From Sphingopyxis sp. (GTDB lineage Bacteria > Pseudomonadota > Alphaproteobacteria > Sphingomonadales > Sphingomonadaceae), in the NCBI RefSeq assembly GCF_019459305.1, contig NZ_JAIBES010000137.1:1-64000 (forward strand): a stretch of DNA of 64,000 bases. Reading direction: 5' to 3'. The first letter of the stretch is position 1; each line of letters opens with the position of its first letter. The notes beneath the pieces were generated by a model. That model was not told the origin of the DNA. It saw only the letters and a list, made by a program, of their open reading frames with translations, and did no database searches. Position numbers and translations under genes: made by a program. Positions 1 to 64,000 of the stretch are shown one piece after another.

Positions 1-41
1 GGCGTCACCGGGGGTATAAAATATAAAATCTCATCTTTGCC

Positions 42-68
42 GCCGCGGGGCGGTCCACCCCGCGCGGC
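42..68. terminator. GC-rich hairpin at window start
   Basis: An inverted repeat GCCGCGGGG ... CCCCGCGCGGC folds into a GC-rich stem with a short loop, 28 bases before the first gene. No T-tract follows, so it could be a terminator of an upstream gene outside the window or a leader hairpin of the acyl-CoA ligase mRNA. Confidence 0.3.
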
Positions 69-95
69 ACTCCCTTCTCGAAAGCGAATGATCCG

Positions 96-1745
96 ATGTT
101 CGGGCTGATGCAGGACTGGCCGCTGACCGTCGACCGGATTATCGATCATGGTGCGACATGGGACGGTGACCGGCCGGTTGTCGCGCGCGGCAATGACGGA
201 TCCGTTGAGCGTAGCGATTATGCGGCGATCCGATCACGGGCGCGGCGGCTTTCGGCGGCGCTGGCGGGCCTCGGCATCCAGCCCGGCGACCGGGTTGCGA
301 CCATGGCGTGGAACAACATCCGCCACCTCGAAAGCTGGTTCGCGATCATGGGTATGGGCGCTGTTTGCCATACACTGAATCCGCGGTTGTTCGCCGATCA
401 GCTGCGATACATCATCGGCCATGCAGCGGATCGCGCTATTCTGGTCGATCCATGCTTCCAAAATCTGCTCGCGGACATTTTATCCGGCATGGCGTGGGAC
501 GGCATCGTCGTCGTTTTTGGCAATGAGCATGAAGTTGATCGCGACGCCCTTCCCGGTGCGACATCGTTCGAGACGCTGATTGCCAGCGCGCCCGAAAGCG
601 ATGCGCGCTGGGGCTATTTCGACGAACGCGTGGCGTGCGCGCTTTGCTATACAAGCGGCACCACCGGCAATCCGAAAGGCGTCCTCTACTCGCATCGCTC
701 CACGGTGATCCATATGTTGATGACATTGCAGCCCGATGTCTTCGGAATGGGCATCAACGACGTCGCCATGCCGATCGTCCCGATGTATCATGCCAATGCG
801 TGGGGTATGCCGCTCTCGACCCCGGCTGTGGGCTGCAAGCTGGTGCTACCCGGAGCGCATCTCGACGGAGCCTCGCTCCATGAACTGATCGAAAGCGAAG
901 GCGTGACCTTTTCTGCCGCAGTGCCCACGGTGTGGCAGGGATTGCTCCATCATCTAGACATGACGGGTGGCCGGCTGACCAGCCTTCGCCGTGTAATCAT
1001 CGGCGGCGCGGCGCTACCCGAAAGCCTGATCCGGAGGTTGCACGAGCATGGCGTCGAGGCGGTGCAAGGCTGGGGCATGACCGAGACCTCGCCAATCGGG
1101 ACACACGGAAAATTGACGCCCGCAATCAAGGAACTTCCGTTCGAACAACAGTTGCCGCAGCGCTTGAAACAGGGACGTCCGCCATTCGGGATCGAGCTAA
1201 AGATTGTCGATGATGCAGGCGCGCGGTTACCGCAAGATGGCGTGACCCCGGGGCGGCTGCACGTGCGCGGACCGACGGTGGCAGCGGCATATTTGGGCGG
1301 CGCGGACGGAGACATTCTCGACGACGAGGGATTTTTCGATACTGGCGATGTCGCGACGATTGATGTCCATGGCTATATGGCGATCGTCGATCGCGCAAAG
1401 GACGTCATCAAGTCGGGCGGGGAGTGGATAAGCTCGATCGAGATCGAGAATATTGCCAGCGGATATCCGAAAATTGCGCATTGCGCGGTGATCGGCGTGC
1501 CGCATCCGCGCTGGGACGAAAGGCCGTTGCTGGTCGCGGAACTGCATCCCGGCGAAAGTGCAAGCGATGCGGAATTGCTCGGCTTGCTCGAAGGCAGGAT
1601 TGCCAAATGGTGGATGCCCGATGCGGTCGCGCTCGTCGACGCGATGCCGCTCGGTGCGACAGGCAAAATCGACAAAAAGGCTTTGCGCGCGCGGTTCGCC
1701 ACCCCTCACATTGAGAGCGAAAGGATCCTACCCCATGGCGCTTGA
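96..1745 (+). CDS. AMP-binding fatty-acyl-CoA ligase
   Basis: Predicted ANL-superfamily acyl-CoA synthetase of 549 aa that activates a carboxylic acid with ATP and CoA in the cytoplasm. Visible motifs: the phosphate loop YTSGTTGNPKG (about residue 185), GWGMTETSP (about 325), the DTGD motif and the hinge region near DRAKDVIKSGGEW (about 430-442), and the C-terminal GKIDKK with the catalytic lysine. Length and motifs fit medium/long-chain ligases. The start has only a weak ribosome site. Its 3' end overlaps the start of the sulfoquinovosidase gene by 11 bases, so the two are probably co-translated. In that context the inferred substrate is a fatty acid released from a sulfolipid; the substrate itself cannot be read from the sequence. 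It has a paralogue in this window at 48120-49754. Confidence 0.9.
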   Translation: MFGLMQDWPLTVDRIIDHGATWDGDRPVVARGNDGSVERSDYAAIRSRARRLSAALAGLGIQPGDRVATMAWNNIRHLESWFAIMGMGAVCHTLNPRLFADQLRYIIGHAADRAILVDPCFQNLLADILSGMAWDGIVVVFGNEHEVDRDALPGATSFETLIASAPESDARWGYFDERVACALCYTSGTTGNPKGVLYSHRSTVIHMLMTLQPDVFGMGINDVAMPIVPMYHANAWGMPLSTPAVGCKLVLPGAHLDGASLHELIESEGVTFSAAVPTVWQGLLHHLDMTGGRLTSLRRVIIGGAALPESLIRRLHEHGVEAVQGWGMTETSPIGTHGKLTPAIKELPFEQQLPQRLKQGRPPFGIELKIVDDAGARLPQDGVTPGRLHVRGPTVAAAYLGGADGDILDDEGFFDTGDVATIDVHGYMAIVDRAKDVIKSGGEWISSIEIENIASGYPKIAHCAVIGVPHPRWDERPLLVAELHPGESASDAELLGLLEGRIAKWWMPDAVALVDAMPLGATGKIDKKALRARFATPHIESERILPHGA

Positions 1746-3744
1746 CGCGCACGATACCGGCTTCGCGCTTCACCTCGGCGGGCGGACCATCCTGACACAC
1801 AGCGCAGGCGCGCCTTGCTTTTCGGTCGGGCGCGGTGTGCCGCACATCCATGCGAAGCTCGGGCATTTCGATGTTGCGCAGGAGGTGGTCGAACGGATGG
1901 CGCTGCGGCATGTCGAAGTCGATGGCGAACACATCCGCTTCGCCGAGGCAGCAGGGTCGGCTTGGTTGCTCGAAGCAACGGTCTCAGGCGATGGCGACAA
2001 TGCGGAGATCGCTTTGACGGCGCTCGATCCAGGACTCAACCGGCTGTGGCTGCGGGTGCCCGCGGAGGCGGGCGAGCATATCTGGGGCGGCGGCGAGCAA
2101 TTCTCCTATTTCGACCTGCGCGGCCATCATTTTCCCTTATGGTCGAGCGAGCCTGGGGTCGGACGCGATCCGGCTTCGGCGCTGTTCCAACAGGTCGAGG
2201 CGCATCGCAAGGGCGGCGGCGGCAGCTATTCCCATACCAATTACCCGCAGCCGACGTTCGTCAGTTCTCGGCGCTACGCCCTTCATGTCGACAGCTTTGC
2301 CTATGCGGCGTTCGATTTCCGAGCGGCCGACTATCACGAAGTCGAAGTTTGGGAAGTTCCCGCCAGGATCGAGCTGTGGGCAAGGCCGCACTTTGCCGAT
2401 CTCGTGTCGGCGCTGTCGGAGCGTTTCGGGCGCCAGCCGCCGCTGCCCGAATGGCTTCTGAAGGGCGCGGTAATCGGACTTAAAGACGGCGATAACAGTT
2501 TTGGGCGGCTCAAGGCCTATGAAGACGCCGGGGTCGCGGTGTCGGGACTGTGGTGCGAGGATTGGGTCGGTCTCCGTATCACCAGCTTCGGCAATCGCCT
2601 CTTCTGGGACTGGCAGTGGAATGCCGAGCGCTATCCAGAACTCCCCGTGCGGATCGAGGAGTTGAAAGAGCGCGGTATCCGGTTTCTTGGCTATGTGAAC
2701 CCCTATCTGGCTGTCGATGGGCCGCTCTATGCCGAAGCGGCGGCAAAGGGATTCATGGTGATGCACCCCAAAAAGGATGAGCCCTATGTCATCGATTTCG
2801 GCGAGTTCGACTGCGGGCATGTCGATTTCACCAACCCTGACGCCGCCGCATGGTTTGCCGACACGATCATCGGCGAGAAGATGATCGATTTCGGCCTATC
2901 GGGCTGGATGGCCGACTTCGGCGAATATCTGCCCGTAGATGTGCGACTGGCGAATGGCGAGAGCGGGATGACGGCGCACAATCGCTGGCCGGCTTTGTGG
3001 GGCGAAGTGAATGCGAAGGGCGTCGCAGGGCGGGGGCAAACCGGCGAGATGATGGTGTTCATGCGATCGGGTGCGGCGGGCGTCCAGCGACATTGCCCGA
3101 TGCTATGGGCAGGCGACCAGGCGGTGGATTTCAGCCGCCACGACGGGATCGGAACGGTCGTCTGCGCCGCGCTGTCGGCGGGGATGCTGGGCAACGCGCA
3201 TCATCACAGCGATTGCGGCGGCTATACCAGCTTGTTCGATACCACGCGCGACGCCGAACTGGCGATGCGCTGGGCGGAGATGTCAGCCTTCACCTCGATG
3301 ATGCGCACGCACGAGGGCAACCGGCCGCGGCAGAATGTCCAATATGACGACGATCCCGAGCTGCTCGCACATTTTGCGAAGATGACGCGTATCTATGCCC
3401 ATCTGGCTCCCTATCTGCGACGGCTTTCCATCGAGGCCTCGGAAACGGGACTGCCCGTCCAGCGGCCGCTCTTTCTGCATTTCGAGGATGATCCCGAAAC
3501 CTATGCGATCCAGACGAGCTATCTGCTCGGTCCCGATCTGTTGGTGGCGCCGGTGATCGCGGCGGGGATAAGTGAATGGACGGCCTATCTGCCCGCGGGC
3601 GCCCAGTGGGTGCATGTGTGGTCAGGCAAAAGCTATGTGGGCGGAAGCGATGTAACGGTCGCGGCGCCGTTCGGGCAGCCGCCTGTGTTCTATCGCGCAG
3701 GTTCGGCGGATGCGGCGTTGCTCGACGGGATTGCCTCGGCCTGA
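1735..3744 (+). CDS. yihQ: GH31 sulfoquinovosidase (YihQ/SmoI-like)
   Basis: Glycoside hydrolase family 31 enzyme of 669 aa (E. coli YihQ is 678 aa), expected to cleave alpha-sulfoquinovosyl glycerol to sulfoquinovose and glycerol. The catalytic nucleophile is D394 in GWMADFGEYLP and the acid/base D461 in WAGDQAVD, matching YihQ D405 and D472. The residues that bind the sulfonate in YihQ (R301, W304, Y508) are matched by R288 and W291 in GNRLFWDW and Y497 in GGYTSLF. These separate sulfoquinovosidases from ordinary alpha-glucosidases. The block MMRTHEGNRP and the C-terminal GQPPVFYRA are also YihQ-like. No signal peptide is seen, so it acts in the cytoplasm. I chose the ATG at 1735, overlapping the ligase stop, because the conserved N-terminus begins there. 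It convergently faces a LysR gene. Confidence 0.94.
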   Translation: MALDAHDTGFALHLGGRTILTHSAGAPCFSVGRGVPHIHAKLGHFDVAQEVVERMALRHVEVDGEHIRFAEAAGSAWLLEATVSGDGDNAEIALTALDPGLNRLWLRVPAEAGEHIWGGGEQFSYFDLRGHHFPLWSSEPGVGRDPASALFQQVEAHRKGGGGSYSHTNYPQPTFVSSRRYALHVDSFAYAAFDFRAADYHEVEVWEVPARIELWARPHFADLVSALSERFGRQPPLPEWLLKGAVIGLKDGDNSFGRLKAYEDAGVAVSGLWCEDWVGLRITSFGNRLFWDWQWNAERYPELPVRIEELKERGIRFLGYVNPYLAVDGPLYAEAAAKGFMVMHPKKDEPYVIDFGEFDCGHVDFTNPDAAAWFADTIIGEKMIDFGLSGWMADFGEYLPVDVRLANGESGMTAHNRWPALWGEVNAKGVAGRGQTGEMMVFMRSGAAGVQRHCPMLWAGDQAVDFSRHDGIGTVVCAALSAGMLGNAHHHSDCGGYTSLFDTTRDAELAMRWAEMSAFTSMMRTHEGNRPRQNVQYDDDPELLAHFAKMTRIYAHLAPYLRRLSIEASETGLPVQRPLFLHFEDDPETYAIQTSYLLGPDLLVAPVIAAGISEWTAYLPAGAQWVHVWSGKSYVGGSDVTVAAPFGQPPVFYRAGSADAALLDGIASA

Positions 3745-4619
3745 GCCACGCCCTTCAGTACCGCGACAAATGCGGCGACGAGCGCGCTCCGGCTGCGGTT
3801 GCGGAGGAGATGGATGGCGTCGCGTGTCACCTCGGACGGGGGAAGCGCGATCATGTGCAGGCCCGAACGGACCGCCAGTGCGCGCGGAACTACGGTGATC
3901 GCGCGGCCGCTACGCGCCATGTCGAGGCACGCGGCAGTGGAGTCGAGCTCATAATCGGGGAAGTGTCCAGCGGCGAAGCGGGCCCGGAGAGCGCGCGGGA
4001 AATTGCTGCCCGGTGCGGGACGCGGCAGCGCCCAGGGAAAATTGGCGCTGTCGTCCGGCGCTGTTGCGAGCGGATGGTCGGGGGCGCAGACGAGCATCAA
4101 CGGCTCATGCGGCAGCGGGATGCACAACACTTCATCGGCATGACCCGAGGCGGCGAACTTGGCGCGGTTGCAGACGACGAGGTCGAGGCGGCGGTCAACA
4201 AGCGTTTCGAGCAATTGGTCGGACGGACCGCCGGTAATCGTCACGCGTACGCCCGGATGCGCCTCGGCGAAGCGCGCGATCGCGTCGGTAAGCAAGGGTT
4301 GCAGCGGATAGGGTCCGCTGCCGACCGCAACGGTGCCGCCGGTCGGATGACCGAGGCCGCGCGCTTCCTGTTCGAGATTCGCCGAAGCGGCGATCACGTC
4401 GCGCGCCGCGCGGATCAGCCGGTCGGCGTCGCTTGTGGGGCGCACATAATGGGTCGTGCGGTCGAAGAGCGTGGCGCCCAGTTCCTGTTCGAGCTTCTGG
4501 ATCGAACGGGTGAGCGCCGATTGCGTGAGACCGAGTTCGTCGGCGGCGCGCGCATAGCTGGCGAGGCGATAGAGAGCGTCGAAATGGCGGAGGCGGCGGA
4601 GGTTCATGCCGCGCACCAT
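3690..4619 (-). CDS. LysR-family transcriptional regulator
   Basis: LysR-type regulator of about 309 aa. The N-terminal winged helix-turn-helix is clear (MNLRRLRHFDALYRL, then AADELGLTQSALTRSIQKLEQELGATLFDR), followed by a periplasmic-binding-protein-like effector domain. The ATG at 4619 has AGGA five bases upstream; the internal ATG at 4607 starts directly at the conserved MNLRRLRHF and is the alternative. The gene is divergent from glpD with a 53-base gap containing an inverted repeat typical of LysR sites, so it probably regulates glpD and the genes after it, and itself. Its 3' end overlaps the end of the sulfoquinovosidase gene on the opposite strand by about 55 bases. The effector is unknown. 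Confidence 0.9.
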   Translation of the reverse strand: MVRGMNLRRLRHFDALYRLASYARAADELGLTQSALTRSIQKLEQELGATLFDRTTHYVRPTSDADRLIRAARDVIAASANLEQEARGLGHPTGGTVAVGSGPYPLQPLLTDAIARFAEAHPGVRVTITGGPSDQLLETLVDRRLDLVVCNRAKFAASGHADEVLCIPLPHEPLMLVCAPDHPLATAPDDSANFPWALPRPAPGSNFPRALRARFAAGHFPDYELDSTAACLDMARSGRAITVVPRALAVRSGLHMIALPPSEVTRDAIHLLRNRSRSALVAAFVAVLKGVAQAEAIPSSNAASAEPAR

Positions 4620-4649
4620 ATCATTCCTGTTTTGCAATACCAATGCTCC

Positions 4650-4670
4650 GGTCATGTGCGTAGCGTGACC
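4650..4670. promoter_or_regulatory. Candidate LysR box between lysR and glpD
   Basis: GGTCA (4650-4654) and TGACC (4666-4670) are perfect inverted arms separated by 11 bases, the geometry of the T-N11-A LysR motif. The site sits in the short divergent gap immediately before the glpD start at 4673. Binding by the adjacent LysR protein is inferred. Confidence 0.5.
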
Positions 4671-4672
4671 AT

Positions 4673-6232
4673 ATGAGCACCACCTCTCTCGACACGCGCG
4701 CGCGGCGCCAGATCTTTGCCGAACTGGAAACGCGCGCGTTTGACGTGGCGGTGATCGGCGGCGGGATCACCGGCGCGGGGATCGCGCGCGATGCGGCGAT
4801 GCGCGGGCTGTCGGTCGCACTGGTCGAGGCCCGCGACTTTGCGAGCGGGACGAGCAGCCGGTCGTCGAAGATGATTCACGGTGGGCTGCGCTATCTGGCG
4901 CAAGGCGATATAGCGCTGGTGAAAGAGGCGGCCTCGGAGCGGCAGATCCTACGCCGGATCGCACCGCATCTGACGCGGCTGTCCCCTTTCCTGATCCCGA
5001 CAACGAACATGGCGATGGCCGCGAAATTGCGGACGGGCCTCTGGACGTTCGAGAAGCTCGGCGGGGTGCCCGAAGCCGAGAAGCATGAAGTGATTGGGCT
5101 CGCTGAACTACGACGGCGCGAGCCCTTGATGCGCACCGACAAGCTGAATGGTGCCATACTCTATCCCGAGTTTTTGACTGACGATGCTCGGCTGGTGCTT
5201 GCCAACATCCGCAGTGCGCATGCCGCAAGCGCGGTGGTCGTGAACCATGCTGCAGCTTCGGAACTGACGAGCGACGGGCTGGTTGCGACGTCAACGCTTG
5301 ATGACAATCTGGGCGCAACGATCAAGGCGAAGCTGGTAGTAAATGCCGCCGGGGCGTGGGTCGATCAGGTGCGCGGGCTCGAGGCAGGCGAATGTGATGC
5401 CCGAATGTCACTGAGCCGAGGGATTCATCTGGTTTTGCAGCGCGAGCGACTGCCGATCAATTCGACGATCATCATTCGCGCGCCTGACAAGCGCAGCATC
5501 TTTGCGGTGCCGCGCGGAGCGTTCACTTATATCGGCACGACCGATGTGTTCCATGACGGCGCCGATTATTGGCCCGCGCCCGCGCGTGAGGACATCGACT
5601 ATCTGCTGCGCGCGACCGAGTCTGCGCTGCGCGTAGATCCGATCCGGGATGCCGAGATCGTCTCACTATGGTCGGGGGTGCGGCCGTTGATCGCGCAGCC
5701 GGGGAAGAAGGCGAGCGAAGTGTCGCGCAAGGACGAGATCTGGACTTCGCCCGGCGAGATGATCTCGATCGCGGGAGGAAAACTCAGCGCGTATCGCGCG
5801 ATGGCAGAGCGCGTGGTGGATCTGGCCATCGAACGGTTGGGCAGCAGCGCGCGGCCCTGTTCGACCGCAGATGCGCCCCTGCCGGGCGGATCGGGGAGTT
5901 TTGGCGACAGCATGAGCCGTCTTGATCCGCGCGCTGCCGAGCGGTTGGCGGGGCTTTATGGTGACGAGGCGAGCGAGATTGTGGACGCGGGCGGCGCTGT
6001 CGCCCCCGAGGCAGTGCGAGCGGTAACGCATGAGGGCGCCGCTAAGCTGGAGGATTATTGGGTGCGGCGTAGCGCACGCGCCTGGTTCGATCACGGCGCC
6101 GGCCTTGCCGCACTCGCCCCCGCCGCCGACGCCATGGGCGCGCTGCTCGGCTGGGATGACGCCATGAAGGCAGCGCAGATCGCGCATTGCCGACAGATCA
6201 ACGATGCGAGCCGCAGGCTTTTGGGAGAGTGA
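4673..6232 (+). CDS. glpD: Glycerol-3-phosphate dehydrogenase (FAD)
   Basis: Flavoprotein of 519 aa of the GlpD family, which oxidises sn-glycerol 3-phosphate to dihydroxyacetone phosphate and passes electrons to the quinone pool at the inner membrane. The N-terminal dinucleotide-binding motif VIGGGITGAGIARDAAMRG is at about residues 27-46, followed by the GlpD signature region SGTSSRSSKMIHGGLRYL (about 60-77) and VNAAGAWVDQVR in the middle. A GlpD C-terminal domain is present. It heads a tight cluster with the FAD oxidase (one-base gap) and the FGGY kinase (overlapping), so the three are one transcription unit. In the context of a sulfoquinovosidase the glycerol released from sulfoquinovosyl glycerol is a plausible source of its substrate. 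Confidence 0.93.
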   Translation: MSTTSLDTRARRQIFAELETRAFDVAVIGGGITGAGIARDAAMRGLSVALVEARDFASGTSSRSSKMIHGGLRYLAQGDIALVKEAASERQILRRIAPHLTRLSPFLIPTTNMAMAAKLRTGLWTFEKLGGVPEAEKHEVIGLAELRRREPLMRTDKLNGAILYPEFLTDDARLVLANIRSAHAASAVVVNHAAASELTSDGLVATSTLDDNLGATIKAKLVVNAAGAWVDQVRGLEAGECDARMSLSRGIHLVLQRERLPINSTIIIRAPDKRSIFAVPRGAFTYIGTTDVFHDGADYWPAPAREDIDYLLRATESALRVDPIRDAEIVSLWSGVRPLIAQPGKKASEVSRKDEIWTSPGEMISIAGGKLSAYRAMAERVVDLAIERLGSSARPCSTADAPLPGGSGSFGDSMSRLDPRAAERLAGLYGDEASEIVDAGGAVAPEAVRAVTHEGAAKLEDYWVRRSARAWFDHGAGLAALAPAADAMGALLGWDDAMKAAQIAHCRQINDASRRLLGE

Positions 6233-6233
6233 A

Positions 6234-7637
6234 ATGCGTTCGATAAACGAAGCCCTTGCCAGCATAATCGGCGCCGATCGCGTCGCTAGCGATGCCGATG
6301 CGTTGAATGCGCGGCGATATGACCAATGGGCGGTCAAGCATCTGCGCGACTGGCGCGGCGAGGCGGTGCCCGCGCCGGGCTGCGTCGTGCGGCCGCAGTC
6401 GGTAGAGGACGTGCAGAAGGTCGTGAAGCTGGCCGCCGAGAAGCGCTTGCCGCTTATCCCCTATGGCCTTGGCAGCGGAGTGTGCGGCGGGATCGAGCCG
6501 TCTCCGCAAGCGATCCTGCTCGATATGAGCGGCATGAAGAGGGTCCGGTATATCCACGGCGACGATCTGCTCGCGAGCTTCGATGCGGGGCTGAACGGAA
6601 TGGAGGCCGAGGAGACCGTCGCGGCGCACGGGCTGACGATTGGCCACTGGCCGCAATCGATCGCAATCAGCAGCGTCGGCGGCTGGGTAGCAACCCGCGC
6701 TTCAGGGCAGTTTTCGACCGCCTATGGCAATATCGAGGATATCATCCACTCGATCGAGGCAGTGCTGCCAAACGGCGAGCTGGTGACACTCGGCAAAGCG
6801 GTGCGCGCTGCGGCGGGGCCGGACCTGCGCCACCTGCTCATGGGCGCCGAAGGCACGATGGGGGTGATCACCGGAGTGACCTTCTCGCTCCGCGCCAAGG
6901 CGCCGCACCGCGACTACAGCATCTTCTATGCCGACGACATGTGTGCAGGTTTCGAGGCGCAACGACAGATTGTGCGCGCGGACTGGCGCCCGCCGGTGAT
7001 GCGCCAATATGACGGACGCGAGGTGCGGCGACTGTTTCGCGATCATGCGCGTGACGGCAAAACAATGCTGCTGATGGTGCACGAGGGGCCTAAGGCGCGG
7101 GTCGATGCCGAGCTGGCGGCGATGCACGAAATTTGCGTCGCGGCTGGGCTCGAAGCGGGCAATCCCGATGCCGCGAAACAATGGATCGAGCGGCGCAACC
7201 ATGTCCCGAGCTGGCGCGACATGTTCGACCGAGGCTATGTCGCCGACACGGTCGAGATTTCGGGGCACTGGAGCGAGATCGGGGCGATCTATGACGACAG
7301 CATCGCCGCGCTCAATGAAATTCCGGGCGTGATCAATGCCTCGGCGCACAGCAGCCATGTATATCGCTCGGGCATCAATCTCTATTTCAGCTTTGCCGCG
7401 ACGTTCGAGGACAGTGCCAAGATGGAACCCGCCTATTTCGCCTGCTGGCGCGCAATCATGGAAGCGACCGCCAAACACGGCGGCGGCGTCGCGCATCACC
7501 ATGGTGCGGGGCGGCTGCGCAAACCTTTTCTGCACCACGATCTGGGCGACAACGGCGTCGCGTTGCTGCGGCAATTGAAGCACTGTCTCGATCCGCAGGG
7601 AATCATGAACCCGGGCAATCTGCTACCCGATGCCTGA
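6234..7637 (+). CDS. FAD-linked oxidase, alkyl-DHAP-synthase-like
   Basis: VAO/PCMH-type flavoprotein of 467 aa. The FAD-binding PP loop is IPYGLGSGVCGG (about residue 76), then GHWPQSIAISSVGGWVATRASG and YGNIEDI (about 140-170), and close to the C-terminus VAHHHGAGRLRK. The last two blocks resemble alkylglycerone-phosphate (alkyl-DHAP) synthase, where the histidine run is part of the active site, more than they resemble D-lactate or glycolate oxidases. The start ATG at 6234 follows the glpD stop by one base with GGGAGAG upstream. Between GlpD and an FGGY kinase it may oxidise a polyol or hydroxyacid phosphate, or act on ether-linked glycerolipids. The family call is firm; the reaction is not known. 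Confidence 0.8.
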   Translation: MRSINEALASIIGADRVASDADALNARRYDQWAVKHLRDWRGEAVPAPGCVVRPQSVEDVQKVVKLAAEKRLPLIPYGLGSGVCGGIEPSPQAILLDMSGMKRVRYIHGDDLLASFDAGLNGMEAEETVAAHGLTIGHWPQSIAISSVGGWVATRASGQFSTAYGNIEDIIHSIEAVLPNGELVTLGKAVRAAAGPDLRHLLMGAEGTMGVITGVTFSLRAKAPHRDYSIFYADDMCAGFEAQRQIVRADWRPPVMRQYDGREVRRLFRDHARDGKTMLLMVHEGPKARVDAELAAMHEICVAAGLEAGNPDAAKQWIERRNHVPSWRDMFDRGYVADTVEISGHWSEIGAIYDDSIAALNEIPGVINASAHSSHVYRSGINLYFSFAATFEDSAKMEPAYFACWRAIMEATAKHGGGVAHHHGAGRLRKPFLHHDLGDNGVALLRQLKHCLDPQGIMNPGNLLPDA

Positions 7638-9048
7638 GTTGCTGCTCGCACTCGATGCGGGCACGACGGGTGCCCGCGCCATGCTGGTTGATCCGGCTGG
7701 GACGGTGCTGGGCGTCGATAAAAGACCTATCGCGAGCCACTTCCCTGCTCCGGGCTTGGTCGAGCAGGACCCAGCTGAGGTCTGGAATATCTGCCGCGCG
7801 GTGATCGACGGCGCTCTCGCAGCCGCCGGGCGCGGCATCGCCGACGTCGCCGCGATCGGCGTGACGACTCAGCGCGCGAGCATTGTCCTGTGGGACCGCA
7901 CGACCGGGGAGCCCGTCGCGCCAATGCTGGTCTGGAGCGACTTGCGTGGGATGGAGGAATATAGGTCGCTGCGCGCGCGAGGGTTCACCGCCTGGCCGCA
8001 AGTGCCGTCTGCGAAACTTCCCGCCGCCATCGCACTGTCGGGGCGAGACCCCGGCGATCTGCAATGGGGTACACTCGATTGCTGGCTGACTTACAGGCTG
8101 AGCGGTGCGCACGTCACCGATGCCTCGGCCGCCTGGCTGACGGGCTATTATGACTATGCCAACGGCGCCGGCTGGGACACGGCATTGCTCGCGCACCAGC
8201 GGCTGCCCGCGGCGATGTTTCCGGCCCAGGTCGCAAGCTGGGGCGCGATTGCCCAAAGCGCTCCAGCGGTGCTCGGCGCGCGTGTCCCGATCACCGCGCT
8301 GATCGCCGATCAGGAGGCCGCCATGGTCGCGCACGGCGCGCTCGGACGCGGCGAATGGAAGGCGACGTACGGCACGTCGGGGGTGCTAATGGCTGGCACG
8401 GGCGACGCGCCGCAGGCGATTCACAACAGCATGCCCGCCGAGGCGCTCGTCTTCGTGGGCGGACGTTCACGCTTCTGCGTCGAGGGAATGGTTATTACCG
8501 CCGGCTCGCTAATCGAATGGTTGTGCAACGGGCTCGGGCTGTTTGCCTCGCCGGCAGCGATGGAAGCGGCGGCGGCTTCGGTTGCCGACGCGCGCAACGT
8601 CGTGGTGCGGCCCTCGCTTGCCGGAATGGGGGCGCCGCATGGGAAGTTCGAGGCGCGCGGGCTCATTGCGGGACTGAGCTTTGCGGACGGGCCGGGAGAG
8701 GTCGCGCGCGCTGCCTTGCAAGGTATTGCTTTCCGTTTTCGGGAGATTGCCGAGGTGATCGCCGCGGCGCTGCCGGTGCCCGAAGCGCTGCCCGTGGCGG
8801 GCGGATTGTCGGCGAGCGATACGTTGCTGCAGTTGCAGGCCGACGCGTTGCAACGGCCCGTTCGACGCCATGCGGTGCGCGAGGCGAGCGCTTTTGGCGC
8901 GGCTCTCGCAGCGGGGATGGGCGTGGGGTTGCTCGACGAAAGCGATCTCACGACGCTGGCGCGTTACGACGCGGAATTTTTGCCAAAGGTCGGGAGCGAC
9001 GAAGCCGATGCCGCGTTCGCACGCTGGCAGACTGCCATTGCGCCGTGA
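7630..9048 (+). CDS. FGGY-family carbohydrate kinase (glycerol-kinase-like)
   Basis: ATP-dependent sugar/polyol kinase of 472 aa in the FGGY family. The N-terminal phosphate-1 motif LALDAGTTGARAMLVD is at residues 5-20; VTTQRASIVLWD (about 78-89) is the segment shared with glycerol kinases; TYGTSGVLMAG (about 249) and VAGGLSASDTLLQLQAD (about 396) are the later ATPase motifs. The start overlaps the preceding oxidase stop by eight bases. Glycerol is the likeliest substrate given its position after glpD, but it lacks the exact substrate-loop sequence of E. coli GlpK, and erythritol- or dihydroxyacetone-type substrates remain possible. It is convergent with the next gene. Confidence 0.82.
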   Translation: MPELLLALDAGTTGARAMLVDPAGTVLGVDKRPIASHFPAPGLVEQDPAEVWNICRAVIDGALAAAGRGIADVAAIGVTTQRASIVLWDRTTGEPVAPMLVWSDLRGMEEYRSLRARGFTAWPQVPSAKLPAAIALSGRDPGDLQWGTLDCWLTYRLSGAHVTDASAAWLTGYYDYANGAGWDTALLAHQRLPAAMFPAQVASWGAIAQSAPAVLGARVPITALIADQEAAMVAHGALGRGEWKATYGTSGVLMAGTGDAPQAIHNSMPAEALVFVGGRSRFCVEGMVITAGSLIEWLCNGLGLFASPAAMEAAAASVADARNVVVRPSLAGMGAPHGKFEARGLIAGLSFADGPGEVARAALQGIAFRFREIAEVIAAALPVPEALPVAGGLSASDTLLQLQADALQRPVRRHAVREASAFGAALAAGMGVGLLDESDLTTLARYDAEFLPKVGSDEADAAFARWQTAIAP

Positions 9049-9053
9049 CGCGC

Positions 9054-9893
9054 TCAATGGGCTCCGGCGACCTCGCTCCACAGTCCGCGCACAATATCGC
9101 GCATTCGCAGCGCTTCTTCCCAACGGTTCGTCATTTCGCGGCCGTCGGGCGCGGTGATCGCATAGGGCGGCGGACCGAGTTCACACATGAACGTCAGCGC
9201 GTCGTCCGCCCGCGCCTGTTCGAGCCACAGCTCGAAGCCGCGACGCCACCAGCTTATATGTTGGTTGAGCCAGCCTGCGTGCTGCGGCGCGTCCAGCGCG
9301 ACCTGCACCTGGTGCGTCGTCGACACGCGGCCGTGGAAATTATGACTTCCTTGGAGGATGGTTTCTATGGCGCCAAGCTGATCGTCACGGAGCGGCAGTT
9401 CCATCTCACCCGCGACGGTATAGTGGGACAGGTCGGCGGTAAGCGGCAGACCGGGGCGCTCTTCGAGCAATTGCAGCGTGAAAAGCAGGTCGTTGGTAAG
9501 GCGACCACGGTGGGTTTCGAACCAAATAGGAAGCGTCGCGTCTTTTGCAGCCGCGACGAGACTATCGACCAGGCGGAGCGCGGCCTTAAAGTCAGCGGTC
9601 GGTCCAGCGATCTGCACGTTGAGGTGATGCGCGCCAAGCCGGTGTGCTTCGCCGATCCAGTGGCGGAGTTGATCGGCGTTGGCCACGAGTGCCTGCGCTT
9701 CCCACACGAGACCGAGCGGGTTCATCACGCGCGCGACGCCGTCGGTGCGTTCAGTGCGCGCAATGTTCACCCCGACGCCATCGAAGCCCGCCGCGACGAC
9801 TTGGCCCAGCGCATCGTCCAAGCGATTTTCGATGTCGAAACCGGGGCACTGGTCGAGACCCCAAACCGATTGAAGAACGAGCAATTCAGGCAA
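9054..9893 (-). CDS. Sugar isomerase/epimerase-like TIM barrel
   Basis: Protein of 279 aa with the pattern of the xylose-isomerase-like/AP endonuclease 2 fold: GFDGVGVNIAR near residue 38, LGAHHLNVQI (about 87) and TADLSHYTVAGE (about 154) give the alternating strand residues and metal ligands of that barrel. The start is a TTG at 9893 with GGA upstream at fitting distance. It is the only minus-strand gene between two plus-strand genes of the island, divergent from the MFS transporter, with a LacI-type palindrome 14 bases before its start. A sugar or sugar-acid isomerase role is inferred from the fold; no substrate can be named. Confidence 0.7.
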   Translation of the reverse strand: MPELLVLQSVWGLDQCPGFDIENRLDDALGQVVAAGFDGVGVNIARTERTDGVARVMNPLGLVWEAQALVANADQLRHWIGEAHRLGAHHLNVQIAGPTADFKAALRLVDSLVAAAKDATLPIWFETHRGRLTNDLLFTLQLLEERPGLPLTADLSHYTVAGEMELPLRDDQLGAIETILQGSHNFHGRVSTTHQVQVALDAPQHAGWLNQHISWWRRGFELWLEQARADDALTFMCELGPPPYAITAPDGREMTNRWEEALRMRDIVRGLWSEVAGAH

Positions 9894-9906
9894 AGTCTTT
9901 CCTTTC

Positions 9907-9920
9907 CGACAACGCTGTCA
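9907..9920. promoter_or_regulatory. Candidate LacI-type operator (divergent gap)
   Basis: CGACAACGCTGTCA matches the palindrome TGACA-nCGn-TGTCA at all but the first base. It lies in the divergent region between the isomerase-like gene and the MFS gene. Related sites occur at 14753-14766 and 16107-16120. The LacI regulator at 16255-17259 is the likely binder. Confidence 0.5.
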
Positions 9921-10075
9921 TATCGTTTCGGATACGGGAGTCAATCGCTCGCTTTGAGCGTCCCTCGGCATAGCCTCCCGATCGCTCACGCCGCTCCCAA
10001 CGACGCAGGGCCGCGACTGGCGGGCGCCAGGATCGCGTCCAGACGACAAAACAGAAAAGAATTTGAGAGGATATC

Positions 10076-11422
10076 ATGAGTTACCAAGTTCCCGCCTCGC
10101 CGGCGATTTCACCCGCGCTCTCGCCGGCGTCGAAATACTATCGTCGCTACGCGCTGACGGTATTGCTCATCATATACATCCTCAATTTCCTCGACCGGCA
10201 GATCGTCGCGATCTTGGCTGAGCCGATCAAAAACGAGCTGCACCTTGCCGATTGGCAATTGGGGGTCATGACCGGCCTTGCCTTTGCACTCTTCTATACG
10301 GTGCTCGGCATTCCGATTGCACGTTATGCCGAGACGGGGCATCGGCCGCGGATAATCGCGGTCGCGGCAGGAGTGTGGAGCCTGTTCACGATCGCGTGCG
10401 GCTTCGCGCAGAATTTCGTCCAGCTTGTCGCGTGCCGGGTCGGCGTTGGCATTGGCGAAGCGGGTTGCACCCCGCCCGCACACTCGCTGATCACCGATTA
10501 CACGCCGCGGGAGAAACGCGCGTCCGCGCTCGCCTTTTACGCACTCGGAACTCCGCTCGGGGGGTTGCTCGGGCTGGCGCTCGGCGGGCTGATCGCCGAC
10601 GCCTATGGCTGGCGGACGGCCTTTCTGTTTGCGGGATTGCCCGGCCTGCTGATGGCGATCATTGCTTGGACGACGCTTCGCGAGCCGCGGGGGCAGCTGC
10701 ACGCCGACCTCGCCGCGCTCAAGGCATCACGCCCCGATTTCAAGACCGCGATGGCCGAGATTCGTGGCAAGCGGACTTTCTGGCTGATTGCCTTTGCCGC
10801 AGCGATCAAAGCGTTCATCGGCTATGGCGCTGCGGCGTTTCTTGCGCCCTTCTTCTTTCGCAACCATGCCGCGGAATTGACCGAAATCGCCGGTGGATTC
10901 GGGCTGGGTGTGACCGGCTTTCTGGGGGTAGCGCTGGGCATCGTGCTCGGGCTGACCGGCGCCGTCGGCACCTATTTGGGCGGTTATCTTGCCGACAAAT
11001 ATGGAGCGCGCGATCTGCGTGCCTATGTTTCGATTCCGGCAATTTCCACATTGCTCGGCATTCCCTTCTATATCGCCGGGCTGCTCGTCGATTCTGCCGT
11101 CGTCGCCCTCATCCTCTTCGCCTTTCCGCCGATCCTTAACACGCTCTGGTACGGCCCAGGCTATGCCGCGGTGCAAGGCTTGGTCCAGCCGCATACGCGC
11201 GCGACCGCGACGGCGGTCCTGTTGTTCATCATAAACCTCATTGGACTCGGATTGGGTCCCCTGGGGGTCGGGGCAGTGAGCGATTTCATCAGCGGGCCGA
11301 TGGGGCTAGGGTCAGCCGAAGGCGTGCGCTGGTCGTTGCTGCTCTTCATCCTTTTCGGCGCGGTAGCGTCGGGACTGTTCTGGCTGGCGCGGAGTTCGAT
11401 CCGCGAGGAGATGGTGAGTTGA
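10076..11422 (+). CDS. MFS transporter (spinster-like)
   Basis: Major facilitator of 448 aa with about 12 predicted membrane segments. The N-terminal LIIYILNFLDRQIVAILAEPIK (written here as one helix, residues about 25-45) is typical of the spinster-type MFS proteins common in sphingomonads, and the RIGVGIGEAG-type motif appears as CRVGVGIGEAGCTPP (about 123). The ribosome site GAGAGG precedes the ATG. Its stop overlaps the TTG start of the iron alcohol dehydrogenase by four bases. It is a candidate importer for one of the substrates of the island; the second MFS at 14816-16069 is the better candidate for the anionic sugar. Confidence 0.85.
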   Translation: MSYQVPASPAISPALSPASKYYRRYALTVLLIIYILNFLDRQIVAILAEPIKNELHLADWQLGVMTGLAFALFYTVLGIPIARYAETGHRPRIIAVAAGVWSLFTIACGFAQNFVQLVACRVGVGIGEAGCTPPAHSLITDYTPREKRASALAFYALGTPLGGLLGLALGGLIADAYGWRTAFLFAGLPGLLMAIIAWTTLREPRGQLHADLAALKASRPDFKTAMAEIRGKRTFWLIAFAAAIKAFIGYGAAAFLAPFFFRNHAAELTEIAGGFGLGVTGFLGVALGIVLGLTGAVGTYLGGYLADKYGARDLRAYVSIPAISTLLGIPFYIAGLLVDSAVVALILFAFPPILNTLWYGPGYAAVQGLVQPHTRATATAVLLFIINLIGLGLGPLGVGAVSDFISGPMGLGSAEGVRWSLLLFILFGAVASGLFWLARSSIREEMVS

Positions 11423-12585
11423 GTATCGCGAGCATCGCCCTGCCCCGTATCTTCCGTATCGGCGGCGGGGCGTCGAAAGAACTGCCCGACGTGCTGGCGG
11501 CGCTGGGGCTGGCGCGGCCGCTGATCGTCAGTGACGGCTGGCTGGCGAGCAGCGGGCGCGTCGCCGAACTGACCGAAGGGCTGGCGGCGGCGGGGATCGC
11601 GGCGCGGGTGTTTGCCGATACGGTACCCGATCCGACGGTCGCGTCGATCGACGCGGGCGTGGCATTCCTCCTTGCAGGCAATCATGACTGTGTCGTTGGT
11701 TTCGGCGGGGGCAGCCCTCTCGACAGCGCGAAGGCGATTGCACTACTCGGCCGGTTCGGCGGGGCGATGGCCGATTACAAGGCGCCGCATGTGCAGGATA
11801 CGCCCGGACTGCCGGTCATCGCGATCCCCACCACTGCGGGCACGGGATCGGAGGCGACGCGCTTCACGATCATCACCGACGAGACGAGTGACGAGAAGAT
11901 GCTGTGCCCCGGTCTCGCCTATCTGCCCATTGCGGCGCTCGTCGATTATGAGCTGACCTTTACCAAGCCGGTGCGGCTGACCGCCGATACCGGAATCGAT
12001 TCCTTGACGCACGCGATAGAAGCCTATGTGTCGAAACGCGCGAACCCGTTCAGCGACGGCATGGCCTTGCTCGCGATGCGCGCGATTGCGCCGAATTTGC
12101 GGCGGGTATGCCGCGATCCGCACGATGGCGCAGCGCGCGAGGCGATGATGTTGGGGGCAACGCAGGCAGGGATCGCTTTCTCGAACAGCTCGGTCGCGCT
12201 GGTGCACGGAATGAGCCGGCCGATCGGGGCGCATTTCCACGTCCCGCATGGGCTGTCGAACGCGATGCTGCTGCCGGCGGTGACCGCCTGGTCGGCGCCC
12301 GCGGCGCTGAATCGCTATGCCGATTGCGCGCGGGCGATGGGAATTGCCGACGAGGCGGAGGGGGCCCAGTCAGCGGTTGCGCGGCTGGTTGACGAGCTCG
12401 CAGCCTTGAACAGCGAGCTAGAAGTGCCGGGACCAGCGGCTTGGGGGATCGACCCAGCGCGTTGGGAGGCGCTGGTCCCCACCATGTGTGTGCAGGCGGC
12501 AGCGTCGGGGTCGCCAGCGAACAATCCGCGCGTTCCCGATGCCGAGGAGATGGCGAAACTCTACGCCCAGGTCTGGGCGGGCTGA
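11419..12585 (+). CDS. Iron-containing alcohol dehydrogenase
   Basis: Group III (iron-dependent) alcohol dehydrogenase of 388 aa, NAD(P)-dependent and cytoplasmic. The nucleotide-binding GGGSPLDSAKAIA is at about residues 95-107; IPTTAGTGSEAT (about 137) and the metal site DSLTHAIEAYVS (about 193) plus HGMSRPIGAHFHVPHG (about 255-270) with its histidine ligands are intact. It starts with TTG at 11419, preceded by GAGGAG and overlapping the MFS stop. A reductase for an aldehyde or a dehydrogenase for a polyol is inferred. Within a sulfoquinovose island it could handle a glycerol- or glyceraldehyde-type intermediate, but nothing in the sequence fixes the substrate. Confidence 0.88.
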   Translation: MSIASIALPRIFRIGGGASKELPDVLAALGLARPLIVSDGWLASSGRVAELTEGLAAAGIAARVFADTVPDPTVASIDAGVAFLLAGNHDCVVGFGGGSPLDSAKAIALLGRFGGAMADYKAPHVQDTPGLPVIAIPTTAGTGSEATRFTIITDETSDEKMLCPGLAYLPIAALVDYELTFTKPVRLTADTGIDSLTHAIEAYVSKRANPFSDGMALLAMRAIAPNLRRVCRDPHDGAAREAMMLGATQAGIAFSNSSVALVHGMSRPIGAHFHVPHGLSNAMLLPAVTAWSAPAALNRYADCARAMGIADEAEGAQSAVARLVDELAALNSELEVPGPAAWGIDPARWEALVPTMCVQAAASGSPANNPRVPDAEEMAKLYAQVWAG

Positions 12586-12785
12586 ATTATTTCATGCACG
12601 ACCGCTATGGCGCTCGCAGTTTGAGTCCGCGGCACCCTGGCCCTATTAGCCAACAGTCAACACCACTGCGGGGATAGCTCGTGGCCATCCCGCTGGAGCA
12701 GAAATCCATCTCTGCCCAGTTTGGGTGCTGCGTGGCCAGGCGATGCGCCGCGCTTTCGCGGGGTCATGAGCTTTCTAGCACCTGA
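12586..12785. other. Convergent gap with a stem-loop
   Basis: A 200-base gap between the convergent dehydrogenase and monooxygenase genes. Around 12695-12722 the arms CTGGAGCAGA and TCTGCCCAG can pair with one bulge around an 8-base loop. It may be a bidirectional terminator, although no T-tract follows. No gene is visible in it. Confidence 0.35.
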
Positions 12786-13859
12786 TTAGAGCTCCAGGGG
12801 GCCGTGGCTCATTTTCGGTAACACATGGCGCGCGAACAAGTCCGCCTCGGCGGCGTGCGGGTAACCGGAGAGGATGAACGCTTCGATGCCCATTTCCCGA
12901 TACCGATGCAGCTTGGCGAGCACCTGATCAGGGTCGCCAACGATAGCAGCACCACAGCCTGAGCGGGCACGGCCGACGCCGGTCCACAAATTGTCCTCAA
13001 CATAGCCATCGTCGGAGGCTGCTTCACGCAAGGCGACCTGCGCATTGACGCCGAACGATTGCGAGTCGAGCGACTGAGCCTTGATCTCGGCGCCCCTCGC
13101 AGCTTCGAGTTTCGAGAGCAGCCGGTCAGCGGCAGTGCGCGCTTCGAATTCGGTATCGCGCACGATCACATGGGCTCGGTAGCCAAATTTGAGCTTGCGC
13201 CCGTAGGATGCTGCCCGCGCGCTCATGTCGGCAATGATCTCCTTCACCACCTCTTCGCGGTCAGGCCACATCAGGAAGACGTCACAGCCTTTTGCCGCGG
13301 CATCCCGCGCGGCAGGTGAGAGGCCACCAAAGTAGAGCGGCGGCGCCTTGCCCGATACCGTACCGATGCGCGCGGGTTCGAGCTTTAGCTGCCAGAACTC
13401 GCCATCATGGTCGAGCGCCTCGCCATTGAGCAGGGTCTTGAGAATATGCATCGCCTCGACCGTACGGCGGTAGCGCGGTTCGGACTCCATCCTCTCTCCC
13501 GGCATGTCGGACGAGATAATATTGACCGTCAGGCGGCCGCCGAGGATACGATCGATCGTGGCAATCTGGCGCGCGAGTTGCGGCGGCCAGCTTTCGCCGA
13601 TACGCACTGCCATCAGCAGGCGGATGCGCTTCACCATCGTTGCAATTGCGGCAGCGAAAGCGGTGGTGTCGATGCCAAGCGCATAGCCCGATGGGAGGAG
13701 TATATTGTCGAACCCCAAAGATTCCGCCTGCATCACGATGTCGCGGCAATGCTCCCAGCTCGACTTGAGCATCGGGTCGGGTACACCCAGAAATTCATAG
13801 TCGTCGTCGCAAAGCGCCGAGAACCAACTGACTTCGCACGGCGTCGTGGCGGCATTCAT
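12786..13859 (-). CDS. smoC: FMNH2-dependent sulfoquinovose monooxygenase candidate (SsuD/SmoC family)
   Basis: Bacterial luciferase-family monooxygenase of 357 aa, clearly of the alkanesulfonate monooxygenase (SsuD) branch: PSGYALGIDTTAFAAAIA early, PPLYFGGLSPAAR (about 175), GRKLKFGYRAHVIVR (about 224), NLWTGVGRARSGCGAAIVGD (about 290) and FILSGYPHAAEAD near the end all align by eye with E. coli SsuD. Such enzymes use FMNH2 and O2 to break a C-S bond, giving an aldehyde and sulfite. Next to a sulfoquinovosidase and a SmoB-like reductase the substrate is inferred to be sulfoquinovose and the product 6-oxo-glucose, as in Agrobacterium SmoC. The ATG at 13859 has GGGGAG upstream and overlaps the reductase stop (ATGA). 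No partner flavin reductase is present in the window. Confidence 0.82.
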   Translation of the reverse strand: MNAATTPCEVSWFSALCDDDYEFLGVPDPMLKSSWEHCRDIVMQAESLGFDNILLPSGYALGIDTTAFAAAIATMVKRIRLLMAVRIGESWPPQLARQIATIDRILGGRLTVNIISSDMPGERMESEPRYRRTVEAMHILKTLLNGEALDHDGEFWQLKLEPARIGTVSGKAPPLYFGGLSPAARDAAAKGCDVFLMWPDREEVVKEIIADMSARAASYGRKLKFGYRAHVIVRDTEFEARTAADRLLSKLEAARGAEIKAQSLDSQSFGVNAQVALREAASDDGYVEDNLWTGVGRARSGCGAAIVGDPDQVLAKLHRYREMGIEAFILSGYPHAAEADLFARHVLPKMSHGPLEL

Positions 13860-14767
13860 GGCAGATTCTCCCCCATCGATGTTTGTAGCAGCGCATACCA
13901 TTCAGCGCGCGTCCAGCGCGGCACGAAGGCTTGCGGAATATCCTTGATGCGGTCCGGATTTTGGGTGCCGACGATCGGGATCGGGTGTGCAGGATGCGCC
14001 ATCACCCAGCTATAGGTCGCGGCAGCGCGCGAGACGCCATATTCGGTCGCCTTTGCGTCGAGCAGCGCGGCGATAGCTTGAGCGCGCTCGTCCTTCGGAT
14101 CGCCGAGACGGCCGCCACCGAGCGGTGACCAGGCGAGAAAGCTCATGCCCTCCCCCATCGTCTGGTCGAAAATGCCGTCGAAGAGCGGCGCGAGGTGCAG
14201 CGGCGAAAATTCGCTTTGATGGCTGACCAGCGGCACGGGAAGAAATTTGGCGAGCGCGGCGGTCTGCGCAGGGGTAAAGTTCGACACCCCGATCGCGCCG
14301 ATCTTGCCAGCGCCGTGCGCGTCCTCGAGCGCCCGCGCACTTTCTTGGGGATGGGTGAGCAGATCCGGGCGGTGGATCTGCCATAGCTCAACATGGTCGG
14401 TGCGCAGGCGTCGGAGCGAGATGTCGATCGCCGAGGTGAGATAGGGCGCACTGCTGTCATAGGGCACGCCGAGGATGATCCCCCCTTTGGTTGCGAGGAC
14501 CATGGTGTCGCGCAATCCCGGTGCGTCGGCGAAGACGTCGCCCAGCAGAGCCTCCGCCGAGCCGAAGCCACCCGGGGTGTCGCAGCCGTAAATGTCGGCG
14601 GTGTCGAACAAGGTAACGCCAGCCTCGAACGCGGCATCGATGCGCGCGCGCGCGGTCGCGACATCGACCCCGGCGAAGCGCCACATACCCCAGGCAATGG
14701 GTGTGACGGCGTGGCCAGCGAGGGTCACCGAAGCGGGAGGGAGAAGAAAATCTGACATCGCTGTCAT
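13856..14767 (-). CDS. smoB: Aldo/keto reductase, SmoB-like
   Basis: Aldo/keto reductase of about 303 aa. The catalytic tetrad is visible: D and Y in LFDTADIYG (about residue 48-55), K in LATKGG (about 84) and H in WQIHRPD (about 120); the NADPH-binding C-terminal part includes IPIVGTQNPDRI. In the sulfoquinovose monooxygenase pathway SmoB reduces 6-oxo-glucose to glucose, and its gene is linked with smoC as here, where a four-base ATGA overlap couples them. Start choice is uncertain: ATG at 14767 (used), ATG at 14758 or TTG at 14776. The palindrome TGACATCGCTGTCA lies across these start codons. The first gene of the transcript is the MFS gene upstream. Confidence 0.82.
   Translation of the reverse strand: MTAMSDFLLPPASVTLAGHAVTPIAWGMWRFAGVDVATARARIDAAFEAGVTLFDTADIYGCDTPGGFGSAEALLGDVFADAPGLRDTMVLATKGGIILGVPYDSSAPYLTSAIDISLRRLRTDHVELWQIHRPDLLTHPQESARALEDAHGAGKIGAIGVSNFTPAQTAALAKFLPVPLVSHQSEFSPLHLAPLFDGIFDQTMGEGMSFLAWSPLGGGRLGDPKDERAQAIAALLDAKATEYGVSRAAATYSWVMAHPAHPIPIVGTQNPDRIKDIPQAFVPRWTRAEWYALLQTSMGENLP
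14753..14766. promoter_or_regulatory. Candidate LacI-type operator over the reductase start
   Basis: TGACATCGCTGTCA has perfect five-base arms around a central CG, the symmetric form typical of LacI-family operators. It overlaps the start codons of the SmoB-like gene, so it could act as a roadblock or serve an internal promoter. Since ATGACAGCG also simply encodes Met-Thr-Ala, chance is possible. Confidence 0.4.
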
Positions 14768-14815
14768 ATACTCCAAGATTTGGCGAGAGGAAAGTGGGTT
14801 TATTGCGGCAGCCGA

Positions 14816-16069
14816 TTAATGTGCCAGCACCGGCGCCGCGTCGCCATCCTCCGCCTCGTCCACCGCAACGATACGAGGCAGGATGAGGTGGATCGCGGCG
14901 AGCGCGGCAAGATAAGTGAAGGCGCAAACGAGCATCATCGGCAGATAGCCGCGGCCGGTATCGAGCGACCAGCCAGCAAACTCGATCATCGCCATTCCCG
15001 ACAGATTACCGGCAAAGGCGCCGATGCCGATCGCCGATCCGACGATCCTTGCCGGAAAGACGTCGGTGGTGAGGCCGAAGATATTGGTCGAGAAGCCTTG
15101 ATGCGCGAAAAGCGCGAGGCCGAGGATCATCGCGGCGACCCACGCGCTATCGACACCGACAAGCAGGGGCACCGGCAGGATCAATAAGGCATAGATCAGC
15201 ATCGTCGTTTTGCGCGCCGCGTTGACGGTCCAGCCGCGGCGACCCATCAGGTACGAGGGCAGATACCCCCCGGTGATGCCGCCCAAAGCTGCCATAAAAT
15301 AGACGAAAGCGACCGGGAGCCCCAGCGTGCCCTGTGTCAATCCAAAGAGACGGTGAAACAGGTCGGGCATGAAAAAGAGCAGGAACCACCACACCTGATC
15401 GGTGAGCGCCTTGCCCAGGATGACCGCCCATTGGCGGCGGTCACGAAGCAAGCTGCTCCACGCAATCTTGGGCGCGGCTGCGTCGCGCGCTGCATTTGGC
15501 TGTTCGGGAATGCGGACCGCGAGCCAAACCACGACCCACACGAGGCCGAGCCCTCCCGCAATCAAGAAAGTCGCCTGCCACCCCCACATCAACGCCATGA
15601 CAGGGATCAGCAGCGGCGTCAGGATCGCGCCAACATTGGGCGCGATGCCGCCAAGGCCGAGGACGAAGCTTCGCTCTTTGGCGTTGAAATATGTCGCGGC
15701 GGTCTTCACCGCGGCCGGGGTTCCGATCGATTCGGCGGCACCAAGGACTGCGCGCGAAGCGATAAAGCCCGAGACGGTCGTGGCGAAGGCATGCGCCATA
15801 CCCGCGAGACTCCACACGCCGACACCAATGGCGAAGCCCCAGCGCAATCCGACCTTGTCGATGAACCAACCTGTCCCGAGAAAGGCCAGCGCGGCAGCGA
15901 ACTGAAAGGCCGAGGCCATGTGGCTGTAGTCGCGGTCACTCCAGTCGAACTCGAGCTGAAGCGTCGGCTTTAGCAGCGCAAGGATCTGGCGATCGACATA
16001 ATTGAGCACGATGGCGATAAAGACGAGCCCGACCACGAGCCAGCGGCGTTTGTCGGCGATTTGCGCCAA
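14816..16069 (-). CDS. MFS transporter, hexuronate/anion symporter type
   Basis: Major facilitator of 417 aa with about 12 membrane segments. The N-terminus IAIVLNYVDRQILALLKPTLQ, ESIGTPAAVKTAATYF (about 115) and TNIFGLTTDVFPARIVGSAIG (about 330) fit the anion:cation symporter family that includes ExuT hexuronate transporters. Sulfoquinovose is an anionic hexose, and this gene is the first of a minus-strand unit followed 49 bases later by the SmoB- and SmoC-like genes, so it is the best candidate for the sulfoquinovose importer. The start is a TTG preceded by GGGGAG at good distance. A LacI-type operator candidate lies about 40 bases upstream. Confidence 0.85.
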   Translation of the reverse strand: MAQIADKRRWLVVGLVFIAIVLNYVDRQILALLKPTLQLEFDWSDRDYSHMASAFQFAAALAFLGTGWFIDKVGLRWGFAIGVGVWSLAGMAHAFATTVSGFIASRAVLGAAESIGTPAAVKTAATYFNAKERSFVLGLGGIAPNVGAILTPLLIPVMALMWGWQATFLIAGGLGLVWVVVWLAVRIPEQPNAARDAAAPKIAWSSLLRDRRQWAVILGKALTDQVWWFLLFFMPDLFHRLFGLTQGTLGLPVAFVYFMAALGGITGGYLPSYLMGRRGWTVNAARKTTMLIYALLILPVPLLVGVDSAWVAAMILGLALFAHQGFSTNIFGLTTDVFPARIVGSAIGIGAFAGNLSGMAMIEFAGWSLDTGRGYLPMMLVCAFTYLAALAAIHLILPRIVAVDEAEDGDAAPVLAH

Positions 16070-16106
16070 GTGTTTCTCCCCCCGAATCCCTTTTTCTGTT
16101 CAAATA

Positions 16107-16120
16107 AGATAACGCTGTCA
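16107..16120. promoter_or_regulatory. Candidate LacI-type operator upstream of the anion MFS
   Basis: AGATAACGCTGTCA keeps 8 of 10 arm bases of TGACA-nCGn-TGTCA plus the central CG. It lies about 40 bases before the MFS-smoB-smoC unit, where an operator would be expected, and shares the ACGCTGTCATA core with the site at 9907-9920. Confidence 0.45.
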
Positions 16121-16254
16121 TACTGCAAAGGACAAGGGCTTTCTTTCGTAGCCGCCCGCACCTGGTCCGCTAACCTGTCCTGTGCCGCTGAAATCGCTCG
16201 CACGCGTCGCGAGCAGGAACCCGGATCAAGGTGCGCGGACGAAAAGAGAAGCAG

Positions 16255-17259
16255 TCAGCCTTGGAGGGCTGCCGTCGACCCGCGCACGATCAGCTTGTGA
16301 GGGAGCTGACGTCGTTCCATCGTTTCACCAAATTCGAGCAGCAGGTCGGCGGCAGCGTAACCGAGGTCGCGGATCGGCTGATGGATAGTTGTCAACGCTG
16401 GCCAGACGACCTGGGCGAGGTCGGTGTCGTCGAAGCCCGCGACCGAGAGCTGCCTTGGCACCGCAATGCCCATGCGGTGCACGGCAGCGAGCACGCCCGC
16501 CGCCATCTCGTCGCTGCTCGCGAAGATTGCGGTCGGCGGCTGGTCGAGCGCTAGAAGTGCTTCGGCCGCAGCTATTCCCGACTGGAAATCGAATTGCCCG
16601 GGAAAGACCAGCGATGCGTCAAAGCCGATTCCCGCGCGCTGTAGTGCCTGCCGATATCCGGTCAATCGCTGACCGCTTGCGAAGTAATTGCCGTGCCCGG
16701 TAACAAAGCCGATGCGGCGATGACCGAGCGAGATCAGATAGGCGGTCATATCGTCGGCCGCCTGCACATTGTCGATATAAACCGCCGACGTTGCCGTCAA
16801 ATCAGTGCCTGGCTGGACGCGAACGACCGGAATCTTACGGCGAAAAAGTTCGGCGAGCGCGGTGCCGACGTCGGTCACCGGCGGGGTCATGATGATACCG
16901 TCGAGCTGCGCCTGATCGATCAGCGCGCCGATATCATCGACGAGCCCGGGCGAATTGATGTCACACGGCTGGACGATCATGCGAAAGTCGGCTTCGCGGC
17001 AGCGCTGCCCGACGCCGGCCTGCATGTTGAAGATATAATAGGGGCTCGGATTGTCGTGGATCAGCCCGATCTGGAACGAGCGCTTTCCAGCGAGCGTGCG
17101 CGCCGCCTGGCTGGGGTGATAGTTGAGACGCGCGACCGCTTCTTCGACCCTTTGCCGCATGTCGTCGCTGACATAGCGTTCCTTGTTAAGCACGCGCGAA
17201 ACGGTCTTGATCGACACGCCTGCGACGCGTGAGACATCCTTTATCGTCGCGCGGGTCAT
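16255..17259 (-). CDS. LacI-family transcriptional regulator
   Basis: LacI/GalR-type repressor of 334 aa. The N-terminal DNA-binding region TIKDVSRVAGVSIKTVSRVLNKE (split motif: helix-turn-helix about residues 4-26, hinge helix with RLNYHPSQAARTLAGK about 46-61) is canonical, followed by a periplasmic-binding-protein fold with FASSDEMAAGVLAAVHRMGI and SVAGFDDTDLAQVVWPALTT. The ATG at 17259 begins the conserved domain; an upstream in-frame extension to 17319 looks non-coding. It is placed between the MFS-smoB-smoC unit and the divergent yeiH gene. Likely effector: a sugar such as sulfoquinovose or a product; this is inference from position. Confidence 0.92.
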   Translation of the reverse strand: MTRATIKDVSRVAGVSIKTVSRVLNKERYVSDDMRQRVEEAVARLNYHPSQAARTLAGKRSFQIGLIHDNPSPYYIFNMQAGVGQRCREADFRMIVQPCDINSPGLVDDIGALIDQAQLDGIIMTPPVTDVGTALAELFRRKIPVVRVQPGTDLTATSAVYIDNVQAADDMTAYLISLGHRRIGFVTGHGNYFASGQRLTGYRQALQRAGIGFDASLVFPGQFDFQSGIAAAEALLALDQPPTAIFASSDEMAAGVLAAVHRMGIAVPRQLSVAGFDDTDLAQVVWPALTTIHQPIRDLGYAAADLLLEFGETMERRQLPHKLIVRGSTAALQG

Positions 17260-17418
17260 GCGCGCTTGCGCTCCGCACCCGGCCGGCAAATCATCGTCAC
17301 GGCTGCGCATCTCCCCCATTCGCCCTGCTGACCATCACTGTCTGCTTAGGCGTGTCGCCCTCTCTTGGGCAAGAGAGGGCTTGCACGCTTTCGCTGCTTC
17401 ACGATATGGCACCAGCTT

Positions 17419-18519
17419 ATGACAGCGCTAGACAGAAACGACCTGACTGCGATGCGGCACGCGCATTGGAACGACTTGCCCAGCAGCGGCGACCTATTCG
17501 GCGAACTGCACCATGCCCAGGCCGCGGCGGGTGCAACGCCGAAGGACAGCCTTTTTCCTGGTTTGGCCGCCTGCGCTGTCGCATCGGCCGCCGCCGCATG
17601 GTTGTCCGACCATTATGGATTTCCGATCATCCTGCTAGGCCTGCTTGTCGGGCTGGCGCTTAGTTTCATTTCGACCAACCAGGCGACGCACCGCGGGCTC
17701 GACTTCGCCTCGCGCACATTTCTGCGCGTCGGGATCGTAGTGCTCGGGCTGCAAGTCACGTTCCATCAGATAGCAGTCCTCGGGCCAGTGCCGTTCGTCG
17801 CGCTGATCCTCATCATGACGGTAACGATTGGCGCCGGATTTGCGGGGGCGCGGATCTCGGGTCAGTCGTCTTACGTCGGACTGCTTGCGGGCGGCGCGAC
17901 CGCGATCTGTGGCGCCAGCGCGGCGCTAGCACTTTATGGCGTGATCGGGCGGCAGCGATTGTCGCAAGCCCAGTTCGCATTGACCCTGGTCGGCGTCTCG
18001 CTCGCAAGCGCGCTGGCGATGACAATTTATCCGCTGCTCGCCGCGAAGTTCGGGTTGAGCGATGCACAAGCGGGTTTCTTGATCGGCGCCTCGATCCATG
18101 ATGTCGCGCAAGCGATTGGCGCCGGCTATGCTTTCTCCGATACGGCGGGCGCGAGTGCGACAGTCGTCAAACTCGCACGGGTGGCGCTGATTGCGCCCAT
18201 CGTCGCACTGGTCAGCCTGCTGCTTAAGCCCGATGATGGGAGCGGCACGCGTATCTGGCGCCGCTTGGCCCTACCTTGGTTCATCGTTGCTTTTTTTGCC
18301 ATGGTGACGCTGAACAGCTCGGTGGCGATGCCCGAAGCGGTCCGCGGCGCCGCGCTCACGGCATCGAAGGCACTGCTGTTGCTCGCGGTGACCGCGACCG
18401 CTATGCGCACCCGGATGGACCTGCTGCTCGAAATGGGGTGGCGCGCAACCGTGCCGGTGGCAATGGCTACGCTGACAAGTTTCGTGATGTCACTAATTCT
18501 TGTGCTGGCAATCCTCTAG
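17419..18519 (+). CDS. yeiH: YeiH/PSE-family putative sulfate (sulfite) exporter
   Basis: Integral membrane protein of about 366 aa with roughly ten hydrophobic segments. Blocks such as ILLGLLVGLALSF (about 72), VGIVVLGLQVTF (about 105), GLLAGGATAICGASAALAL (about 154) and IGASIHDVAQAIGAGYAFSD (about 220) are characteristic of the UPF0324/YeiH proteins (PF03601), whose family includes SuyZ, a putative sulfate exporter of sulfolactate degraders. Beside a desulfonating monooxygenase the inferred job is exporting sulfite or sulfate set free from sulfoquinovose. It is divergent from the LacI gene. The start is uncertain: ATG 17419 (used) has no clear ribosome site; a TTG at 17365 is in frame. A half operator TATGACAGCG covers this start. 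Confidence 0.85.
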   Translation: MTALDRNDLTAMRHAHWNDLPSSGDLFGELHHAQAAAGATPKDSLFPGLAACAVASAAAAWLSDHYGFPIILLGLLVGLALSFISTNQATHRGLDFASRTFLRVGIVVLGLQVTFHQIAVLGPVPFVALILIMTVTIGAGFAGARISGQSSYVGLLAGGATAICGASAALALYGVIGRQRLSQAQFALTLVGVSLASALAMTIYPLLAAKFGLSDAQAGFLIGASIHDVAQAIGAGYAFSDTAGASATVVKLARVALIAPIVALVSLLLKPDDGSGTRIWRRLALPWFIVAFFAMVTLNSSVAMPEAVRGAALTASKALLLLAVTATAMRTRMDLLLEMGWRATVPVAMATLTSFVMSLILVLAIL

Positions 18520-18642
18520 CCTTACAATCTGGCGCCAGGGTGGGGCATCGCCACAAAAGGGCCATTCGCAGTCAGACTTGCAGAGTTGAGGTTCGAAGCC
18601 CAAAGCGGACGCATTCCTCAATATCGATGCGGATCCCATGTA

Positions 18643-19271
18643 TTATGGCACAATTCTCATCGATTTGACGGGAGCCCGAAAGCTGCTGGGTTTCGAGCGA
18701 AACTGCGAAATATGAGCGACATCGTTGGCGGTAATTTCCGCGATGCGGATACGGCCCATCAGGCACATGTCACGCTCGACCTCGGTGCGAAAAATCGCCA
18801 GCACGCGCGCCACGCCTGCTTCACCGCCCGCCGCCAGACCGTAAAGGCAAGGCCGACCGATCGAGCGTCCGTCGGCGCCAAGCGCGACCGCCTCAAGCGC
18901 ACGTCGGTGCCGCGGCGCACTCCGCCGTCGGCGATCAATTGGGCGCTAATCTGGATACGGTCGCGGATCACGCGAAGATAGTCGATCGGCGTCGCCGCGG
19001 TGTCCAGCTGGCGACCGCGACATGCCCGTCGGCGACAGCATCAGCCGCATTGCGCTCGGGTATCCGAGCAGGTCGGTGCCAGCATCGACGTCGCTCACAT
19101 CGACGAGCGTGTGCTGCGCAAGCACCCATTCGTCGAACACGGCTCGGTTGCGCGCCAAGGCCACTCGTCGTCGGCACCGCCCTCCAGATAATCACGGATG
19201 GGCCGCGGCAGGGCGCGCCCGGCGAGCGCAGCCATATCGGCAATGTTAAAGGCTTTAGCGAGCGAGGCCAT
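18643..19271 (-). pseudogene. Decayed FMN-dependent alpha-hydroxyacid dehydrogenase (lldD-like)
   Basis: Read on the minus strand from the ATG at 19271, the translation begins MASLAKAFNIADMAALAGRA then PIRDYLEGGADDEW, the start of an L-lactate/mandelate-type FMN dehydrogenase. A one-base loss near 19158 shifts the frame into LARNRAVFDEWVLAQHTLVDVSDVD. After LSPTGMS about 200 residues of the barrel are missing, and the text resumes with IRDRIQISAQLIADGGVRRGTDV, shifts again, and ends in GRIRIAEITANDVAHISQF before TAA at 18643. So the catalytic core is deleted and at least two frameshifts are present. It is a dead relic, not an active enzyme. Confidence 0.8.
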
Positions 19272-19558
19272 TCAGTTGCCTCCGATCGCATTCGCGGCGG
19301 CTATTTGCCGTGCGCAGTTTTTCGGGTGAGCTCGGCAAACGACTGCCCCGCCCCAAGCCGGCCCGCTCGCGATCGCAATTGTTGCACGACACTGATTGTC
19401 AGCTGTCATTGCGGAAGCATATCACCTGTCCGACCCGTGAGGCTATGCCCGCGGATATGCCGATCGAAGACAGCGGTGTGCCAAACCAATTTCTGGGGGC
19501 ACGGCCCGCGTGCAATCAAACCCGGGATGCGGATATAGCGCCGCGCGCCTTGGGGCCG

Positions 19559-20428
19559 TCATGAAGCCCCGGAGGACTGATTCACCACGGTCGACGCCAA
19601 CGCCAACGAACCGCAAGGCCCAGCGCGTTCGCCGAGGCCCGGACGAATGATGAAGTCTTCAAAACCAAGCACTTTACCGTAACCCGCCATGCTGTTTCGA
19701 AGATGATTGCGGACCAGCCCAAGCAGTTGCGGCTGGCCCATCATAACGCCCCCGCCAATCAGAATGCGTTGCGGCAGGGTTGTCAGCACGAGATTGTGAC
19801 ACAGCATCGCGACTGCGTGCGCGGCGTGGTTCCAGGCGTCGTCGTCGGGTGGGATCTCCCTGCTGTCCTTACCCGTCCGCGCCCCAATCGCGGGGCCACT
19901 CGCCAGACCTTCGACGCAGTCGCCGTGATACATGCAGCAGCCTGCGAACAGATCGCCCGCCAGCTTCGGCACCCGCTGATGCCCCGCCTCGCTATGCCCC
20001 GCCCCGCGCAAGATTTGGCCTGCGGAAACCGATCCGACACCGACCCCGGTGCCGATCGTGATATAGACCCAACTGTCCAACCCCTGCGCCGCGCCCCAGC
20101 GACCTTCGGCCAGCGCCGCACCACTGACGTCGGTGTCGATGGCGAAGGGCACCCCATTCGCGAGCGACGTCAGGTCAACTCCGCTCCATCCGGGCTTGGG
20201 CGTCGATAGTATGCTCCCGAAGTTTGCCGATGTGCGATCCAGCTCCAGCGGCCCAAAACTGGCAATGCCCAGCGACTCGAAATCCCATCGATCAAGGGCG
20301 CCCGCAATCGCAGCCAATGTCGCCTCGGGACTTGTTGTAGGAATCTCAACCTGCGCGCGTACATCGTCCGGCCCCGTGCCCAACGTGCAAATGCATTTCG
20401 TGCCGCCCAGTTCGACGCCCGCCAACAT
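19559..20428 (-). CDS. ROK-family sugar kinase (fructokinase-like)
   Basis: ROK-family kinase of 289 aa. The N-terminal ATP-binding motif is MLAGVELGGTKCICTLG (residues 1-17); FAIDTDVSGAALAEGRWGA (about 107) contains the substrate-facing acidic residue; YITIGTGVGVG (about 133) is the second phosphate loop; and the zinc region HQRVPKLAGDLFAGCCMYHGDCVEGLASGPA has the H and three cysteines of the ROK motif. This pattern and GGTKC fit bacterial fructokinases and glucokinase-like ROK enzymes. The ATG at 20428 follows the GntR stop by four bases, so it is the last gene of an AraC-GntR-ROK operon. Glucose or fructose is the inferred substrate; glucose from the SmoB reaction nearby would suit. Confidence 0.87.
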   Translation of the reverse strand: MLAGVELGGTKCICTLGTGPDDVRAQVEIPTTSPEATLAAIAGALDRWDFESLGIASFGPLELDRTSANFGSILSTPKPGWSGVDLTSLANGVPFAIDTDVSGAALAEGRWGAAQGLDSWVYITIGTGVGVGSVSAGQILRGAGHSEAGHQRVPKLAGDLFAGCCMYHGDCVEGLASGPAIGARTGKDSREIPPDDDAWNHAAHAVAMLCHNLVLTTLPQRILIGGGVMMGQPQLLGLVRNHLRNSMAGYGKVLGFEDFIIRPGLGERAGPCGSLALASTVVNQSSGAS

Positions 20429-20432
20429 CGGC

Positions 20433-21128
20433 TCAGAACTGGTCCTTGAGCATTTCGCCGATCGAATTGTTGAAATGGCTGTCCATTGCCGCTTGGGCGC
20501 GCAGCGGATCGCGCGCCGCAATCGCCTCGGCGACCTCGCGGTGCAGCGCCAGCGTTTCGTCGCGCTCTTCGCGCGTCGTCCGCCCGGCCCAGGCGCGGGG
20601 GATGGCGACCGCCATCAGCTGCTCGAAGGAGCGCACGATCTGCAGGAACAGCTGGTTGCCGCTGGCCGCCGCGATTGTCTGGTGAAAGCGAGTATCCGCC
20701 GCAGTCCGCGCCGCCTCGTCATGCTCGACCGACAGCCCGTGCGCAGCGGTCAGGATCGCCTGCGCCTGTTCCTTGCCGCGGTGGATCGCCGCCAGCTCGG
20801 CGGTACGCAATTCGAGCGTCCGGCGCACCTCCCACACTTCGGCGAGCGACACTTGCGCGGTGTTGACCGCATGGCCCATCGACGCAGCCGTCACCGACCC
20901 ATCGATCGCGGCGACGCGCGGCTTGCGGCCTTTGTCGACATCGACGAGGCGCAGCGCGGTGAGCGCGCCGAACGCCTCGCGCATTACTGGGCGGCTGACT
21001 CCCAGTTGCGTCGCAAAGCTCCGCTCGCCGCGCAGCGTGTCGCCGCCTTTCAAATCATGGCTGCTGATATAGTCGCGCACCGCGTCGACCGCCCGATCGA
21101 CGAGTGAGCCGCGGCCAAGGTCAATCAT
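20433..21128 (-). CDS. GntR-family (FCD/FadR-type) regulator
   Basis: Regulator of 231 aa: winged helix-turn-helix in the first 75 residues (LKGGDTLRGERSFATQLGV then SRPVMREAFGALTALRLV), followed by an all-helical FCD ligand-binding domain with TRFHQTIAAASGNQLFLQIV and the metal-site histidines in HREVAEAIAARD and DSHFNNSI. The start ATG at 21128 lies five bases from the AraC stop and four bases separate its stop from the ROK kinase start, so all three are one transcript. FCD regulators usually bind sugar acids or organic acids; the ligand here is unknown. Confidence 0.9.
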   Translation of the reverse strand: MIDLGRGSLVDRAVDAVRDYISSHDLKGGDTLRGERSFATQLGVSRPVMREAFGALTALRLVDVDKGRKPRVAAIDGSVTAASMGHAVNTAQVSLAEVWEVRRTLELRTAELAAIHRGKEQAQAILTAAHGLSVEHDEAARTAADTRFHQTIAAASGNQLFLQIVRSFEQLMAVAIPRAWAGRTTREERDETLALHREVAEAIAARDPLRAQAAMDSHFNNSIGEMLKDQF

Positions 21129-21133
21129 CCCGC

Positions 21134-21883
21134 TCACGCCGCCACCCCCATCCGCCGCATCGCGGTCGGCGCCATGCCGAGCCGCCGCGAAAAGGCGCGC
21201 GTGAAGCTGGCGTTGTTGAGGTAGCCGGAGCCATAGCCGATGCTCGCCACCGGCAGGCCGCTCGCCGCCAGCAAGGTCCGCGCCTGCCGCAGTCGCCTTT
21301 CGCTCAGCGCCTCGCCAACGCTGCAATGATAGAGTTCGCGAAAGCCACGGGTCAGCTTGTCGCGATTGATCCCGCAACTGCGCGCGATATTGTCGATCGT
21401 CAGCTTCTCGTGCCAGCGGGTGTCGACGATCCGCCGCGCCGCGGCGACCCGCGAGATGTCGCTCTCCGATAATCCGGGTTGGCCATCGACCGCCACCAAG
21501 CTGCCCGCGCTTAGCGCGGCGAAAAACTGGCACAGCATCTCGATGCTCCGCGCCAGACGCAACGTGTCCGCCGCAGCGGCGTCGCATTCGGGAGCGATAA
21601 TCGATTGTCCCAGCGCGCGCAGATCCAACGGCAGGTACCAGCGCCAGCCGGGATCAGGCAGTTCGCCAAACAACCGGCGGCAGGCGCCGCGCGACACCGC
21701 GAACACCAGCAAATGAGCTTCGCTTTCCAGTTCGCGAAACGCCAGGGTGCGGACCACTGGCTCGCCGACATCACCAAAGCCGATCAGCAGCGCGTCGGGC
21801 GGCAGCAGCAGGCGGTCGCACGCGCCGGGACCAACAAAGGCCGTCATTTCGGACGAGACGATAACGCTGTGCTTGATCGGCAT
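21134..21883 (-). CDS. AraC-family transcriptional regulator
   Basis: AraC/XylS-type activator of about 249 aa. The C-terminal double helix-turn-helix is complete: LTIDNIARSCGINRDKLTRGFRELY, then GEALSERRLRQARTLLAASGLPVASIGYGSGYLNNASFTRAF and the closing RLGMAPTAMRR (each described here in pieces). The N-terminal part is an unassigned sensing region. The ATG at 21883 has GGGAG nine bases upstream; an in-frame extension to 22069 would run through the long inverted repeat at 21913-21950 and is less likely, although it would add a hydrophobic stretch. First gene of the AraC-GntR-ROK operon. Confidence 0.85.
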   Translation of the reverse strand: MPIKHSVIVSSEMTAFVGPGACDRLLLPPDALLIGFGDVGEPVVRTLAFRELESEAHLLVFAVSRGACRRLFGELPDPGWRWYLPLDLRALGQSIIAPECDAAAADTLRLARSIEMLCQFFAALSAGSLVAVDGQPGLSESDISRVAAARRIVDTRWHEKLTIDNIARSCGINRDKLTRGFRELYHCSVGEALSERRLRQARTLLAASGLPVASIGYGSGYLNNASFTRAFSRRLGMAPTAMRRMGVAA

Positions 21884-21912
21884 GGACGAAACTCCCTCAC
21901 GGAATCCCACAG

Positions 21913-21950
21913 ACCTATCTTGCAGCTTTGGCAATAGCTGTATGATAGGT
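21913..21950. promoter_or_regulatory. 38-base inverted repeat upstream of araC-gntR-rok
   Basis: Arms ACCTATC (21913-21919) and GATAGGT (21944-21950) pair perfectly, and the inner AGCT pairs, so about 15 of 19 positions are symmetric around 21931. It begins 30 bases before the AraC start. The length and symmetry suggest an operator for one of the operon's own regulators or a strong mRNA hairpin. Confidence 0.5.
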
Positions 21951-22052
21951 TCGGGCGCCCGCCGCATCGCGAGCAAAAACGCAAGGAACGACTGCGCGCT
22001 GACGATGAGCCCGACCAGCGCCAACGCCTCGGCCAGCATCGTGAAAGAGACG

Positions 22053-22535
22053 CTATCGCACTCGGTCATGTAAATCTAAACCGAGGCTACGAAGCGCTGC
22101 AAGAGTCGCCTCGACATCTCGATGGTGAACAAAATTCCCGCCCATCGCTTCCCAAAGATGCCGGTGTTTAAGCCTGTCGCCGACAAGGATATCGCCGCGT
22201 TGACCGTGGCGCCGTTTGTCAATCGCCATGCAGGTAATGATGCGGGTCCCCGGGAAATGCTCGGCAGCCCAGCGGACCTTCTGCGCCTCGGCCCAGCCGC
22301 CGCGCGGACACCCGGTCAAGATCACCGGATCGAGGTGCCGTACGGCCTGGAATAACCGGCGCGCCCCGGGCAGCAGCGGCAAGCTTGCATAAAAGTCGGA
22401 CGCGCGGGCGAGTTCCCGCCAGAAGGTCGGGAGGCCGCGCCGCTTCTCGAACGCGCGCGGGTGCATGCCGAGGATTTCGCCCGCGCGACTTTCGAAGTCG
22501 GCAAGGACGCCATCACAATCGAGGAAAAGCCGCAT
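22053..22535 (-). CDS. HAD-like 5'-nucleotidase/phosphatase family protein
   Basis: Small HAD-superfamily protein of 160 aa. Motif I is MRLFLDCDGVLADFE at the very start, with the D-x-D nucleophile pair; motif II is VILTGCP (about 72), and DILVGDRLKH (about 115) supplies the late aspartate of motif IV. The layout resembles the 5'(3')-deoxyribonucleotidase/YorS-like group with a small helical cap. Its ATG overlaps the stop of the preceding hypothetical gene (TGATG), so the two are translationally coupled. The substrate is not known. Confidence 0.75.
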   Translation of the reverse strand: MRLFLDCDGVLADFESRAGEILGMHPRAFEKRRGLPTFWRELARASDFYASLPLLPGARRLFQAVRHLDPVILTGCPRGGWAEAQKVRWAAEHFPGTRIITCMAIDKRRHGQRGDILVGDRLKHRHLWEAMGGNFVHHRDVEATLAALRSLGLDLHDRVR

Positions 22536-22906
22536 CAGAACCGCGCAGGAATAAGCTTGATCGCGATCGGCGCTGCTAGCGGGCGCCAACCGCGTTCGGT
22601 GAGCAGGACATTGCTTTCGGCCGCCCGGCGCCCTTTGTCACGATCAAGCGACCAGGTGATGTGACAAACGCTCCCGTCGGGACGCTTAGTCCTGCCGTCG
22701 ATCGCGACAACCAGCGCCTCGAGCCCTTCGCCGTCATCGGCGTGACCGATGACGGCGGCGTCGGCTTGGGGCGGTGGCAGGTCGCGCCGCGACGCCCGTG
22801 CATCAAGCGTCACATGATCGGCGACCAGATCGCGCCAGCGCGGCGGGAATATATCGACGAGGAATTCGCGACTTGCGCGATCAAGCTTCCATCCGGTCAC
22901 GGGCAT
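22535..22906 (-). CDS. Hypothetical protein coupled to HAD phosphatase
   Basis: A 123-aa protein I do not recognise with confidence. It begins MPVTGWKLDRASREFLVDIF, has ADHVTLDARASRR, ADAAVIGHADDGEGLEALVVAIDG in the middle and VCHITWSLDRDKGRRAAESN near the end, giving a mixed alpha/beta pattern with conserved-looking histidine and aspartate residues. It lies ten bases after the hemerythrin stop and overlaps the HAD start, so the three genes form one unit. The tight coupling to a nucleotidase-like HAD suggests action on a nucleotide or RNA end, but this is only a guess from context. Confidence 0.6.
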   Translation of the reverse strand: MPVTGWKLDRASREFLVDIFPPRWRDLVADHVTLDARASRRDLPPPQADAAVIGHADDGEGLEALVVAIDGRTKRPDGSVCHITWSLDRDKGRRAAESNVLLTERGWRPLAAPIAIKLIPARF

Positions 22907-22916
22907 TGGCAGCTGC

Positions 22917-23417
22917 TCAAGCTCGGATCGTCGCAAGTTCAGCCGGCGGCAGTCCCGTGCTCTCAGCCTGCGCTTTGAGCTCTTCCTTGCGCGCCAGCAT
23001 CGCCTGTCCAAGCGCCTTGAGATCGACATCGGCCGCTCGCGCCTGCTGGAACATATTGTCCTGCTGCTTCTCTTCTTCCCTGACGTGATGCTTGATTTCT
23101 TCGGACAGTACCGTGACCTTCGCGTCGAAATATTCGTCGTCGGGTCCGGAAGCTTCGATGTCATTGATCAGCACCTTGGCGCCATCATGCTCGACATAGG
23201 CTTCCTTCAGCAGGTCGTCGTCGATCTTTCCCTTCAGCGCCGGATAGAAAACTTCTTCTTCGATCTGCGCGTGGATCTTGAGCTCGGTGCAGATCTGCTT
23301 CGCAAGCTTTGCCTTTCGATCCGCACTCGAGGCTTTTTCGAACTCTTCAAACAGGTCTTCGACCGTGCGGTGGTCGGCAGCGAGAATATGGGTTGCATCC
23401 AAATCAACGCGTTTCAT
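22917..23417 (-). CDS. Hemerythrin HHE-domain protein
   Basis: Protein of 166 aa with an HHE cation-binding domain: HILAADHRTVEDLFEEFE (about residues 9-26), KIHAQIEEEVFYPAL (about 53), EHDGAKVLI (about 79) and IKHHVREEEKQQ (about 108) provide the H-H-E pattern for a di-iron centre. Likely cytoplasmic, binding O2, NO or iron, a frequent partner of stress responses. The ATG at 23417 has GGAG six bases upstream and is preferred over the ATG at 23429. An EcfG-like promoter candidate lies 38-63 bases upstream. First gene of a three-gene unit with the hypothetical protein and HAD phosphatase. Confidence 0.88.
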   Translation of the reverse strand: MKRVDLDATHILAADHRTVEDLFEEFEKASSADRKAKLAKQICTELKIHAQIEEEVFYPALKGKIDDDLLKEAYVEHDGAKVLINDIEASGPDDEYFDAKVTVLSEEIKHHVREEEKQQDNMFQQARAADVDLKALGQAMLARKEELKAQAESTGLPPAELATIRA

Positions 23418-23454
23418 TACAGTCTCCATTTTGGCCCGCCCGCAGTCCCGAAGG

Positions 23455-23480
23455 AAACGTTCTGAAACCGATGAAGTTGC
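23455..23480 (-). promoter_or_regulatory. EcfG-like promoter of the hemerythrin gene
   Basis: On the minus strand GCAAC, 16 bases, CGTTT: one mismatch to the alphaproteobacterial general stress promoter GGAAC-N16/17-CGTT. The -10 element ends 38 bases before the start codon. Confidence 0.45.
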
Positions 23481-23609
23481 GTGCGGTGCCAAGTTTGGGC
23501 CCATGCGGATGTGCGTGCGCGCTCGCGCCGTGGGACCGAGCGAAGCAAGTTCCCACCGCTTCCCCCAACCCGAGTCCCGCGCCGCTATTTCGGCTTGCGT
23601 GTCCACGGG

Positions 23610-23840
23610 TTCCTCGCGCTTCGGATCATCCGGCAACTTAGCCTTGCTTATGAAATCGGCGACAGCGACGTCCATGTCTCGGTGAGTGTCGGAATCGCGA
23701 TAGCGCCCGAGCAGGGCGTCGAACTTGAGTGCTTACTCGCTTGCGCTGACGCTGCGCTCTATCGCGCGAAAGCGAGTGGCAAGGCGCGGGCCATCTTTTG
23801 CACCCCCGATGAGGCGGCGCTGGTGAATATCGCCGCCTAA
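23610..23840 (+). pseudogene. C-terminal remnant of a GGDEF domain
   Basis: The plus-strand translation LRIIRQLSLAYEIG, VHVSVSVGIAIAPEQG, LLACADAALYRAKASGKARA is the last quarter of a diguanylate cyclase domain, including the SVGIA strand and the DxALYRAK helix. The GGDEF signature and everything before it are absent; upstream is the 5' region of the hemerythrin gene. It is a truncated relic, ending at the stop at 23840. Confidence 0.7.
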
Positions 23841-24121
23841 GCGAGGGCGCACGGCGTCGGGGACGATCGTCGGGGGCTGGCACGGCAGCGACGGGCCGTA
23901 ACGGGTCTGGCGCGCGCGCCTTTGGCCGACCCGCGCCTCGCCACGGGATATTTTGCATTTGCTCACTTCGGCATCGGGTTAATCGCCGCAGCACGTGAAT
24001 GGAGGTGGCGTTTACCGGCCTCTGGTTCGCCTCCGCCTTGGCATTCCTGCGCTCTTTGCGCACAAGCGCGGCGGACGCCAGCGCATGACAGGAGGCCAGA
24101 TCCTACCTCGCCGTCGGATGC

Positions 24122-26113
24122 ATGCAATGCTACCGGGTCGTCAAGCCGGTCCAGGGGACGGAACAATTCGCGCCTCAAGCGGGTTTGAAGGTAAATCTTA
24201 AGCCCTCATCAGGCAGTTATAGCCATGGCTCAAACCACAACTCGGCAGTCGTCGCGTCACTCGAGAAAAGGGTGCTAGCGCTTCAGAACATCATCCTCGA
24301 GATGATCGCCAAGGGCAAACCTCTGGCCGACACCGCCTCGCGGCTGTGCCTTGAAGCGGAGAAGCTGGCTCCAAGCGCGATTTGTTCGATCCTGACAGTC
24401 GACGACCGCGGCATTATCCACCCCCTCGCCGGTCCAAGCCTTCCTACCGCATATTCTGCAGCGCTTGATGGTATCAAGATTGGCCCCACCACGGGATCTT
24501 GCGGCACCGCCGCCTATCTGCGGTCCGAGGTAACGGTGACGGACATCGAAACGGACTCGCGTTGGGCTGATTATCGGCATCTGGCCTTGCCGATCGGGCT
24601 TCGCGCCTGCTGGTCCAGCCCGATCCTTGACGCGGCTGGCGAGGCGTCCGGCACGTTTGCATTCTACTATCGCGATTGCCGGGGCCCCACCGAAGCCGAA
24701 CGAGAAATCGTCCGGCAATGCGTCCACCTTTGTGCCATCGCTCTCGACCGCGAGCACCGCATGCATGTTCATCGACAGCGCGCCTTCACCGACGCGCTCA
24801 GCGAGCTGCCAAATCGCGCCGCGTTCAATGCGGCGCTGGGCACACTCGATTGCGGCACGCCAGGCGATTGGGCGCTTTTCATCATTGATCTCGATAATCT
24901 GAAGGTCGTGAACGACACCTTTGGTCATCATGCCGGTGACTGCCTCCTGAAGGTCGCAGCGCAGCGCATAGCCAACGCGGTTGCGCCGGATCCGGCCTTC
25001 CGGATTGGCGGCGATGAATTTGCAATCATATTGCAGTCCCCGAACACGCTGGCGGATCTCGAGCGGACGGCCGAGAATATTCTCGCTGTCCTCGCCGAAC
25101 CGGCTCAGTGCGCAGACCATATGATTGTTCCACGCGCCACAATCGGCGGCGCTGCCCTGTCCCCCGGCGACCGGGTCGCGGAGCGCGTCCGCCAGAATGC
25201 CGACTACGCCCTTTATCATGCTAAGGACACCGGGCGCGGAGGTTTTGTGCGCTACTGGCCTGGCCTCGGGACAAATATTACGCGTCGTCTCGGAAGTATC
25301 CGCGATGTCGATGCGGCGCTCCGCGATCATCGGATTGACGCTTATTATCAACCGGTCGTGCGGCTCGACACGCGTGAAATCGTCGGTCTCGAGGCCTTGT
25401 GCCGAATGCGCATCGGCAGCCAGGTCGTTGCGGCCGCCGATTTTCAGGAAGCGACCAATGATGTCCACGTCGCGATGGCGATGACGGCGCGCATGATGGC
25501 GATCGTGGCGGCAGATGTCCGCGCCTGGCTCGACATGGGCATCCCGTTTCAGCACGTCGGCCTCAATGTGTCTTCGGCGGACATGCATGGGGGCATGCTC
25601 GACCGTCGCCTGGCCGACGCGTTCGGACACGAAAATGTCCCGCTCGAGCATGTGATCCTCGAAGTGACCGAAATGGTTTATATGGGCGAAGGCGACCGCA
25701 TCGTTCAGCGCGCAGTCGAAGCGCTGCGCGCCAAGGGTCTGCGCGTCGCTCTGGACGACTTCGGCACCGGCTATGCCTCGCTCACTCACCTGCTGACGGT
25801 GCCGGTCGACATCATCAAGATCGACAAAAGTTTCACTGCCCGCCTTGCGCCGGGTGACGCGAGCCTGGCCATCGTCGAAGGTCTCCTCCAGATTGCGAGC
25901 AAGCTCGATATCCGAGTTATCGCCGAGGGTATCGAGACGGAAGGCCAGGCACGACAACTCCGTGCCGCAGGCTGTCACCTTGGGCAAGGTTACCTATATT
26001 CGAAGGCTGTCGATCGCGATGCGACGACGGCGCTGCTCTTGAGACATGCCCAAGGCCTGACGCGCCCTGCGCCGCTGCAAGCCCGGGCTCGTAAAGCCAT
26101 GCCTCGTCGCTGA
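24122..26113 (+). CDS. GAF-GGDEF-EAL c-di-GMP signalling protein
   Basis: Bifunctional-type protein of 663 aa. A GAF domain covers about residues 45-215 (GPTTGSCGTAAYLRSEVTVTDI), a GGDEF domain about 220-385 with intact signature RIGGDEFAI near 300, and an EAL domain about 395-645 with GLEALCRM, EVTEMV, DDFGTG and IDKSF, plus AEGIETEGQA. Both active-site motifs look complete, so it may make and/or hydrolyse cyclic di-GMP in the cytoplasm. The start at 24122 is the farthest supported one; a GGAAC-N17-GGTT sequence at about 24158-24183 lies inside, so a later non-ATG start is possible. No gene is coupled to it. Confidence 0.9.
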   Translation: MQCYRVVKPVQGTEQFAPQAGLKVNLKPSSGSYSHGSNHNSAVVASLEKRVLALQNIILEMIAKGKPLADTASRLCLEAEKLAPSAICSILTVDDRGIIHPLAGPSLPTAYSAALDGIKIGPTTGSCGTAAYLRSEVTVTDIETDSRWADYRHLALPIGLRACWSSPILDAAGEASGTFAFYYRDCRGPTEAEREIVRQCVHLCAIALDREHRMHVHRQRAFTDALSELPNRAAFNAALGTLDCGTPGDWALFIIDLDNLKVVNDTFGHHAGDCLLKVAAQRIANAVAPDPAFRIGGDEFAIILQSPNTLADLERTAENILAVLAEPAQCADHMIVPRATIGGAALSPGDRVAERVRQNADYALYHAKDTGRGGFVRYWPGLGTNITRRLGSIRDVDAALRDHRIDAYYQPVVRLDTREIVGLEALCRMRIGSQVVAAADFQEATNDVHVAMAMTARMMAIVAADVRAWLDMGIPFQHVGLNVSSADMHGGMLDRRLADAFGHENVPLEHVILEVTEMVYMGEGDRIVQRAVEALRAKGLRVALDDFGTGYASLTHLLTVPVDIIKIDKSFTARLAPGDASLAIVEGLLQIASKLDIRVIAEGIETEGQARQLRAAGCHLGQGYLYSKAVDRDATTALLLRHAQGLTRPAPLQARARKAMPRR

Positions 26114-26548
26114 TCCGAATGCCCGGCGACAGATATATGTCTGACTGGACAGGATTGTCGTCGTGATGCGAAGTTCCGGGATCGCCAGCCACTCTGGCCT
26201 TTCCTGCGATCGGAAGAGTTGCCGAGGTGTTGCATCAAAACAGCCCGGAAAAGTCGCGTCTCGCTGGCGCGGCCTGTATCTTGGTCTGCTACTCACCCCG
26301 GTATCTCCCGCGCGCTATGTCACGGCGACGGTTACGCTTGCGCCGCAGCGGAAGGCAAAATATATCGCAGCGGCCGCCATCGCGAGGAGAAGGACCATCT
26401 TCATAGCGCAGCGGCGGTCAAGCTGATGCGCTTTGAGCACTTGGTCAGATGTGGCTGGTGGCGGCAGTCGGCTCTTGGACGCCGCTAATCCAAAGCCGTC
26501 AGCCGAGCGAGCATTTTGAACGCCTTGGCGGGCACGGACCGATACAAG
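26114..26548. other. Intergenic stretch without a clear gene
   Basis: About 430 bases after the GAF-GGDEF-EAL gene. Short open frames exist on both strands but show no recognisable domain and no ribosome sites at credible distance. No repeat or RNA gene was recognised. Confidence 0.5.
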
Positions 26549-26573
26549 GGAACGATTGCTGCAAAGGGTCGTA
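26549..26573 (+). promoter_or_regulatory. EcfG-like promoter of entericidin gene
   Basis: GGAAC (26549-26553), 16 bases, CGTA (26570-26573): close to the general stress response promoter GGAAC-N16/17-CGTT, placed about 43 bases before the entericidin start. One mismatch in the -10 element. Confidence 0.5.
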
Positions 26574-26581
26574 GTCTTCAG

Positions 26582-26602
26582 CGGTGGGCAGTTCGCCCAC
26601 CG
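26582..26602 (+). other. Perfect hairpin in entericidin leader
   Basis: CGGTGGGC (26582-26589) and GCCCACCG (26595-26602) are perfectly complementary around AGTTC. The hairpin ends just before the GGGAG ribosome site of the entericidin gene, so it may stabilise the short mRNA or influence translation. Confidence 0.5.
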
Positions 26603-26615
26603 TGGGAGAAAGAAA

Positions 26616-26750
26616 ATGAAGAGGCTTCTGACAATTTTCGTGCTTGGCAGCTCGATGCTGGCGCTATCTGCTTGCAACACTGTTGATGGTGCAGCGAAAG
26701 ATGTCGACTCGGTTGGCGACTGTGCTGATGGAGTTAAGGGCAACTGCTAG
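26616..26750 (+). CDS. Entericidin A/B-family small lipoprotein
   Basis: A 44-aa lipoprotein. MKRLLTIFVLGSSMLALSAC is a signal peptide ending in a lipobox (LSAC) with the lipidated cysteine at residue 20; the mature part NTVDGAAKDVDSVGDCADG matches the entericidin pattern (NTxxGxGxDxxxxG). It would sit in the envelope. Entericidin genes are commonly stress- or stationary-phase-induced; the EcfG-like promoter and hairpin upstream fit that. GGGAG lies eight bases before the ATG. No partner antidote gene is next to it. Confidence 0.85.
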   Translation: MKRLLTIFVLGSSMLALSACNTVDGAAKDVDSVGDCADGVKGNC

Positions 26751-27409
26751 GGCGGCGCGGACTAATTGGCGTCGACCTACATTCGCGTTTCAATGGAAAG
26801 CCGCCGAACTGAGTTTGTCGGTTTGGATGGCAGGACGGCGAAAAGCGGCCCAGCGAGGCCTCTGCCAAGAAATCGCTGCCGAGGCGAAGGGCGACAAAAT
26901 CTACGGTGCGCGCCCCACCGTAGGCGACGTGCGCCGTGATGTCGAAGCCGAGACGCGTGCGCTCGCTCTTAGACGTCTGCAGCGCAGAGATCTGGGCGAC
27001 CGGATCGGACGTATCATGCACCGAAAGCACGGTCGGCTTTTGCATGCAGCTCACAAAGCGCACCGGCCACTCGTGCCGGGCCAGTCTTCATTCCCGGGGA
27101 ATATTATAAAGGCTCGCCCACTTGCGGCGGTCGCGGGGTTTTCTGTCCATGTCCAAATAGTCTGGGCAGATAGGAAAGTGACAGAGTTTTGCGTGGATCG
27201 GCGCAATCATCGATGTATTTCCGGCTAGCGAGCGCCGCGGCGAATTGAAACTCTGCAGCCATAAGCACAGCCTTTCGGCTCAGGCGCAAGGATCATCTCG
27301 AACGCACCCGCCGTCTGATCAGCATCGCGTCGCCACCGGCAACGCCGCCAATTGACCGTAGATGACGGTTGCTGCGCCCACCGCACAGACGCGCTTACTG
27401 CTGAATGAC
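26751..27409. other. Intergenic stretch, possibly relic
   Basis: About 660 bases. A minus-strand open frame around 26790-27063 reads FVSCMQKPTVLSVHDTSDPV and LGFDITAHVAYGGARTVDF, which looks protein-like but matches nothing I can name and has no convincing start. It may be a degraded gene. Confidence 0.35.
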
Positions 27410-27435
27410 GGAACCGTAAGAACCGGACCAGCGTT
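27410..27435 (+). promoter_or_regulatory. EcfG-type promoter
   Basis: GGAAC (27410-27414), 17 bases, CGTT (27432-27435): a full match to the alphaproteobacterial general stress sigma factor consensus. It lies 29 bases before the start codon of the small acidic protein gene. Confidence 0.65.
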
Positions 27436-27463
27436 GCTATCACGTCACGCAGGAGCCAGTACA

Positions 27464-27769
27464 ATGATCGCCGATTCCAAAAACACTGACGCGCCGGAGG
27501 GGGTAAATCGGGCACAGGATGACGAGGACGCGCAGGCACAGTTTGTCGCCGAAGCGGCCCGCAGCGAGCACCCGTTGGCGGACAGCAAAAAACCAGCGTC
27601 CAGCGATGAGACCGACGACGTGCAAGACGTCGTTGATCACATGCATCAGATGGAACGCTCTGGTCGGATCGACATGGACGCATATCGCGGCGAACGCAGC
27701 GATGACGACGAGCCAGGTCAGCTCGGCCCGGGCGGCGACGAAGACGAAGGGCCGCGAGGTCCTGAGTGA
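27464..27769 (+). CDS. Small acidic stress protein, function unknown
   Basis: A 101-aa, strongly acidic, probably disordered protein: MIADSKNTDAPEGVNRAQDD at the start, DETDDVQDVVDHMHQMERSG in the middle and a C-terminus rich in D, E, G and P (GQLGPGGDEDEGPRGPE). No domain is recognised. The ATG at 27464 has AGGAG at ideal distance. A full EcfG-type promoter immediately upstream places it in the general stress response. Interaction with a basic partner or hydration/DNA protection is conceivable but not shown. Confidence 0.7.
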   Translation: MIADSKNTDAPEGVNRAQDDEDAQAQFVAEAARSEHPLADSKKPASSDETDDVQDVVDHMHQMERSGRIDMDAYRGERSDDDEPGQLGPGGDEDEGPRGPE

Positions 27770-28002
27770 CGTCATCGCGTCGTCGCATCGTTGAAAGACG
27801 TTCTGCTGGGCGGCACCGTTGGCGCCTGTATTTGGTATAGTCGCGACGCTCAGGAGAATTCCGAAAATCAAAGTTTTGACGGCGGAGGCGATCGCGAGCG
27901 CTGCAGCGCTCGCCAGAATTTTGCCGGTGGCCTGCGAATGGCGGGGGTCTAAATCACCCAAGAGATGGCGATGCCGATGCCAGCGATGGACTTCTGAGCA
28001 TT

Positions 28003-28029
28003 TGAGGGCGGCGGGCGCTCCCGCCCTCA
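28003..28029. terminator. Strong hairpin between convergent genes
   Basis: TGAGGGCGG (28003-28011) and CCGCCCTCA (28021-28029) pair perfectly. It lies between the stress gene and the convergent PilZ gene and may terminate either. No T-tract. The rest of the gap 27770-28092 shows no gene. Confidence 0.45.
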
Positions 28030-28092
28030 CCTGAGCCCGCTGCGAGCCGATTGCCAGGTCGCCAGCATTTCGCCACCCCGGCCCTAAAACTA

Positions 28093-28743
28093 TCACACGC
28101 CAGCACGTGCGAGTTTGCCCGTCGACCCAAGGTCTTGCAATGAAAACGGGGTTAGCAAAGAAATACCTGCCTGCCCCTCTTGCGACCAGCGCACAACGCC
28201 TTCGCGTTCGCCAATAATGCCGAGGACAAACTTCACTCTCAGGCCTTCTTGCAGGCTGCCATCATGGCGGACCATCAGGCCGCGCAGCGAAATATTCTCT
28301 ATCTGAACGTTTCGCGTCCCAAACTCACCCCTGGCAATGGCCTCGGTCGAGCAATGAAGGCGTAGCGGACGGTCGCCGCCCCGGACGCTGTCGGCGAACA
28401 GCCGCACCAATGTGGCCGCACTGTCGATCGGATAGGCAAGCTGCACGCCGCAGTTTTGGCCGTCGTGCCACACGACTTTTCCCTTCAGCCGAATGGCCTC
28501 GGACAAATCAATTTGCAAGTCCGCGCCGGGAGCGATGCGCAACTGGATAGCGAGCATTAGCCCTTCATCGGAAATATTGAGAACCCGCGCGAAGCCCTCT
28601 TCGCCCGCCACTGAAACGCGCGCGACACGAAAGACGCTGCGCTGACGGGGCTGCGAACGCTTGTCGTCACCCGGCGATTGATCGTCGGTAATCGACCCGT
28701 GCCACGGATCGCTGCCGTACGTGTTTAAACTGTGCGTGTTCAT
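28093..28743 (-). CDS. Tandem PilZ-domain protein (c-di-GMP effector)
   Basis: Cytoplasmic protein of 216 aa with two PilZ-like units. The first (about residues 32-115) has the arginine-rich RQRSVFRVARV and NISDEGLML, matching the RxxxR and [D/N]xSxxG cyclic-di-GMP contacts, and ends in CGVQLAYP. The second (about 125-205) has ENISLRGLMV and GVVRWSQEGQAGISLL but its arginine motif is less clear. It is a likely reader of the c-di-GMP made and removed by the GGDEF/EAL proteins nearby. Stands alone between convergent and divergent neighbours; output target unknown. Confidence 0.82.
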   Translation of the reverse strand: MNTHSLNTYGSDPWHGSITDDQSPGDDKRSQPRQRSVFRVARVSVAGEEGFARVLNISDEGLMLAIQLRIAPGADLQIDLSEAIRLKGKVVWHDGQNCGVQLAYPIDSAATLVRLFADSVRGGDRPLRLHCSTEAIARGEFGTRNVQIENISLRGLMVRHDGSLQEGLRVKFVLGIIGEREGVVRWSQEGQAGISLLTPFSLQDLGSTGKLARAGV

Positions 28744-28856
28744 CCAATGCCCCTTCCAACGGCAAAGTTAAAGGTGCTGCGGGGAATTGATAGCTGTGGG
28801 AACTACCACAGCGCCAAGTCATGAAATCTTTAAACTTATGCGGTGACATGGCCGCG

Positions 28857-29543
28857 TTACTGAGCGCGATTGTCCGCGTCCTGCTTTGCATGCCTCGACA
28901 GGTCGAGCGTCCGCTCCGCTTTGGCGACCAGCGCGACAACCTCGGCGATGCTTTTCAGCCGCAGCTTGGTCAGCGCATTTTTCCGGTGCATCTCCACGGT
29001 TCGCACACTCAGGCCGAGATGATGGGCCGCCAACTTGTTCGGGGATCCGTCGAGCAAGGTTGCAACGACATCCTTTTCACGCGCCGACAGGGAATCGAGC
29101 AGCGCGCGGGCGTGTGATCGTGCCGCCGCGGTTTCCTGAAGCGCGCCCAGCATGCCAAAGGCTGCTGACAGCGCCTGATCGAGCAACCCGCTTTCGAAAG
29201 GTTTCTCCAGAAACTCGATTGCGCCCATCTTTACCGACCGCACCGCCGTCGCGATGTCCCCATGCGCGGTCATCATGATCACCGGCCACAACACATCGCG
29301 GCAGCGCAATTCTACCAGCATCTGGAGACCGTCCATTTTCGGCATGCGTAGATCGAGCAGAATGGGCGCCGGCTTTAACGTCGGCAAATGATCGAAAAAA
29401 TCGTCCGCTGCCGCAAATGGCCACGCCCGAATATGGGATGTGCCGAGCAAGAAATGGAGTGACTGACGAACGTCAACGTCGTCATCGATCACATAGACGT
29501 TTCGGCCAGACGATCCGTCCGGTTCGTCCCGAATTTCGATCAT
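28857..29543 (-). CDS. fixJ: FixJ-type response regulator
   Basis: Two-component response regulator of 228 aa: receiver domain with acidic pocket VYVIDDDVDVRQS (about residues 15-27), phospho-acceptor aspartate in ILLDLRMPKMDG (about 59-70), threonine in MMTAHGD and lysine in FLEKPF; then a LuxR/FixJ helix-turn-helix with LSAREKDVVATLLDG, NKLAAHHLGLSVRTVEMHRKNALTKL. The ATG at 29543 has AGGTG just upstream. The cognate kinase is probably the PAS-histidine kinase at 32087-33619, separated by the GGDEF-EAL/BLUF pair. It may control those c-di-GMP genes, which start divergently about 180 bases away. Confidence 0.9.
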   Translation of the reverse strand: MIEIRDEPDGSSGRNVYVIDDDVDVRQSLHFLLGTSHIRAWPFAAADDFFDHLPTLKPAPILLDLRMPKMDGLQMLVELRCRDVLWPVIMMTAHGDIATAVRSVKMGAIEFLEKPFESGLLDQALSAAFGMLGALQETAAARSHARALLDSLSAREKDVVATLLDGSPNKLAAHHLGLSVRTVEMHRKNALTKLRLKSIAEVVALVAKAERTLDLSRHAKQDADNRAQ

Positions 29544-29720
29544 CGATTCACCTGCAATGGCAACTGCTGTGGCTGGAAGGCGGTGCGCCCTACACACATT
29601 ACGGCGAAGGTTAATAATGGTTGCATGCGGCGCCCCGCAATAACCCGACCTAGCCCTTGCAGTATCTGTCGTGCATGCCGGACGCTTGAGGCATATGAAT
29701 GCCGCCGAAGGGGGAACAAG

Positions 29721-31658
29721 TTGCGATCGCAGGACTATATCGAGGAGCCCGGCACCGAGACCTCGCAAGCTTCCTATCGCCGCCTGGCGATTGCGCGGTA
29801 CAATATTTTGGACAGCGCCGCCGAGCGCGATTTCGATAATCTGACCGTGCTCGCAGCTAAGGTGTTCGGGGCCAGTTTCGCCGCGATCAGTTTTATCGAT
29901 CGCACCCGGCAATGGTTCAAAGCCGAACACGGCCTCGGTGTTGCCGAGACCCCAATCGAGCAATCCTTTTGCGCGCACGCGCTTGAAACTCCCGGTATAT
30001 TCCTGGTCAAGGACGCCTCCCTGAACCCGATGTTTGGCGCAAATCCGCTCGTGACCGGTCATCCCCATATCCGCTTTTATGCCGGCATGCGGGTGCTTGC
30101 GAATGACAGGACACCGATCGCCGCAATATGCGTGATGGACCCGGTGCCACGCCCCGACGGCTTGACCGAAGCCCAACGACTGACGCTGCAAATTCTAGCG
30201 TCGCAGGTCGAATCGCTGCTTGAACTGCGGCATGCCGTAATTCTGCAAAAGCAGCAGGTGGCGCTGCAAAGGACGTTGTCGCGGCAGCTTCGGCACATGT
30301 CGAACCACGACGAACTGACCGGTTTGCCCCGCCGCAACCTGTTCCGCGAAAAGCTCGATGCGGCGCTGGAAGAGGCCAAGCGATCGGGGCGCCGTGCGGC
30401 GGTCATGACCGTCGATGTCGACCATTTCAAACAGATCAACGATAGTTTTGGCCATGATGTTGGCGACGCGCTGCTCTGTGCCTTTGCTAAACGGTTTCGG
30501 GCTGCCACGCGCAAAACCGACACCGTGGCGCGTCTTGGCGGCGACGAATTTGGGCTCGTCATTCCCGACATCGGCCCCAGCGACGACCTGAAAATGCTCG
30601 TGCGTTCGCTAGGTGATCGCTTGCACAAACCGTTCAAGCACAATGGGCGGGTCATCGATTGCGAGGCCAGCATCGGTGTCGCAATCTATCCTGACCACGC
30701 GACCTCCGCCGACGATTTGATCAAGTGCAGCGACCTTGCTCTGGCCGCTGCCAAAAGATCGCGCGGCTGCTCGGCCATCTTTTCGCTCGCGATGGCGGAG
30801 GATTTCGACCGTCAGGCGCGTATACTTGAGATCGCGCGTGCGGCGATCTCCGCAAATGAATTGATCCCGCATTATCAGGCCAAGGTGAGCCTGGCGACGG
30901 GCCGGATCGTCGGCTTTGAAGCATTGGCCCGCTGCAAACAGGCTGGCGCGCCGCCGCTGCTGCCCGAAATGTTCGCGCACGCCTTTAGCGACGGCAAACT
31001 CGCGGCTGATATCAGTCGGCAAATGCTGGCGCAGGTGCTCGATGACATCCGGCACTGGGTCGATGTCGGCGCCGCGTTCGGCCATGTCGCGATCAACAGC
31101 AGCGCGACCGATTTCAAAAGCGATGATTTTGGCGAACGGCTGCTGGACGCTATCGACACCCGCGGACTGGACCCGGCGATGATCGAACTTGAAATCACCG
31201 AAGGCGTCTTCCTGGGACGTGGGACCGAGCAGGTGACGCGGGCGCTGGCGTTGCTAAGCGAGCGCGGGGTGCGCATCGCGCTCGACGACTTCGGGACGGG
31301 CTTTGCGTCGCTGACCCATTTGAAGCAATTTCCTGTCGATGTAATCAAGATCGACCGCTCGTTCGTCGCTGGCGTTGCGACCCGCCCCGACGATGCGACC
31401 ATCGTGCGGGCGCTGATCGGGCTCGGGAAAAGCCTGGGGATCGAAACCGTGGCCGAAGGCATTGAAACGGTTGAGCAGGCGTCCTTCCTGCGCCGTCACG
31501 GATGCGATCTGGGGCAAGGTTTTTTCTACTGCACGCCTGCCCCGGCAGCCGACGTTCCGTCGCTGATCAAGCGAGCGATGCCGGATTATATGCCGGCGAA
31601 ACTTCACATGCCTGCGAAACATCCAACAATGCGCGGAAGCCTCTCGCTGGCATGCTGA
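29721..31658 (+). CDS. GAF-GGDEF-EAL protein coupled to BLUF
   Basis: Protein of about 645 aa. GAF domain about residues 20-175 (FGASFAAISFIDRTRQWFKAEHG and EQSFCAHAL are typical of the GAF form in sensory cyclases), GGDEF domain about 185-360 with intact RLGGDEFGL, EAL domain about 370-625 with GFEALARC, EITEGVF, DDFGTG, IDRSFV and AEGIETVEQA. Both enzyme sites look intact. A TTG at 29721 with GGGGGA upstream is the best start because it precedes the conserved part; upstream in-frame ATGs lack ribosome sites. Its stop overlaps the BLUF gene start by seven bases, indicating coupled translation and probable joint action. Confidence 0.87.
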   Translation: MRSQDYIEEPGTETSQASYRRLAIARYNILDSAAERDFDNLTVLAAKVFGASFAAISFIDRTRQWFKAEHGLGVAETPIEQSFCAHALETPGIFLVKDASLNPMFGANPLVTGHPHIRFYAGMRVLANDRTPIAAICVMDPVPRPDGLTEAQRLTLQILASQVESLLELRHAVILQKQQVALQRTLSRQLRHMSNHDELTGLPRRNLFREKLDAALEEAKRSGRRAAVMTVDVDHFKQINDSFGHDVGDALLCAFAKRFRAATRKTDTVARLGGDEFGLVIPDIGPSDDLKMLVRSLGDRLHKPFKHNGRVIDCEASIGVAIYPDHATSADDLIKCSDLALAAAKRSRGCSAIFSLAMAEDFDRQARILEIARAAISANELIPHYQAKVSLATGRIVGFEALARCKQAGAPPLLPEMFAHAFSDGKLAADISRQMLAQVLDDIRHWVDVGAAFGHVAINSSATDFKSDDFGERLLDAIDTRGLDPAMIELEITEGVFLGRGTEQVTRALALLSERGVRIALDDFGTGFASLTHLKQFPVDVIKIDRSFVAGVATRPDDATIVRALIGLGKSLGIETVAEGIETVEQASFLRRHGCDLGQGFFYCTPAPAADVPSLIKRAMPDYMPAKLHMPAKHPTMRGSLSLAC

Positions 31659-32062
31659 TCTCGACGCTCTATGTGAGCCGCAGCCTCATCGAACCGGCGC
31701 GCGCAACGGCCGCCGTGGCCGATTTGGTGGAGGCGTCGATCGCAAACAATCTGCGCCGCGACATAAGCGGCGCATTGTTGTTCACCGGGGATCACTTCGC
31801 CCAGATAATGGAAGGCCCCGAGGATAACATCGCGGCACTGATGACGTCGATTGAGCACGACGAACGCCATCAGAGCGTGACGGTTATCCGTCGTACGCCG
31901 ATCCGCGAACGAAAATTCCAGGATTGGGCTTTGGCGTACAATGGGCCGTCGTTGTTTATCGCACGCCACGTTGCGCGCGTGTTGGCAAGTCCGCCCGGCG
32001 TGGACAAGCAGCGCACCGCGCGCTGGCTGACCGATATGATGTTGGAACTCATGACTGTGTGA
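31652..32062 (+). CDS. BLUF-domain blue-light photoreceptor
   Basis: Short BLUF protein of 136 aa: an FAD-binding blue-light sensor with about 95 residues of core and a short helical C-terminal cap. Key residues: flavin tyrosine Y7 in STLYVSR, asparagine N33 in SIANNLRR and glutamine Q51 in GDHFAQIMEGPED; W in KFQDWALAY near residue 93. The N-to-Q spacing (18) is standard, while the Y-to-N spacing is two residues longer than in PixD/AppA. It overlaps the end of the GGDEF-EAL gene by seven bases. As it has no output domain, control of that enzyme in trans is the inferred role. It is convergent with the kinase gene, 24 bases away. Confidence 0.88.
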   Translation: MLISTLYVSRSLIEPARATAAVADLVEASIANNLRRDISGALLFTGDHFAQIMEGPEDNIAALMTSIEHDERHQSVTVIRRTPIRERKFQDWALAYNGPSLFIARHVARVLASPPGVDKQRTARWLTDMMLELMTV

Positions 32063-32086
32063 CATCAGGCGAAGGCGGCGCCTTGG

Positions 32087-33619
32087 CTATCCCGCGGTCT
32101 CCTCGACGTCAGCCCGTGCAATCGGCAGCGAGAAGCGGAATTCCGAGCCTGCATCGGACGAATGTTCCAGCCAGATGCGACCGCCATGTGCCTCGATGAT
32201 CGTGCGCGATATCGACAGGCCGAGGCCCATGCCGCCTTCCTTGATCGTGTCGGACCAGGTGAAAATGCCTTGCGCCGCTTCGGCCGAAACGCCCGGCCCC
32301 GTATCGCGCACTGCAACAACGATCTCGTCAGCGGTGGTTTCGGCCGAAATCTTGACTTCCTGCTGCTCCAGGTCCGACACCGCCTCGCAGCCGTTCCGCA
32401 GAAGGTTGATAACGACCTGCTGAACTTGGGTACGGTCCGCCATTAGCTTCAGATTGGCAGGGATGGCATAGCGTAATTCGGTATCGATCGAGCAGGCACT
32501 GCGCACCAGATTGATCGACTCCTTGACGACGGCTTTCAGCTCGAAGGTTTCGCTGGCGCGAACGCGGCGATCGGTCAGGTCGCGCAGCGTGCGAATGATC
32601 GCGCCGGCGCGTTTGGCGGCAATCTCGATCGAGTTCAGCGCCTGCCGCACCGGGGCATTGTCGATATCGCTGCCGTCCACCAGGCGCAGGCATCCGGCGG
32701 CGTAATTGGCAATCGCACTGAGAGGCTGATTGAGCTCGTGCGCCAAGGTCGTCGCCATCGTCCCCATAGCATTGACGCGCGATGTATGCACCAGTTCGGT
32801 TTGCAAGGTTTGCAGCGCCGCCGCGGCCTCCTGGTGTTCAGTGACGTCATACCCTTCGCAAAATATGCCAACAATATTCAGATCGGCATCGCGCACTGGT
32901 TCATAAACGAAATCGGCGTAGCGCCGAACCATCCGCCCGCCCTTTGCACCTTGGAGATCGAAGGCGACCGTTTCGCCGCGATAGGGCACACCCGTCTGGA
33001 ACACCCGGTCGAGTATGGCGACAAAGCCCTGCGCGGCAATCTCTGGCATCGCCTCGGCCACCGTCAGGCCATCGAGCTTTCTGTCGCCGACGAACCGGCG
33101 ATAGGATTCATTAGTAAAGGTGATCCGGTGATCGGGGCCTTCTGACGTCGCGATGAAGCCCGGCGCATGTTTGTACAGCGCGCGCGATTCGGCCGGATTG
33201 CTGCGCGGGCGCACGGCCTGGCCGTCAAGAGGATAGAAGGACAAGATATGCTGGCGACGCGCCCCTGCATGGTCGCGCACCGGATGGAGCAAAGCGCTCA
33301 TGATATATGCCGACCCATCGCGCCGACGACAGGTCAGTTCCCATGTGGTTGGCTGACCAGCCTCGAGCAGCGTCTCGATTGTCGCGACGCTATCCGCATC
33401 GGTAATGTCCGAGAACACCTCCGCCGCGGATCGCCCCAGCACCTCGGTATGCGAGAGCGCGGCCATGGCGAAAAAGCTGGGATTTGCGATCGCGACACGA
33501 TGGTTTTCGCGGGCGACGTCGATAAACAATATTGGAATGCAGGAATTCTGGATCGAAATTACCAAAGGACCAGCGGGATTGCCCCGATCGCCGCCCTGCG
33601 GTTCGATTGTCGCTGTCAT
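32087..33619 (-). CDS. fixL: FixL-like PAS sensor histidine kinase
   Basis: Soluble sensor kinase of 510 aa without membrane segments. Two PAS regions (about residues 20-135 and 150-270; FIDVARENHRVAIANPSFF and RITFTNESYRRFVG), a dimerisation/phosphoacceptor helix with histidine in TTLAHELNQPLSAIANYA (about 293-310), then the ATP-binding domain: N-box QQVVINLLRNGCEAV, G1 VRDTGPGVS and G2 GGMGLGLSISRTI. The first PAS lacks the cysteine motif of LOV photosensors, and I cannot show a heme ligand. It probably pairs with the FixJ-type regulator at 28857-29543. Start ATG at 33619. Confidence 0.88.
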   Translation of the reverse strand: MTATIEPQGGDRGNPAGPLVISIQNSCIPILFIDVARENHRVAIANPSFFAMAALSHTEVLGRSAAEVFSDITDADSVATIETLLEAGQPTTWELTCRRRDGSAYIMSALLHPVRDHAGARRQHILSFYPLDGQAVRPRSNPAESRALYKHAPGFIATSEGPDHRITFTNESYRRFVGDRKLDGLTVAEAMPEIAAQGFVAILDRVFQTGVPYRGETVAFDLQGAKGGRMVRRYADFVYEPVRDADLNIVGIFCEGYDVTEHQEAAAALQTLQTELVHTSRVNAMGTMATTLAHELNQPLSAIANYAAGCLRLVDGSDIDNAPVRQALNSIEIAAKRAGAIIRTLRDLTDRRVRASETFELKAVVKESINLVRSACSIDTELRYAIPANLKLMADRTQVQQVVINLLRNGCEAVSDLEQQEVKISAETTADEIVVAVRDTGPGVSAEAAQGIFTWSDTIKEGGMGLGLSISRTIIEAHGGRIWLEHSSDAGSEFRFSLPIARADVEETAG

Positions 33620-34020
33620 CCCACTTATCCCTGGGCCATGCCGCCCTCCAACAGAGCGGCCTGCTGATCCGCGCTGTCGCTCAGCGCCGTCGATAAAATC
33701 TGCGTGCGCGCAGGATAGCATGTTTCCGCGATTGGCGATGCGAAGTTGTGCAGCGGCCCATACCGTAGTTTTCCCGTGTCGCGTGGTTGACTGTGGTTAA
33801 CACCGGGGCCGCTATCCGTTTCTTTCCGAAGGTTGGTCCCTTCGAACGACGGCGGATCAGCCCCACTTGATCCGCCGTCACCAATTCCAGTGCGCACGTG
33901 CCGGCACAGCAATTCAACGGTCGATTTGCGGCGGCTCAACCCGTCGCAAAGTCGCCCGGTCTTCATCGCTTGTTAGCCACACGGCGGCACTGCACCTTGA
34001 ACATCCGATTTTGGAAATTC
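33620..34020. other. Divergent intergenic region
   Basis: About 400 bases between the divergent kinase and PAS-GGDEF genes. It should hold both promoters. No clear GGAAC-type element, repeat or gene was recognised. Confidence 0.4.
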
Positions 34021-34974
34021 ATGATGAAACAGTGGACTAACTCCGACATCTCGGCGGCGGAGACCTTGAGACTGATTGCGGAGCATTCGATCGACGTCAT
34101 CGCGCAGGTCAGCGACGACATGCGGTTCCGCTATATCTCCCCATCGTCCGAACGGCTGTTTCAGCGGTCCGTGGAGGACGTCATTGGACGGCACATCTCC
34201 GAATTCGTGGTCCCCGAAGATCTAGCGATTATCGCTGCGGCACGGCAAGACGTGCTGCGGCAAGCGGTCGATAATACGACCGTGACGGTCCGGGTAATCC
34301 GCGGCGATGGCAAGATCATTTGGGTCGAGGTCGCGTCGCGGCTGATCGCGACGGCGCCGGATGGCGCGCCCGGTGACCGGGCGGTCATCATGCGCGACAT
34401 TTCCGATCGCAAGGCGCTGGAGGACGAGCTGCGATCGATGGCGATGCGCGACGGACTTACCGGCCTCGCCAACCGCCGCGCCTTCGACGAAGGGCTGGAA
34501 AGCCAGTGGCAGCGCACATCGGCCGAAAAGTCGCAAATGTCGCTGCTACTGATCGACATCGATCATTTCAAAGAGTTCAATGACACCAACGGCCACCAGG
34601 TCGGCGACGACTGCCTGCGCAGTGTCGGAGCAGCCTTGCAATCCTCGCTCGCCGGTTCGGGCGGTCTGCTCGCCCGTTATGGCGGCGATGAGCTGGCGAT
34701 CGTGCTCGGCGATGCCGACAGCCGCAGCGCAGCATTGACGGCCGAGCGCGCCCGCGCGGCCGTTGAAGCACTGGAAATCCCGCACGGCGCGACGACAAGC
34801 GGTGTGATTACGATCAGTCTTGGAGCAGCGACCGCATTTGCCCGCGACGGCGGATCGGTAGCGATGCCGCACGCGCTCCTCGCATCGGCCGATCGGGCTT
34901 TATACATGGCGAAGGAAGCGGGCCGAAACTGTTGTCGCACGACGTTGCTGTTCGCCAAAACTGCATCAGGTTGA
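34021..34974 (+). CDS. PAS-GGDEF diguanylate cyclase
   Basis: Diguanylate cyclase of 317 aa: PAS domain about residues 15-135 (IAEHSIDVIAQVSDDMRFRYI; VIMRDISDRKALEDEL linker), then a GGDEF domain about 145-310 with the signature RYGGDELAI (GGDEL variant, accepted in active enzymes), catalytic-metal LLIDIDHFKEFND and ALYMAKEAGRN. No membrane segment, so a cytoplasmic sensor. No obvious inhibitory RxxD site was seen five residues before the signature. The ATG at 34021 has GGA upstream. Starts divergently from the FixL-like kinase gene. Confidence 0.9.
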   Translation: MMKQWTNSDISAAETLRLIAEHSIDVIAQVSDDMRFRYISPSSERLFQRSVEDVIGRHISEFVVPEDLAIIAAARQDVLRQAVDNTTVTVRVIRGDGKIIWVEVASRLIATAPDGAPGDRAVIMRDISDRKALEDELRSMAMRDGLTGLANRRAFDEGLESQWQRTSAEKSQMSLLLIDIDHFKEFNDTNGHQVGDDCLRSVGAALQSSLAGSGGLLARYGGDELAIVLGDADSRSAALTAERARAAVEALEIPHGATTSGVITISLGAATAFARDGGSVAMPHALLASADRALYMAKEAGRNCCRTTLLFAKTASG

Positions 34975-35007
34975 AAAGGCACGGCGGCCTTGCGCTTTGC
35001 TTACTGG

Positions 35008-35253
35008 TCAGACGGCAGACTGATCCGCGCCGCTGAAAAAAGCAGCCCCCCGCAACGCCCAGCCCATCCGCTGGATATCGCTGTCGCTCTCAGAAGCTTC
35101 GAGTAGCGCGCCGGCCAGAATGTCGAGCGGCAGATGGTCGGCACCTGTCGCCGCCACAACATCACCCAGCAACTTGTTTTTCCGTATGGCCAGTTCCGGC
35201 AGCCTTGCTGGCCCCGACCGGAGAATGGCTACGACATTATTTATACGATCCAC
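35008..35253 (-). CDS. TraD-like conjugal transfer protein (short)
   Basis: An 81-aa protein whose body, ELAIRKNKLLGDVVAATGAD then LPLDILAGALLEASE and WALRGAAFF, resembles the small alphaproteobacterial conjugal transfer protein TraD (PF06412 type), which usually sits beside the relaxase TraA. The N-terminus is unusual for the family and may be altered. Upstream on the same strand (35260-35660) are only broken open frames, so it appears to be a leftover of a mobile element rather than part of a working transfer system. Confidence 0.45.
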   Translation of the reverse strand: MDRINNVVAILRSGPARLPELAIRKNKLLGDVVAATGADHLPLDILAGALLEASESDSDIQRMGWALRGAAFFSGADQSAV

Positions 35254-35683
35254 GACAAAGAGCCCTTCTGATCAACATATAGAGTAGCTTGGCGGCGGCG
35301 ATGCCGGCGCTTCCTCGGCCACCATGTCCTGGAATGCGTTAATCGTAACTGCCCGCCAATACCGTAAAACCACCGGGGTCTCGCCCCGTTCGCCGGCCCA
35401 GAAGCGGTCCTTGCCTGTCTGTCGCGCGACACCCGGACGCGTGCCATCGCGGCCATTTCCTGATCAAATCCCGTTTGATCGCGAAGCCGGGCGTAGACGA
35501 TGCTCGCGATCCAGAATGAAGCGGATGGCCCAAATCTGCCTCGGCTTCAGCGAACGCTTGGTTCCAACCCTCCACCCTGCGTTCCATGCCGGGCCCGGTG
35601 GAAACGATCGAAATGCACAAATGACGGACAGAACCCTCAGCTTGGAAGTGCGCGGCGCCGACGTAGCGTAGGTCAATGCCACT
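35254..35683. other. Relic-like stretch beside TraD-like gene
   Basis: About 430 bases with short overlapping minus-strand frames (for example LCISIVSTGPGMERRVEGW near 35600) but no intact gene. Frame changes suggest decayed coding sequence of foreign origin. No terminal repeats or target duplications were seen. Confidence 0.35.
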
Positions 35684-36181
35684 CTATTGCGCGTCGCGGA
35701 CGCCCGACCGGTCGATGATTCCGGTGTCGAGGAGGGGTGCCGCATCGAGGTCGCCTGCTCCCAAGATGACAGCGAGCCGCTCGGTGCCAGCCAAAATCAT
35801 CGCCTGTTCCCAAGTTGGAAGCGCAGCGAAGCGCTCGGCGAAGATTTCCTGCAACATGTCGGGAGCATCGGCGAGCCTCTGGCTCCCTTCCGCTGTCGCG
35901 TTGAGAAGGATCTGCCGCTTGTCGCGCTCGCCGCGCGTCCGCGTAATTAGCCCCAGATCGACGAGCCGGTCGGCGATGGCGGTGATCGTCGCGTGGCTGA
36001 ACTGAAGCCGCTGGGCGATTGAGCCCGGGGTGGCTTCGTCGCGCGCCTCGACTTCGCGAAGCACGAGCAACTGCGATGGCGTGAGCCCGGTTGCCGCGGC
36101 GAGCTTGCGATTGCCGCCGTCGGTCGCGCGCAAAATCCGGCGTAGCGCTTTCAGCGTGGCATTGGCGATCGCGGCTTCCAT
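35684..36181 (-). CDS. ectR: MarR-family regulator of ectoine genes (EctR-like)
   Basis: MarR-type regulator of 165 aa. The winged helix-turn-helix is at about residues 30-100: LTPSQLLVLREVEARDEATPG, IAQRLQFSHATITAIADRLV, and the wing LITRTRGERDKRQILL. EctR proteins of halotolerant methylotrophs and other bacteria are MarR-type repressors of ectABC, and this gene is divergent from ectA with a 222-base gap that holds a MarR-type palindrome over the predicted -35 element. The C-terminal tail (about 135-165) is longer than in typical MarR proteins. Confidence 0.88.
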   Translation of the reverse strand: MEAAIANATLKALRRILRATDGGNRKLAAATGLTPSQLLVLREVEARDEATPGSIAQRLQFSHATITAIADRLVDLGLITRTRGERDKRQILLNATAEGSQRLADAPDMLQEIFAERFAALPTWEQAMILAGTERLAVILGAGDLDAAPLLDTGIIDRSGVRDAQ

Positions 36182-36248
36182 CCGTCCCTGTTAGCCGCGC
36201 GGCGCCTGCGCACCAATGGCAAAATTTTTGTCGCGGCAAGCGGCAATA

Positions 36249-36272
36249 TATTTCAGGTAATGAATCATATTA
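36249..36272. repeat. Direct repeat copy 1, ectR-ectA region
   Basis: Starts TATTTCAGGTAATGAAT; matches the copy at 36356-36379 at 20 of 24 positions. The two copies flank the putative ectA promoter and may be regulator contact sites. Confidence 0.4.
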
Positions 36273-36284
36273 TCCGCTCTGGGG

Positions 36285-36312
36285 TTGATTGCTCAGTCAA
36301 AAATCCTATATT
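36285..36312 (+). promoter_or_regulatory. ectA promoter with overlapping MarR-type operator
   Basis: TTGATT (36285-36290) and TATATT (36307-36312) with a 16-base spacer form a sigma-70-like promoter. The segment TTGATTGCTCAGTCAA (36285-36300) is a 16-base pseudo-palindrome covering the -35 element, as expected for an EctR (MarR) repressor site. Confidence 0.55.
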
Positions 36313-36355
36313 TGCGTCACATTATGCTCAGCGCTTCAGGGTCTGCTTGGCAACT

Positions 36356-36379
36356 TATTTCAGGAGATGAATTATTTTA
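36356..36379. repeat. Direct repeat copy 2, before ectA
   Basis: Starts TATTTCAGGAGATGAAT; partner of the copy at 36249-36272. It lies in the ectA leader, about 25-48 bases before the chosen ectA start. Confidence 0.4.
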
Positions 36380-36403
36380 GATCGGCAAAAGGACGATGCG
36401 TCC

Positions 36404-36955
36404 TTGCCCTCGCAACCGGATTTGGATGCTGAGCCCTCGTCGCAGGCCGCGCTGCATTTTCGCCCGCCGGTCAGCACTGACGGCCCGGCGGTGACCGCGC
36501 TCATCTCGCGCTGCCCGCCGCTCGATCGCAATTCGGCCTATTGCAACCTGATCCAGTGTACGCATTTTGCAGATCAGTGCGTGATCGCTGAACTCGGCGA
36601 CCGGATCGTCGGCTGGGTTTCGGGGCATCGCCCTGCGTCGGACCCGCGTGCTTTCTTCGTCTGGCAGGTTGCCGTCGCGGCCGAAGGACGCGGCAAAGGT
36701 CTGGCCAGTCAAATGATCAAGTCGCTGCTCACGCGGTCCGCGCAACACGACGTCACGCATCTGATCACGACGATCACCGACGGCAACAAGGCCTCATGGG
36801 CGCTCTTTCGCGGCCTTGCCCGCGATTGGGACGCCGAGTTGGAGCGCACCGCGCTGTTCGAGCGCGAGGCGCATTTCGCCGGCGCCTATCCGACCGAATA
36901 TCAGGCCCGCATCGGGCCATTGACCTTTAGCAAGATTCAGAAAGCCCAGGGGTAA
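36404..36955 (+). CDS. ectA: L-2,4-diaminobutyrate acetyltransferase
   Basis: GNAT-family enzyme of about 183 aa that acetylates L-2,4-diaminobutyrate to N-gamma-acetyl-diaminobutyrate, the second step of ectoine synthesis. FRPPVSTDGPAVTALI, LDRNSAYCNLIQCTHF and the acetyl-CoA loop VAAEGRGKGLASQMI (about residue 90) are typical of EctA. Start choice is uncertain: the TTG at 36404 has GGA ten bases upstream; no in-frame ATG precedes the conserved region. ectB follows after four bases. First gene of ectABCD-ask. Confidence 0.93.
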   Translation: MPSQPDLDAEPSSQAALHFRPPVSTDGPAVTALISRCPPLDRNSAYCNLIQCTHFADQCVIAELGDRIVGWVSGHRPASDPRAFFVWQVAVAAEGRGKGLASQMIKSLLTRSAQHDVTHLITTITDGNKASWALFRGLARDWDAELERTALFEREAHFAGAYPTEYQARIGPLTFSKIQKAQG

Positions 36956-36959
36956 TTAA

Positions 36960-38264
36960 ATGAATATGTCACCGAAACCGTCCGGCACGATTCCGGACCG
37001 AAAAATCTATGAGCGACGCGAATCCGGCGTGCGCAGCTATGCGCGCTCGATGCCGCGTCAGTTCGGCAGAGCCCAGGGCGTGTGGATGCACGACGATCAG
37101 GGCGGCCGTTACCTGGACTTCCTGTCGGGTTGCTCGACGCTCAACTATGGCCATAATCATCCGCTGCTGAAACAGGCGCTGCTCGACTATATCGCCGCCG
37201 ACGGCATCACCCATGGCCTCGACCTTCACACCGACGCCAAGGAGGACTTCCTGCGCGCGTTCGAAGAGGTGGTCCTGACCCCGCGCGGGCTCGATTATCG
37301 CATGATGTTCACCGGCCCCACCGGCACCAACGCGGTCGAGGCCGCGATCAAGCTCGCCCGCAAGATCACCGGGCGCGAGATGGTCATCGCCTTCACCAAC
37401 GGCTTCCACGGCATGACGCTCGGTGCGCTCGCCTGCACCGGCAACGCCGCCAAGCGCGGCGGCGCCGGGGTGCCGCTCAGCCATGTCGCGCATGAACCCT
37501 ATTATGATTATTACGGCCCGGAGGTCGATACCGCCGATCTGCTCGAACAACGCCTGTCCGACCCGTCGAGCGGTCTCGATGCGCCCGCCGCAATTCTCGT
37601 CGAGACCGTTCAGGGCGAAGGCGGCCTCAACGCCGCATCGCCCGAATGGCTGCGCCGGATCGCCGAGATTGCCAAGGCGCATGGCGCGCTGCTGATCATC
37701 GACGATATTCAGGCCGGGTGCGGCCGCACCGGCGGCTTTTTCAGCTTTGAAGGCATGGGCTTCACCCCCGACATTGTCACGATGGCGAAATCGCTGTCAG
37801 GCATGGGACTGCCTTTTGCGTTGACGCTGTTCCGTCCCGAACTCGACCAGTGGTCGCCGGGTGAGCATAATGGCACCTTCCGCGGCAACAACCACGCGTT
37901 CGTCACCGCGACCGCGACGCTCCGCCATTTCTGGAGCGGCGACGATTTCCAGCGCGACGTTGCGCGCCGCGGCGCTCTGCTCGAAACGCGGCTCGACCGG
38001 ATCGCGGCCGAGCATGGTTTCGAAACGCGCGGACGCGGAATGATGCGCGGCGTCAGCACCGGGTCGGGCGAGCTCGCTTGTGCGGTCACCGCGGCCTGTT
38101 TCGACGCCGGGCTGATCATCGAGACCAGCGGCGCGCACGACGAAGTGATCAAGGTGCTCGCGCCGCTGATCATCGACGACGCGACGCTCGCGACCGGGCT
38201 CGACATCCTCGAAACCAAAATCCGTCAGGCGATGGCCGCCGATTACGCCGTCGCCGCCGAATAA
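36960..38264 (+). CDS. ectB: Diaminobutyrate--2-oxoglutarate transaminase
   Basis: PLP-dependent class III aminotransferase of 434 aa that converts aspartate semialdehyde and glutamate to L-2,4-diaminobutyrate, the first committed step of ectoine synthesis. [15 protein letters not shown] near the start is characteristic of Ect[16 protein letters not shown] (about 242) holds the PLP-ring aspartate and [10 protein letters not shown] (about 275) the Schiff-base lysine. Length is as usual for the family. The ATG at 36960 lies four bases after the ectA stop. Confidence 0.95.
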
Positions 38265-38280
38265 CGCAGGAGAAAACACC

Positions 38281-38694
38281 ATGATCGTTCGCAATTTGAA
38301 CGCCATTCGCAAGACCGACCAGAATGTCCGCTCGGACGGCTGGGCCAGCGCCCGCATGCTGCTCAAGGACGATGGCATGGGCTTTTCCTTCCACATCACG
38401 ACGCTGTTCGCGGGGTCGGAGCTCAAGATGCACTATCAGAACCATCTGGAATCGGTGTTCATCCTGAAAGGCACCGGCACGATCGAGGATCTGGGCACGG
38501 GGAAGACACACAAGCTGGAACCCGGCGTGATGTATGCGCTCAACGATCATGATCGCCATATCGTGCGCCCCGAGACCGACATATTGACCGCCTGCGTCTT
38601 CAACCCGCCGGTCACCGGCAAGGAAGTGCATGATGCGAGCGGCGCTTATCCCGCCGACACCGCACCTGCGCGCGAACCCGTTCCCGCCAACTGA
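38281..38694 (+). CDS. ectC: Ectoine synthase
   Basis: Cupin-fold enzyme of 137 aa that cyclises N-gamma-acetyl-diaminobutyrate to ectoine. [64 protein letters not shown] and [12 protein letters not shown] are classic EctC sequence, including the metal-binding Glu, Tyr and His region. AGGAG lies nine bases before the ATG. Sixteen bases after ectB. Confidence 0.96.
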
Positions 38695-38726
38695 CATCCA
38701 TCCAGACCAAGAAAGGGGGGCGTCCC

Positions 38727-39647
38727 ATGACCGACATCTACCCATCCCGCCACGCGGCCACCGCCGAGATGCGGCCGCGCCAGGATCCTGTCCTCCATAG
38801 CGAATGGAGCGACGATGCACCGATCGGCGTCGAACTGGCCGCACAATTCGACCGTGACGGCTATATCGTTCTGGAAGATCTTTTTTCGGACGACGAGGTC
38901 ACTTTTCTGCAGCGCGCCGCCGGGAAGCTGCTCGCCGATCCGTCTGCGCTCGACGACGACACGATCGTCACCGAGCCGCAGAGCAAGGAAATCCGCTCGA
39001 TCTTTGAAATTCACCGGCAGAACGCGGTGATGGCGCGGCTCGCTGCCGATGCGCGGCTCGCCGATGTCGCGCGCTTCCTGCTGGGCGACGAAGTGTATAT
39101 CCACCAGTCGCGCCTGAACTACAAACCGGGGTTCAAGGGCAAGGAATTTTACTGGCACAGCGATTTTGAAACCTGGCATGTCGAAGACGGCATGCCGCGG
39201 ATGCGCGCGCTGTCGATGTCGATCCTGCTCGCCGAGAACACCCCGCACAACGGGCCGTTGATGGTCATTCCGCGCTCGCACAAAACCTATCTGACCTGTG
39301 TCGGCGAGACCCCCGACGACCATTATCTGAGCTCGCTGAAAAAACAGGAATATGGCGTGCCCGACGAGGACAGCCTGGCCGAACTGGCGCATAAGCATGG
39401 CATTGTTGCGCCCACCGGCAAGCCGGGTACGGTGATCCTGTTCGACTGCAATCTGATGCACGGATCGAACGGCAACATCACCCCCTTCCCGCGCGCAAAT
39501 GCGTTCCTGGTCTATAATGCGGTCAGCAATCGGCTGGAAAAACCGTTCGGGGTCGAAAAGCCCCGGCCGTGGTTCCTCGCCAATCGCGACGAACCCGCGC
39601 CGCTGACGCCGCAACGCGGATCACTGGTCGAAACGGTTGCGGCATGA
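38727..39647 (+). CDS. ectD: Ectoine 5-hydroxylase
   Basis: Non-heme Fe(II)/2-oxoglutarate dioxygenase of 306 aa that turns ectoine into 5-hydroxyectoine. The iron triad is visible: H and D in FYWHSDFETWHVEDGMPRMR (about residues 141-160; the EctD signature) and the distal H in NLMHGSNGN (about 246). Presence of ectD inside the operon predicts that the strain makes hydroxyectoine as well as ectoine. Its TGA overlaps the aspartokinase ATG by four bases. Confidence 0.95.
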   Translation: MTDIYPSRHAATAEMRPRQDPVLHSEWSDDAPIGVELAAQFDRDGYIVLEDLFSDDEVTFLQRAAGKLLADPSALDDDTIVTEPQSKEIRSIFEIHRQNAVMARLAADARLADVARFLLGDEVYIHQSRLNYKPGFKGKEFYWHSDFETWHVEDGMPRMRALSMSILLAENTPHNGPLMVIPRSHKTYLTCVGETPDDHYLSSLKKQEYGVPDEDSLAELAHKHGIVAPTGKPGTVILFDCNLMHGSNGNITPFPRANAFLVYNAVSNRLEKPFGVEKPRPWFLANRDEPAPLTPQRGSLVETVAA

Positions 39648-41086
39648 CCAGGCGGCACAGCGTCGAAAAGATCGGCGGCACGTCGATGGCGGCTACCGCG
39701 ACATTGTTCGACAATGTCCTGATCGCGGGTCGGTCGGGCGCCGATCTCTATAACCGCATCTTTGTCGTCTCGGCCTATGCCGGGATGACCGACCTGCTGC
39801 TCGAGAACAAAAAGACGGGCGTTCCCGGCGTTTATGGGCGCTTCGTCGCCGATGACGCCGCCAACGGTTGGCGGGGCGCAATGCGCGAGGTTCATCATGC
39901 GATGCACGCGCGCAACGCCGCAATGTTTGCCCGTGACGAAAGCCGCGCCGAAGCCGATGCCTTTGTCGATCGCCGGATCGCCGCGGTCACCGCCTGTCTC
40001 GACGATCTTGCCCGGCTGCGCAGTCATGGCCGCTTCTGCGTCAAGGAGCAGCTGATGACGGTGCGCGAACTGCTCGCCGGAGTGGGCGAAGCGCATAGCG
40101 CGCACAGCACCAGCCTGTTGCTGCGCGACCGCGATGTGAACGCCCGGTTCGTCGATCTGACGCTATGGGATCAGGATGACCTCAGCAGCCTCGACGCGCG
40201 GATCAGCGACGCGTTCGCCGACATCGACCTGACAACCACCCTGCCGATCGTCACCGGCTATGCGGGCTGCGAGGGCGGCATGGTGCGCCGCTATGCGCGC
40301 GGCTACACCGAAATGACCTTTTCGCGGCTCGCGGTGGTCACCGGCGCGCGCGAGGCGATCATCCACAAGGAATTTCACCTGTCGAGCGCCGACCCGAAGC
40401 TGGTCGGCGAAGACAAGGCGCGCAAGATCGGACGGACCAACTACGACGTCGCCGACCAGCTCGCGAACCTTGGCATGGAGGCGATCCATCCCGGCGCGGG
40501 GCGCGGCCTGCGTCAGACCGATATTCCGCTGCGGGTGCGCAACACCTTCGACCGCGAGGACGAAGGCACGCTGGTGACGGGGCACTATGTCTCCGACGTT
40601 CCGCGCGTCGAAATCATCACCGGCATTCGCCACATGCAGGCGCTGCAATTTTTCGAACAGGATATGGTCGGGGTCAAAGGGTATGACGCAGCGATTCTCG
40701 ACGCGCTGGCGCGCCACGGACTGTGGATCGTCAGCAAATCGTCGAACGCCAACACGATCACCCACTATCTGCTCGCCAGTGCCGATGCGGTGAAAAAGGT
40801 GATCGCCGATCTGCAAAAGGAATATCCCGACGCCGCCATTTCGGCCCAGCCGGTGGCGATGGTGTCGGCGATCGGCAGCGACATCTCGCGCCCCCGCCTG
40901 GTCCCCGATGCGCTGCGCGCGCTCGACCATGCCGGGATCACGATGATCGCGATGCAGCACCAGATCCGCAATGTCGATATCCAGTTTATCATCGAAAGCT
41001 GCGACTTCGACATAGCCGTCCGCGTCCTTCACCGCGCCCTGATCGAGGACGAGGCGCAAGTGGCAAAGGACCGGCGCGCCGCTTGA
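39644..41086 (+). CDS. ask: Ectoine-specific aspartokinase
   Basis: Aspartate kinase of 480 aa feeding the ectoine pathway with aspartyl phosphate. It starts MTRRHSVEKIGGTSM, the KxGGTS kinase motif of the specialised Ask_Ect group, has FHLSSADPKLVGEDKARKIG and TNYDVADQLANLGMEAIHP in the middle, and two C-terminal ACT-like regions (about 330-470). Such enzymes are typically less feedback-inhibited than the general aspartokinase. The ATG overlaps the ectD stop (ATGA), so I chose it over upstream in-frame codons. Confidence 0.93.
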   Translation: MTRRHSVEKIGGTSMAATATLFDNVLIAGRSGADLYNRIFVVSAYAGMTDLLLENKKTGVPGVYGRFVADDAANGWRGAMREVHHAMHARNAAMFARDESRAEADAFVDRRIAAVTACLDDLARLRSHGRFCVKEQLMTVRELLAGVGEAHSAHSTSLLLRDRDVNARFVDLTLWDQDDLSSLDARISDAFADIDLTTTLPIVTGYAGCEGGMVRRYARGYTEMTFSRLAVVTGAREAIIHKEFHLSSADPKLVGEDKARKIGRTNYDVADQLANLGMEAIHPGAGRGLRQTDIPLRVRNTFDREDEGTLVTGHYVSDVPRVEIITGIRHMQALQFFEQDMVGVKGYDAAILDALARHGLWIVSKSSNANTITHYLLASADAVKKVIADLQKEYPDAAISAQPVAMVSAIGSDISRPRLVPDALRALDHAGITMIAMQHQIRNVDIQFIIESCDFDIAVRVLHRALIEDEAQVAKDRRAA

Positions 41087-41107
41087 TGCGGCGGTCGAAC
41101 TTATCCG

Positions 41108-42385
41108 ATGTTTGCCACTATCCTGCCGGTACGAAGCCTGCTGATCGCCATCTTTGTGATGATGGCGGGCAGCGGCTTTCTGTCGACGCTGATCGGTCTG
41201 CGGCTCGACCGGGCAGGCAGTGGTACGATGGTGGTCGGTCTGGTGGCCACCGCCTATTTTGCCGGTTTGGTCATCGGCGCGCTGCGCGCGGGCGAGGTTG
41301 TGCGACGCGTCGGCCACATCCGCGCCTTTGCAGCGTTTGTAGCGCTGCTTTCGGCGAGCACCTTGACCTATGCACTGTTTCAGCATCCCCTCCTTTGGGG
41401 CGGCTTGCGGTTGATCGACGGGTTATGCGTCGCGGGGGTATTCATCTGCGTCGAAAGCTGGCTCAACGACCGCGCCGACAGCGACACGCGCGGCGCCGTG
41501 CTCGCGGGTTATATGGTCGCGCTCTATTCGGGGCAGGCGCTCGGCCAGCTTTTCCTGCGCACCGGCAACACCGCGCCGCATGTTCCGTTCGAAATCGCTG
41601 CCATGCTGATCTCGCTCGCGATCATTCCAGTCTGCCTGACCCGCAGCCCCGCGCCGATGCTGGACGACGCCGCTGCGCTGCCACTGCGGCGCCTGTTCGA
41701 AGCATCGCCGCTCGGGGTCGCGGGGGCGGGCATGACCGGACTGCTGCTCGGCGCCTTCTATGGCCTTGCCGCCATTTACGCCCGCCGCATCGGGCTCGAT
41801 CTTGGCGACACCGCGACCTTCATGATGACGGTGATCCTTGGCGGCGTCGCGCTGCAATGGCCGCTCGGGCGCCTGTCGGACCGCTACGACCGGCGGCGCA
41901 TCATCATTTCCTGCTTTGCGGCCACGCTGGCGGTCAGCGTCATGCTGGCGATGCAGCCGGTCGGGGTCGTCCTGCTCGCCCTTGGCGCGGCGTTCGGCGG
42001 GCTCAGCTTTGCGCTCTATCCGCTTTGCGTGGCCTTCGTGAACGACCGGCTGCTCGCGTCGGAGCGTGTCGCCGCCAGCGGGCAGCTTGTCCTCCTCTAT
42101 TCGGCCGGCGCCGCGCTCGGCCCGCTCGGCGCCGCGGCGGCGATGACGCTGGCAGGCGCTGGCGGGCTCTTCCTCTTCATCGCCGCGGTGGCGGCGGCGA
42201 TGCTCGCCTTCGGCCTGTGGCGCCTCGCGATCAGCGACCCGGTCCCCGGCGCCGACCAGCAGGATTTCCAGATCCTGCCGCGCACCACGCCGGTCGCTGC
42301 GCTGCTCGATCCCGCCGGCCCCGCCTCCCTCTCTCCGGCGACGAAGCCCGATTTGCAAACAGGTGACACATGGACGAAAAGATGA
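41108..42385 (+). CDS. MFS transporter (YcaD/UMF-like)
   Basis: Major facilitator of 425 aa with about 12 membrane segments. LIGLRLDRAGSGTMVVGLVATAYFAGLVIG and CVESWLNDRADSDTRG (described in part; residues about 28-55 and 115-130) fit the YcaD-type MFS group. It starts 21 bases after ask and overlaps the proP-like gene by 16 bases, so it belongs to the ectoine transcript or its downstream extension. An exporter or recovery transporter for ectoines is possible; the family gives no substrate. Confidence 0.82.
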   Translation: MFATILPVRSLLIAIFVMMAGSGFLSTLIGLRLDRAGSGTMVVGLVATAYFAGLVIGALRAGEVVRRVGHIRAFAAFVALLSASTLTYALFQHPLLWGGLRLIDGLCVAGVFICVESWLNDRADSDTRGAVLAGYMVALYSGQALGQLFLRTGNTAPHVPFEIAAMLISLAIIPVCLTRSPAPMLDDAAALPLRRLFEASPLGVAGAGMTGLLLGAFYGLAAIYARRIGLDLGDTATFMMTVILGGVALQWPLGRLSDRYDRRRIIISCFAATLAVSVMLAMQPVGVVLLALGAAFGGLSFALYPLCVAFVNDRLLASERVAASGQLVLLYSAGAALGPLGAAAAMTLAGAGGLFLFIAAVAAAMLAFGLWRLAISDPVPGADQQDFQILPRTTPVAALLDPAGPASLSPATKPDLQTGDTWTKR

Positions 42386-43716
42386 TCCCAGCGCCGGGAC
42401 AACCCGCGCCCTTTGCCAAACCCTCACCGCTTAACCGCGCCGTCGGCGCGTCGGCGCTGGGCAATGCGGTCGAGTGGTTCGACTATGGCATTTACGCCTA
42501 TGGCGTGACCTATATCTCTGCCGCGCTGTTTCCCGGAAACACCGAAGAGGCGGTGCTGTTCGCGCTTGCAACCTTTGCGATCTCCTTCCTTGTCCGCCCG
42601 CTCGGCGGACTATTCTGGGGCCCGCTCGGCGACCGCATCGGGCGCAAGTCGGTGCTCGCGATGACGATCCTGTTGATGGCCGCGGCAACCTTTGCCGTCG
42701 GGCTGATCCCCTCATACGAAAGCATCGGTTTCTGGGCACCGACGATCCTGATCATCCTGCGTATGCTGCAGGGCTTTTCGACCGGCGGCGAATATGGCGG
42801 CGCGGCGACCTTCATGGCCGAATATGCCCCCGACGACCGCCGCGGTTTCTATGGCAGCTTCCTCGAATTCGGGACGCTCGCCGGATTTTCCTTCGGCGCC
42901 GCGCTGATGCTCGGCTATTCGCTGCACCTTGGCGACGAAGCGATGCGCGAATGGGGCTGGCGCATCCCGTTCCTGATCGCCGGGCCGGTCGGGCTGGTCG
43001 GCATGTATCTTCGCTCGAAGCTAGAGGACACCCCCGTCTTTCGCGAAGAATTGGCATCGGCCGACCGCCGCAAGCCGCCGGGCATCGCCACGATGATGCG
43101 CGAATATTGGCGGCCGCTCTTGGTCGTCGGCGGGCTGGTCGTCGCGCTCAACGTCGTCAACTATTCGCTGCTCAGCTATATGCCGACCTATCTGCAACGG
43201 CGCATCGGCCTGTCGAACGAAGAGGCGCTGATCGTGCCGATCATAGGCATGCTCTTCATGATGATCTTTCTGCCGTTCGCGGGCGCCTTGTCCGACCGGA
43301 TCGGGCGGCGGCCGATGTGGCGCTGGTCGCTGATCGGCCTGCTTGTTTTCGTCGTCCCGCTTTATATGCTGATAGGCACGGGCTTTGCGGGTGCGGTTGC
43401 AGGTTTCCTGTTACTCGGCCTCCTCTATGTCCCGCAGCTCGCGACGATCTCCGCGACCTTTCCCGCCATGTTCCCCACCGCAGTGCGCTTCGCGGGTTTC
43501 GCTATCGCCTACAATGTCTCGACGTCGATCTTTGGCGGCACGGCTCCGATGATCGGCAGCGGGTTGATCAGCCTGACCGGCGACCCGCTAATGCCCGCCT
43601 ATTATATGATGATCGCGTGCATTGTCGGGCTGGTCGCCCTGCGTTTCATGCCCGAAACTGCGGGAAAATCTCTCCGCGAAGATCCCTTTGCGCGGCCTCT
43701 GGCGGTCACGCCATAG
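42370..43716 (+). CDS. proP: ProP-like osmoprotectant:proton symporter
   Basis: MFS metabolite:H+ symporter of 448 aa. GNAVEWFDYGIYAYGVTYIS (about residues 33-52), RPLGGLFWGPLGDRIGRKSVL (about 77), RMLQGFSTGGEYGGAATFMAEYAP (about 138) are hallmarks of the ProP/ShiA family. The long C-terminal coiled coil that tunes osmosensing in E. coli ProP is absent. Directly after the ectoine biosynthesis genes, it is likely to recover leaked or external ectoine/hydroxyectoine or betaine. Start overlaps the previous MFS gene by 16 bases. Confidence 0.9.
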   Translation: MDEKMIPAPGQPAPFAKPSPLNRAVGASALGNAVEWFDYGIYAYGVTYISAALFPGNTEEAVLFALATFAISFLVRPLGGLFWGPLGDRIGRKSVLAMTILLMAAATFAVGLIPSYESIGFWAPTILIILRMLQGFSTGGEYGGAATFMAEYAPDDRRGFYGSFLEFGTLAGFSFGAALMLGYSLHLGDEAMREWGWRIPFLIAGPVGLVGMYLRSKLEDTPVFREELASADRRKPPGIATMMREYWRPLLVVGGLVVALNVVNYSLLSYMPTYLQRRIGLSNEEALIVPIIGMLFMMIFLPFAGALSDRIGRRPMWRWSLIGLLVFVVPLYMLIGTGFAGAVAGFLLLGLLYVPQLATISATFPAMFPTAVRFAGFAIAYNVSTSIFGGTAPMIGSGLISLTGDPLMPAYYMMIACIVGLVALRFMPETAGKSLREDPFARPLAVTP

Positions 43717-44275
43717 GTGAAATCTTCACTGGGCGATAGCGACCTGCACCCAGAATTCTGGACCGTTTCGAGCTGGAAAATCCCAGTTATGATCCAATGG
43801 CCATAATACAGAGGTTGTGAGGCGCCGTCATCCGGGATGAAGCTGCCATGACCCGGCACGGCTTGGCGCAGACACCATCCAGAGCAGACCCGCGCCTGAA
43901 AGCGGACCTGCTTGCGCCGGTGCTGCCCCACGATCTGCAAAACCGCTTTCCCCTAGCTCAGCATATGATTCCCGCGGTTCGGGCATCGCCGACTTTCCAA
44001 CGCCTATCGGCGTCCAAAACTCTCAACGAAAACAGGCATCACCCTGTCGGGTCCCATTGTGCGAAAAGCGTCGTTCACGATCTTTAGCGATAAGAAACCA
44101 TGCCCACCATACTCAGCATTTGGAAAAGGAAGCAGTCCTATCGATCAGCCGAGGAGGCACTCGTCGTGGCGTGCGAGCTGAATTACTGCGTCGTTCCTAT
44201 CGCTGCGACCGCTGTCGGCAGGTCCATTTGACGAGCCGCACAAGGGCACGCCGGTACTGCAGCCCGGCGAAATCC
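43717..44275. other. Intergenic region without a clear gene
   Basis: About 560 bases between the convergent proP-like and monooxygenase genes. A weak hairpin (GTGAA/TTCAC near 43724-43737) may terminate the ectoine transcript. Short open frames carry no recognisable domain. Confidence 0.4.
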
Positions 44276-45946
44276 TTACGGGAGTTTCTTGAACTCCAGT
44301 TCGGGGAATCCTTCCGCGGCCGACTGGTCCAGCGCGTCATAATAGACATTGGCGCCGCCGAAATAGATCAGCACGCGCGCTCCCTTATCGTCGCGATTGG
44401 CGCCCATCATCCACGAATTGACCTTGTCGCCTTCGGCCATCAGCGTCTGGCCGTGAATGTTGGCGGTCGCCGCCGTCCATTCGCGCTCCGCCTCCTCGCG
44501 CGGTTCAAAGATGTCGAACCCCTCGCGTTCCATCTTGGTGACACAACGCGAGATCCAGATCGCATTCTGCTCGATCGACGTCGGCAGGTTGGCAAAGGGC
44601 GCCTGCGGCCCGGTGACGACAAACATGTTGGGGAAGCCGGCGACGCATACCCCCATGATCGACGAGGATTGGGCCTGCCACTTTTCGCGCAGCGTCTGGC
44701 CGCCCTCGCCGCGGATCGGAAAGGCTTCGAGCGCGCCGGTATAGGCCTTGAAGCCCGTCGCCAGGACGATGATATCGAATTCATAGTCGTTGCGCGTGGT
44801 GCGCACCCCCGTCTCGGTGATCTCGACCAGCGGCTCGTGCTTCTTGATATCGACGAGATGTACATTGTCGCGGTTGAATGCTTCGAAATAGCCGTGGTCG
44901 AGCGGCGGACGCTTGGCGAACAGCGGATAATCGTCAAAGCTTGGAGTGAGCAGGTCGGCGAGCGCAGGATCGTTGATCCGCTCGCGCATCTTGGCGGCGA
45001 TGAAGTCACCAGCCATCCGGTTGGCTTCAGGACTGGCGAGGAGGTCGTCGAAGGTTTCGAACACCCAGCGGAAACTGCCGGTCCAGTTTTCCTCGAAGAT
45101 GCGCTGCCGTTCCTCGGGCGGCGTATCCATCACATTGCGGCCGACTGGGCTGTCGAACGCCATGCCAAAGACATGGTTGCGGCATTTGGCCACGATCGCC
45201 GGATAATTGTCCTTGATCTCCTTTTCCCACTCAGGGGTCATGTCTTTCTGCATGGCGGGCAGGACATAGTTGGGGGTGCGCTGAAACACCGTCACGCTGC
45301 CCGCCGTTTCAGCGACAACCGGAAGCATCTGCACCGTGGTCGCCCCTGCGCCGATGATGCCGACTTTCTTGCCGGCATAATCCAGCCCTTCGTGCGGCCA
45401 GCGTAAGGAATGAAAAATCGGCCCCTGGAAGCGATCCATGCCGGGGATGTTCGGTATCATCGGTTCCGAAATCATCCCCATGCCGCTGATGAAATATTTG
45501 CAGGTATAGACGTCGCCTTCGCCGGTCGTGACCTGCCAGCAGCCGCGCGATTCCAGATACTCCGCTGCGACGATTTCGGTATTGAATTGAATATGCGGCC
45601 ACATGTCGCATTTGTCGGCGACAAACCGCATGTAGGCTTGTGTTTCCTCGCGGCCGGGATAGCGCTTCGACCACGACCATTCCTGCAACAATTCGGGCGA
45701 GAAGGTCAGGCAGTAATAATAGCTTTCGCTGTCCGTCGCTGCGCCCGGATAACGGTTCCACGTCCAGGTGCCGCCGATGTCCGATGCGCGGTCGAACACG
45801 CGGACGCTGATACCGGCCTCGCGCAAGTAATGGATCAGCGCCAGCCCGGCAAAACCGGCACCGATGACGATCGCGTCATAGTCCAGGGCGGGTTGACCTT
45901 CGCGATTTTCGGTAGCCAAGCTGGTAGCCGCGTTTGTCGTCGTCAT
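44276..45946 (-). CDS. Flavin-containing Baeyer-Villiger-type monooxygenase
   Basis: FAD/NADPH monooxygenase of 556 aa. Two Rossmann motifs (VIGAGFAGLALIHYL about residues 27-41; IIGAGATTVQML about 197-208) surround the Baeyer-Villiger fingerprint FQGPIFHSLRWP at about 173-184, and WTWNRYPGAATDSESYYYC (about 61-79) is typical of cyclohexanone/phenylacetone-type enzymes. These insert oxygen beside a carbonyl, turning ketones into esters or cyclic ketones into lactones. It follows the AMACR-like gene after 51 bases on the same strand. The ATG at 45946 has GGAGAG upstream. Substrate unknown. Confidence 0.9.
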   Translation of the reverse strand: MTTTNAATSLATENREGQPALDYDAIVIGAGFAGLALIHYLREAGISVRVFDRASDIGGTWTWNRYPGAATDSESYYYCLTFSPELLQEWSWSKRYPGREETQAYMRFVADKCDMWPHIQFNTEIVAAEYLESRGCWQVTTGEGDVYTCKYFISGMGMISEPMIPNIPGMDRFQGPIFHSLRWPHEGLDYAGKKVGIIGAGATTVQMLPVVAETAGSVTVFQRTPNYVLPAMQKDMTPEWEKEIKDNYPAIVAKCRNHVFGMAFDSPVGRNVMDTPPEERQRIFEENWTGSFRWVFETFDDLLASPEANRMAGDFIAAKMRERINDPALADLLTPSFDDYPLFAKRPPLDHGYFEAFNRDNVHLVDIKKHEPLVEITETGVRTTRNDYEFDIIVLATGFKAYTGALEAFPIRGEGGQTLREKWQAQSSSIMGVCVAGFPNMFVVTGPQAPFANLPTSIEQNAIWISRCVTKMEREGFDIFEPREEAEREWTAATANIHGQTLMAEGDKVNSWMMGANRDDKGARVLIYFGGANVYYDALDQSAAEGFPELEFKKLP

Positions 45947-45997
45947 TACACTCTCCAATCATCTGACGGCGCCTTGGCTGGCGCCCGCCATTTTTCC

Positions 45998-47131
45998 TCA
46001 AAGTCTCTGTTCAGCCGCCACGCGATCGGGATCGGCGATCCCGATCTCGGCGAGAATTTCCAGGCGGTCGGAATCGCGCTGCCACATCCGGGGCGCAACA
46101 ACCTGGGTGTTCGCAAAGCGCGGCGCCGGATGCGGCTGCAGCCAGCCATCGACTTCCAGATAGCTGCCCCTTGCGCGGTTATGACCGTGCGTCGGCGCCT
46201 CGGCCATCGTCAGCACTTCGGTGTAGCAACAGTCGCGATGGAGCAATTGTTCGGTCCACACTGCGCGCGGGGCCGTCGCGAAAATATCGGTCAGACGCGC
46301 CTTCATTGCGGGCCATTTGGACTGGTCATGTTGCGCGGCGAACAGCGGGTCGCCGTCAAGGCCCAGCGCATCCACTAGCCGCGCATAGAATTGTGCCTCG
46401 ATCGCGCCGATCGCGACAAACCGACCGTCGGCGCAAGCATAGCAGGCATAAAAGGGCGCGCCGCCGTCGAGCAAATTCTGGCCCCGCCCCTTCTCCCACA
46501 TCGCATTGTGCGTCAGCGACCACATGCCCGCCATTAACGCCGCGGACCCTTCCGCCATGCTGCAATCGATCACGCGCCCCTCGCCGCCGTGCCGGGCCGC
46601 AAGCAGCGCTGCCACAAAGCCGAAAGCCAGCATCATGCCGCCGCCGCCATAATCGCCGATCAGGTTCAACGGCGGTGGGGGCGGCGCGCCCTCCGAACCC
46701 AGCGCGCCGAGGCAGCCGTTGAGCGCGATATAATTGAGGTCATGCCCCGCCTTGTCGGACAAAGGGCCATCCTGTCCCCACCCGGTCATCCGCCCATAGA
46801 CGAGCGCCGGATTACGCCGCATCAAGATGTCGGGGCCAAGCCCCAGCCGCTCAGCCACCCCGGGTCTGAACCCTTCGATCAGGCCGTCCGCAGTTTCGAC
46901 CAGCTTGGCAACGATCTCGACCGCTTCGGGGCGCTTGAGGTCCAGCGTGATCGACCGCCGCGAACGCAGCAGGACATCGCGCCGCTGATCCTGCGCCAGC
47001 GGATCGCTGCCGCCGGGCCGGTCGATACGGATCACCTCGGCGCCATGGTCAGCGAGCATCATGGCGCAAAAGGGCGCGGGGCCTATCCCGGCCAGTTCGA
47101 TCACGCGCACGCCATTGAGCACGGGCCGCAT
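45998..47131 (-). CDS. Alpha-methylacyl-CoA racemase-like CoA transferase III
   Basis: Class III CoA-transferase family protein of 377 aa of the racemase branch: GVRVIELAGIGPAPFCAMMLADHGAEVIRI at the start (residues about 7-36), GHDLNYIALNGCLGALG (about 125, holding the catalytic His and later Asp region) and IGDYGGGGMMLAFG (about 155). Such enzymes epimerise 2-methylacyl-CoA thioesters so that branched chains of isoprenoid or sterol origin can be oxidised. The ATG at 47131 begins the conserved domain; an in-frame extension to 47302 exists. A TTGCT-N7-AGCAA palindrome lies 206 bases upstream. Confidence 0.87.
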   Translation of the reverse strand: MRPVLNGVRVIELAGIGPAPFCAMMLADHGAEVIRIDRPGGSDPLAQDQRRDVLLRSRRSITLDLKRPEAVEIVAKLVETADGLIEGFRPGVAERLGLGPDILMRRNPALVYGRMTGWGQDGPLSDKAGHDLNYIALNGCLGALGSEGAPPPPPLNLIGDYGGGGMMLAFGFVAALLAARHGGEGRVIDCSMAEGSAALMAGMWSLTHNAMWEKGRGQNLLDGGAPFYACYACADGRFVAIGAIEAQFYARLVDALGLDGDPLFAAQHDQSKWPAMKARLTDIFATAPRAVWTEQLLHRDCCYTEVLTMAEAPTHGHNRARGSYLEVDGWLQPHPAPRFANTQVVAPRMWQRDSDRLEILAEIGIADPDRVAAEQRL

Positions 47132-47336
47132 CAAACCGCCGTCGATGCGATCCGCGCGATTCACCCGTTTGGCATTTCGGCGAAGTGCGGTTCGGGCCAG
47201 CGCGCAGAAGCGCATATCACCGCCAACATGGTAACCAAATAGCCCCACATGTTCCGCAGCCGCAGCGGATCGACAGCCTGTGCCAAGCCAAGTCTCCCAC
47301 ATTCCCCGGTGCCATCATCGGCATCTCATTATTTAC

Positions 47337-47353
47337 TTGCTAGCGTCTAGCAA
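47337..47353. promoter_or_regulatory. TetR-type operator candidate, copy 1
   Basis: TTGCTAGCGTCTAGCAA: perfect seven-base arms around CGT. It lies in the gap between the TetR gene and the AMACR-monooxygenase pair, upstream of the latter. Same outer bases and 17-base length as the site at 53875-53891. Confidence 0.65.
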
Positions 47354-47427
47354 ATGAAAAATCAAGCGCAAATGCTCTCGCGTAAGCCGTTGGTTTTATC
47401 GATTTTATTGTGATCCTGGCGAAGCGA

Positions 47428-48123
47428 TCAGTATGAAATTCCAAAGGCTTTTGCGGTCGAGCGCCGATAGGCTTCAAATTGCTTTGGCAGGTCGACGCTG
47501 TCGGACGCGACAAGCCACTGGTAGATCGTCCCGAAGATGAAGCTGCAGAAGCCGAAAGCATAGCATTCGGCGTCTACCGCGGCGTCGATCTCGCCACTGG
47601 CAATGCCTTCCTCGACCCAATGGGCGACGTCGCGGCGATAGATTTCGTGATAGGCGGCGAGATGGTCGCGCACGTCATTGTGCGAGCTGATCGATTCAAA
47701 CCAGAGGATATACATCGCCTGCATGTAACCCGAGTGGCTGGCCAGAAAGCCCTCGACCGCGCGCAAGGCAGCCAGGCACGCCTGCGCGCCGCCGCGCGTG
47801 CCGACCTTGTTTGCCAGTTCCTGCGTCCAGCTGGTGTTGAAATGCAGCACCAGCTGACCGAACAGCGCATCTTTCGAGCCGAAGCGGCTTGACGCCAGCC
47901 CGCGCGAATAGCCGGCGCGTTCGCCGACCGCTTTCAGTGTTGTATCATGTGTCCCCTGTTCGACAATCAACTGCATCGCTGCGTCGAACATCCGGGCGTC
48001 AGACAGCGCGGTGCGTTCTGCCTGCGTGCGGCGACTGGCGCGCGGTTTGGCGCGCACCTTGGCAGGAATCTCTGTCACCTCGCGCAGCGAGGCCTTGCCC
48101 TTCATCGACGACGGCGCGTTCAT
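47428..48123 (-). CDS. TetR-family transcriptional regulator
   Basis: TetR-type repressor of 231 aa: an unstructured basic N-terminus, then the helix-turn-helix MFDAAMQLIVEQGTHDTTLK, VGERAGYSRGLASSRFGSKDALF (about residues 45-90) and a helical ligand-binding part with LFGQLVLHFNTSW and MYILWFESI. The ATG overlaps the acyl-CoA ligase stop by four bases, making it the last gene of the SDR-kinase-ligase transcript. It is the natural candidate to bind the two TTGCT-N7-AGCAA palindromes in this cluster; a CoA thioester or substrate metabolite is the likely effector. Confidence 0.9.
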   Translation of the reverse strand: MNAPSSMKGKASLREVTEIPAKVRAKPRASRRTQAERTALSDARMFDAAMQLIVEQGTHDTTLKAVGERAGYSRGLASSRFGSKDALFGQLVLHFNTSWTQELANKVGTRGGAQACLAALRAVEGFLASHSGYMQAMYILWFESISSHNDVRDHLAAYHEIYRRDVAHWVEEGIASGEIDAAVDAECYAFGFCSFIFGTIYQWLVASDSVDLPKQFEAYRRSTAKAFGISY

Positions 48124-49754
48124 GAAGATTCATCAATCCTTTCAAAACTCATCCGGCCAGCCGCCACCGCGGCGCGCAGCGCCTGCTTGTCAATCTTGCC
48201 GACGCTGGTCAATGGCAGCATTTCGGCGTGCGCCCAAAATTCGGGAATCCAGAAACGCGCGATCCGGCCCTGCAACGCTGATCGCAGGCTCGCGAAATCG
48301 GGGCGCATGCCATCGAGCGTGGTGACGATCGCCAGCGGTCGTTCTTCCCAGCGCGGATCGGCAACCCCGATCACGGCGGCGAGATCGACGCCGGGCAGGC
48401 TGGCAACGTGATTCTCCAGCTCGGCCGAGGGAATCCATTCACCGCCCGATTTGATAAGGTCCTTCAGCCGGTCGGTGACCTGGACATAGCCGCGTGCGTC
48501 GATCGTCCCGGCATCGCCGGTGTCGAGCCAGCCGTCGTCGGTCAGCACATCGGCGCCCGCGCCGCGGTGATAACCGCGCGCGATCCACGCGCCGCGCAGC
48601 TGCAACCGCCCGACGCTCTTGCCGTCCTCGGCGACCGGCTTGTCCTGATCGTCAACCAGCCGCACCCGGACCCCGGCAACCGGACGTCCGCTTTTCGCAC
48701 GCAAGCGGCGCGCGTCATCCGGCGCCACGTCGGCGGGGGGATGCGAGAGGACGCACAAGGGGCTGGTCTCGGTCATACCCCAGCCCTGGATCAGCGGTAT
48801 GTTCCAGCGGCGCTCGACATCCGCGATCAGCCCTTGCGAAACCGCCGATCCGCCCGCCACGATGACCCGAAAGCTCGTCATGTCGACGGGATCGGTGGCA
48901 TCGGCGCGCAGCAGGTCGTTGAGAATGGTCGGCACGGTCGCAGTAAAGGTCGGCGCGGTAGCGCGGATCATCCGGCGGATCGCCTCGGGCTGCAGATGCG
49001 GCCCCGGCAGGACAAAATCGGCGCCTGCGAGCCAGCCCGAATAGGGTAGCCCCCAGGCGTTGGCATGGAACATTGGCGGCAACAGCAGGATGGTATCGCG
49101 GTCGCTGAGGGCAAAGGCATTCGCGGCCATCGAGGCGAGGCTGTGCAGGAATATCGTACGGTGCGAATAGACGACACCTTTGGGATCGCCGGTCGTGCCG
49201 GACGTGTAGCAGGTCGCCGCGGCGGCGGTCTCATCAAGCTCCGGAAATTCTGCGAGGGGTGCGTGCGCGGCAATGAAAAGCTCATAGGGCTGCCAAGGCT
49301 TCTCGAGCCCGGCAAGGCCATCGGTGTCGCCGGTGACGATAACCTGCGCCAATCCTTCCAACAAATTGACCTGCGGCAACAGCGCTGCCAGCAATGCACC
49401 ATCGGCAATGAGAATGCCGTCTTCGGCATCCGCCATGATGAAACGAAGCTGGTCGGGATGTAGCCGCAGGTTGAGCGTATGGAGCACTGCGCCCATCGCG
49501 GGCACCGCCAGATACGCCTCGAAATGGGCAAAATCATTCCAGCTAAGCGTCGCGACACGGGTGTTTGCCTCGACACCCGCCGCCTGCAACGCCGCGGCAA
49601 GACGGCGGGCGCGGCCGGCGGTTTCGGCATAGCTTCGCCACACCATCTCTTCGCCGTCGAACAGCCCGATGCGGCTGGTGGCGTGGATATGTTCGCCGTG
49701 GGCAAAGATCGTCCCGGTACCCAGGGGCTCGTGCATCATCGTGGCGTCCATCAC
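48120..49754 (-). CDS. AMP-binding acyl-CoA ligase
   Basis: ANL-superfamily acyl-CoA synthetase of 544 aa. YTSGTTGDPKGVVYSHR (about residue 186), GWGMTETSP (about 325), DTGDAGTIDARGY and DRLKDLIKSGGEWIPS (about 425) and the C-terminal GKIDKQ lysine are intact. Paralogue of the ligase at 96-1745 with the same motif spacing. Start and stop overlap its neighbours by four bases each (kinase before, TetR after). In this cluster it probably activates a hydroxy- or branched carboxylic acid made by ring opening. Confidence 0.92.
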   Translation of the reverse strand: MMDATMMHEPLGTGTIFAHGEHIHATSRIGLFDGEEMVWRSYAETAGRARRLAAALQAAGVEANTRVATLSWNDFAHFEAYLAVPAMGAVLHTLNLRLHPDQLRFIMADAEDGILIADGALLAALLPQVNLLEGLAQVIVTGDTDGLAGLEKPWQPYELFIAAHAPLAEFPELDETAAAATCYTSGTTGDPKGVVYSHRTIFLHSLASMAANAFALSDRDTILLLPPMFHANAWGLPYSGWLAGADFVLPGPHLQPEAIRRMIRATAPTFTATVPTILNDLLRADATDPVDMTSFRVIVAGGSAVSQGLIADVERRWNIPLIQGWGMTETSPLCVLSHPPADVAPDDARRLRAKSGRPVAGVRVRLVDDQDKPVAEDGKSVGRLQLRGAWIARGYHRGAGADVLTDDGWLDTGDAGTIDARGYVQVTDRLKDLIKSGGEWIPSAELENHVASLPGVDLAAVIGVADPRWEERPLAIVTTLDGMRPDFASLRSALQGRIARFWIPEFWAHAEMLPLTSVGKIDKQALRAAVAAGRMSFERIDESS

Positions 49755-50773
49755 ACCATTCCCTCGCCTGCCGCGATCCGCCGCGCCGCGTCAAGCAAGG
49801 CCGGGACATCCTGCTCAAGCCCGCGCTCATAGGGACCATCGACCTGCCCTTCGCGAAACAGCACATAAGCACCCTCAACGATCGCTGCGAGGCGCCAGAG
49901 CGCGAAGGCCTGAAAATATCCCAGATGTTCGATCGACAGCCCGGTTGCGCGCGCCCAGCGCTGCGCGAGGTCGCGGCCCTTGACCACACCGGCGACGTTC
50001 GACACGCGCTGCACGAAGGCGAAACCGAGCGGCAGGCTTTCATCGCGGTTCCACATCGCGGTGACCAGCCCGACGTCGACCATCGGATCAGCCAGCGTCG
50101 CCATTTCCCAATCGAGGATAGCCCTGACTTGTGGCACAGCGGGGTCCATCAGCACATTGTCGAGGTGATAGTCGCAATGGACGATCCGCACCGCTTCGGG
50201 CGTCGGCGTGTTCGCCGCAAGCCACGCGCCGAGCGTTTCGATCAGCGGCAGATCGCGGACGGCGCGCGCCGACCGCACCGCGCGCCAGCGCTCGATCTGG
50301 CGCGCGACAAACGCTCGCGCCTTGTCGATGTCGCCCAATTCGGCTGGAACCGGCGCGATCGCATGGACGCTGGCGAGCGCGTCGATCAGCGCGTGGCCGA
50401 CGGCATCCAGAGTCTCGATGTTGCTCGAATAGGCGGGCGGCAGCGTGTCGGTAATTGCCATCCCACGCACAAAGCGGGTCAGCGAAAACGGCGCGCCGAG
50501 CACCGCCGGATCGTCACAGAAGAGAATGGGTTCGGCGACCGGCGCCTCACCCGCGATCGCCGAGATGAAGCGAAATTCGCGCGCAATGCCGGCACCAGCA
50601 AGGTCGGACACGGTGTCGGCGGGCGGATGGCGCAATACCATGGGACCGCTCGCCGTTTCCACGAGGCTGGTGACATTGGCATTGCCACCGGTCAGCGGAC
50701 GGACGATCCGCGCTTCGGCAATCCCGGCTTCACGGTCCAGCCAGCGGGCGAACCGCTCGGCCGGATCGCTCAC
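49751..50773 (-). CDS. APH-family kinase, ACAD10/11- and LvaA-like
   Basis: Aminoglycoside-phosphotransferase-fold kinase of 340 aa. LTGGNANVTSLVE (about residue 25) is the nucleotide loop; the catalytic HCDYHLDNVL (about 200) and metal-binding ILDWEMATLADP (about 220) are intact. This subgroup is the one fused to, or encoded near, acyl-CoA dehydrogenases (the kinase half of ACAD10/11, and LvaA of levulinate degradation), where it phosphorylates the hydroxyl of a hydroxyacyl-CoA. The GTG start at 50773 overlaps the SDR stop by four bases, and its stop overlaps the ligase start. Confidence 0.85.
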   Translation of the reverse strand: MSDPAERFARWLDREAGIAEARIVRPLTGGNANVTSLVETASGPMVLRHPPADTVSDLAGAGIAREFRFISAIAGEAPVAEPILFCDDPAVLGAPFSLTRFVRGMAITDTLPPAYSSNIETLDAVGHALIDALASVHAIAPVPAELGDIDKARAFVARQIERWRAVRSARAVRDLPLIETLGAWLAANTPTPEAVRIVHCDYHLDNVLMDPAVPQVRAILDWEMATLADPMVDVGLVTAMWNRDESLPLGFAFVQRVSNVAGVVKGRDLAQRWARATGLSIEHLGYFQAFALWRLAAIVEGAYVLFREGQVDGPYERGLEQDVPALLDAARRIAAGEGMV

Positions 50774-51504
50774 AATCTGCACAGCAGCCCGCCGTCGTTC
50801 GAGATGATCGAGCCGGTCATATAGGGCGACCCCGCCACCCACCACACGACATCGGCCAGCTCCTCGGCGGTGCCTTCGCGGCCGAGCGGGATGCTGGCCA
50901 CCAGCTTGGCCTTGGCGCGCGCCGATATGCCTGCGGTCATTTCGGTCGAGGTCAGTCCCGGAATGACATAGTTGACCCTGATTCCGCTCCGCGCGAGTTC
51001 GACCGCCAGCACTTGCGTGAGCCCGGCCAGCCCGGCCTTCGACGCGCCATAGGCGGCGTCGCCGGCAAAGCCGCGCAGGCCGACGACGGCGCCGATATTC
51101 ACGATCGATCCCCCCTCGCCCATGTGCGGCAAAGCGGCGCGCACGAAGTTGAGGGGGCCGGAGAGGTTGGTATCGAGCACCGACTGCCAATCGCTTTGCG
51201 ACAGCGAGGCAAGCAGCCCGCCGCGATGGAGACCGGCGTTGTTGATGAGGACATCGATGCCGCCCCACTGCCGGGCGACTTCACCGCATGCGTCGGTGAC
51301 CGACGCCGGATCGGTCACGTCGGCGACCAGGCCGATGGCCTCGCCGTCGATCGCTTTTGCCTGGGCATCGATATCCGCACCGCGCGCGATAAGGGCAACC
51401 CGGTCGCCCTTGCTGGCGGCCAGCCGGGCGATCGCGAGGCCAAGGCCTCGCGACGCGCCGGTAACCACCCATCGACGTGGTTCAGTTTTCGACGATGTCG
51501 TCAT
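50770..51504 (-). CDS. Short-chain dehydrogenase/reductase
   Basis: Classical SDR of 244 aa. Cofactor motif TGASRGLGLAIARLAA (about residues 16-31), NNAG (about 86), and the catalytic S...YGASK (YGASKAGLAGLTQVLAVELA, about 150) are intact; FabG-like overall. It would interconvert an alcohol and a ketone with NAD(P)H. It follows the TonB receptor by 12 bases and overlaps the kinase gene by four, so it belongs to the same transcript. Substrate unknown; probably the alcohol feeding the Baeyer-Villiger step or a beta-oxidation intermediate. Confidence 0.88.
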   Translation of the reverse strand: MTTSSKTEPRRWVVTGASRGLGLAIARLAASKGDRVALIARGADIDAQAKAIDGEAIGLVADVTDPASVTDACGEVARQWGGIDVLINNAGLHRGGLLASLSQSDWQSVLDTNLSGPLNFVRAALPHMGEGGSIVNIGAVVGLRGFAGDAAYGASKAGLAGLTQVLAVELARSGIRVNYVIPGLTSTEMTAGISARAKAKLVASIPLGREGTAEELADVVWWVAGSPYMTGSIISNDGGLLCRL

Positions 51505-51516
51505 CCCCGGCCCTGC

Positions 51517-53778
51517 TCAAAAGGCCTGCGTCACAGCGACGCCCCACGTCCGCCGCGGACGCGGCGCGGCGTAGCTCCACACCCCCTGCACATCGTAACC
51601 GATCGTCCAGCCCTTTTCATTCGCCAGATTCTTGCCGAACAAGCTGACCGTCGTCTTGTTGAACCGCGCGTTGATCGACGCATCGACCAGATATTGACCG
51701 CTGTTGCGCAGATTCGGGTTGTTGAGGAAGGTGATCTCGTGCCCGCCGATAAAATGGACGTCACCCGCGATCCATGCCGATGCATTGCTTCCGATGTCGG
51801 CCTCGTAAATGCCGCCGAGGCTCCAGGTCCATTTGGGCGCGCGGCGGATCTTCAGGAACGACGCATCGACGGGGGTGCCGGTGCTGTAGATGTCGCCGAA
51901 GAAATCCTTATATTTCGCATCGAGATAGCCCATGTTGCCGCTGAGCGTGAAGCCGTCGAAGAGGCGGGCGGTCAGGTCGAGCTCGACCCCCTTGAACTCC
52001 GCCGACGAGGCGTTGATCGTGCGGTTCTCGCGCCCGGTCGATGTGCCGGGCGCCGGAACGTCCAGATCCTGCTGCATATCCTTATATTTCATCAGGAACG
52101 CCGCGCCATTCAAGCGCACGCGCCCGCCGGCGAACTCGGTCTTGAAGCCGGCTTCATAGTTGTCGAGCGTTTCGGGATCATAAGGTATCGTCGCCGCGCC
52201 AAGGGTAGCCGGGCGTCCGTTAAACCCGCCGCCGCGATAGCCGCGCGACCACAAGGCATAGACCATTGCTTCGTCGGATAACTCGTAGCGTAGCGAAACC
52301 CGCGGCGTGAATTTCTTCCAGCTTTCCTTCACCGGAGCGGCCATCACGATCGCGCCCGGAACCGTGGCAATCGGATTCGCCTCGACCGTGGTGCCATAAA
52401 TGAAGACGGGCAGGTCGTTGACGATGCTGGACTTCTTATCCTTGGTGTACCGCGCACCCAAGGTCAGCGTCAGCTTGTCGAAAATCTCATAATCCGCTTC
52501 GCCATAGATCGCCCACGACTTGTTGGTCTGCGTCACATCCTGCGCGCTGGTCAGCAGCGGCGGTCCGGCAAAGCCGATATAGTTCTTGAGATTGATCGTG
52601 TAGCGCGAGTCCCACAGATAGGCGCCGAGCACGAAGGTCAACGGCCCCGACCCGCCCTTGGTCAGCCGCAGCTCGTTGGTCGTCTGCCGCCAGCGCGCGG
52701 GCCGATCGGTGTGATACAGCGTCTGCGGTCCGGCATCGAAATCCTGATTGATCTCTTCGTCGGTTTTGAGCCAGCCAAGAATGTAATCGACCTGCATGTC
52801 GGATCCGACGTCATAGGTCGCCTTGGCAATCGCCATGTCGAGCTTGAACGTCGCATTGCGCTCCAGCCTGCCGTCCGAAACGCTGACATAACGATCGCCC
52901 GAGGTTGGCTCGCCCGGCGAGGCCGAGCATTGGGCGTAAGCGACGCAGAACAGGTCGGTCGGCCGATTGACCGCCAGCAGCTGCGGCGGATCCTGCTTGG
53001 TCTTTTGATGGTCATAGCTCAGCTGGATGTCGAGATTGTCGGTCGGCTCGAACAGCAGCGCGGCAGACAACGCGTAAAATTTGGACCGCTGGCCGGGCTG
53101 GTCCTGAAAGCTGTTATAGATGTAGCCGTCAGATTTTTCATAAGCACCGCTGACCTTCACCGCGACATTCTCGGACAATCCGGTGCTCGCAACGCCTTCA
53201 ATCTTCCAGGTGTCGAACCGACCATAGGTCAGACGCGCTTTGCCGGTGAGGTCGTAGGTCGGGCGCGAGCGGGCAAGGTTGATGACCCCGCCGGTGGCAT
53301 TGCGTCCGAACAGCGTGCCCTGCGGCCCGCGCAGCACTTCGACCCGGTCGATGTCGATCGCTTTCAGCAGGCTGCCTGAGCTTTGGCCGATATAGACATC
53401 ATCGAACACAACGCCGACCGCGGGATCGACCGATTTCTCCACGTCCGCGACGCCGATCCCGCGGATATAAACCGCAGCAACGCCGCCTGGTCCCTGCTGG
53501 GTATCATCGATCACGATGTTGGGTGAGGAATCGGCGAAATCACGGACGTCGGAATCGAACCGTCGGTCCAGTTCGCCAGCCGAAAGCGCGCTGATCGACG
53601 CAGGCACATCCTGCATGCTTTCTTCGCGCTTGCGCGCAGTGACAACGATTTCTTCGAGTCCGCCTGACGATGCCGCCGACGTTTCGCGGCTCGCTTCCTG
53701 CGCGCTGGCGGCCGATGCCGGACAGATTATCATTGCAGCGGTGGCGAGCAGGCTCGCGGTTTTGACGCGATCGGTCAT
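51517..53778 (-). CDS. TonB-dependent outer-membrane receptor
   Basis: Outer-membrane receptor of about 753 aa. A signal peptide (KTASLLATAAMIICPASAASAQ) precedes LEEIVVTARKREESMQDVPASIS, the usual start of sphingomonad receptors; the plug domain contains VYIRGIGVADVEKSVDPAVG and VEVLRGPQGTLFGRNATGGVIN, and the barrel ends in the aromatic residue typical of the family (VTQAF). It should import the poorly diffusing substrate of this catabolic cluster. ATG 53778 has GGGAGAG upstream (53784 is the alternative). First gene of the minus-strand transcript. Confidence 0.93.
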   Translation of the reverse strand: MTDRVKTASLLATAAMIICPASAASAQEASRETSAASSGGLEEIVVTARKREESMQDVPASISALSAGELDRRFDSDVRDFADSSPNIVIDDTQQGPGGVAAVYIRGIGVADVEKSVDPAVGVVFDDVYIGQSSGSLLKAIDIDRVEVLRGPQGTLFGRNATGGVINLARSRPTYDLTGKARLTYGRFDTWKIEGVASTGLSENVAVKVSGAYEKSDGYIYNSFQDQPGQRSKFYALSAALLFEPTDNLDIQLSYDHQKTKQDPPQLLAVNRPTDLFCVAYAQCSASPGEPTSGDRYVSVSDGRLERNATFKLDMAIAKATYDVGSDMQVDYILGWLKTDEEINQDFDAGPQTLYHTDRPARWRQTTNELRLTKGGSGPLTFVLGAYLWDSRYTINLKNYIGFAGPPLLTSAQDVTQTNKSWAIYGEADYEIFDKLTLTLGARYTKDKKSSIVNDLPVFIYGTTVEANPIATVPGAIVMAAPVKESWKKFTPRVSLRYELSDEAMVYALWSRGYRGGGFNGRPATLGAATIPYDPETLDNYEAGFKTEFAGGRVRLNGAAFLMKYKDMQQDLDVPAPGTSTGRENRTINASSAEFKGVELDLTARLFDGFTLSGNMGYLDAKYKDFFGDIYSTGTPVDASFLKIRRAPKWTWSLGGIYEADIGSNASAWIAGDVHFIGGHEITFLNNPNLRNSGQYLVDASINARFNKTTVSLFGKNLANEKGWTIGYDVQGVWSYAAPRPRRTWGVAVTQAF

Positions 53779-53874
53779 GATCATTTCTCTCCCATCGACG
53801 GGCGTATGATTTTCTCGCGAATGCTGTGTGCGGGTCTCGCGAGTCACGCTCCGAGGACAGATTGACGCACTTGC

Positions 53875-53891
53875 TTGCTTTCGACAAGCAA
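53875..53891. promoter_or_regulatory. TetR-type operator candidate, copy 2
   Basis: TTGCTTTCGACAAGCAA: arms TTGCTT/AAGCAA around five bases. Located in the divergent gap between the TonB receptor and the SDR operon, 97 bases before the receptor start. Shares TTGCT-N7-AGCAA with the site at 47337-47353. Confidence 0.6.
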
Positions 53892-54054
53892 ATTTTATTC
53901 GGTGCAAATGAAAGATGAGCATGAACCTTTATATCCCTATGATTTATTGCTATTTTATCTCTCACGCCGATGGCCCGGAATATTCTTGCTTGTTCTCATC
54001 TAGTAAGTGTGTAACAAGATTCGCAACGATAATGACAGACTGGGAGAGTGCAGA

Positions 54055-54807
54055 ATGGCAGGCCGGCTGGACGGTAAGTCGGCGTTGATTTCGGGCGGCG
54101 CGAGCGGCCTGGGCGAAGCGCAAGCGATCCTTTATGCCCGAGAAGGCGCGTCGGTGCTGATCGGCGATGTGCAGGCGGAAAAGGGCCATGCCGTCGTCGC
54201 CGCGATCGCCAGCGAAGGCGGCAAGGCGGCCTTCATCCACCTCGACGTGACCGATGCCGACAATTGGGGCAAGGCCGTCGCCGACGCTGTCGCGCGGTTC
54301 GGAAAGCTGACGACGCTGGTCAACAATGCCGGCATCTTCCATCCCGGCGGGATCATCGACGAGACCCAGCAAGGCTGGGACCGCATGATCGCGATCAATC
54401 AGACCGCGGTGTTTCTGGGGATGAAGGCCGCCGCCCCTGCCCTGCTTGCCTCGGGCAATGCGGCCATCGTTAATATCAGTTCGCTCTACGGTCTCATCGG
54501 CAGCCCGAATGCCATTTCCTACCACGCCTCAAAGGCGGCGGTGCGCATCATGGGCAAGGCCGGGGCGCTCGAATTTGCCAAGCAGGGCATTCGCGTCAAC
54601 ACGATCTTCCCCGGCCAGATCAAGACCCCGATCCTCGGTGACATCACCCCCGAACAGGACGCCGCGATCAAGGCGTCGATCCCGATGGGCGTCGTCGGTG
54701 ATCCGATGGATATTGCCTACGCCAGCCTCTACCTTGCTTCGGACGAAGCCAAATATGTGTCGGGCGCCGAACTCTGGGTCGACGGCGCGTGGTACGCGGG
54801 GCAATGA
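54055..54807 (+). CDS. Short-chain dehydrogenase (cyclic alcohol/hydroxysteroid type)
   Basis: Classical SDR of 250 aa: SGGASGLGEAQAILYAREG (about residues 12-30) for NAD(H), NNAGIFHPGG (about 88), catalytic serine in NISSLYG and YHASKAAV (about 155), and the C-terminal ASDEAKYVSGAELWVDGAW. The pattern fits the 3-alpha/20-beta-hydroxysteroid and cyclic-alcohol dehydrogenase group. GGGAGAG lies before the ATG. First gene of the plus-strand transcript, divergent from the TonB receptor. Confidence 0.9.
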   Translation: MAGRLDGKSALISGGASGLGEAQAILYAREGASVLIGDVQAEKGHAVVAAIASEGGKAAFIHLDVTDADNWGKAVADAVARFGKLTTLVNNAGIFHPGGIIDETQQGWDRMIAINQTAVFLGMKAAAPALLASGNAAIVNISSLYGLIGSPNAISYHASKAAVRIMGKAGALEFAKQGIRVNTIFPGQIKTPILGDITPEQDAAIKASIPMGVVGDPMDIAYASLYLASDEAKYVSGAELWVDGAWYAGQ

Positions 54808-54847
54808 TCATGGCCGCAAGCGTGCACGCCAAAGGGACCAACCGCTG

Positions 54848-56140
54848 ATGGCCTGGGACTTTTCCACTGACCCCGATTTCGAACAGCAGCTCGAATGGAT
54901 GCGCACCTTCGTTGCTGAGGAAATCGAACCCCTTGACCTCGTCTTTCGCGATCCCGCAGCGCCATTCGATCCGCGCTCGCCCGCCGCGCGCGCGATGGCG
55001 CCGCTCAAGGAGGAAGTGAAAAAGCGGGGGCTTTGGGCTTGTCACCTTGGTCCCGAGCTTGGCGGCAACGGCTTCGGCCAGCTGAAACTCGGGCTGATGA
55101 ACGAGATTCTCGGCCGCAGCCGCTTTGCGCCGACGGTGTTCGGCACCCAGGCGCCCGACACCGGCAATGCCGAAATCCTCGCGCGCTTCGGCACCGACGA
55201 GCAGAAGGCGAAATATCTTCAGCCGCTGCTCGATGGCGAGATCGTGTCCTGCTATTCGATGACCGAGCCGCAGGCTGGGGCCGACCCCGCCGAATTCACC
55301 TGCCAGGCGCGCCTTGACGGCGATGAATGGGTGATCAACGGCGAAAAATGGTTCGCCAGCCACGCGTGCATCGCCGAGTTTCTGATCGTCATGGTCATCA
55401 CCGATCCCGAGGTTGCGGTCCATCAGGGCTCGACGATGCTGATCGTTCCGCACGACACCCCGGGGCTGGAAATCGTCCGCAACACCGCCGTCGGTCCGAA
55501 GGACGAAATCGGCAGCGGCGTCCACGGCTATCTGCGTTTCGCCAATTGCCGCGTGCCCGAGGCGAGCCGGCTCGGCCCGGTCGGCGAAGGGTTCAAGGTG
55601 GCGCAGTCGCGCCTCGGCGGCGGCCGCATCCACCACGCGATGCGCACCGTCGGCATGCTCAACAAGGCGATGGACTATATGAAGGAGCGCGTCGTCAGCC
55701 GCACGACCAAGGGCGAACGGCTGGCCGACAAGCAGATGGTGCAGGAAAAGATTGCCGACAGTTACACGCAAATCCTGCAGTTTCGGCTGCACGTGCTTTA
55801 CGCCGCCTGGCTGCTCGACCGCGACAAGAGCTACACGCGCCCGGTTCGCCGGGAAATCAGCGCGATCAAGGCGGCGATGCCCGGGGTTCTGAAAGACGTC
55901 GTCTATCGCGCGCTCCATCTCCACGGCTCGCTCGGGATGTCGAACGAAACCCCGTTGATGGATATGTGGCAATATGTTCCCGAGATGGGCATCGTCGACG
56001 GCCCGACCGAGGTCCACAAGATCGGCGTCGCCAAGGACATTTTGCGCGACGTCGCCCCGTTCGATGGCCCATTCCCCAGCTATCATGTGCCGGCGCGGCT
56101 TGCTGCTGCGCGCGAGAAATTTGCCGCCTACCTTGACTGA
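54848..56140 (+). CDS. Acyl-CoA dehydrogenase (ACAD10/11-like)
   Basis: FAD-dependent acyl-CoA dehydrogenase of 430 aa. CYSMTEPQAGADPAEFTCQA (about residues 137-156) and EWVINGEKWFAS (about 163) form the substrate/FAD region; LHGSLGMSNETPL (about 358) and DGPTEVHK (about 382) are the C-terminal domain signatures. The domain arrangement resembles ACAD10/11-type enzymes. Together with the APH kinase on the other transcript it could remove a phosphorylated hydroxyl or start beta-oxidation. The ATG at 54848 begins the conserved sequence, 40 bases after the SDR stop. Confidence 0.9.
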   Translation: MAWDFSTDPDFEQQLEWMRTFVAEEIEPLDLVFRDPAAPFDPRSPAARAMAPLKEEVKKRGLWACHLGPELGGNGFGQLKLGLMNEILGRSRFAPTVFGTQAPDTGNAEILARFGTDEQKAKYLQPLLDGEIVSCYSMTEPQAGADPAEFTCQARLDGDEWVINGEKWFASHACIAEFLIVMVITDPEVAVHQGSTMLIVPHDTPGLEIVRNTAVGPKDEIGSGVHGYLRFANCRVPEASRLGPVGEGFKVAQSRLGGGRIHHAMRTVGMLNKAMDYMKERVVSRTTKGERLADKQMVQEKIADSYTQILQFRLHVLYAAWLLDRDKSYTRPVRREISAIKAAMPGVLKDVVYRALHLHGSLGMSNETPLMDMWQYVPEMGIVDGPTEVHKIGVAKDILRDVAPFDGPFPSYHVPARLAAAREKFAAYLD

Positions 56141-56165
56141 TGCGCCGCGGCGCAAGGAGCCCGAT

Positions 56166-56633
56166 ATGACCGAAGCCACCGACCTCGCCCAGCGTCTCGA
56201 CCGCGTCGAAAGCCGCTTTGCGTTGCACGACCTGGTCAGCGACTATTGCCACGGTTTTGACAAGCGCGACTGGGACCGCTTCAGCGCGATCTGGTGGCCC
56301 GACGCAGTGTGGGACATCGGCCCCCCATTTGGAAAATTTGAAGCCAGCGAGGGCATCGCGCATGTCACGAAGGATATTCTCTGGCCTGCGTGGCTTGCAT
56401 CGAGCCACTTCACCACCAACCTCGTCATCACCTTTAACGGCATCGACCGGGCGACAGGCGTGTGCGACGTCGATTGCATCGGCACCACTTCCGACGGACA
56501 GGCGCAGACGGTCAGCGCGAGCTATTTTGACACATTCGAACGGCGCGACGGCGTGTGGAAGATCGTGCACCGCAAGGTGAAGATGTATCACTTCAACCCG
56601 CTGCCCGGTGTCACATTGTCCGCCCCCGCATAG
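56166..56633 (+). CDS. SnoaL/NTF2-like protein
   Basis: Protein of 155 aa with the SnoaL-like polyketide cyclase/scytalone dehydratase fold (NTF2-like cone): FALHDLVSDYCHGFDKRDWDRFSAIWWPDAVWDIG (residues about 19-53, with the D and H found in the pocket of such hydratases/isomerases), then SHFTTNLVITFNG and DGVWKIVHRKVKMYHF. AGGAGC precedes the ATG. In a degradative operon it may be a hydratase, dehydratase or isomerase for a ring compound; no reaction can be fixed. Confidence 0.8.
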   Translation: MTEATDLAQRLDRVESRFALHDLVSDYCHGFDKRDWDRFSAIWWPDAVWDIGPPFGKFEASEGIAHVTKDILWPAWLASSHFTTNLVITFNGIDRATGVCDVDCIGTTSDGQAQTVSASYFDTFERRDGVWKIVHRKVKMYHFNPLPGVTLSAPA

Positions 56634-56641
56634 GAGCTTTT

Positions 56642-57445
56642 ATGGCCTATCTCGACACCCATGACGGCGGCCGCGTCTATTATGAGCACCACCGCGCGCC
56701 CCAATTGCCAGTCGTGCTCATCCACGGCTGGGGCATGTCGGGGGACTATTGGGCCTCGGCGGTCGAGGCGCTGTTGGCCGAAGGCCATGGCGCGATCGTG
56801 GTCGATCACCGCGGCTGCGGTCGCTCCGACCGCGATTTTGGCGACATGTCGATCGACGCAATCGCGCGCGACGTCGCCGCGATCGCCGAGCACTGCGGGG
56901 CACCTCGCGTCGCGCTAAATGGCTGGTCGCTTGGCGGTGCTGTCGCCGTCGCCGCGGCTGAATTGCTGGGCGAGCGCGTCGCGGGCCTCGTCCTGACCTG
57001 CGGCGCATCGCCCCGCTATGTCCAGGGCGAGGGCTTTCCACACGGCGGCATGCCCGAAGACGTCCTCGGCATCGGCGCGGCGATCACTGCCGACCGCCCT
57101 GGCTTTTTCCGCGCGCTTGCCGAAGGAGCATCGGGCGAGGGCGCGAGCGAGGCCATGATCGGTTGGGTCGAGCGCGGCTTCCTCGCCACCGGCCCGCGGG
57201 CAAGCGATACGCTTGCCGGCCTGGCTACACTCGACCAGCGCGACCTGCTCGCTTCCTTTGCCTTCCCCGTGCTGTCGATCGGCGGCGCCAGAGATACGAT
57301 CGCTGACCCAGCCATCGCTGGCTTTGCCGCGAATTGCGCCGCGAACGGCAGGCTGCTCACGATGGACACCGGCCATTCGCCCCAACTGGAAAACCCCTCG
57401 GCCTATAACGAGGCGTTGCTTGCATTTGTGAGAAAGCTTGCCTGA
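56642..57445 (+). CDS. Alpha/beta hydrolase
   Basis: Alpha/beta-fold hydrolase of 267 aa: oxyanion HGWGMSG (about residue 27), nucleophile serine in LNGWSLGGAV (about 95), aspartate in GGARDTIADP (about 222) and histidine in MDTGHSPQLENP (about 245). Such enzymes open lactones, esters or C-C bonds. With a Baeyer-Villiger monooxygenase in the same cluster, lactone hydrolysis is the inferred role. Its TGA overlaps the start of the OYE gene (TGATG); eight bases after the SnoaL gene. Confidence 0.88.
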   Translation: MAYLDTHDGGRVYYEHHRAPQLPVVLIHGWGMSGDYWASAVEALLAEGHGAIVVDHRGCGRSDRDFGDMSIDAIARDVAAIAEHCGAPRVALNGWSLGGAVAVAAAELLGERVAGLVLTCGASPRYVQGEGFPHGGMPEDVLGIGAAITADRPGFFRALAEGASGEGASEAMIGWVERGFLATGPRASDTLAGLATLDQRDLLASFAFPVLSIGGARDTIADPAIAGFAANCAANGRLLTMDTGHSPQLENPSAYNEALLAFVRKLA

Positions 57446-58590
57446 TGACCACCGCGCCACTCGATGATCTCGCCGCCCTGCTCGCTCCGCTGCATGCGCC
57501 CTTCACGTGCAAGTCGCTCAAGGCGCCGAACCGGTTCTGCATGGCGCCGATGTCGCGCTATTTCGCGCCCGGCGGCGTGCTGAGGAGCGAGGGTGCCGAA
57601 TATTACCGCCGCCGCGCCGCCGCGGGGATCGGCACGATCATCACCGAAGGCACCGGCGTCGCTATCGATCACACCGTGTCCGCCGACACTGTGCCGATCT
57701 TCGCGGGTGCTGAGCCTCTCGCCGCCTGGAAAGACGCGGTCAATGCCGTCCATGCCGAAGGGGGCATGTTCGTTCCGCAATTGTGGCACGTCGGGGGCTG
57801 CGCCGACTTCAATTACCCGGATTCGCCGCACGCCCCGCTGGTCAGCCCGTCGGGCTTCGCCGGCCCCGACGTGCCGGGCGGCCGCGCGATGACCGATCGC
57901 GACATCGCCGATACTGCCGCCGCCTTTGCTGAATCGGCGCGCGCGGCGAAGGCGATCGGCTGCGATGCGATCGAGCTCCACGGCGCGCATGGCTATATTT
58001 TCGACCAGTTCTTCTGGGACAAGACCAACCTGCGCAGCGATCGTTACGGCGGCCCCGATATAGGCGACCGCGCCACCTTCGCCGCTGAGGTCGTCGCCGC
58101 CTGCCGCGCGGCGGTTGGCGAGGATTTCGCCATCATCTTCCGCGTCTCGCAGTGGAAAACCTATGACTATGACGTGAAACTGGCGCGCGATCCCGACGAG
58201 ATGCACCGCTGGCTCGACCCGCTGGTCCGGGCGGGGGTCGACATCTTCCACGCCTCGCAGCGCCGCTTCTGGGAGCCCGAATATGCGGGCAATCCCAAAA
58301 ATCTCGGCGGCTGGATCAAGGAGGTCACCGGCAAGCCGGTGATCACCGTCGGGTCGATCGGGATGGACCGCGACCTGATGCAGGATTTCGTCGAGGGCAT
58401 TTCCTCGCCGATGCTGGGCCGGCTGGAGGATCTGGCCGAAATGTTCGAACGCGGCGAATTTGACCTTGTCGCGCTCGGCCGAGTCCTCCTCGCCGATCCT
58501 GAATGGTTGGAAAAGGTCGAGCAGCGCCGCATCGACGAGCTGACCCCCTATGACCGTGCAACGGCGCTCAAACAGTATGAGCATGATTGA
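57445..58590 (+). CDS. Old Yellow Enzyme-family oxidoreductase
   Basis: FMN-dependent NADH:flavin oxidoreductase of 381 aa. RFCMAPMSR (about residues 31-39), QLWHVGGCAD (about 112), the substrate-binding histidine pair in IELHGAHGYIFDQFFWDKTN (about 173-192), RYGG (about 197) and LVALGRVLLADPEW near the end are OYE hallmarks. It lacks the additional C-terminal iron-sulfur/flavin domains of the large 2,4-dienoyl-CoA reductases. Likely an ene-reductase for an alpha,beta-unsaturated carbonyl formed from the ring substrate. Last gene of the plus-strand unit. Confidence 0.9.
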   Translation: MTTAPLDDLAALLAPLHAPFTCKSLKAPNRFCMAPMSRYFAPGGVLRSEGAEYYRRRAAAGIGTIITEGTGVAIDHTVSADTVPIFAGAEPLAAWKDAVNAVHAEGGMFVPQLWHVGGCADFNYPDSPHAPLVSPSGFAGPDVPGGRAMTDRDIADTAAAFAESARAAKAIGCDAIELHGAHGYIFDQFFWDKTNLRSDRYGGPDIGDRATFAAEVVAACRAAVGEDFAIIFRVSQWKTYDYDVKLARDPDEMHRWLDPLVRAGVDIFHASQRRFWEPEYAGNPKNLGGWIKEVTGKPVITVGSIGMDRDLMQDFVEGISSPMLGRLEDLAEMFERGEFDLVALGRVLLADPEWLEKVEQRRIDELTPYDRATALKQYEHD

Positions 58591-58871
58591 TATCGAGATT
58601 GGCCAAATGCCACCTCGTCGATGTCAACACCGAATGGTGCTGATACCATCACGGCGAATCCGTTTGGATATGGAAACCCGGATCTGAACGTTTTGCGTGC
58701 GCTGCCCCAAGGGCGCGGGTAGCTTGAACGTCAATGGATCGCTGTGAATGATGGCGGGCTAGATGTTCAACTGTCACGCCTCGGCGTCAGCCGTTGTGTG
58801 TCTCTCGAATTGCTGCCTTGGGCGCCAGCTGCTTTCCGGAAAACGAGGCCAGAAAGCAGCCGGCGGCCGAC
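58591..58871. other. Convergent gap without a clear gene
   Basis: About 280 bases between OYE and the convergent TPR gene. No gene, repeat or convincing terminator hairpin was recognised. Confidence 0.4.
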
Positions 58872-60212
58872 CTAGGACATCGCCAGGACCCTGCCCTCCA
58901 TTTGGTGATTGGCAAGGCGTGCGACCCACGGACTTGTAGGCTTGTGAAATCGACGTTCGGCGACGAGTGCCTCGGCGGCGGACGTCATATTGCCGCGTTT
59001 TGCCGCGTGGAGCGCGGTAAGCGACAAAATGTCGCGCTGCGCATGGGATCCGCCAAAACGCGCCGCCGATCCGCGGATCGCGATCAAGGCTTCTGCAGCC
59101 TCGCCATAGCGCCCTTCCGCAAAGGCGAGCAGGGCGGCGGCCACGGGAAGACCAACCGATCGTGCGACGCGAGCATTGTCGTCGTCCTGGTCGGCGGCCC
59201 GCGTCAACGAAGCGAAGCAGATTCGAGCATCGTCAAGGCGCCCAGCGCCGATGAAGGCCATGATCGCATGGCAATCGTTGAACGCGTACCAACGGTCGTC
59301 GCTCGCGCGCTGCCAGCGATCGGCAAGCCGCCCGAACCGGTTGCCCGTATCGACATCGTCAAGATGCAGCCGCCACAGCAGGGCGGAGGCATCGATCCAC
59401 TGAAGGAGCGCATCGCCATCCGGGTCGGGCCGGATATGGCTATCATAAAGCGCCAGCGCAGCGTCGTGCTCGTTGCGATCGAGATGAAGCAGCGCGAGAT
59501 GCCACCAATTGTGATAGGAAAAGCCGCACTCGGCCGCCATCGCCTCGTCGTTGCCGTTGAGCCACGCCATCCCGCTTTCGGTGTCGCCGCGCATCTCGTG
59601 GACATGGGCGACAGCATGCAGCGCCCAGGCATCGCGAGGATCGATCGCGACCGCCTCGCTTCCCAGAGCTTCGGCCCGCCCATAATCACCGCATTCCTCG
59701 AGCCCGAAAGCCGCCATGCCGAGCACCGCGTGATAGCCGTCGTCGTCGCGGCAGAACGCCCGCAAGGCCTGAACCGGGCCGTCGCGCAGGTCGGATGCGC
59801 GTCCCAGAAAAAAGTGGCCCAGATGCGCGGTCTGGAGCGCCATCATGTCGCGCGGATTATCGCGCGCGATCGCCATGAAGCCGCTCACGCTGCGCTCCAC
59901 CCGGCCGCACGCCCAGTCGGCGGCGGCGGCCAAATGCGCGCGCTCGTCGTCGGTGCCGCCGCTTGCGACACCCGCATCGAGCGAACGCTCGGTTTCCGCA
60001 AGATAGGCGCGGTCGCCCTGCTGGACGAGGATCTGAGCCCTCGCCGCCCAGGCCATGGTAAAGCCGGGATCCTCGGCGAGCGCTGCGTCGAGTGCGGCGA
60101 TCGGATCTCCGCGGTACAGGCGATTGAGCAGCAGCGCCTCGTCATAATGTGCGAGCGCTGCCGTCGAGCTGGTGGAGACGCGGTTTCCGTAACGATCGTT
60201 CAACATTTTCAT
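58872..60212 (-). CDS. TTC38-like tetratricopeptide-repeat protein
   Basis: Helical-repeat protein of 446 aa. Several TPR-like pairs run through it: AALDAALAEDPGFTMAWAARAQIL (about residues 39-62), RAEALGSEAVAIDPRDAWALHAVAHVHEMRG (about 183-213) and YHNWWHLALLHLDRNEHDAALALYD (about 238-262). The blocks HAVAHVHEMRG and NWWHLALLHL match the TTC38 family found in bacteria and animals, whose biochemical role is not established. Last gene of a minus-strand unit after OsmC (64-base gap). No signal peptide. Confidence 0.8.
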   Translation of the reverse strand: MKMLNDRYGNRVSTSSTAALAHYDEALLLNRLYRGDPIAALDAALAEDPGFTMAWAARAQILVQQGDRAYLAETERSLDAGVASGGTDDERAHLAAAADWACGRVERSVSGFMAIARDNPRDMMALQTAHLGHFFLGRASDLRDGPVQALRAFCRDDDGYHAVLGMAAFGLEECGDYGRAEALGSEAVAIDPRDAWALHAVAHVHEMRGDTESGMAWLNGNDEAMAAECGFSYHNWWHLALLHLDRNEHDAALALYDSHIRPDPDGDALLQWIDASALLWRLHLDDVDTGNRFGRLADRWQRASDDRWYAFNDCHAIMAFIGAGRLDDARICFASLTRAADQDDDNARVARSVGLPVAAALLAFAEGRYGEAAEALIAIRGSAARFGGSHAQRDILSLTALHAAKRGNMTSAAEALVAERRFHKPTSPWVARLANHQMEGRVLAMS

Positions 60213-60276
60213 GACTTTCCTATGGATGCCGGGCTTGCAAGTTGCGCCCGGGTGACGAGCCGACCGGCGAAACCGA

Positions 60277-60840
60277 TCAGAGAATTTCCAGCCGGCCGTT
60301 CATGCGGATCGGCTGGTTGAGGTTGAAGAAATTGGGCGACGTCTTCATCACTGCCTGGTGGATGGCGTCGAACTGCTCGGCGGTGCCCGCACCGCCGATG
60401 CGCACGGTATAATCGAGCTCGCGGTATCCGGGCGACACATTGTCGTCGAGACCGAGAAAGCCGCGAAGATCGAGCTGGCCGTGGGTTTCGATCTCGACCG
60501 CGTCGAGTTCGATGCCTTGCAGCGCGGCATTGGCGACATAGCCGACCATCATGCAGGCATTGAGCGCGGTCATCAGAAGTTCCTGCGGATTGGGCGCCGT
60601 ATTCTGGCCCATGAGCTCGCTCGGCTCGTCGGCGACGATCTTGAAGCGGCGTCCGACATGTTCGCCGGCGAACTCATAGCCTTCGATCGTCGTCTCGCTG
60701 CGGGTCTGGCCGGTCCAGCGCGTCTTGACGCGGAACCGCACGATCCCCCGGGCGGTATCCTCGCGAATGCCGTCGACCATCGCGCCAAGCGCGCCCAGAT
60801 CGAGCCCATTGATGTCGGTGTAGGTGATAGTGGCGACCAT
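60277..60840 (-). CDS. OsmC-family protein
   Basis: OsmC-like protein of 187 aa. GYEFAGEHVGRRFKIVADEP, NTAPNPQELLMTALNACMMVGYV (about residues 83-105) and DVNVSPGYRELDY-like sequence give the OsmC fold; the cysteine in LNACMM is the conserved second cysteine, while the first (peroxidatic partner) position appears replaced, so thiol-peroxidase activity is doubtful. AGGAG precedes the ATG at 60840. It lies 41 bases after the diiron gene in the same orientation and may handle an oxidised or reactive product of it. Confidence 0.85.
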   Translation of the reverse strand: MVATITYTDINGLDLGALGAMVDGIREDTARGIVRFRVKTRWTGQTRSETTIEGYEFAGEHVGRRFKIVADEPSELMGQNTAPNPQELLMTALNACMMVGYVANAALQGIELDAVEIETHGQLDLRGFLGLDDNVSPGYRELDYTVRIGGAGTAEQFDAIHQAVMKTSPNFFNLNQPIRMNGRLEIL

Positions 60841-60881
60841 TTTCTTAGCTCCTTTTCGTTGCTCTTCAAAAATTCGATTGA

Positions 60882-61793
60882 TCAGGAAAACTCTGGCGTG
60901 ATGGCATCCAGCCTGGCCAATGCGGCGGGCGCGATCTGGCCGAGGGTGGTGCGGAACCGGGGGTGGGACATGCCCGAACCGAAGAAGGTCCAGCGCGCCG
61001 CCTGCCGCTGTCCGGCGAGAAATTCGGCATGGCCGGCGCTGTCGAGCGTCCTGCCCGCTGCCCGCTCGAAGATGCCAAGGTTGATTTCGGTCTGGGCGGC
61101 GAGTCCGGCGTCGAGATAGGCGACGATTTCGAGATAGCCGTCGAATGCGCACTCGATCGCGTCCGCATCACGACCCTGCGCCAGCGCCTCGACCATCAGC
61201 GTATCGAGCCGCGCGTGCATCGCCTCTTCGATCCAGTGATGGCGAAGCAGGCTCTTGAATAGGGGATCGAGATCGGGGTCGCCGCGGACGCTTTCGACAT
61301 AATGGGCCTGCGTCATCCATTCGATCTGCAGCACCGTCAGCGCCACCGACAGGGGATCGTAACCCAGCACCACGCGCGCGACTTCAGCCGGCGGGCCGAT
61401 CAGTGGACAAGTGTGGCCGAAACCCGCCTCGAAGGCGGTGTGAAAGCGCTTGAACAGCTGGATATGCTTGGCTTCCTCGCTCGCGAACTGAAGCAGGGCA
61501 CGGGTCCGGTCATCATCGTCGCCAAGCTGCGGCCGGGCATGATCGAGGACGAACGGCAGAATGAATTCTTCCACCAGTCCGAAGATGCCGAGATATTCGT
61601 GCGCGCGGATATGATTGACCAGCAACCGCTCATCGGCATTGAGCGCCGTGAGCGACGCCGTGCGCGCCAGGGCGTCGGGGAGAAAGGGTCGCGAGAAATC
61701 GAGAACGTCATCGTCGCCGATGACGTCCTCAATTTGCCACGGCGCCCGCCGCGATGCGGTAGCGGCGCTCTTGAACGCTGTGTCGAGATACAT
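60882..61793 (-). CDS. AurF-like diiron four-helix protein
   Basis: Ferritin-like protein of about 303 aa. Metal-binding candidates: glutamates in EYLGIFGLVEEFILPF (about residues 66-81), FASEEAKHIQLFKRF with EExxH (about 100-114), and HHWIEEAMHARLD with a second EExxH (about 181-193). This layout fits diiron oxygenases/oxidases of the AurF (p-aminobenzoate N-oxygenase) or R2-like group. GAGGAG lies eight bases before the ATG at 61793. It sits in a unit with a micro-protein, OsmC and TPR genes, divergent from a SARP-hydrolase regulator. The substrate is unknown. Confidence 0.78.
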   Translation of the reverse strand: MYLDTAFKSAATASRRAPWQIEDVIGDDDVLDFSRPFLPDALARTASLTALNADERLLVNHIRAHEYLGIFGLVEEFILPFVLDHARPQLGDDDDRTRALLQFASEEAKHIQLFKRFHTAFEAGFGHTCPLIGPPAEVARVVLGYDPLSVALTVLQIEWMTQAHYVESVRGDPDLDPLFKSLLRHHWIEEAMHARLDTLMVEALAQGRDADAIECAFDGYLEIVAYLDAGLAAQTEINLGIFERAAGRTLDSAGHAEFLAGQRQAARWTFFGSGMSHPRFRTTLGQIAPAALARLDAITPEFS

Positions 61794-61815
61794 GCTCGAT
61801 CTCCTCGCGGCGTGC

Positions 61816-61917
61816 TCAGGCAACCGCCGTGGCGCTGCCGACGATCAGCAGGCTGCTCAGCACGGCAACCAGAAATGCCCCCAACATCGGGGCGATCGGG
61901 AAGTCGTTGCTCCTCAT
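61816..61917 (-). CDS. 33-aa single-span membrane micro-protein
   Basis: MRSNDFPIAPMLGAFLVAVL is followed by SSLLIVGSATAVA: one hydrophobic helix with a short polar N-terminus. GGAG is seven bases before the ATG, and the stop lies 23 bases before the diiron protein start. Too short for family recognition; probably the first gene of the diiron-OsmC-TPR transcript, perhaps a membrane anchor for the diiron protein. Confidence 0.6.
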   Translation of the reverse strand: MRSNDFPIAPMLGAFLVAVLSSLLIVGSATAVA

Positions 61918-62062
61918 TTCGCTACTCCTATTTTGCAAAGGCGGTCGGTGCCGCCGATGGCTCCTTTTCAGACCCGGTCGTGGGAACTGCCGTTGTAAAA
62001 AGCGTGTGAATTGCCGTGAGCGCGCGGATTTGCTACTTTCCACGGTCACCTCGGGGGGCAAG

Positions 62063-63646
62063 ATGACCTCGGTATCGCTCAATCTGCTGCGCGCGATGGA
62101 ACTGGAGCGCGACGGCCACCCCGTGGCGCTCCCCTCCTCGCGCAAAACGCGCGCGCTGCTCGCCTATCTCGCGGTCACCGACCGCGCGGTGCGCCGCGAC
62201 CATCTGTGCAGCTTGCTGTGGGATATTCCCGACGACCCGCGCGGCGCGCTGCGGTGGAGCCTGTCCAAATTGCGCGCTATCATAGACGACGAACGGACGC
62301 GGCTGGTCGCAGACCGCGATACGGTTCGGCTCGAATGCTCGGACATCGACATCGACTGGCGGAGGCTGGCCGCGGTCGGCACCGACGATATCCGCAAGAT
62401 CGACACGGTCGCCCTGAACCGCGCCGCGGCGCTGCAGGGCGAGCTGCTGGCCGATCTCGAGCTGCCGCGATGCGACGGCTATCAGGCGTGGCTGGCGGCG
62501 ATGCGCGAGGATGTCCGGCGCTGGCAGGCCGCGATACTGCGCGAACTGATCCGCCGTCCGATCGACCCCGAACGCGCGCTCGAAGTTGCGCGCCTCTGGG
62601 TGGAAGTCGATCCTTATGATGCCCTCGCCCGCGTCGCGCTGATAGACCTGCTCGATCGCACCGGTCGGCGTAGCGAAGCAGACACGCAGCGTGCGCTGGG
62701 TGTCCGCAAGCTCGACGAAGCCGCGATCGCCGTTCCGACCGCGATGCGCGCCCCCTCCTCTGCCGGGAGCGAGGCAATCGCCGAATCGGACGATGATTCC
62801 CACGTCCGGCTGCCACCGCACTATGTCCGCTTCTGCACTGCCTCCGACGGAACGGGACTTGCCTATTCGGTGGTCGGCCAAGGGCCTGCGCTGGTGAAAA
62901 CCGCGAATTGGCTCAACCATCTCGACCATGACTGGGAGAGTCCGATGTGGCGGCACTGGCTGCGCGCCATCATTCGCGAGCGGAAACTCGTCCGTTACGA
63001 CGAGCGCGCCAACGGACTCTCGGACTGGATGACCGCCGACATTTCGTTCGAAGCCTTTGTCGACGACTTGGTGAGCGTGGTCGATGCTGCGGGACTCGAC
63101 CGTTTCGATCTGCTCGGGATTTCACAAGGATGCAGCGTATCCATTGCCTATGCGGTACGACATCCCGAGCGGGTTCGCAGGTTGATCCTGTTCGGCGGCT
63201 ATGCGGCTGGCTGGCGCTTGCGCGGATCTCCAGAGGAAATTGCGCGGCGCGAGGCGATGCTGACCTTGACGCTGCAGGGCTGGGGGCAGGACAATCCCGC
63301 CTTCCGGCAGATGTTCACGAGCCTGTTCTTTCCCGACGCGAGCGCCGTCGATCATCAATGGTTCAACGAACTGCAGCGAATTTCCACCTCGCCCGACAAT
63401 GCGGTGCGGCTGCAGGAGGCCTTTGCGCTCATCGACGTTCGCCCGCTGCTGGAGCAGATTTCAGTGCCCACTCTCGTGCTTCACGCGCGCGACGACGCCG
63501 TAATCCCTTTCGCCGCAGGGCGCGAACTCGCATCGCGCATCCCGAAGGCAGAATTTGTGGCTCTCGAAAGCCACAATCATCTTCTGCTGGAAAATGAGCC
63601 TGCGTGGGAACGCGCAATTGAGCGAATTCGACAATTTCTGGCTTAG
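62063..63646 (+). CDS. SARP-type regulator fused to alpha/beta hydrolase
   Basis: Fusion protein of 527 aa. Residues about 5-90 form an OmpR-type winged helix (LALPSSRKTRALLAYLAV-like start, then WDIPDDPRGALRWSLSKLRAIID), residues about 95-215 a bacterial transcriptional activation domain (YQAWLAAMREDVRRW, DPYDALARVALIDLLDRTGR), and residues about 255-527 an alpha/beta hydrolase with nucleophile S354 in LLGISQGCSVS, aspartate in LHARDDAVIP and histidine in ESHNHLLLENEP. The hydrolase triad seems intact. It is divergent from the micro-protein/diiron/OsmC/TPR unit, which it probably controls; the hydrolase part may sense or consume the inducer. ATG 62063 follows GGGGGG. Confidence 0.85.
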   Translation: MTSVSLNLLRAMELERDGHPVALPSSRKTRALLAYLAVTDRAVRRDHLCSLLWDIPDDPRGALRWSLSKLRAIIDDERTRLVADRDTVRLECSDIDIDWRRLAAVGTDDIRKIDTVALNRAAALQGELLADLELPRCDGYQAWLAAMREDVRRWQAAILRELIRRPIDPERALEVARLWVEVDPYDALARVALIDLLDRTGRRSEADTQRALGVRKLDEAAIAVPTAMRAPSSAGSEAIAESDDDSHVRLPPHYVRFCTASDGTGLAYSVVGQGPALVKTANWLNHLDHDWESPMWRHWLRAIIRERKLVRYDERANGLSDWMTADISFEAFVDDLVSVVDAAGLDRFDLLGISQGCSVSIAYAVRHPERVRRLILFGGYAAGWRLRGSPEEIARREAMLTLTLQGWGQDNPAFRQMFTSLFFPDASAVDHQWFNELQRISTSPDNAVRLQEAFALIDVRPLLEQISVPTLVLHARDDAVIPFAAGRELASRIPKAEFVALESHNHLLLENEPAWERAIERIRQFLA

Positions 63647-63848
63647 ACTGGCCGGTTGGATACCGTCTTCTTCTGGACGCCATGCGGAGCGTTCACTGTT
63701 CATTGGACGGAGGCCAGATGAAGAAATTGCCTCATCGGCATCACCGCTTTGCCGCGCCTGCTTGCTAATTCCTCGGCACCAGGCCCCTACCTCCCCACCA
63801 GCGCTGCCCCTGCCAACGCTTTGACAGAAAACTGCAATTTGTGCATTG

Positions 63849-63871
63849 CTAATGCGACTGACTCTCATTAG
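63849..63871. promoter_or_regulatory. Fur-box-like palindrome
   Basis: CTAATG (63849-63854) and CATTAG (63866-63871) flank CGACTGACTCT; the overall pattern AATGnGAnTnAnTCTCATT resembles Fur sites before siderophore-receptor genes. It lies 40 bases before the partial gene at 63911. Confidence 0.5.
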
Positions 63872-63910
63872 TAGGCGGTGGTCTCGTTTGCACCATCAGG
63901 GGAATATCAA

Positions 63911-64000
63911 GTGAAAACCGCGCGCATCGCTCTGCTTCTCGGCACCATGCTGGCCAGCAGCGGCGCCCTCGCCGCCGAATCCACCTCGGCCGATATCGAG
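63911..64000 (+). CDS. Exported protein, 5' part only
   Basis: A GTG at 63911 with GGAA upstream begins MKTARIALLLGTMLASSGALAAES, a signal peptide with cleavage after ALA, followed by TSADIE where the window ends. The Fur-like palindrome upstream suggests an iron-regulated outer-membrane receptor, but only 30 codons are visible and the mature protein cannot be classified. Confidence 0.6.
   Translation, partial: MKTARIALLLGTMLASSGALAAESTSADIE

Follow-up and report, generated by a model that had tools for sequence, protein, structure and literature searches.

The locus at positions 29721–32062 of a 64,000-nucleotide stretch of Sphingopyxis sp. DNA (contig NZ_JAIBES010000137.1, positions 1 to 64,000; hereafter, the window) raises the question of which protein a short BLUF photoreceptor acts on when its gene overlaps the end of a GGDEF-EAL gene: the c-di-GMP enzyme, the two-component system encoded on either side, or both. 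The reading that we tentatively favour, at a little under an even chance, is a four-component blue-light, phosphorelay, and c-di-GMP module, in which BLUF touches both the enzyme and the kinase.

The enzyme gene occupies positions 29721..31658 of the plus strand as a single frame with a TTG start and a TGA stop at 31656–31658. Its product matches the Pfam domains GAF (E 1.5e-10), GGDEF (E 9.9e-45), and EAL (E 5.6e-62), and solved GGDEF-EAL enzymes align with it across GGDEF and EAL, motifs included. GGDEF, EAL, and RxxD are all present, RxxD at what we take to be the I-site position. A degenerate enzyme is ruled out by the intact GGDEF/EAL motifs. The TTG start given in the initial annotation is well backed: TTG and the GGGGGAA preceding it are both conserved in two relatives, and dN/dS is 1.23 over the 60 N-terminal residues of the longer open frame that begins at 29583, of which 46 precede 29721, against 0.15 for GAF; hence, 29721 is the better start, and a start at 29583 is ruled out.

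The BLUF gene (31652..32062, plus strand) encodes a stand-alone protein of 136 amino acids that matches Pfam PF04940 with E 4.3e-25 and 88.1 bits, the curated cut-off being 25; beyond BLUF, no Pfam match was found in this protein at E 0.001. The BLUF ATG at 31652 and the enzyme TGA lie within a shared stretch of seven bases, ATGCTGA (31652..31658, plus strand), and the enzyme and BLUF are two genes in different frames, not one chain. The pair sits between a FixJ-like response regulator with REC and a LuxR-type HTH (28857..29543, minus strand; start assigned by homology with locus L063) and a FixL-like histidine kinase (32087..33721, minus strand), composed of PAS, PAS_4, HisKA (with HELNQPL), and HATPase and convergent with BLUF. 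The kinase thus has the HisKA and HATPase, and the regulator the REC and LuxR-HTH, of the FixL–FixJ type. The regulator is divergent from the enzyme, and the 177 bases between them (29544..29720) may hold a shared promoter, with no strong conserved palindrome and no convincing conserved regulator site seen there in comparison with relatives. A PilZ-domain protein identified with Pfam (28093..28743, minus strand), likely a c-di-GMP effector, lies beyond the regulator and is the same neighbour in two close relatives. The flanking PilZ, regulator, and kinase genes were absent from the initial annotation.

The search for related loci gave two, L062 of Sphingopyxis bauzanensis DSM 22271 and L063 of a Novosphingobium MAG. 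Each has BLUF 82% and the enzyme 84% identical to those of the window, and both retain the overlap of exactly seven bases between a short stand-alone BLUF and a dual GGDEF-EAL gene, as described initially for the window. The order PilZ, regulator, enzyme, BLUF, kinase is common to all three, with PilZ and the kinase of L063 cut by contig ends; L062 and L063 are nearly identical, and so amount to about one witness. Since both the overlap and the gene order are conserved, an artefact or chance overlap is ruled out.

We surveyed 131 BLUF loci: the window, L063, 29 loci with flanks of at most 1.5 kb, and 100 fetched stretches, with L006 left out as a double of L107. Four of the stretches came from another search and 96 were ranked by likeness to the window BLUF (repeats left out), lower-ranked or unlisted BLUF places falling outside the survey; hence, the counts are biased towards the kin of this protein. 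The domain profiles were built from proteins of the window and may overlook distant kinases or EAL proteins. With this scope, 22 of the 131 loci have a GGDEF-EAL gene immediately before BLUF and in the same orientation (18 alone, four with kinase and regulator); a kinase and a LuxR-type regulator are nearby at 15 (11 plus the same four); kinase only is seen at four, regulator only at three, and none of these neighbours at 91. Such recurrence argues that enzyme–BLUF adjacency is not due to chance. The nearest candidate BLUF start in the 22 linked loci ranges from 35 bases inside to 15 past the enzyme stop. At L135 and L155, counted among the 91, GGDEF, EAL, and BLUF are in one open frame, with BLUF at the C-terminus, after GGDEF-EAL. 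All parts occur together at four loci (the window, L063, L105, and L076); the first three are close orthologues and count as about one event. In L076, the kinase, regulator, enzyme, and BLUF are all on one strand.

The linked enzymes differ in their N-terminal parts, as read from the sequences rather than by a domain search: the window's group has GAF, several have PAS, five have an MHYT-like part, and two have none that is recognisable. A tree of the linked enzymes and 41 unlinked GGDEF-EAL proteins (40 from 14 genomes, and the other one of the window) places 13 linked enzymes in one clade (SH-aLRT 93) and the window's four in another (99); those of L076, L087, L140, L107, and L120 are elsewhere. 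The linkage label changes seven times on this tree, against 18 in shuffles, and at least three changes are forced by starred branches. Since the linked enzymes belong to separate lineages, the simplest account from the sequences is that BLUF/GGDEF-EAL coupling arose more than once, although a single gain followed by two losses would also explain the forced changes. A single ancient inheritance of enzyme–BLUF pairs is not favoured, given the scatter of the linked enzymes in the tree. Among 12 genomes that do not carry the close orthologues, nine have a better match to the window enzyme than the one linked to BLUF; the exceptions are G161, G072 (narrowly), and G313. Coupling, its recurrence with different enzymes, and the two GGDEF-EAL–BLUF fusions make direct contact of BLUF with the enzyme, light acting in trans, plausible. 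The initial interpretation is thus supported in part: the coupling at its core stands and extends to different GGDEF-EAL enzymes and fusions. The enzyme need not be the main partner, as the BLUF clade is associated with the FixL/FixJ-like system that flanks the pair here, and one paralogue retains BLUF, kinase, and regulator although its enzyme is lost.

In genome G161, the enzyme–BLUF pair remains intact away from the two-component system. L064, at 0.33 Mb, carries the pair together with PilZ, and homologues of the kinase (about 50–51%) and the regulator (56%) are at 0.49 Mb, 160 kb from the pair; the kinase match has no first PAS and is not beside the BLUF of G161. An intact pair so far from the system, together with regulator and enzyme genes that diverge across 177 bases in the window, the fusions, and the precedent of PapB–PapA, would fit a BLUF acting, PapB–PapA style, on the enzyme only, with no contact between BLUF and the two-component system, whose role would be transcriptional control of the pair at the divergent promoter. 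We consider this explanation unlikely, as BLUF and the system occur without the enzyme in L104 and ten other loci, in two of which (L092 and L099) the genes for BLUF, regulator, and kinase share one orientation.

L104 is a second copy in S. bauzanensis, with regulator, BLUF, and kinase as in the window and an eroded enzyme: one piece is 63% identical to EAL residues 592–648 (E 3e-23), and a weak second remnant resembles GAF residues 124–142 (E 0.003). Four further enzyme-free loci (L066, L080, L089, and L090) have the order regulator(-) BLUF(+) kinase(-). A FixL-type H-box, by the pattern H[ED][LI]NQP, is present in a kinase at each of the 15 kinase-plus-regulator loci, and the sensor parts of these kinases differ; the nearer kinase of L066 reads HELNQPV. 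In a search of 24 genomes, chosen mostly because they hold such loci and hence not random, the five matches of at least 39% to the window kinase that reach the first PAS (39–85%, self left out) all adjoin BLUF, in L105, L104, L099, L076, and L066; matches of 31–35% over a similar span occur where no BLUF is known.

The best match of the N-terminal PAS of the kinase is the double-PAS sensor 3ewk, which is not a LOV domain (E 2.5e-12), and many LOV domains match as well (best E 4e-6 to 1e-5). The column of the LOV cysteine, in comparison with phototropin LOV2, holds Ala. A photo-active LOV in the kinase is therefore unsupported, the best match also being non-LOV; LOV domains without Cys can signal (PMC4682037).

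The BLUF tree (131 rows and 112 columns, with many unresolved forks) places the window BLUF in a starred clade of 49 rows (97/85). The clade holds all 15 kinase-plus-regulator rows and all three regulator-only rows, none being among the 82 rows outside. No enzyme, kinase, or regulator is nearby in 26 of the 49, and so neither enzyme nor kinase is obligatory in cis. The enzyme-only label changes six times (17 in shuffles), both inside and outside the clade.

In the window BLUF, Tyr7, Ser9, Asn33, Gln51, and Trp92 are all retained, Tyr7, Asn33, and Gln51 being the flavin-contact Tyr, Asn, and Gln; the assignment of Tyr7 requires a two-residue loop insertion (HMMER placement against 2byc), as the HMMER alignment with AppA begins at residue 10 and leaves Tyr7 outside. 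From residue 10 on, the alignment is gapless and sets Leu94 at the position of AppA Met106; the conserved signalling Met of strand beta-5 is absent. We take this Met as a condition of the usual BLUF output, not of family membership. Without Met106, AppA keeps the red shift and its signalling breaks; without Met93, PixD keeps the red shift and is locked in the signalling state (PMC4630285; PMC5899715). Hence, normal light output of the window BLUF cannot be assumed.

Leu at this position is seen in 35 of the 49 clade rows, along with ten Met and four other residues; outside the clade, all 82 rows have Met. By neighbourhood, Leu is found in 15/15 kinase-plus-regulator, 3/3 regulator-only, and 2/4 kinase-only rows, in one (L064) of the 18 enzyme-linked rows with no system nearby, and in 14 of the 91 rows with no neighbours; within the clade, this is 14 of the 26 rows that have none of these neighbours. 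These counts make Leu a trait of the clade that includes the system-linked rows and is not confined to them. Among plasmid BLUFs that are off the tree, those of Sphingobium TKS and RC1 have Leu, and those of Sphingosinicella and Aureimonas have Met. No Leu-type BLUF was seen in a phylum-wide sample (29 of 30 loci with Met, one unreadable due to a gap) or a class-wide sample (27 of 27 with Met); both consist of best-scoring loci, are biased to ordinary BLUFs, and share at least two genomes. In the wider search, three loci of the family scored 179–183 bits and the next one, outside the family, 92; the three are themselves rows of the profile. The phylogeny-corrected comparison of Leu with two-component linkage yields two supported independent pairs, too few for significance to be within reach, and the uncorrected Fisher p of 0.0006 (regulator-only rows included) overstates the association.

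Leu94, together with the effects of Met loss in AppA and PixD, might indicate that the light switch has been lost or altered, so that the Leu-type BLUF is a light-blind or constitutively signalling adaptor. We regard this as quite improbable: the pocket is largely kept in the clade (Tyr 46/49, Asn 48/49, Gln 47/49, Trp 49/49), which argues for continued flavin photochemistry, and the BLUF core is under purifying selection between the window and S. bauzanensis (dN 0.168, dN/dS 0.17).

In the same comparison, 23 of 93 residues differ in the BLUF core and one of 43 in the C-terminal segment 94–136. However, dS in these 43 residues is also low, at 0.20 compared with 0.98; part of the conservation may thus stem from recombination, which weakens it as proof of an interface. 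AlphaFold2 gave a model of the window BLUF from three sequences with a mean pLDDT of 38, which was not used. Over the locus, the first PAS of the kinase (dN 0.173) and the BLUF core exceed the other domains (0.025–0.081), with GGDEF, EAL, the HK core, and REC at 0.04–0.05; dN is also high in the short tail of the enzyme (0.170) and in the first 50 residues of the kinase (0.469).

The elevated dN of kinase PAS and BLUF core, shared as it is by the enzyme tail and the kinase N-terminus, is among the observations that would fit a BLUF acting on the FixL/FixJ-like pair only, as the trans blue-light input of a kinase with a Cys-less LOV-like PAS, the GGDEF-EAL gene having been inserted later as a co-expressed output. 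The same explanation draws on kinase/regulator linkage as a clade trait (15/49 versus 0/82), on the concentration of Leu in system-linked and regulator-only rows and its near absence from enzyme-linked rows without a system, on L104, where the enzyme has gone and BLUF and the system are retained, and on the enzyme-free order of L066 and its three counterparts. It does not account for the conserved seven-base overlap or for the repeated pairing of BLUF with GGDEF-EAL, fusions included; moreover, Leu is also frequent in the neighbour-free clade rows and present in half of the kinase-only rows, and the association derives from few independent events (the two supported pairs). On balance, we consider an action on the kinase pair only rather unlikely.

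In the favoured module, BLUF would be the blue-light input subunit, with regulator, enzyme, and kinase as the other components and the PilZ protein beside the module. The seven-base overlap would couple translation of BLUF to that of the enzyme, and BLUF would bind the enzyme in trans, probably with its C-terminal helix and the stretch that follows beta-5, and would thereby adjust c-di-GMP turnover in the way that PapB acts on PapA. This surface of BLUF probably also engages the kinase, its putative older partner; one photoreceptor would then set the phosphorelay output and the c-di-GMP level together. Contact with the enzyme is proposed because of the overlap, the repeated pairing, the fusions, and the PapB–PapA precedent; contact with the kinase, because of the clade-wide neighbourhood and the survival of BLUF with the system where the enzyme is gone. 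What the comparisons show is the gene content, the overlap and its conservation, the association with the clade, and the change to Leu at the switch position; the protein contacts, the light response, and the direction of regulation are what we infer. Light may not be the principal signal, given that the enzyme carries a GAF sensor of its own and the kinase a pair of PAS domains.

A broader scenario, which we hold to be doubtful, is that the sphingomonad Leu-switch clade left the Met-type output and became a photosensory subunit that acts in trans on FixL-like kinases (whose LOV-like PAS, in the window type, has no Cys) and was later coupled to GGDEF-EAL in Sphingopyxis as well, thus feeding both the phosphorelay and c-di-GMP. 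If this is true, one photoreceptor subunit serves two output systems, and the loci form a natural series for partner choice by BLUF: fused GGDEF-EAL–BLUF, overlapping pair, pair plus kinase, and kinase only. Also, since Leu occurs naturally in place of the Met switch, exchange of one residue in this environmental bacterial protein would put a debated step of BLUF signalling to a direct test.

Among BLUF proteins, 64% are short and 34% occur with EAL; Sphingobium xenophagum has two short BLUFs, and Methylomicrobium alcaliphilum has one BLUF-GGDEF/EAL protein, its domain order not being given in the sections of the source at hand (PMC4844311). BLUF units also occur in histidine kinases, where they are poorly characterised (PMC6798134), and in Erythrobacter a LOV kinase and a phytochrome give light control of c-di-GMP (PMC12172448). 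In the literature searched, as far as the available sections of the sources go, no description was found of a locus combining a short BLUF, GGDEF-EAL, and FixL–FixJ, nor of Leu-type BLUFs, the latter in searches that did not name Leu at the Met position.

The window locus shares with the FixL–FixJ type and LOV kinases the HELNQPL H-box, the REC–LuxR regulator, and a LOV-like N-terminal PAS; unlike LOV kinases, its kinase has Ala for Cys, and the photoreceptor, if any, is the separate BLUF. As in PixD–PixE and AppA–PpsR, the BLUF would signal to a separate partner; those partners are of other families, with no coupling to a GGDEF-EAL gene described in the sections of the source available (PMC5899715). 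On plasmid pAU20d of Aureimonas sp. AU20, a named enzyme–BLUF pair outside the taxonomic order of the window, GGDEF-EAL and BLUF genes overlap by four bases (from annotation only); its BLUF is of the Met type, and no two-component system is seen within 5 kb in a gene table that is incomplete. In BlrP1 and YcgF/BluF, BLUF and EAL are one chain, and the contrast drawn with them initially is right in that the proteins are separate here; it omitted, however, the published trans system, PapB–PapA of Rhodopseudomonas palustris, in which a short BLUF acts in trans on an EAL protein, as reported in a source that also lists photoreceptors of c-di-GMP networks (PMC8846402). By this analogy, action of the window BLUF in trans on a c-di-GMP enzyme, should it occur, is not new in kind, PapB–PapA being the precedent. 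Both systems have a short BLUF with no other domain and an EAL partner of c-di-GMP metabolism; PapA is described as a solo EAL protein (PMC8846402), whereas the candidate partner here is GAF-GGDEF-EAL, and the window differs further in its overlapping genes, the flanking FixL/FixJ-like system, and Leu at the position of the signalling Met.

Around the overlapping enzyme and BLUF genes of the window (29721-31658 and 31652-32062, both on the plus strand), positions 24122-34974 form a c-di-GMP hotspot, which comprises a second GAF-GGDEF-EAL gene (24122-26113), a PilZ gene (28093-28743), and a PAS-GGDEF gene (33898-34974). On the downstream side in Sphingopyxis bauzanensis, the match to the PAS-GGDEF gene of the window is limited to its end.

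A PilZ gene is located at most 4 kb from the BLUF gene in nine of 132 loci, seven of these nine belonging to the window's clade; the nine are the window's own locus, L063 (a Novosphingobium MAG), L064 (the enzyme–BLUF pair of genome G161), L104 (the second copy of S. bauzanensis), L088, L092, L105, L132, and L140. At L104, an eroded GGDEF-EAL remnant (5600-6300) is flanked by the regulator on one side and by BLUF on the other. A single open frame GGDEF-EAL-BLUF, with BLUF at the C-terminus, is seen in two loci representing two genera, L155 (715 aa) and L135 (668 aa).

The kinase and regulator genes of G161, relocated relative to its pair, are adjoined by a putative transposase-like gene (L164 stretch, 11272-11994), as judged from its ORF. 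In two further loci with BLUFs of the same clade, L106 and L082, reading of the sequences suggests kinases with a receiver-like N-terminus upstream of BLUF, and, in L082, also a putative KaiC-like gene. Plasmid pTK1 of Sphingobium sp. TKS, typed as conjugative, carries a group of genes for PilZ, a Leu-type BLUF (Leu at the signalling Met position), two response regulators, and a MASE1 protein (L267, 3476-8056).

The ordinary BLUF of the genus is set in a general-stress locus (L001, 445-3217, on C41 of the window's own genome, G000; loci L004-L029). This locus encodes a PhyR response regulator together with a pair of ECF-type sigma factors that match PhyR_sigma2. Among the 29 surveyed loci with flanks of up to 1.5 kb, 16 have a receiver gene downstream of BLUF, approximately 1.1-1.3 kb from the start of the BLUF gene.
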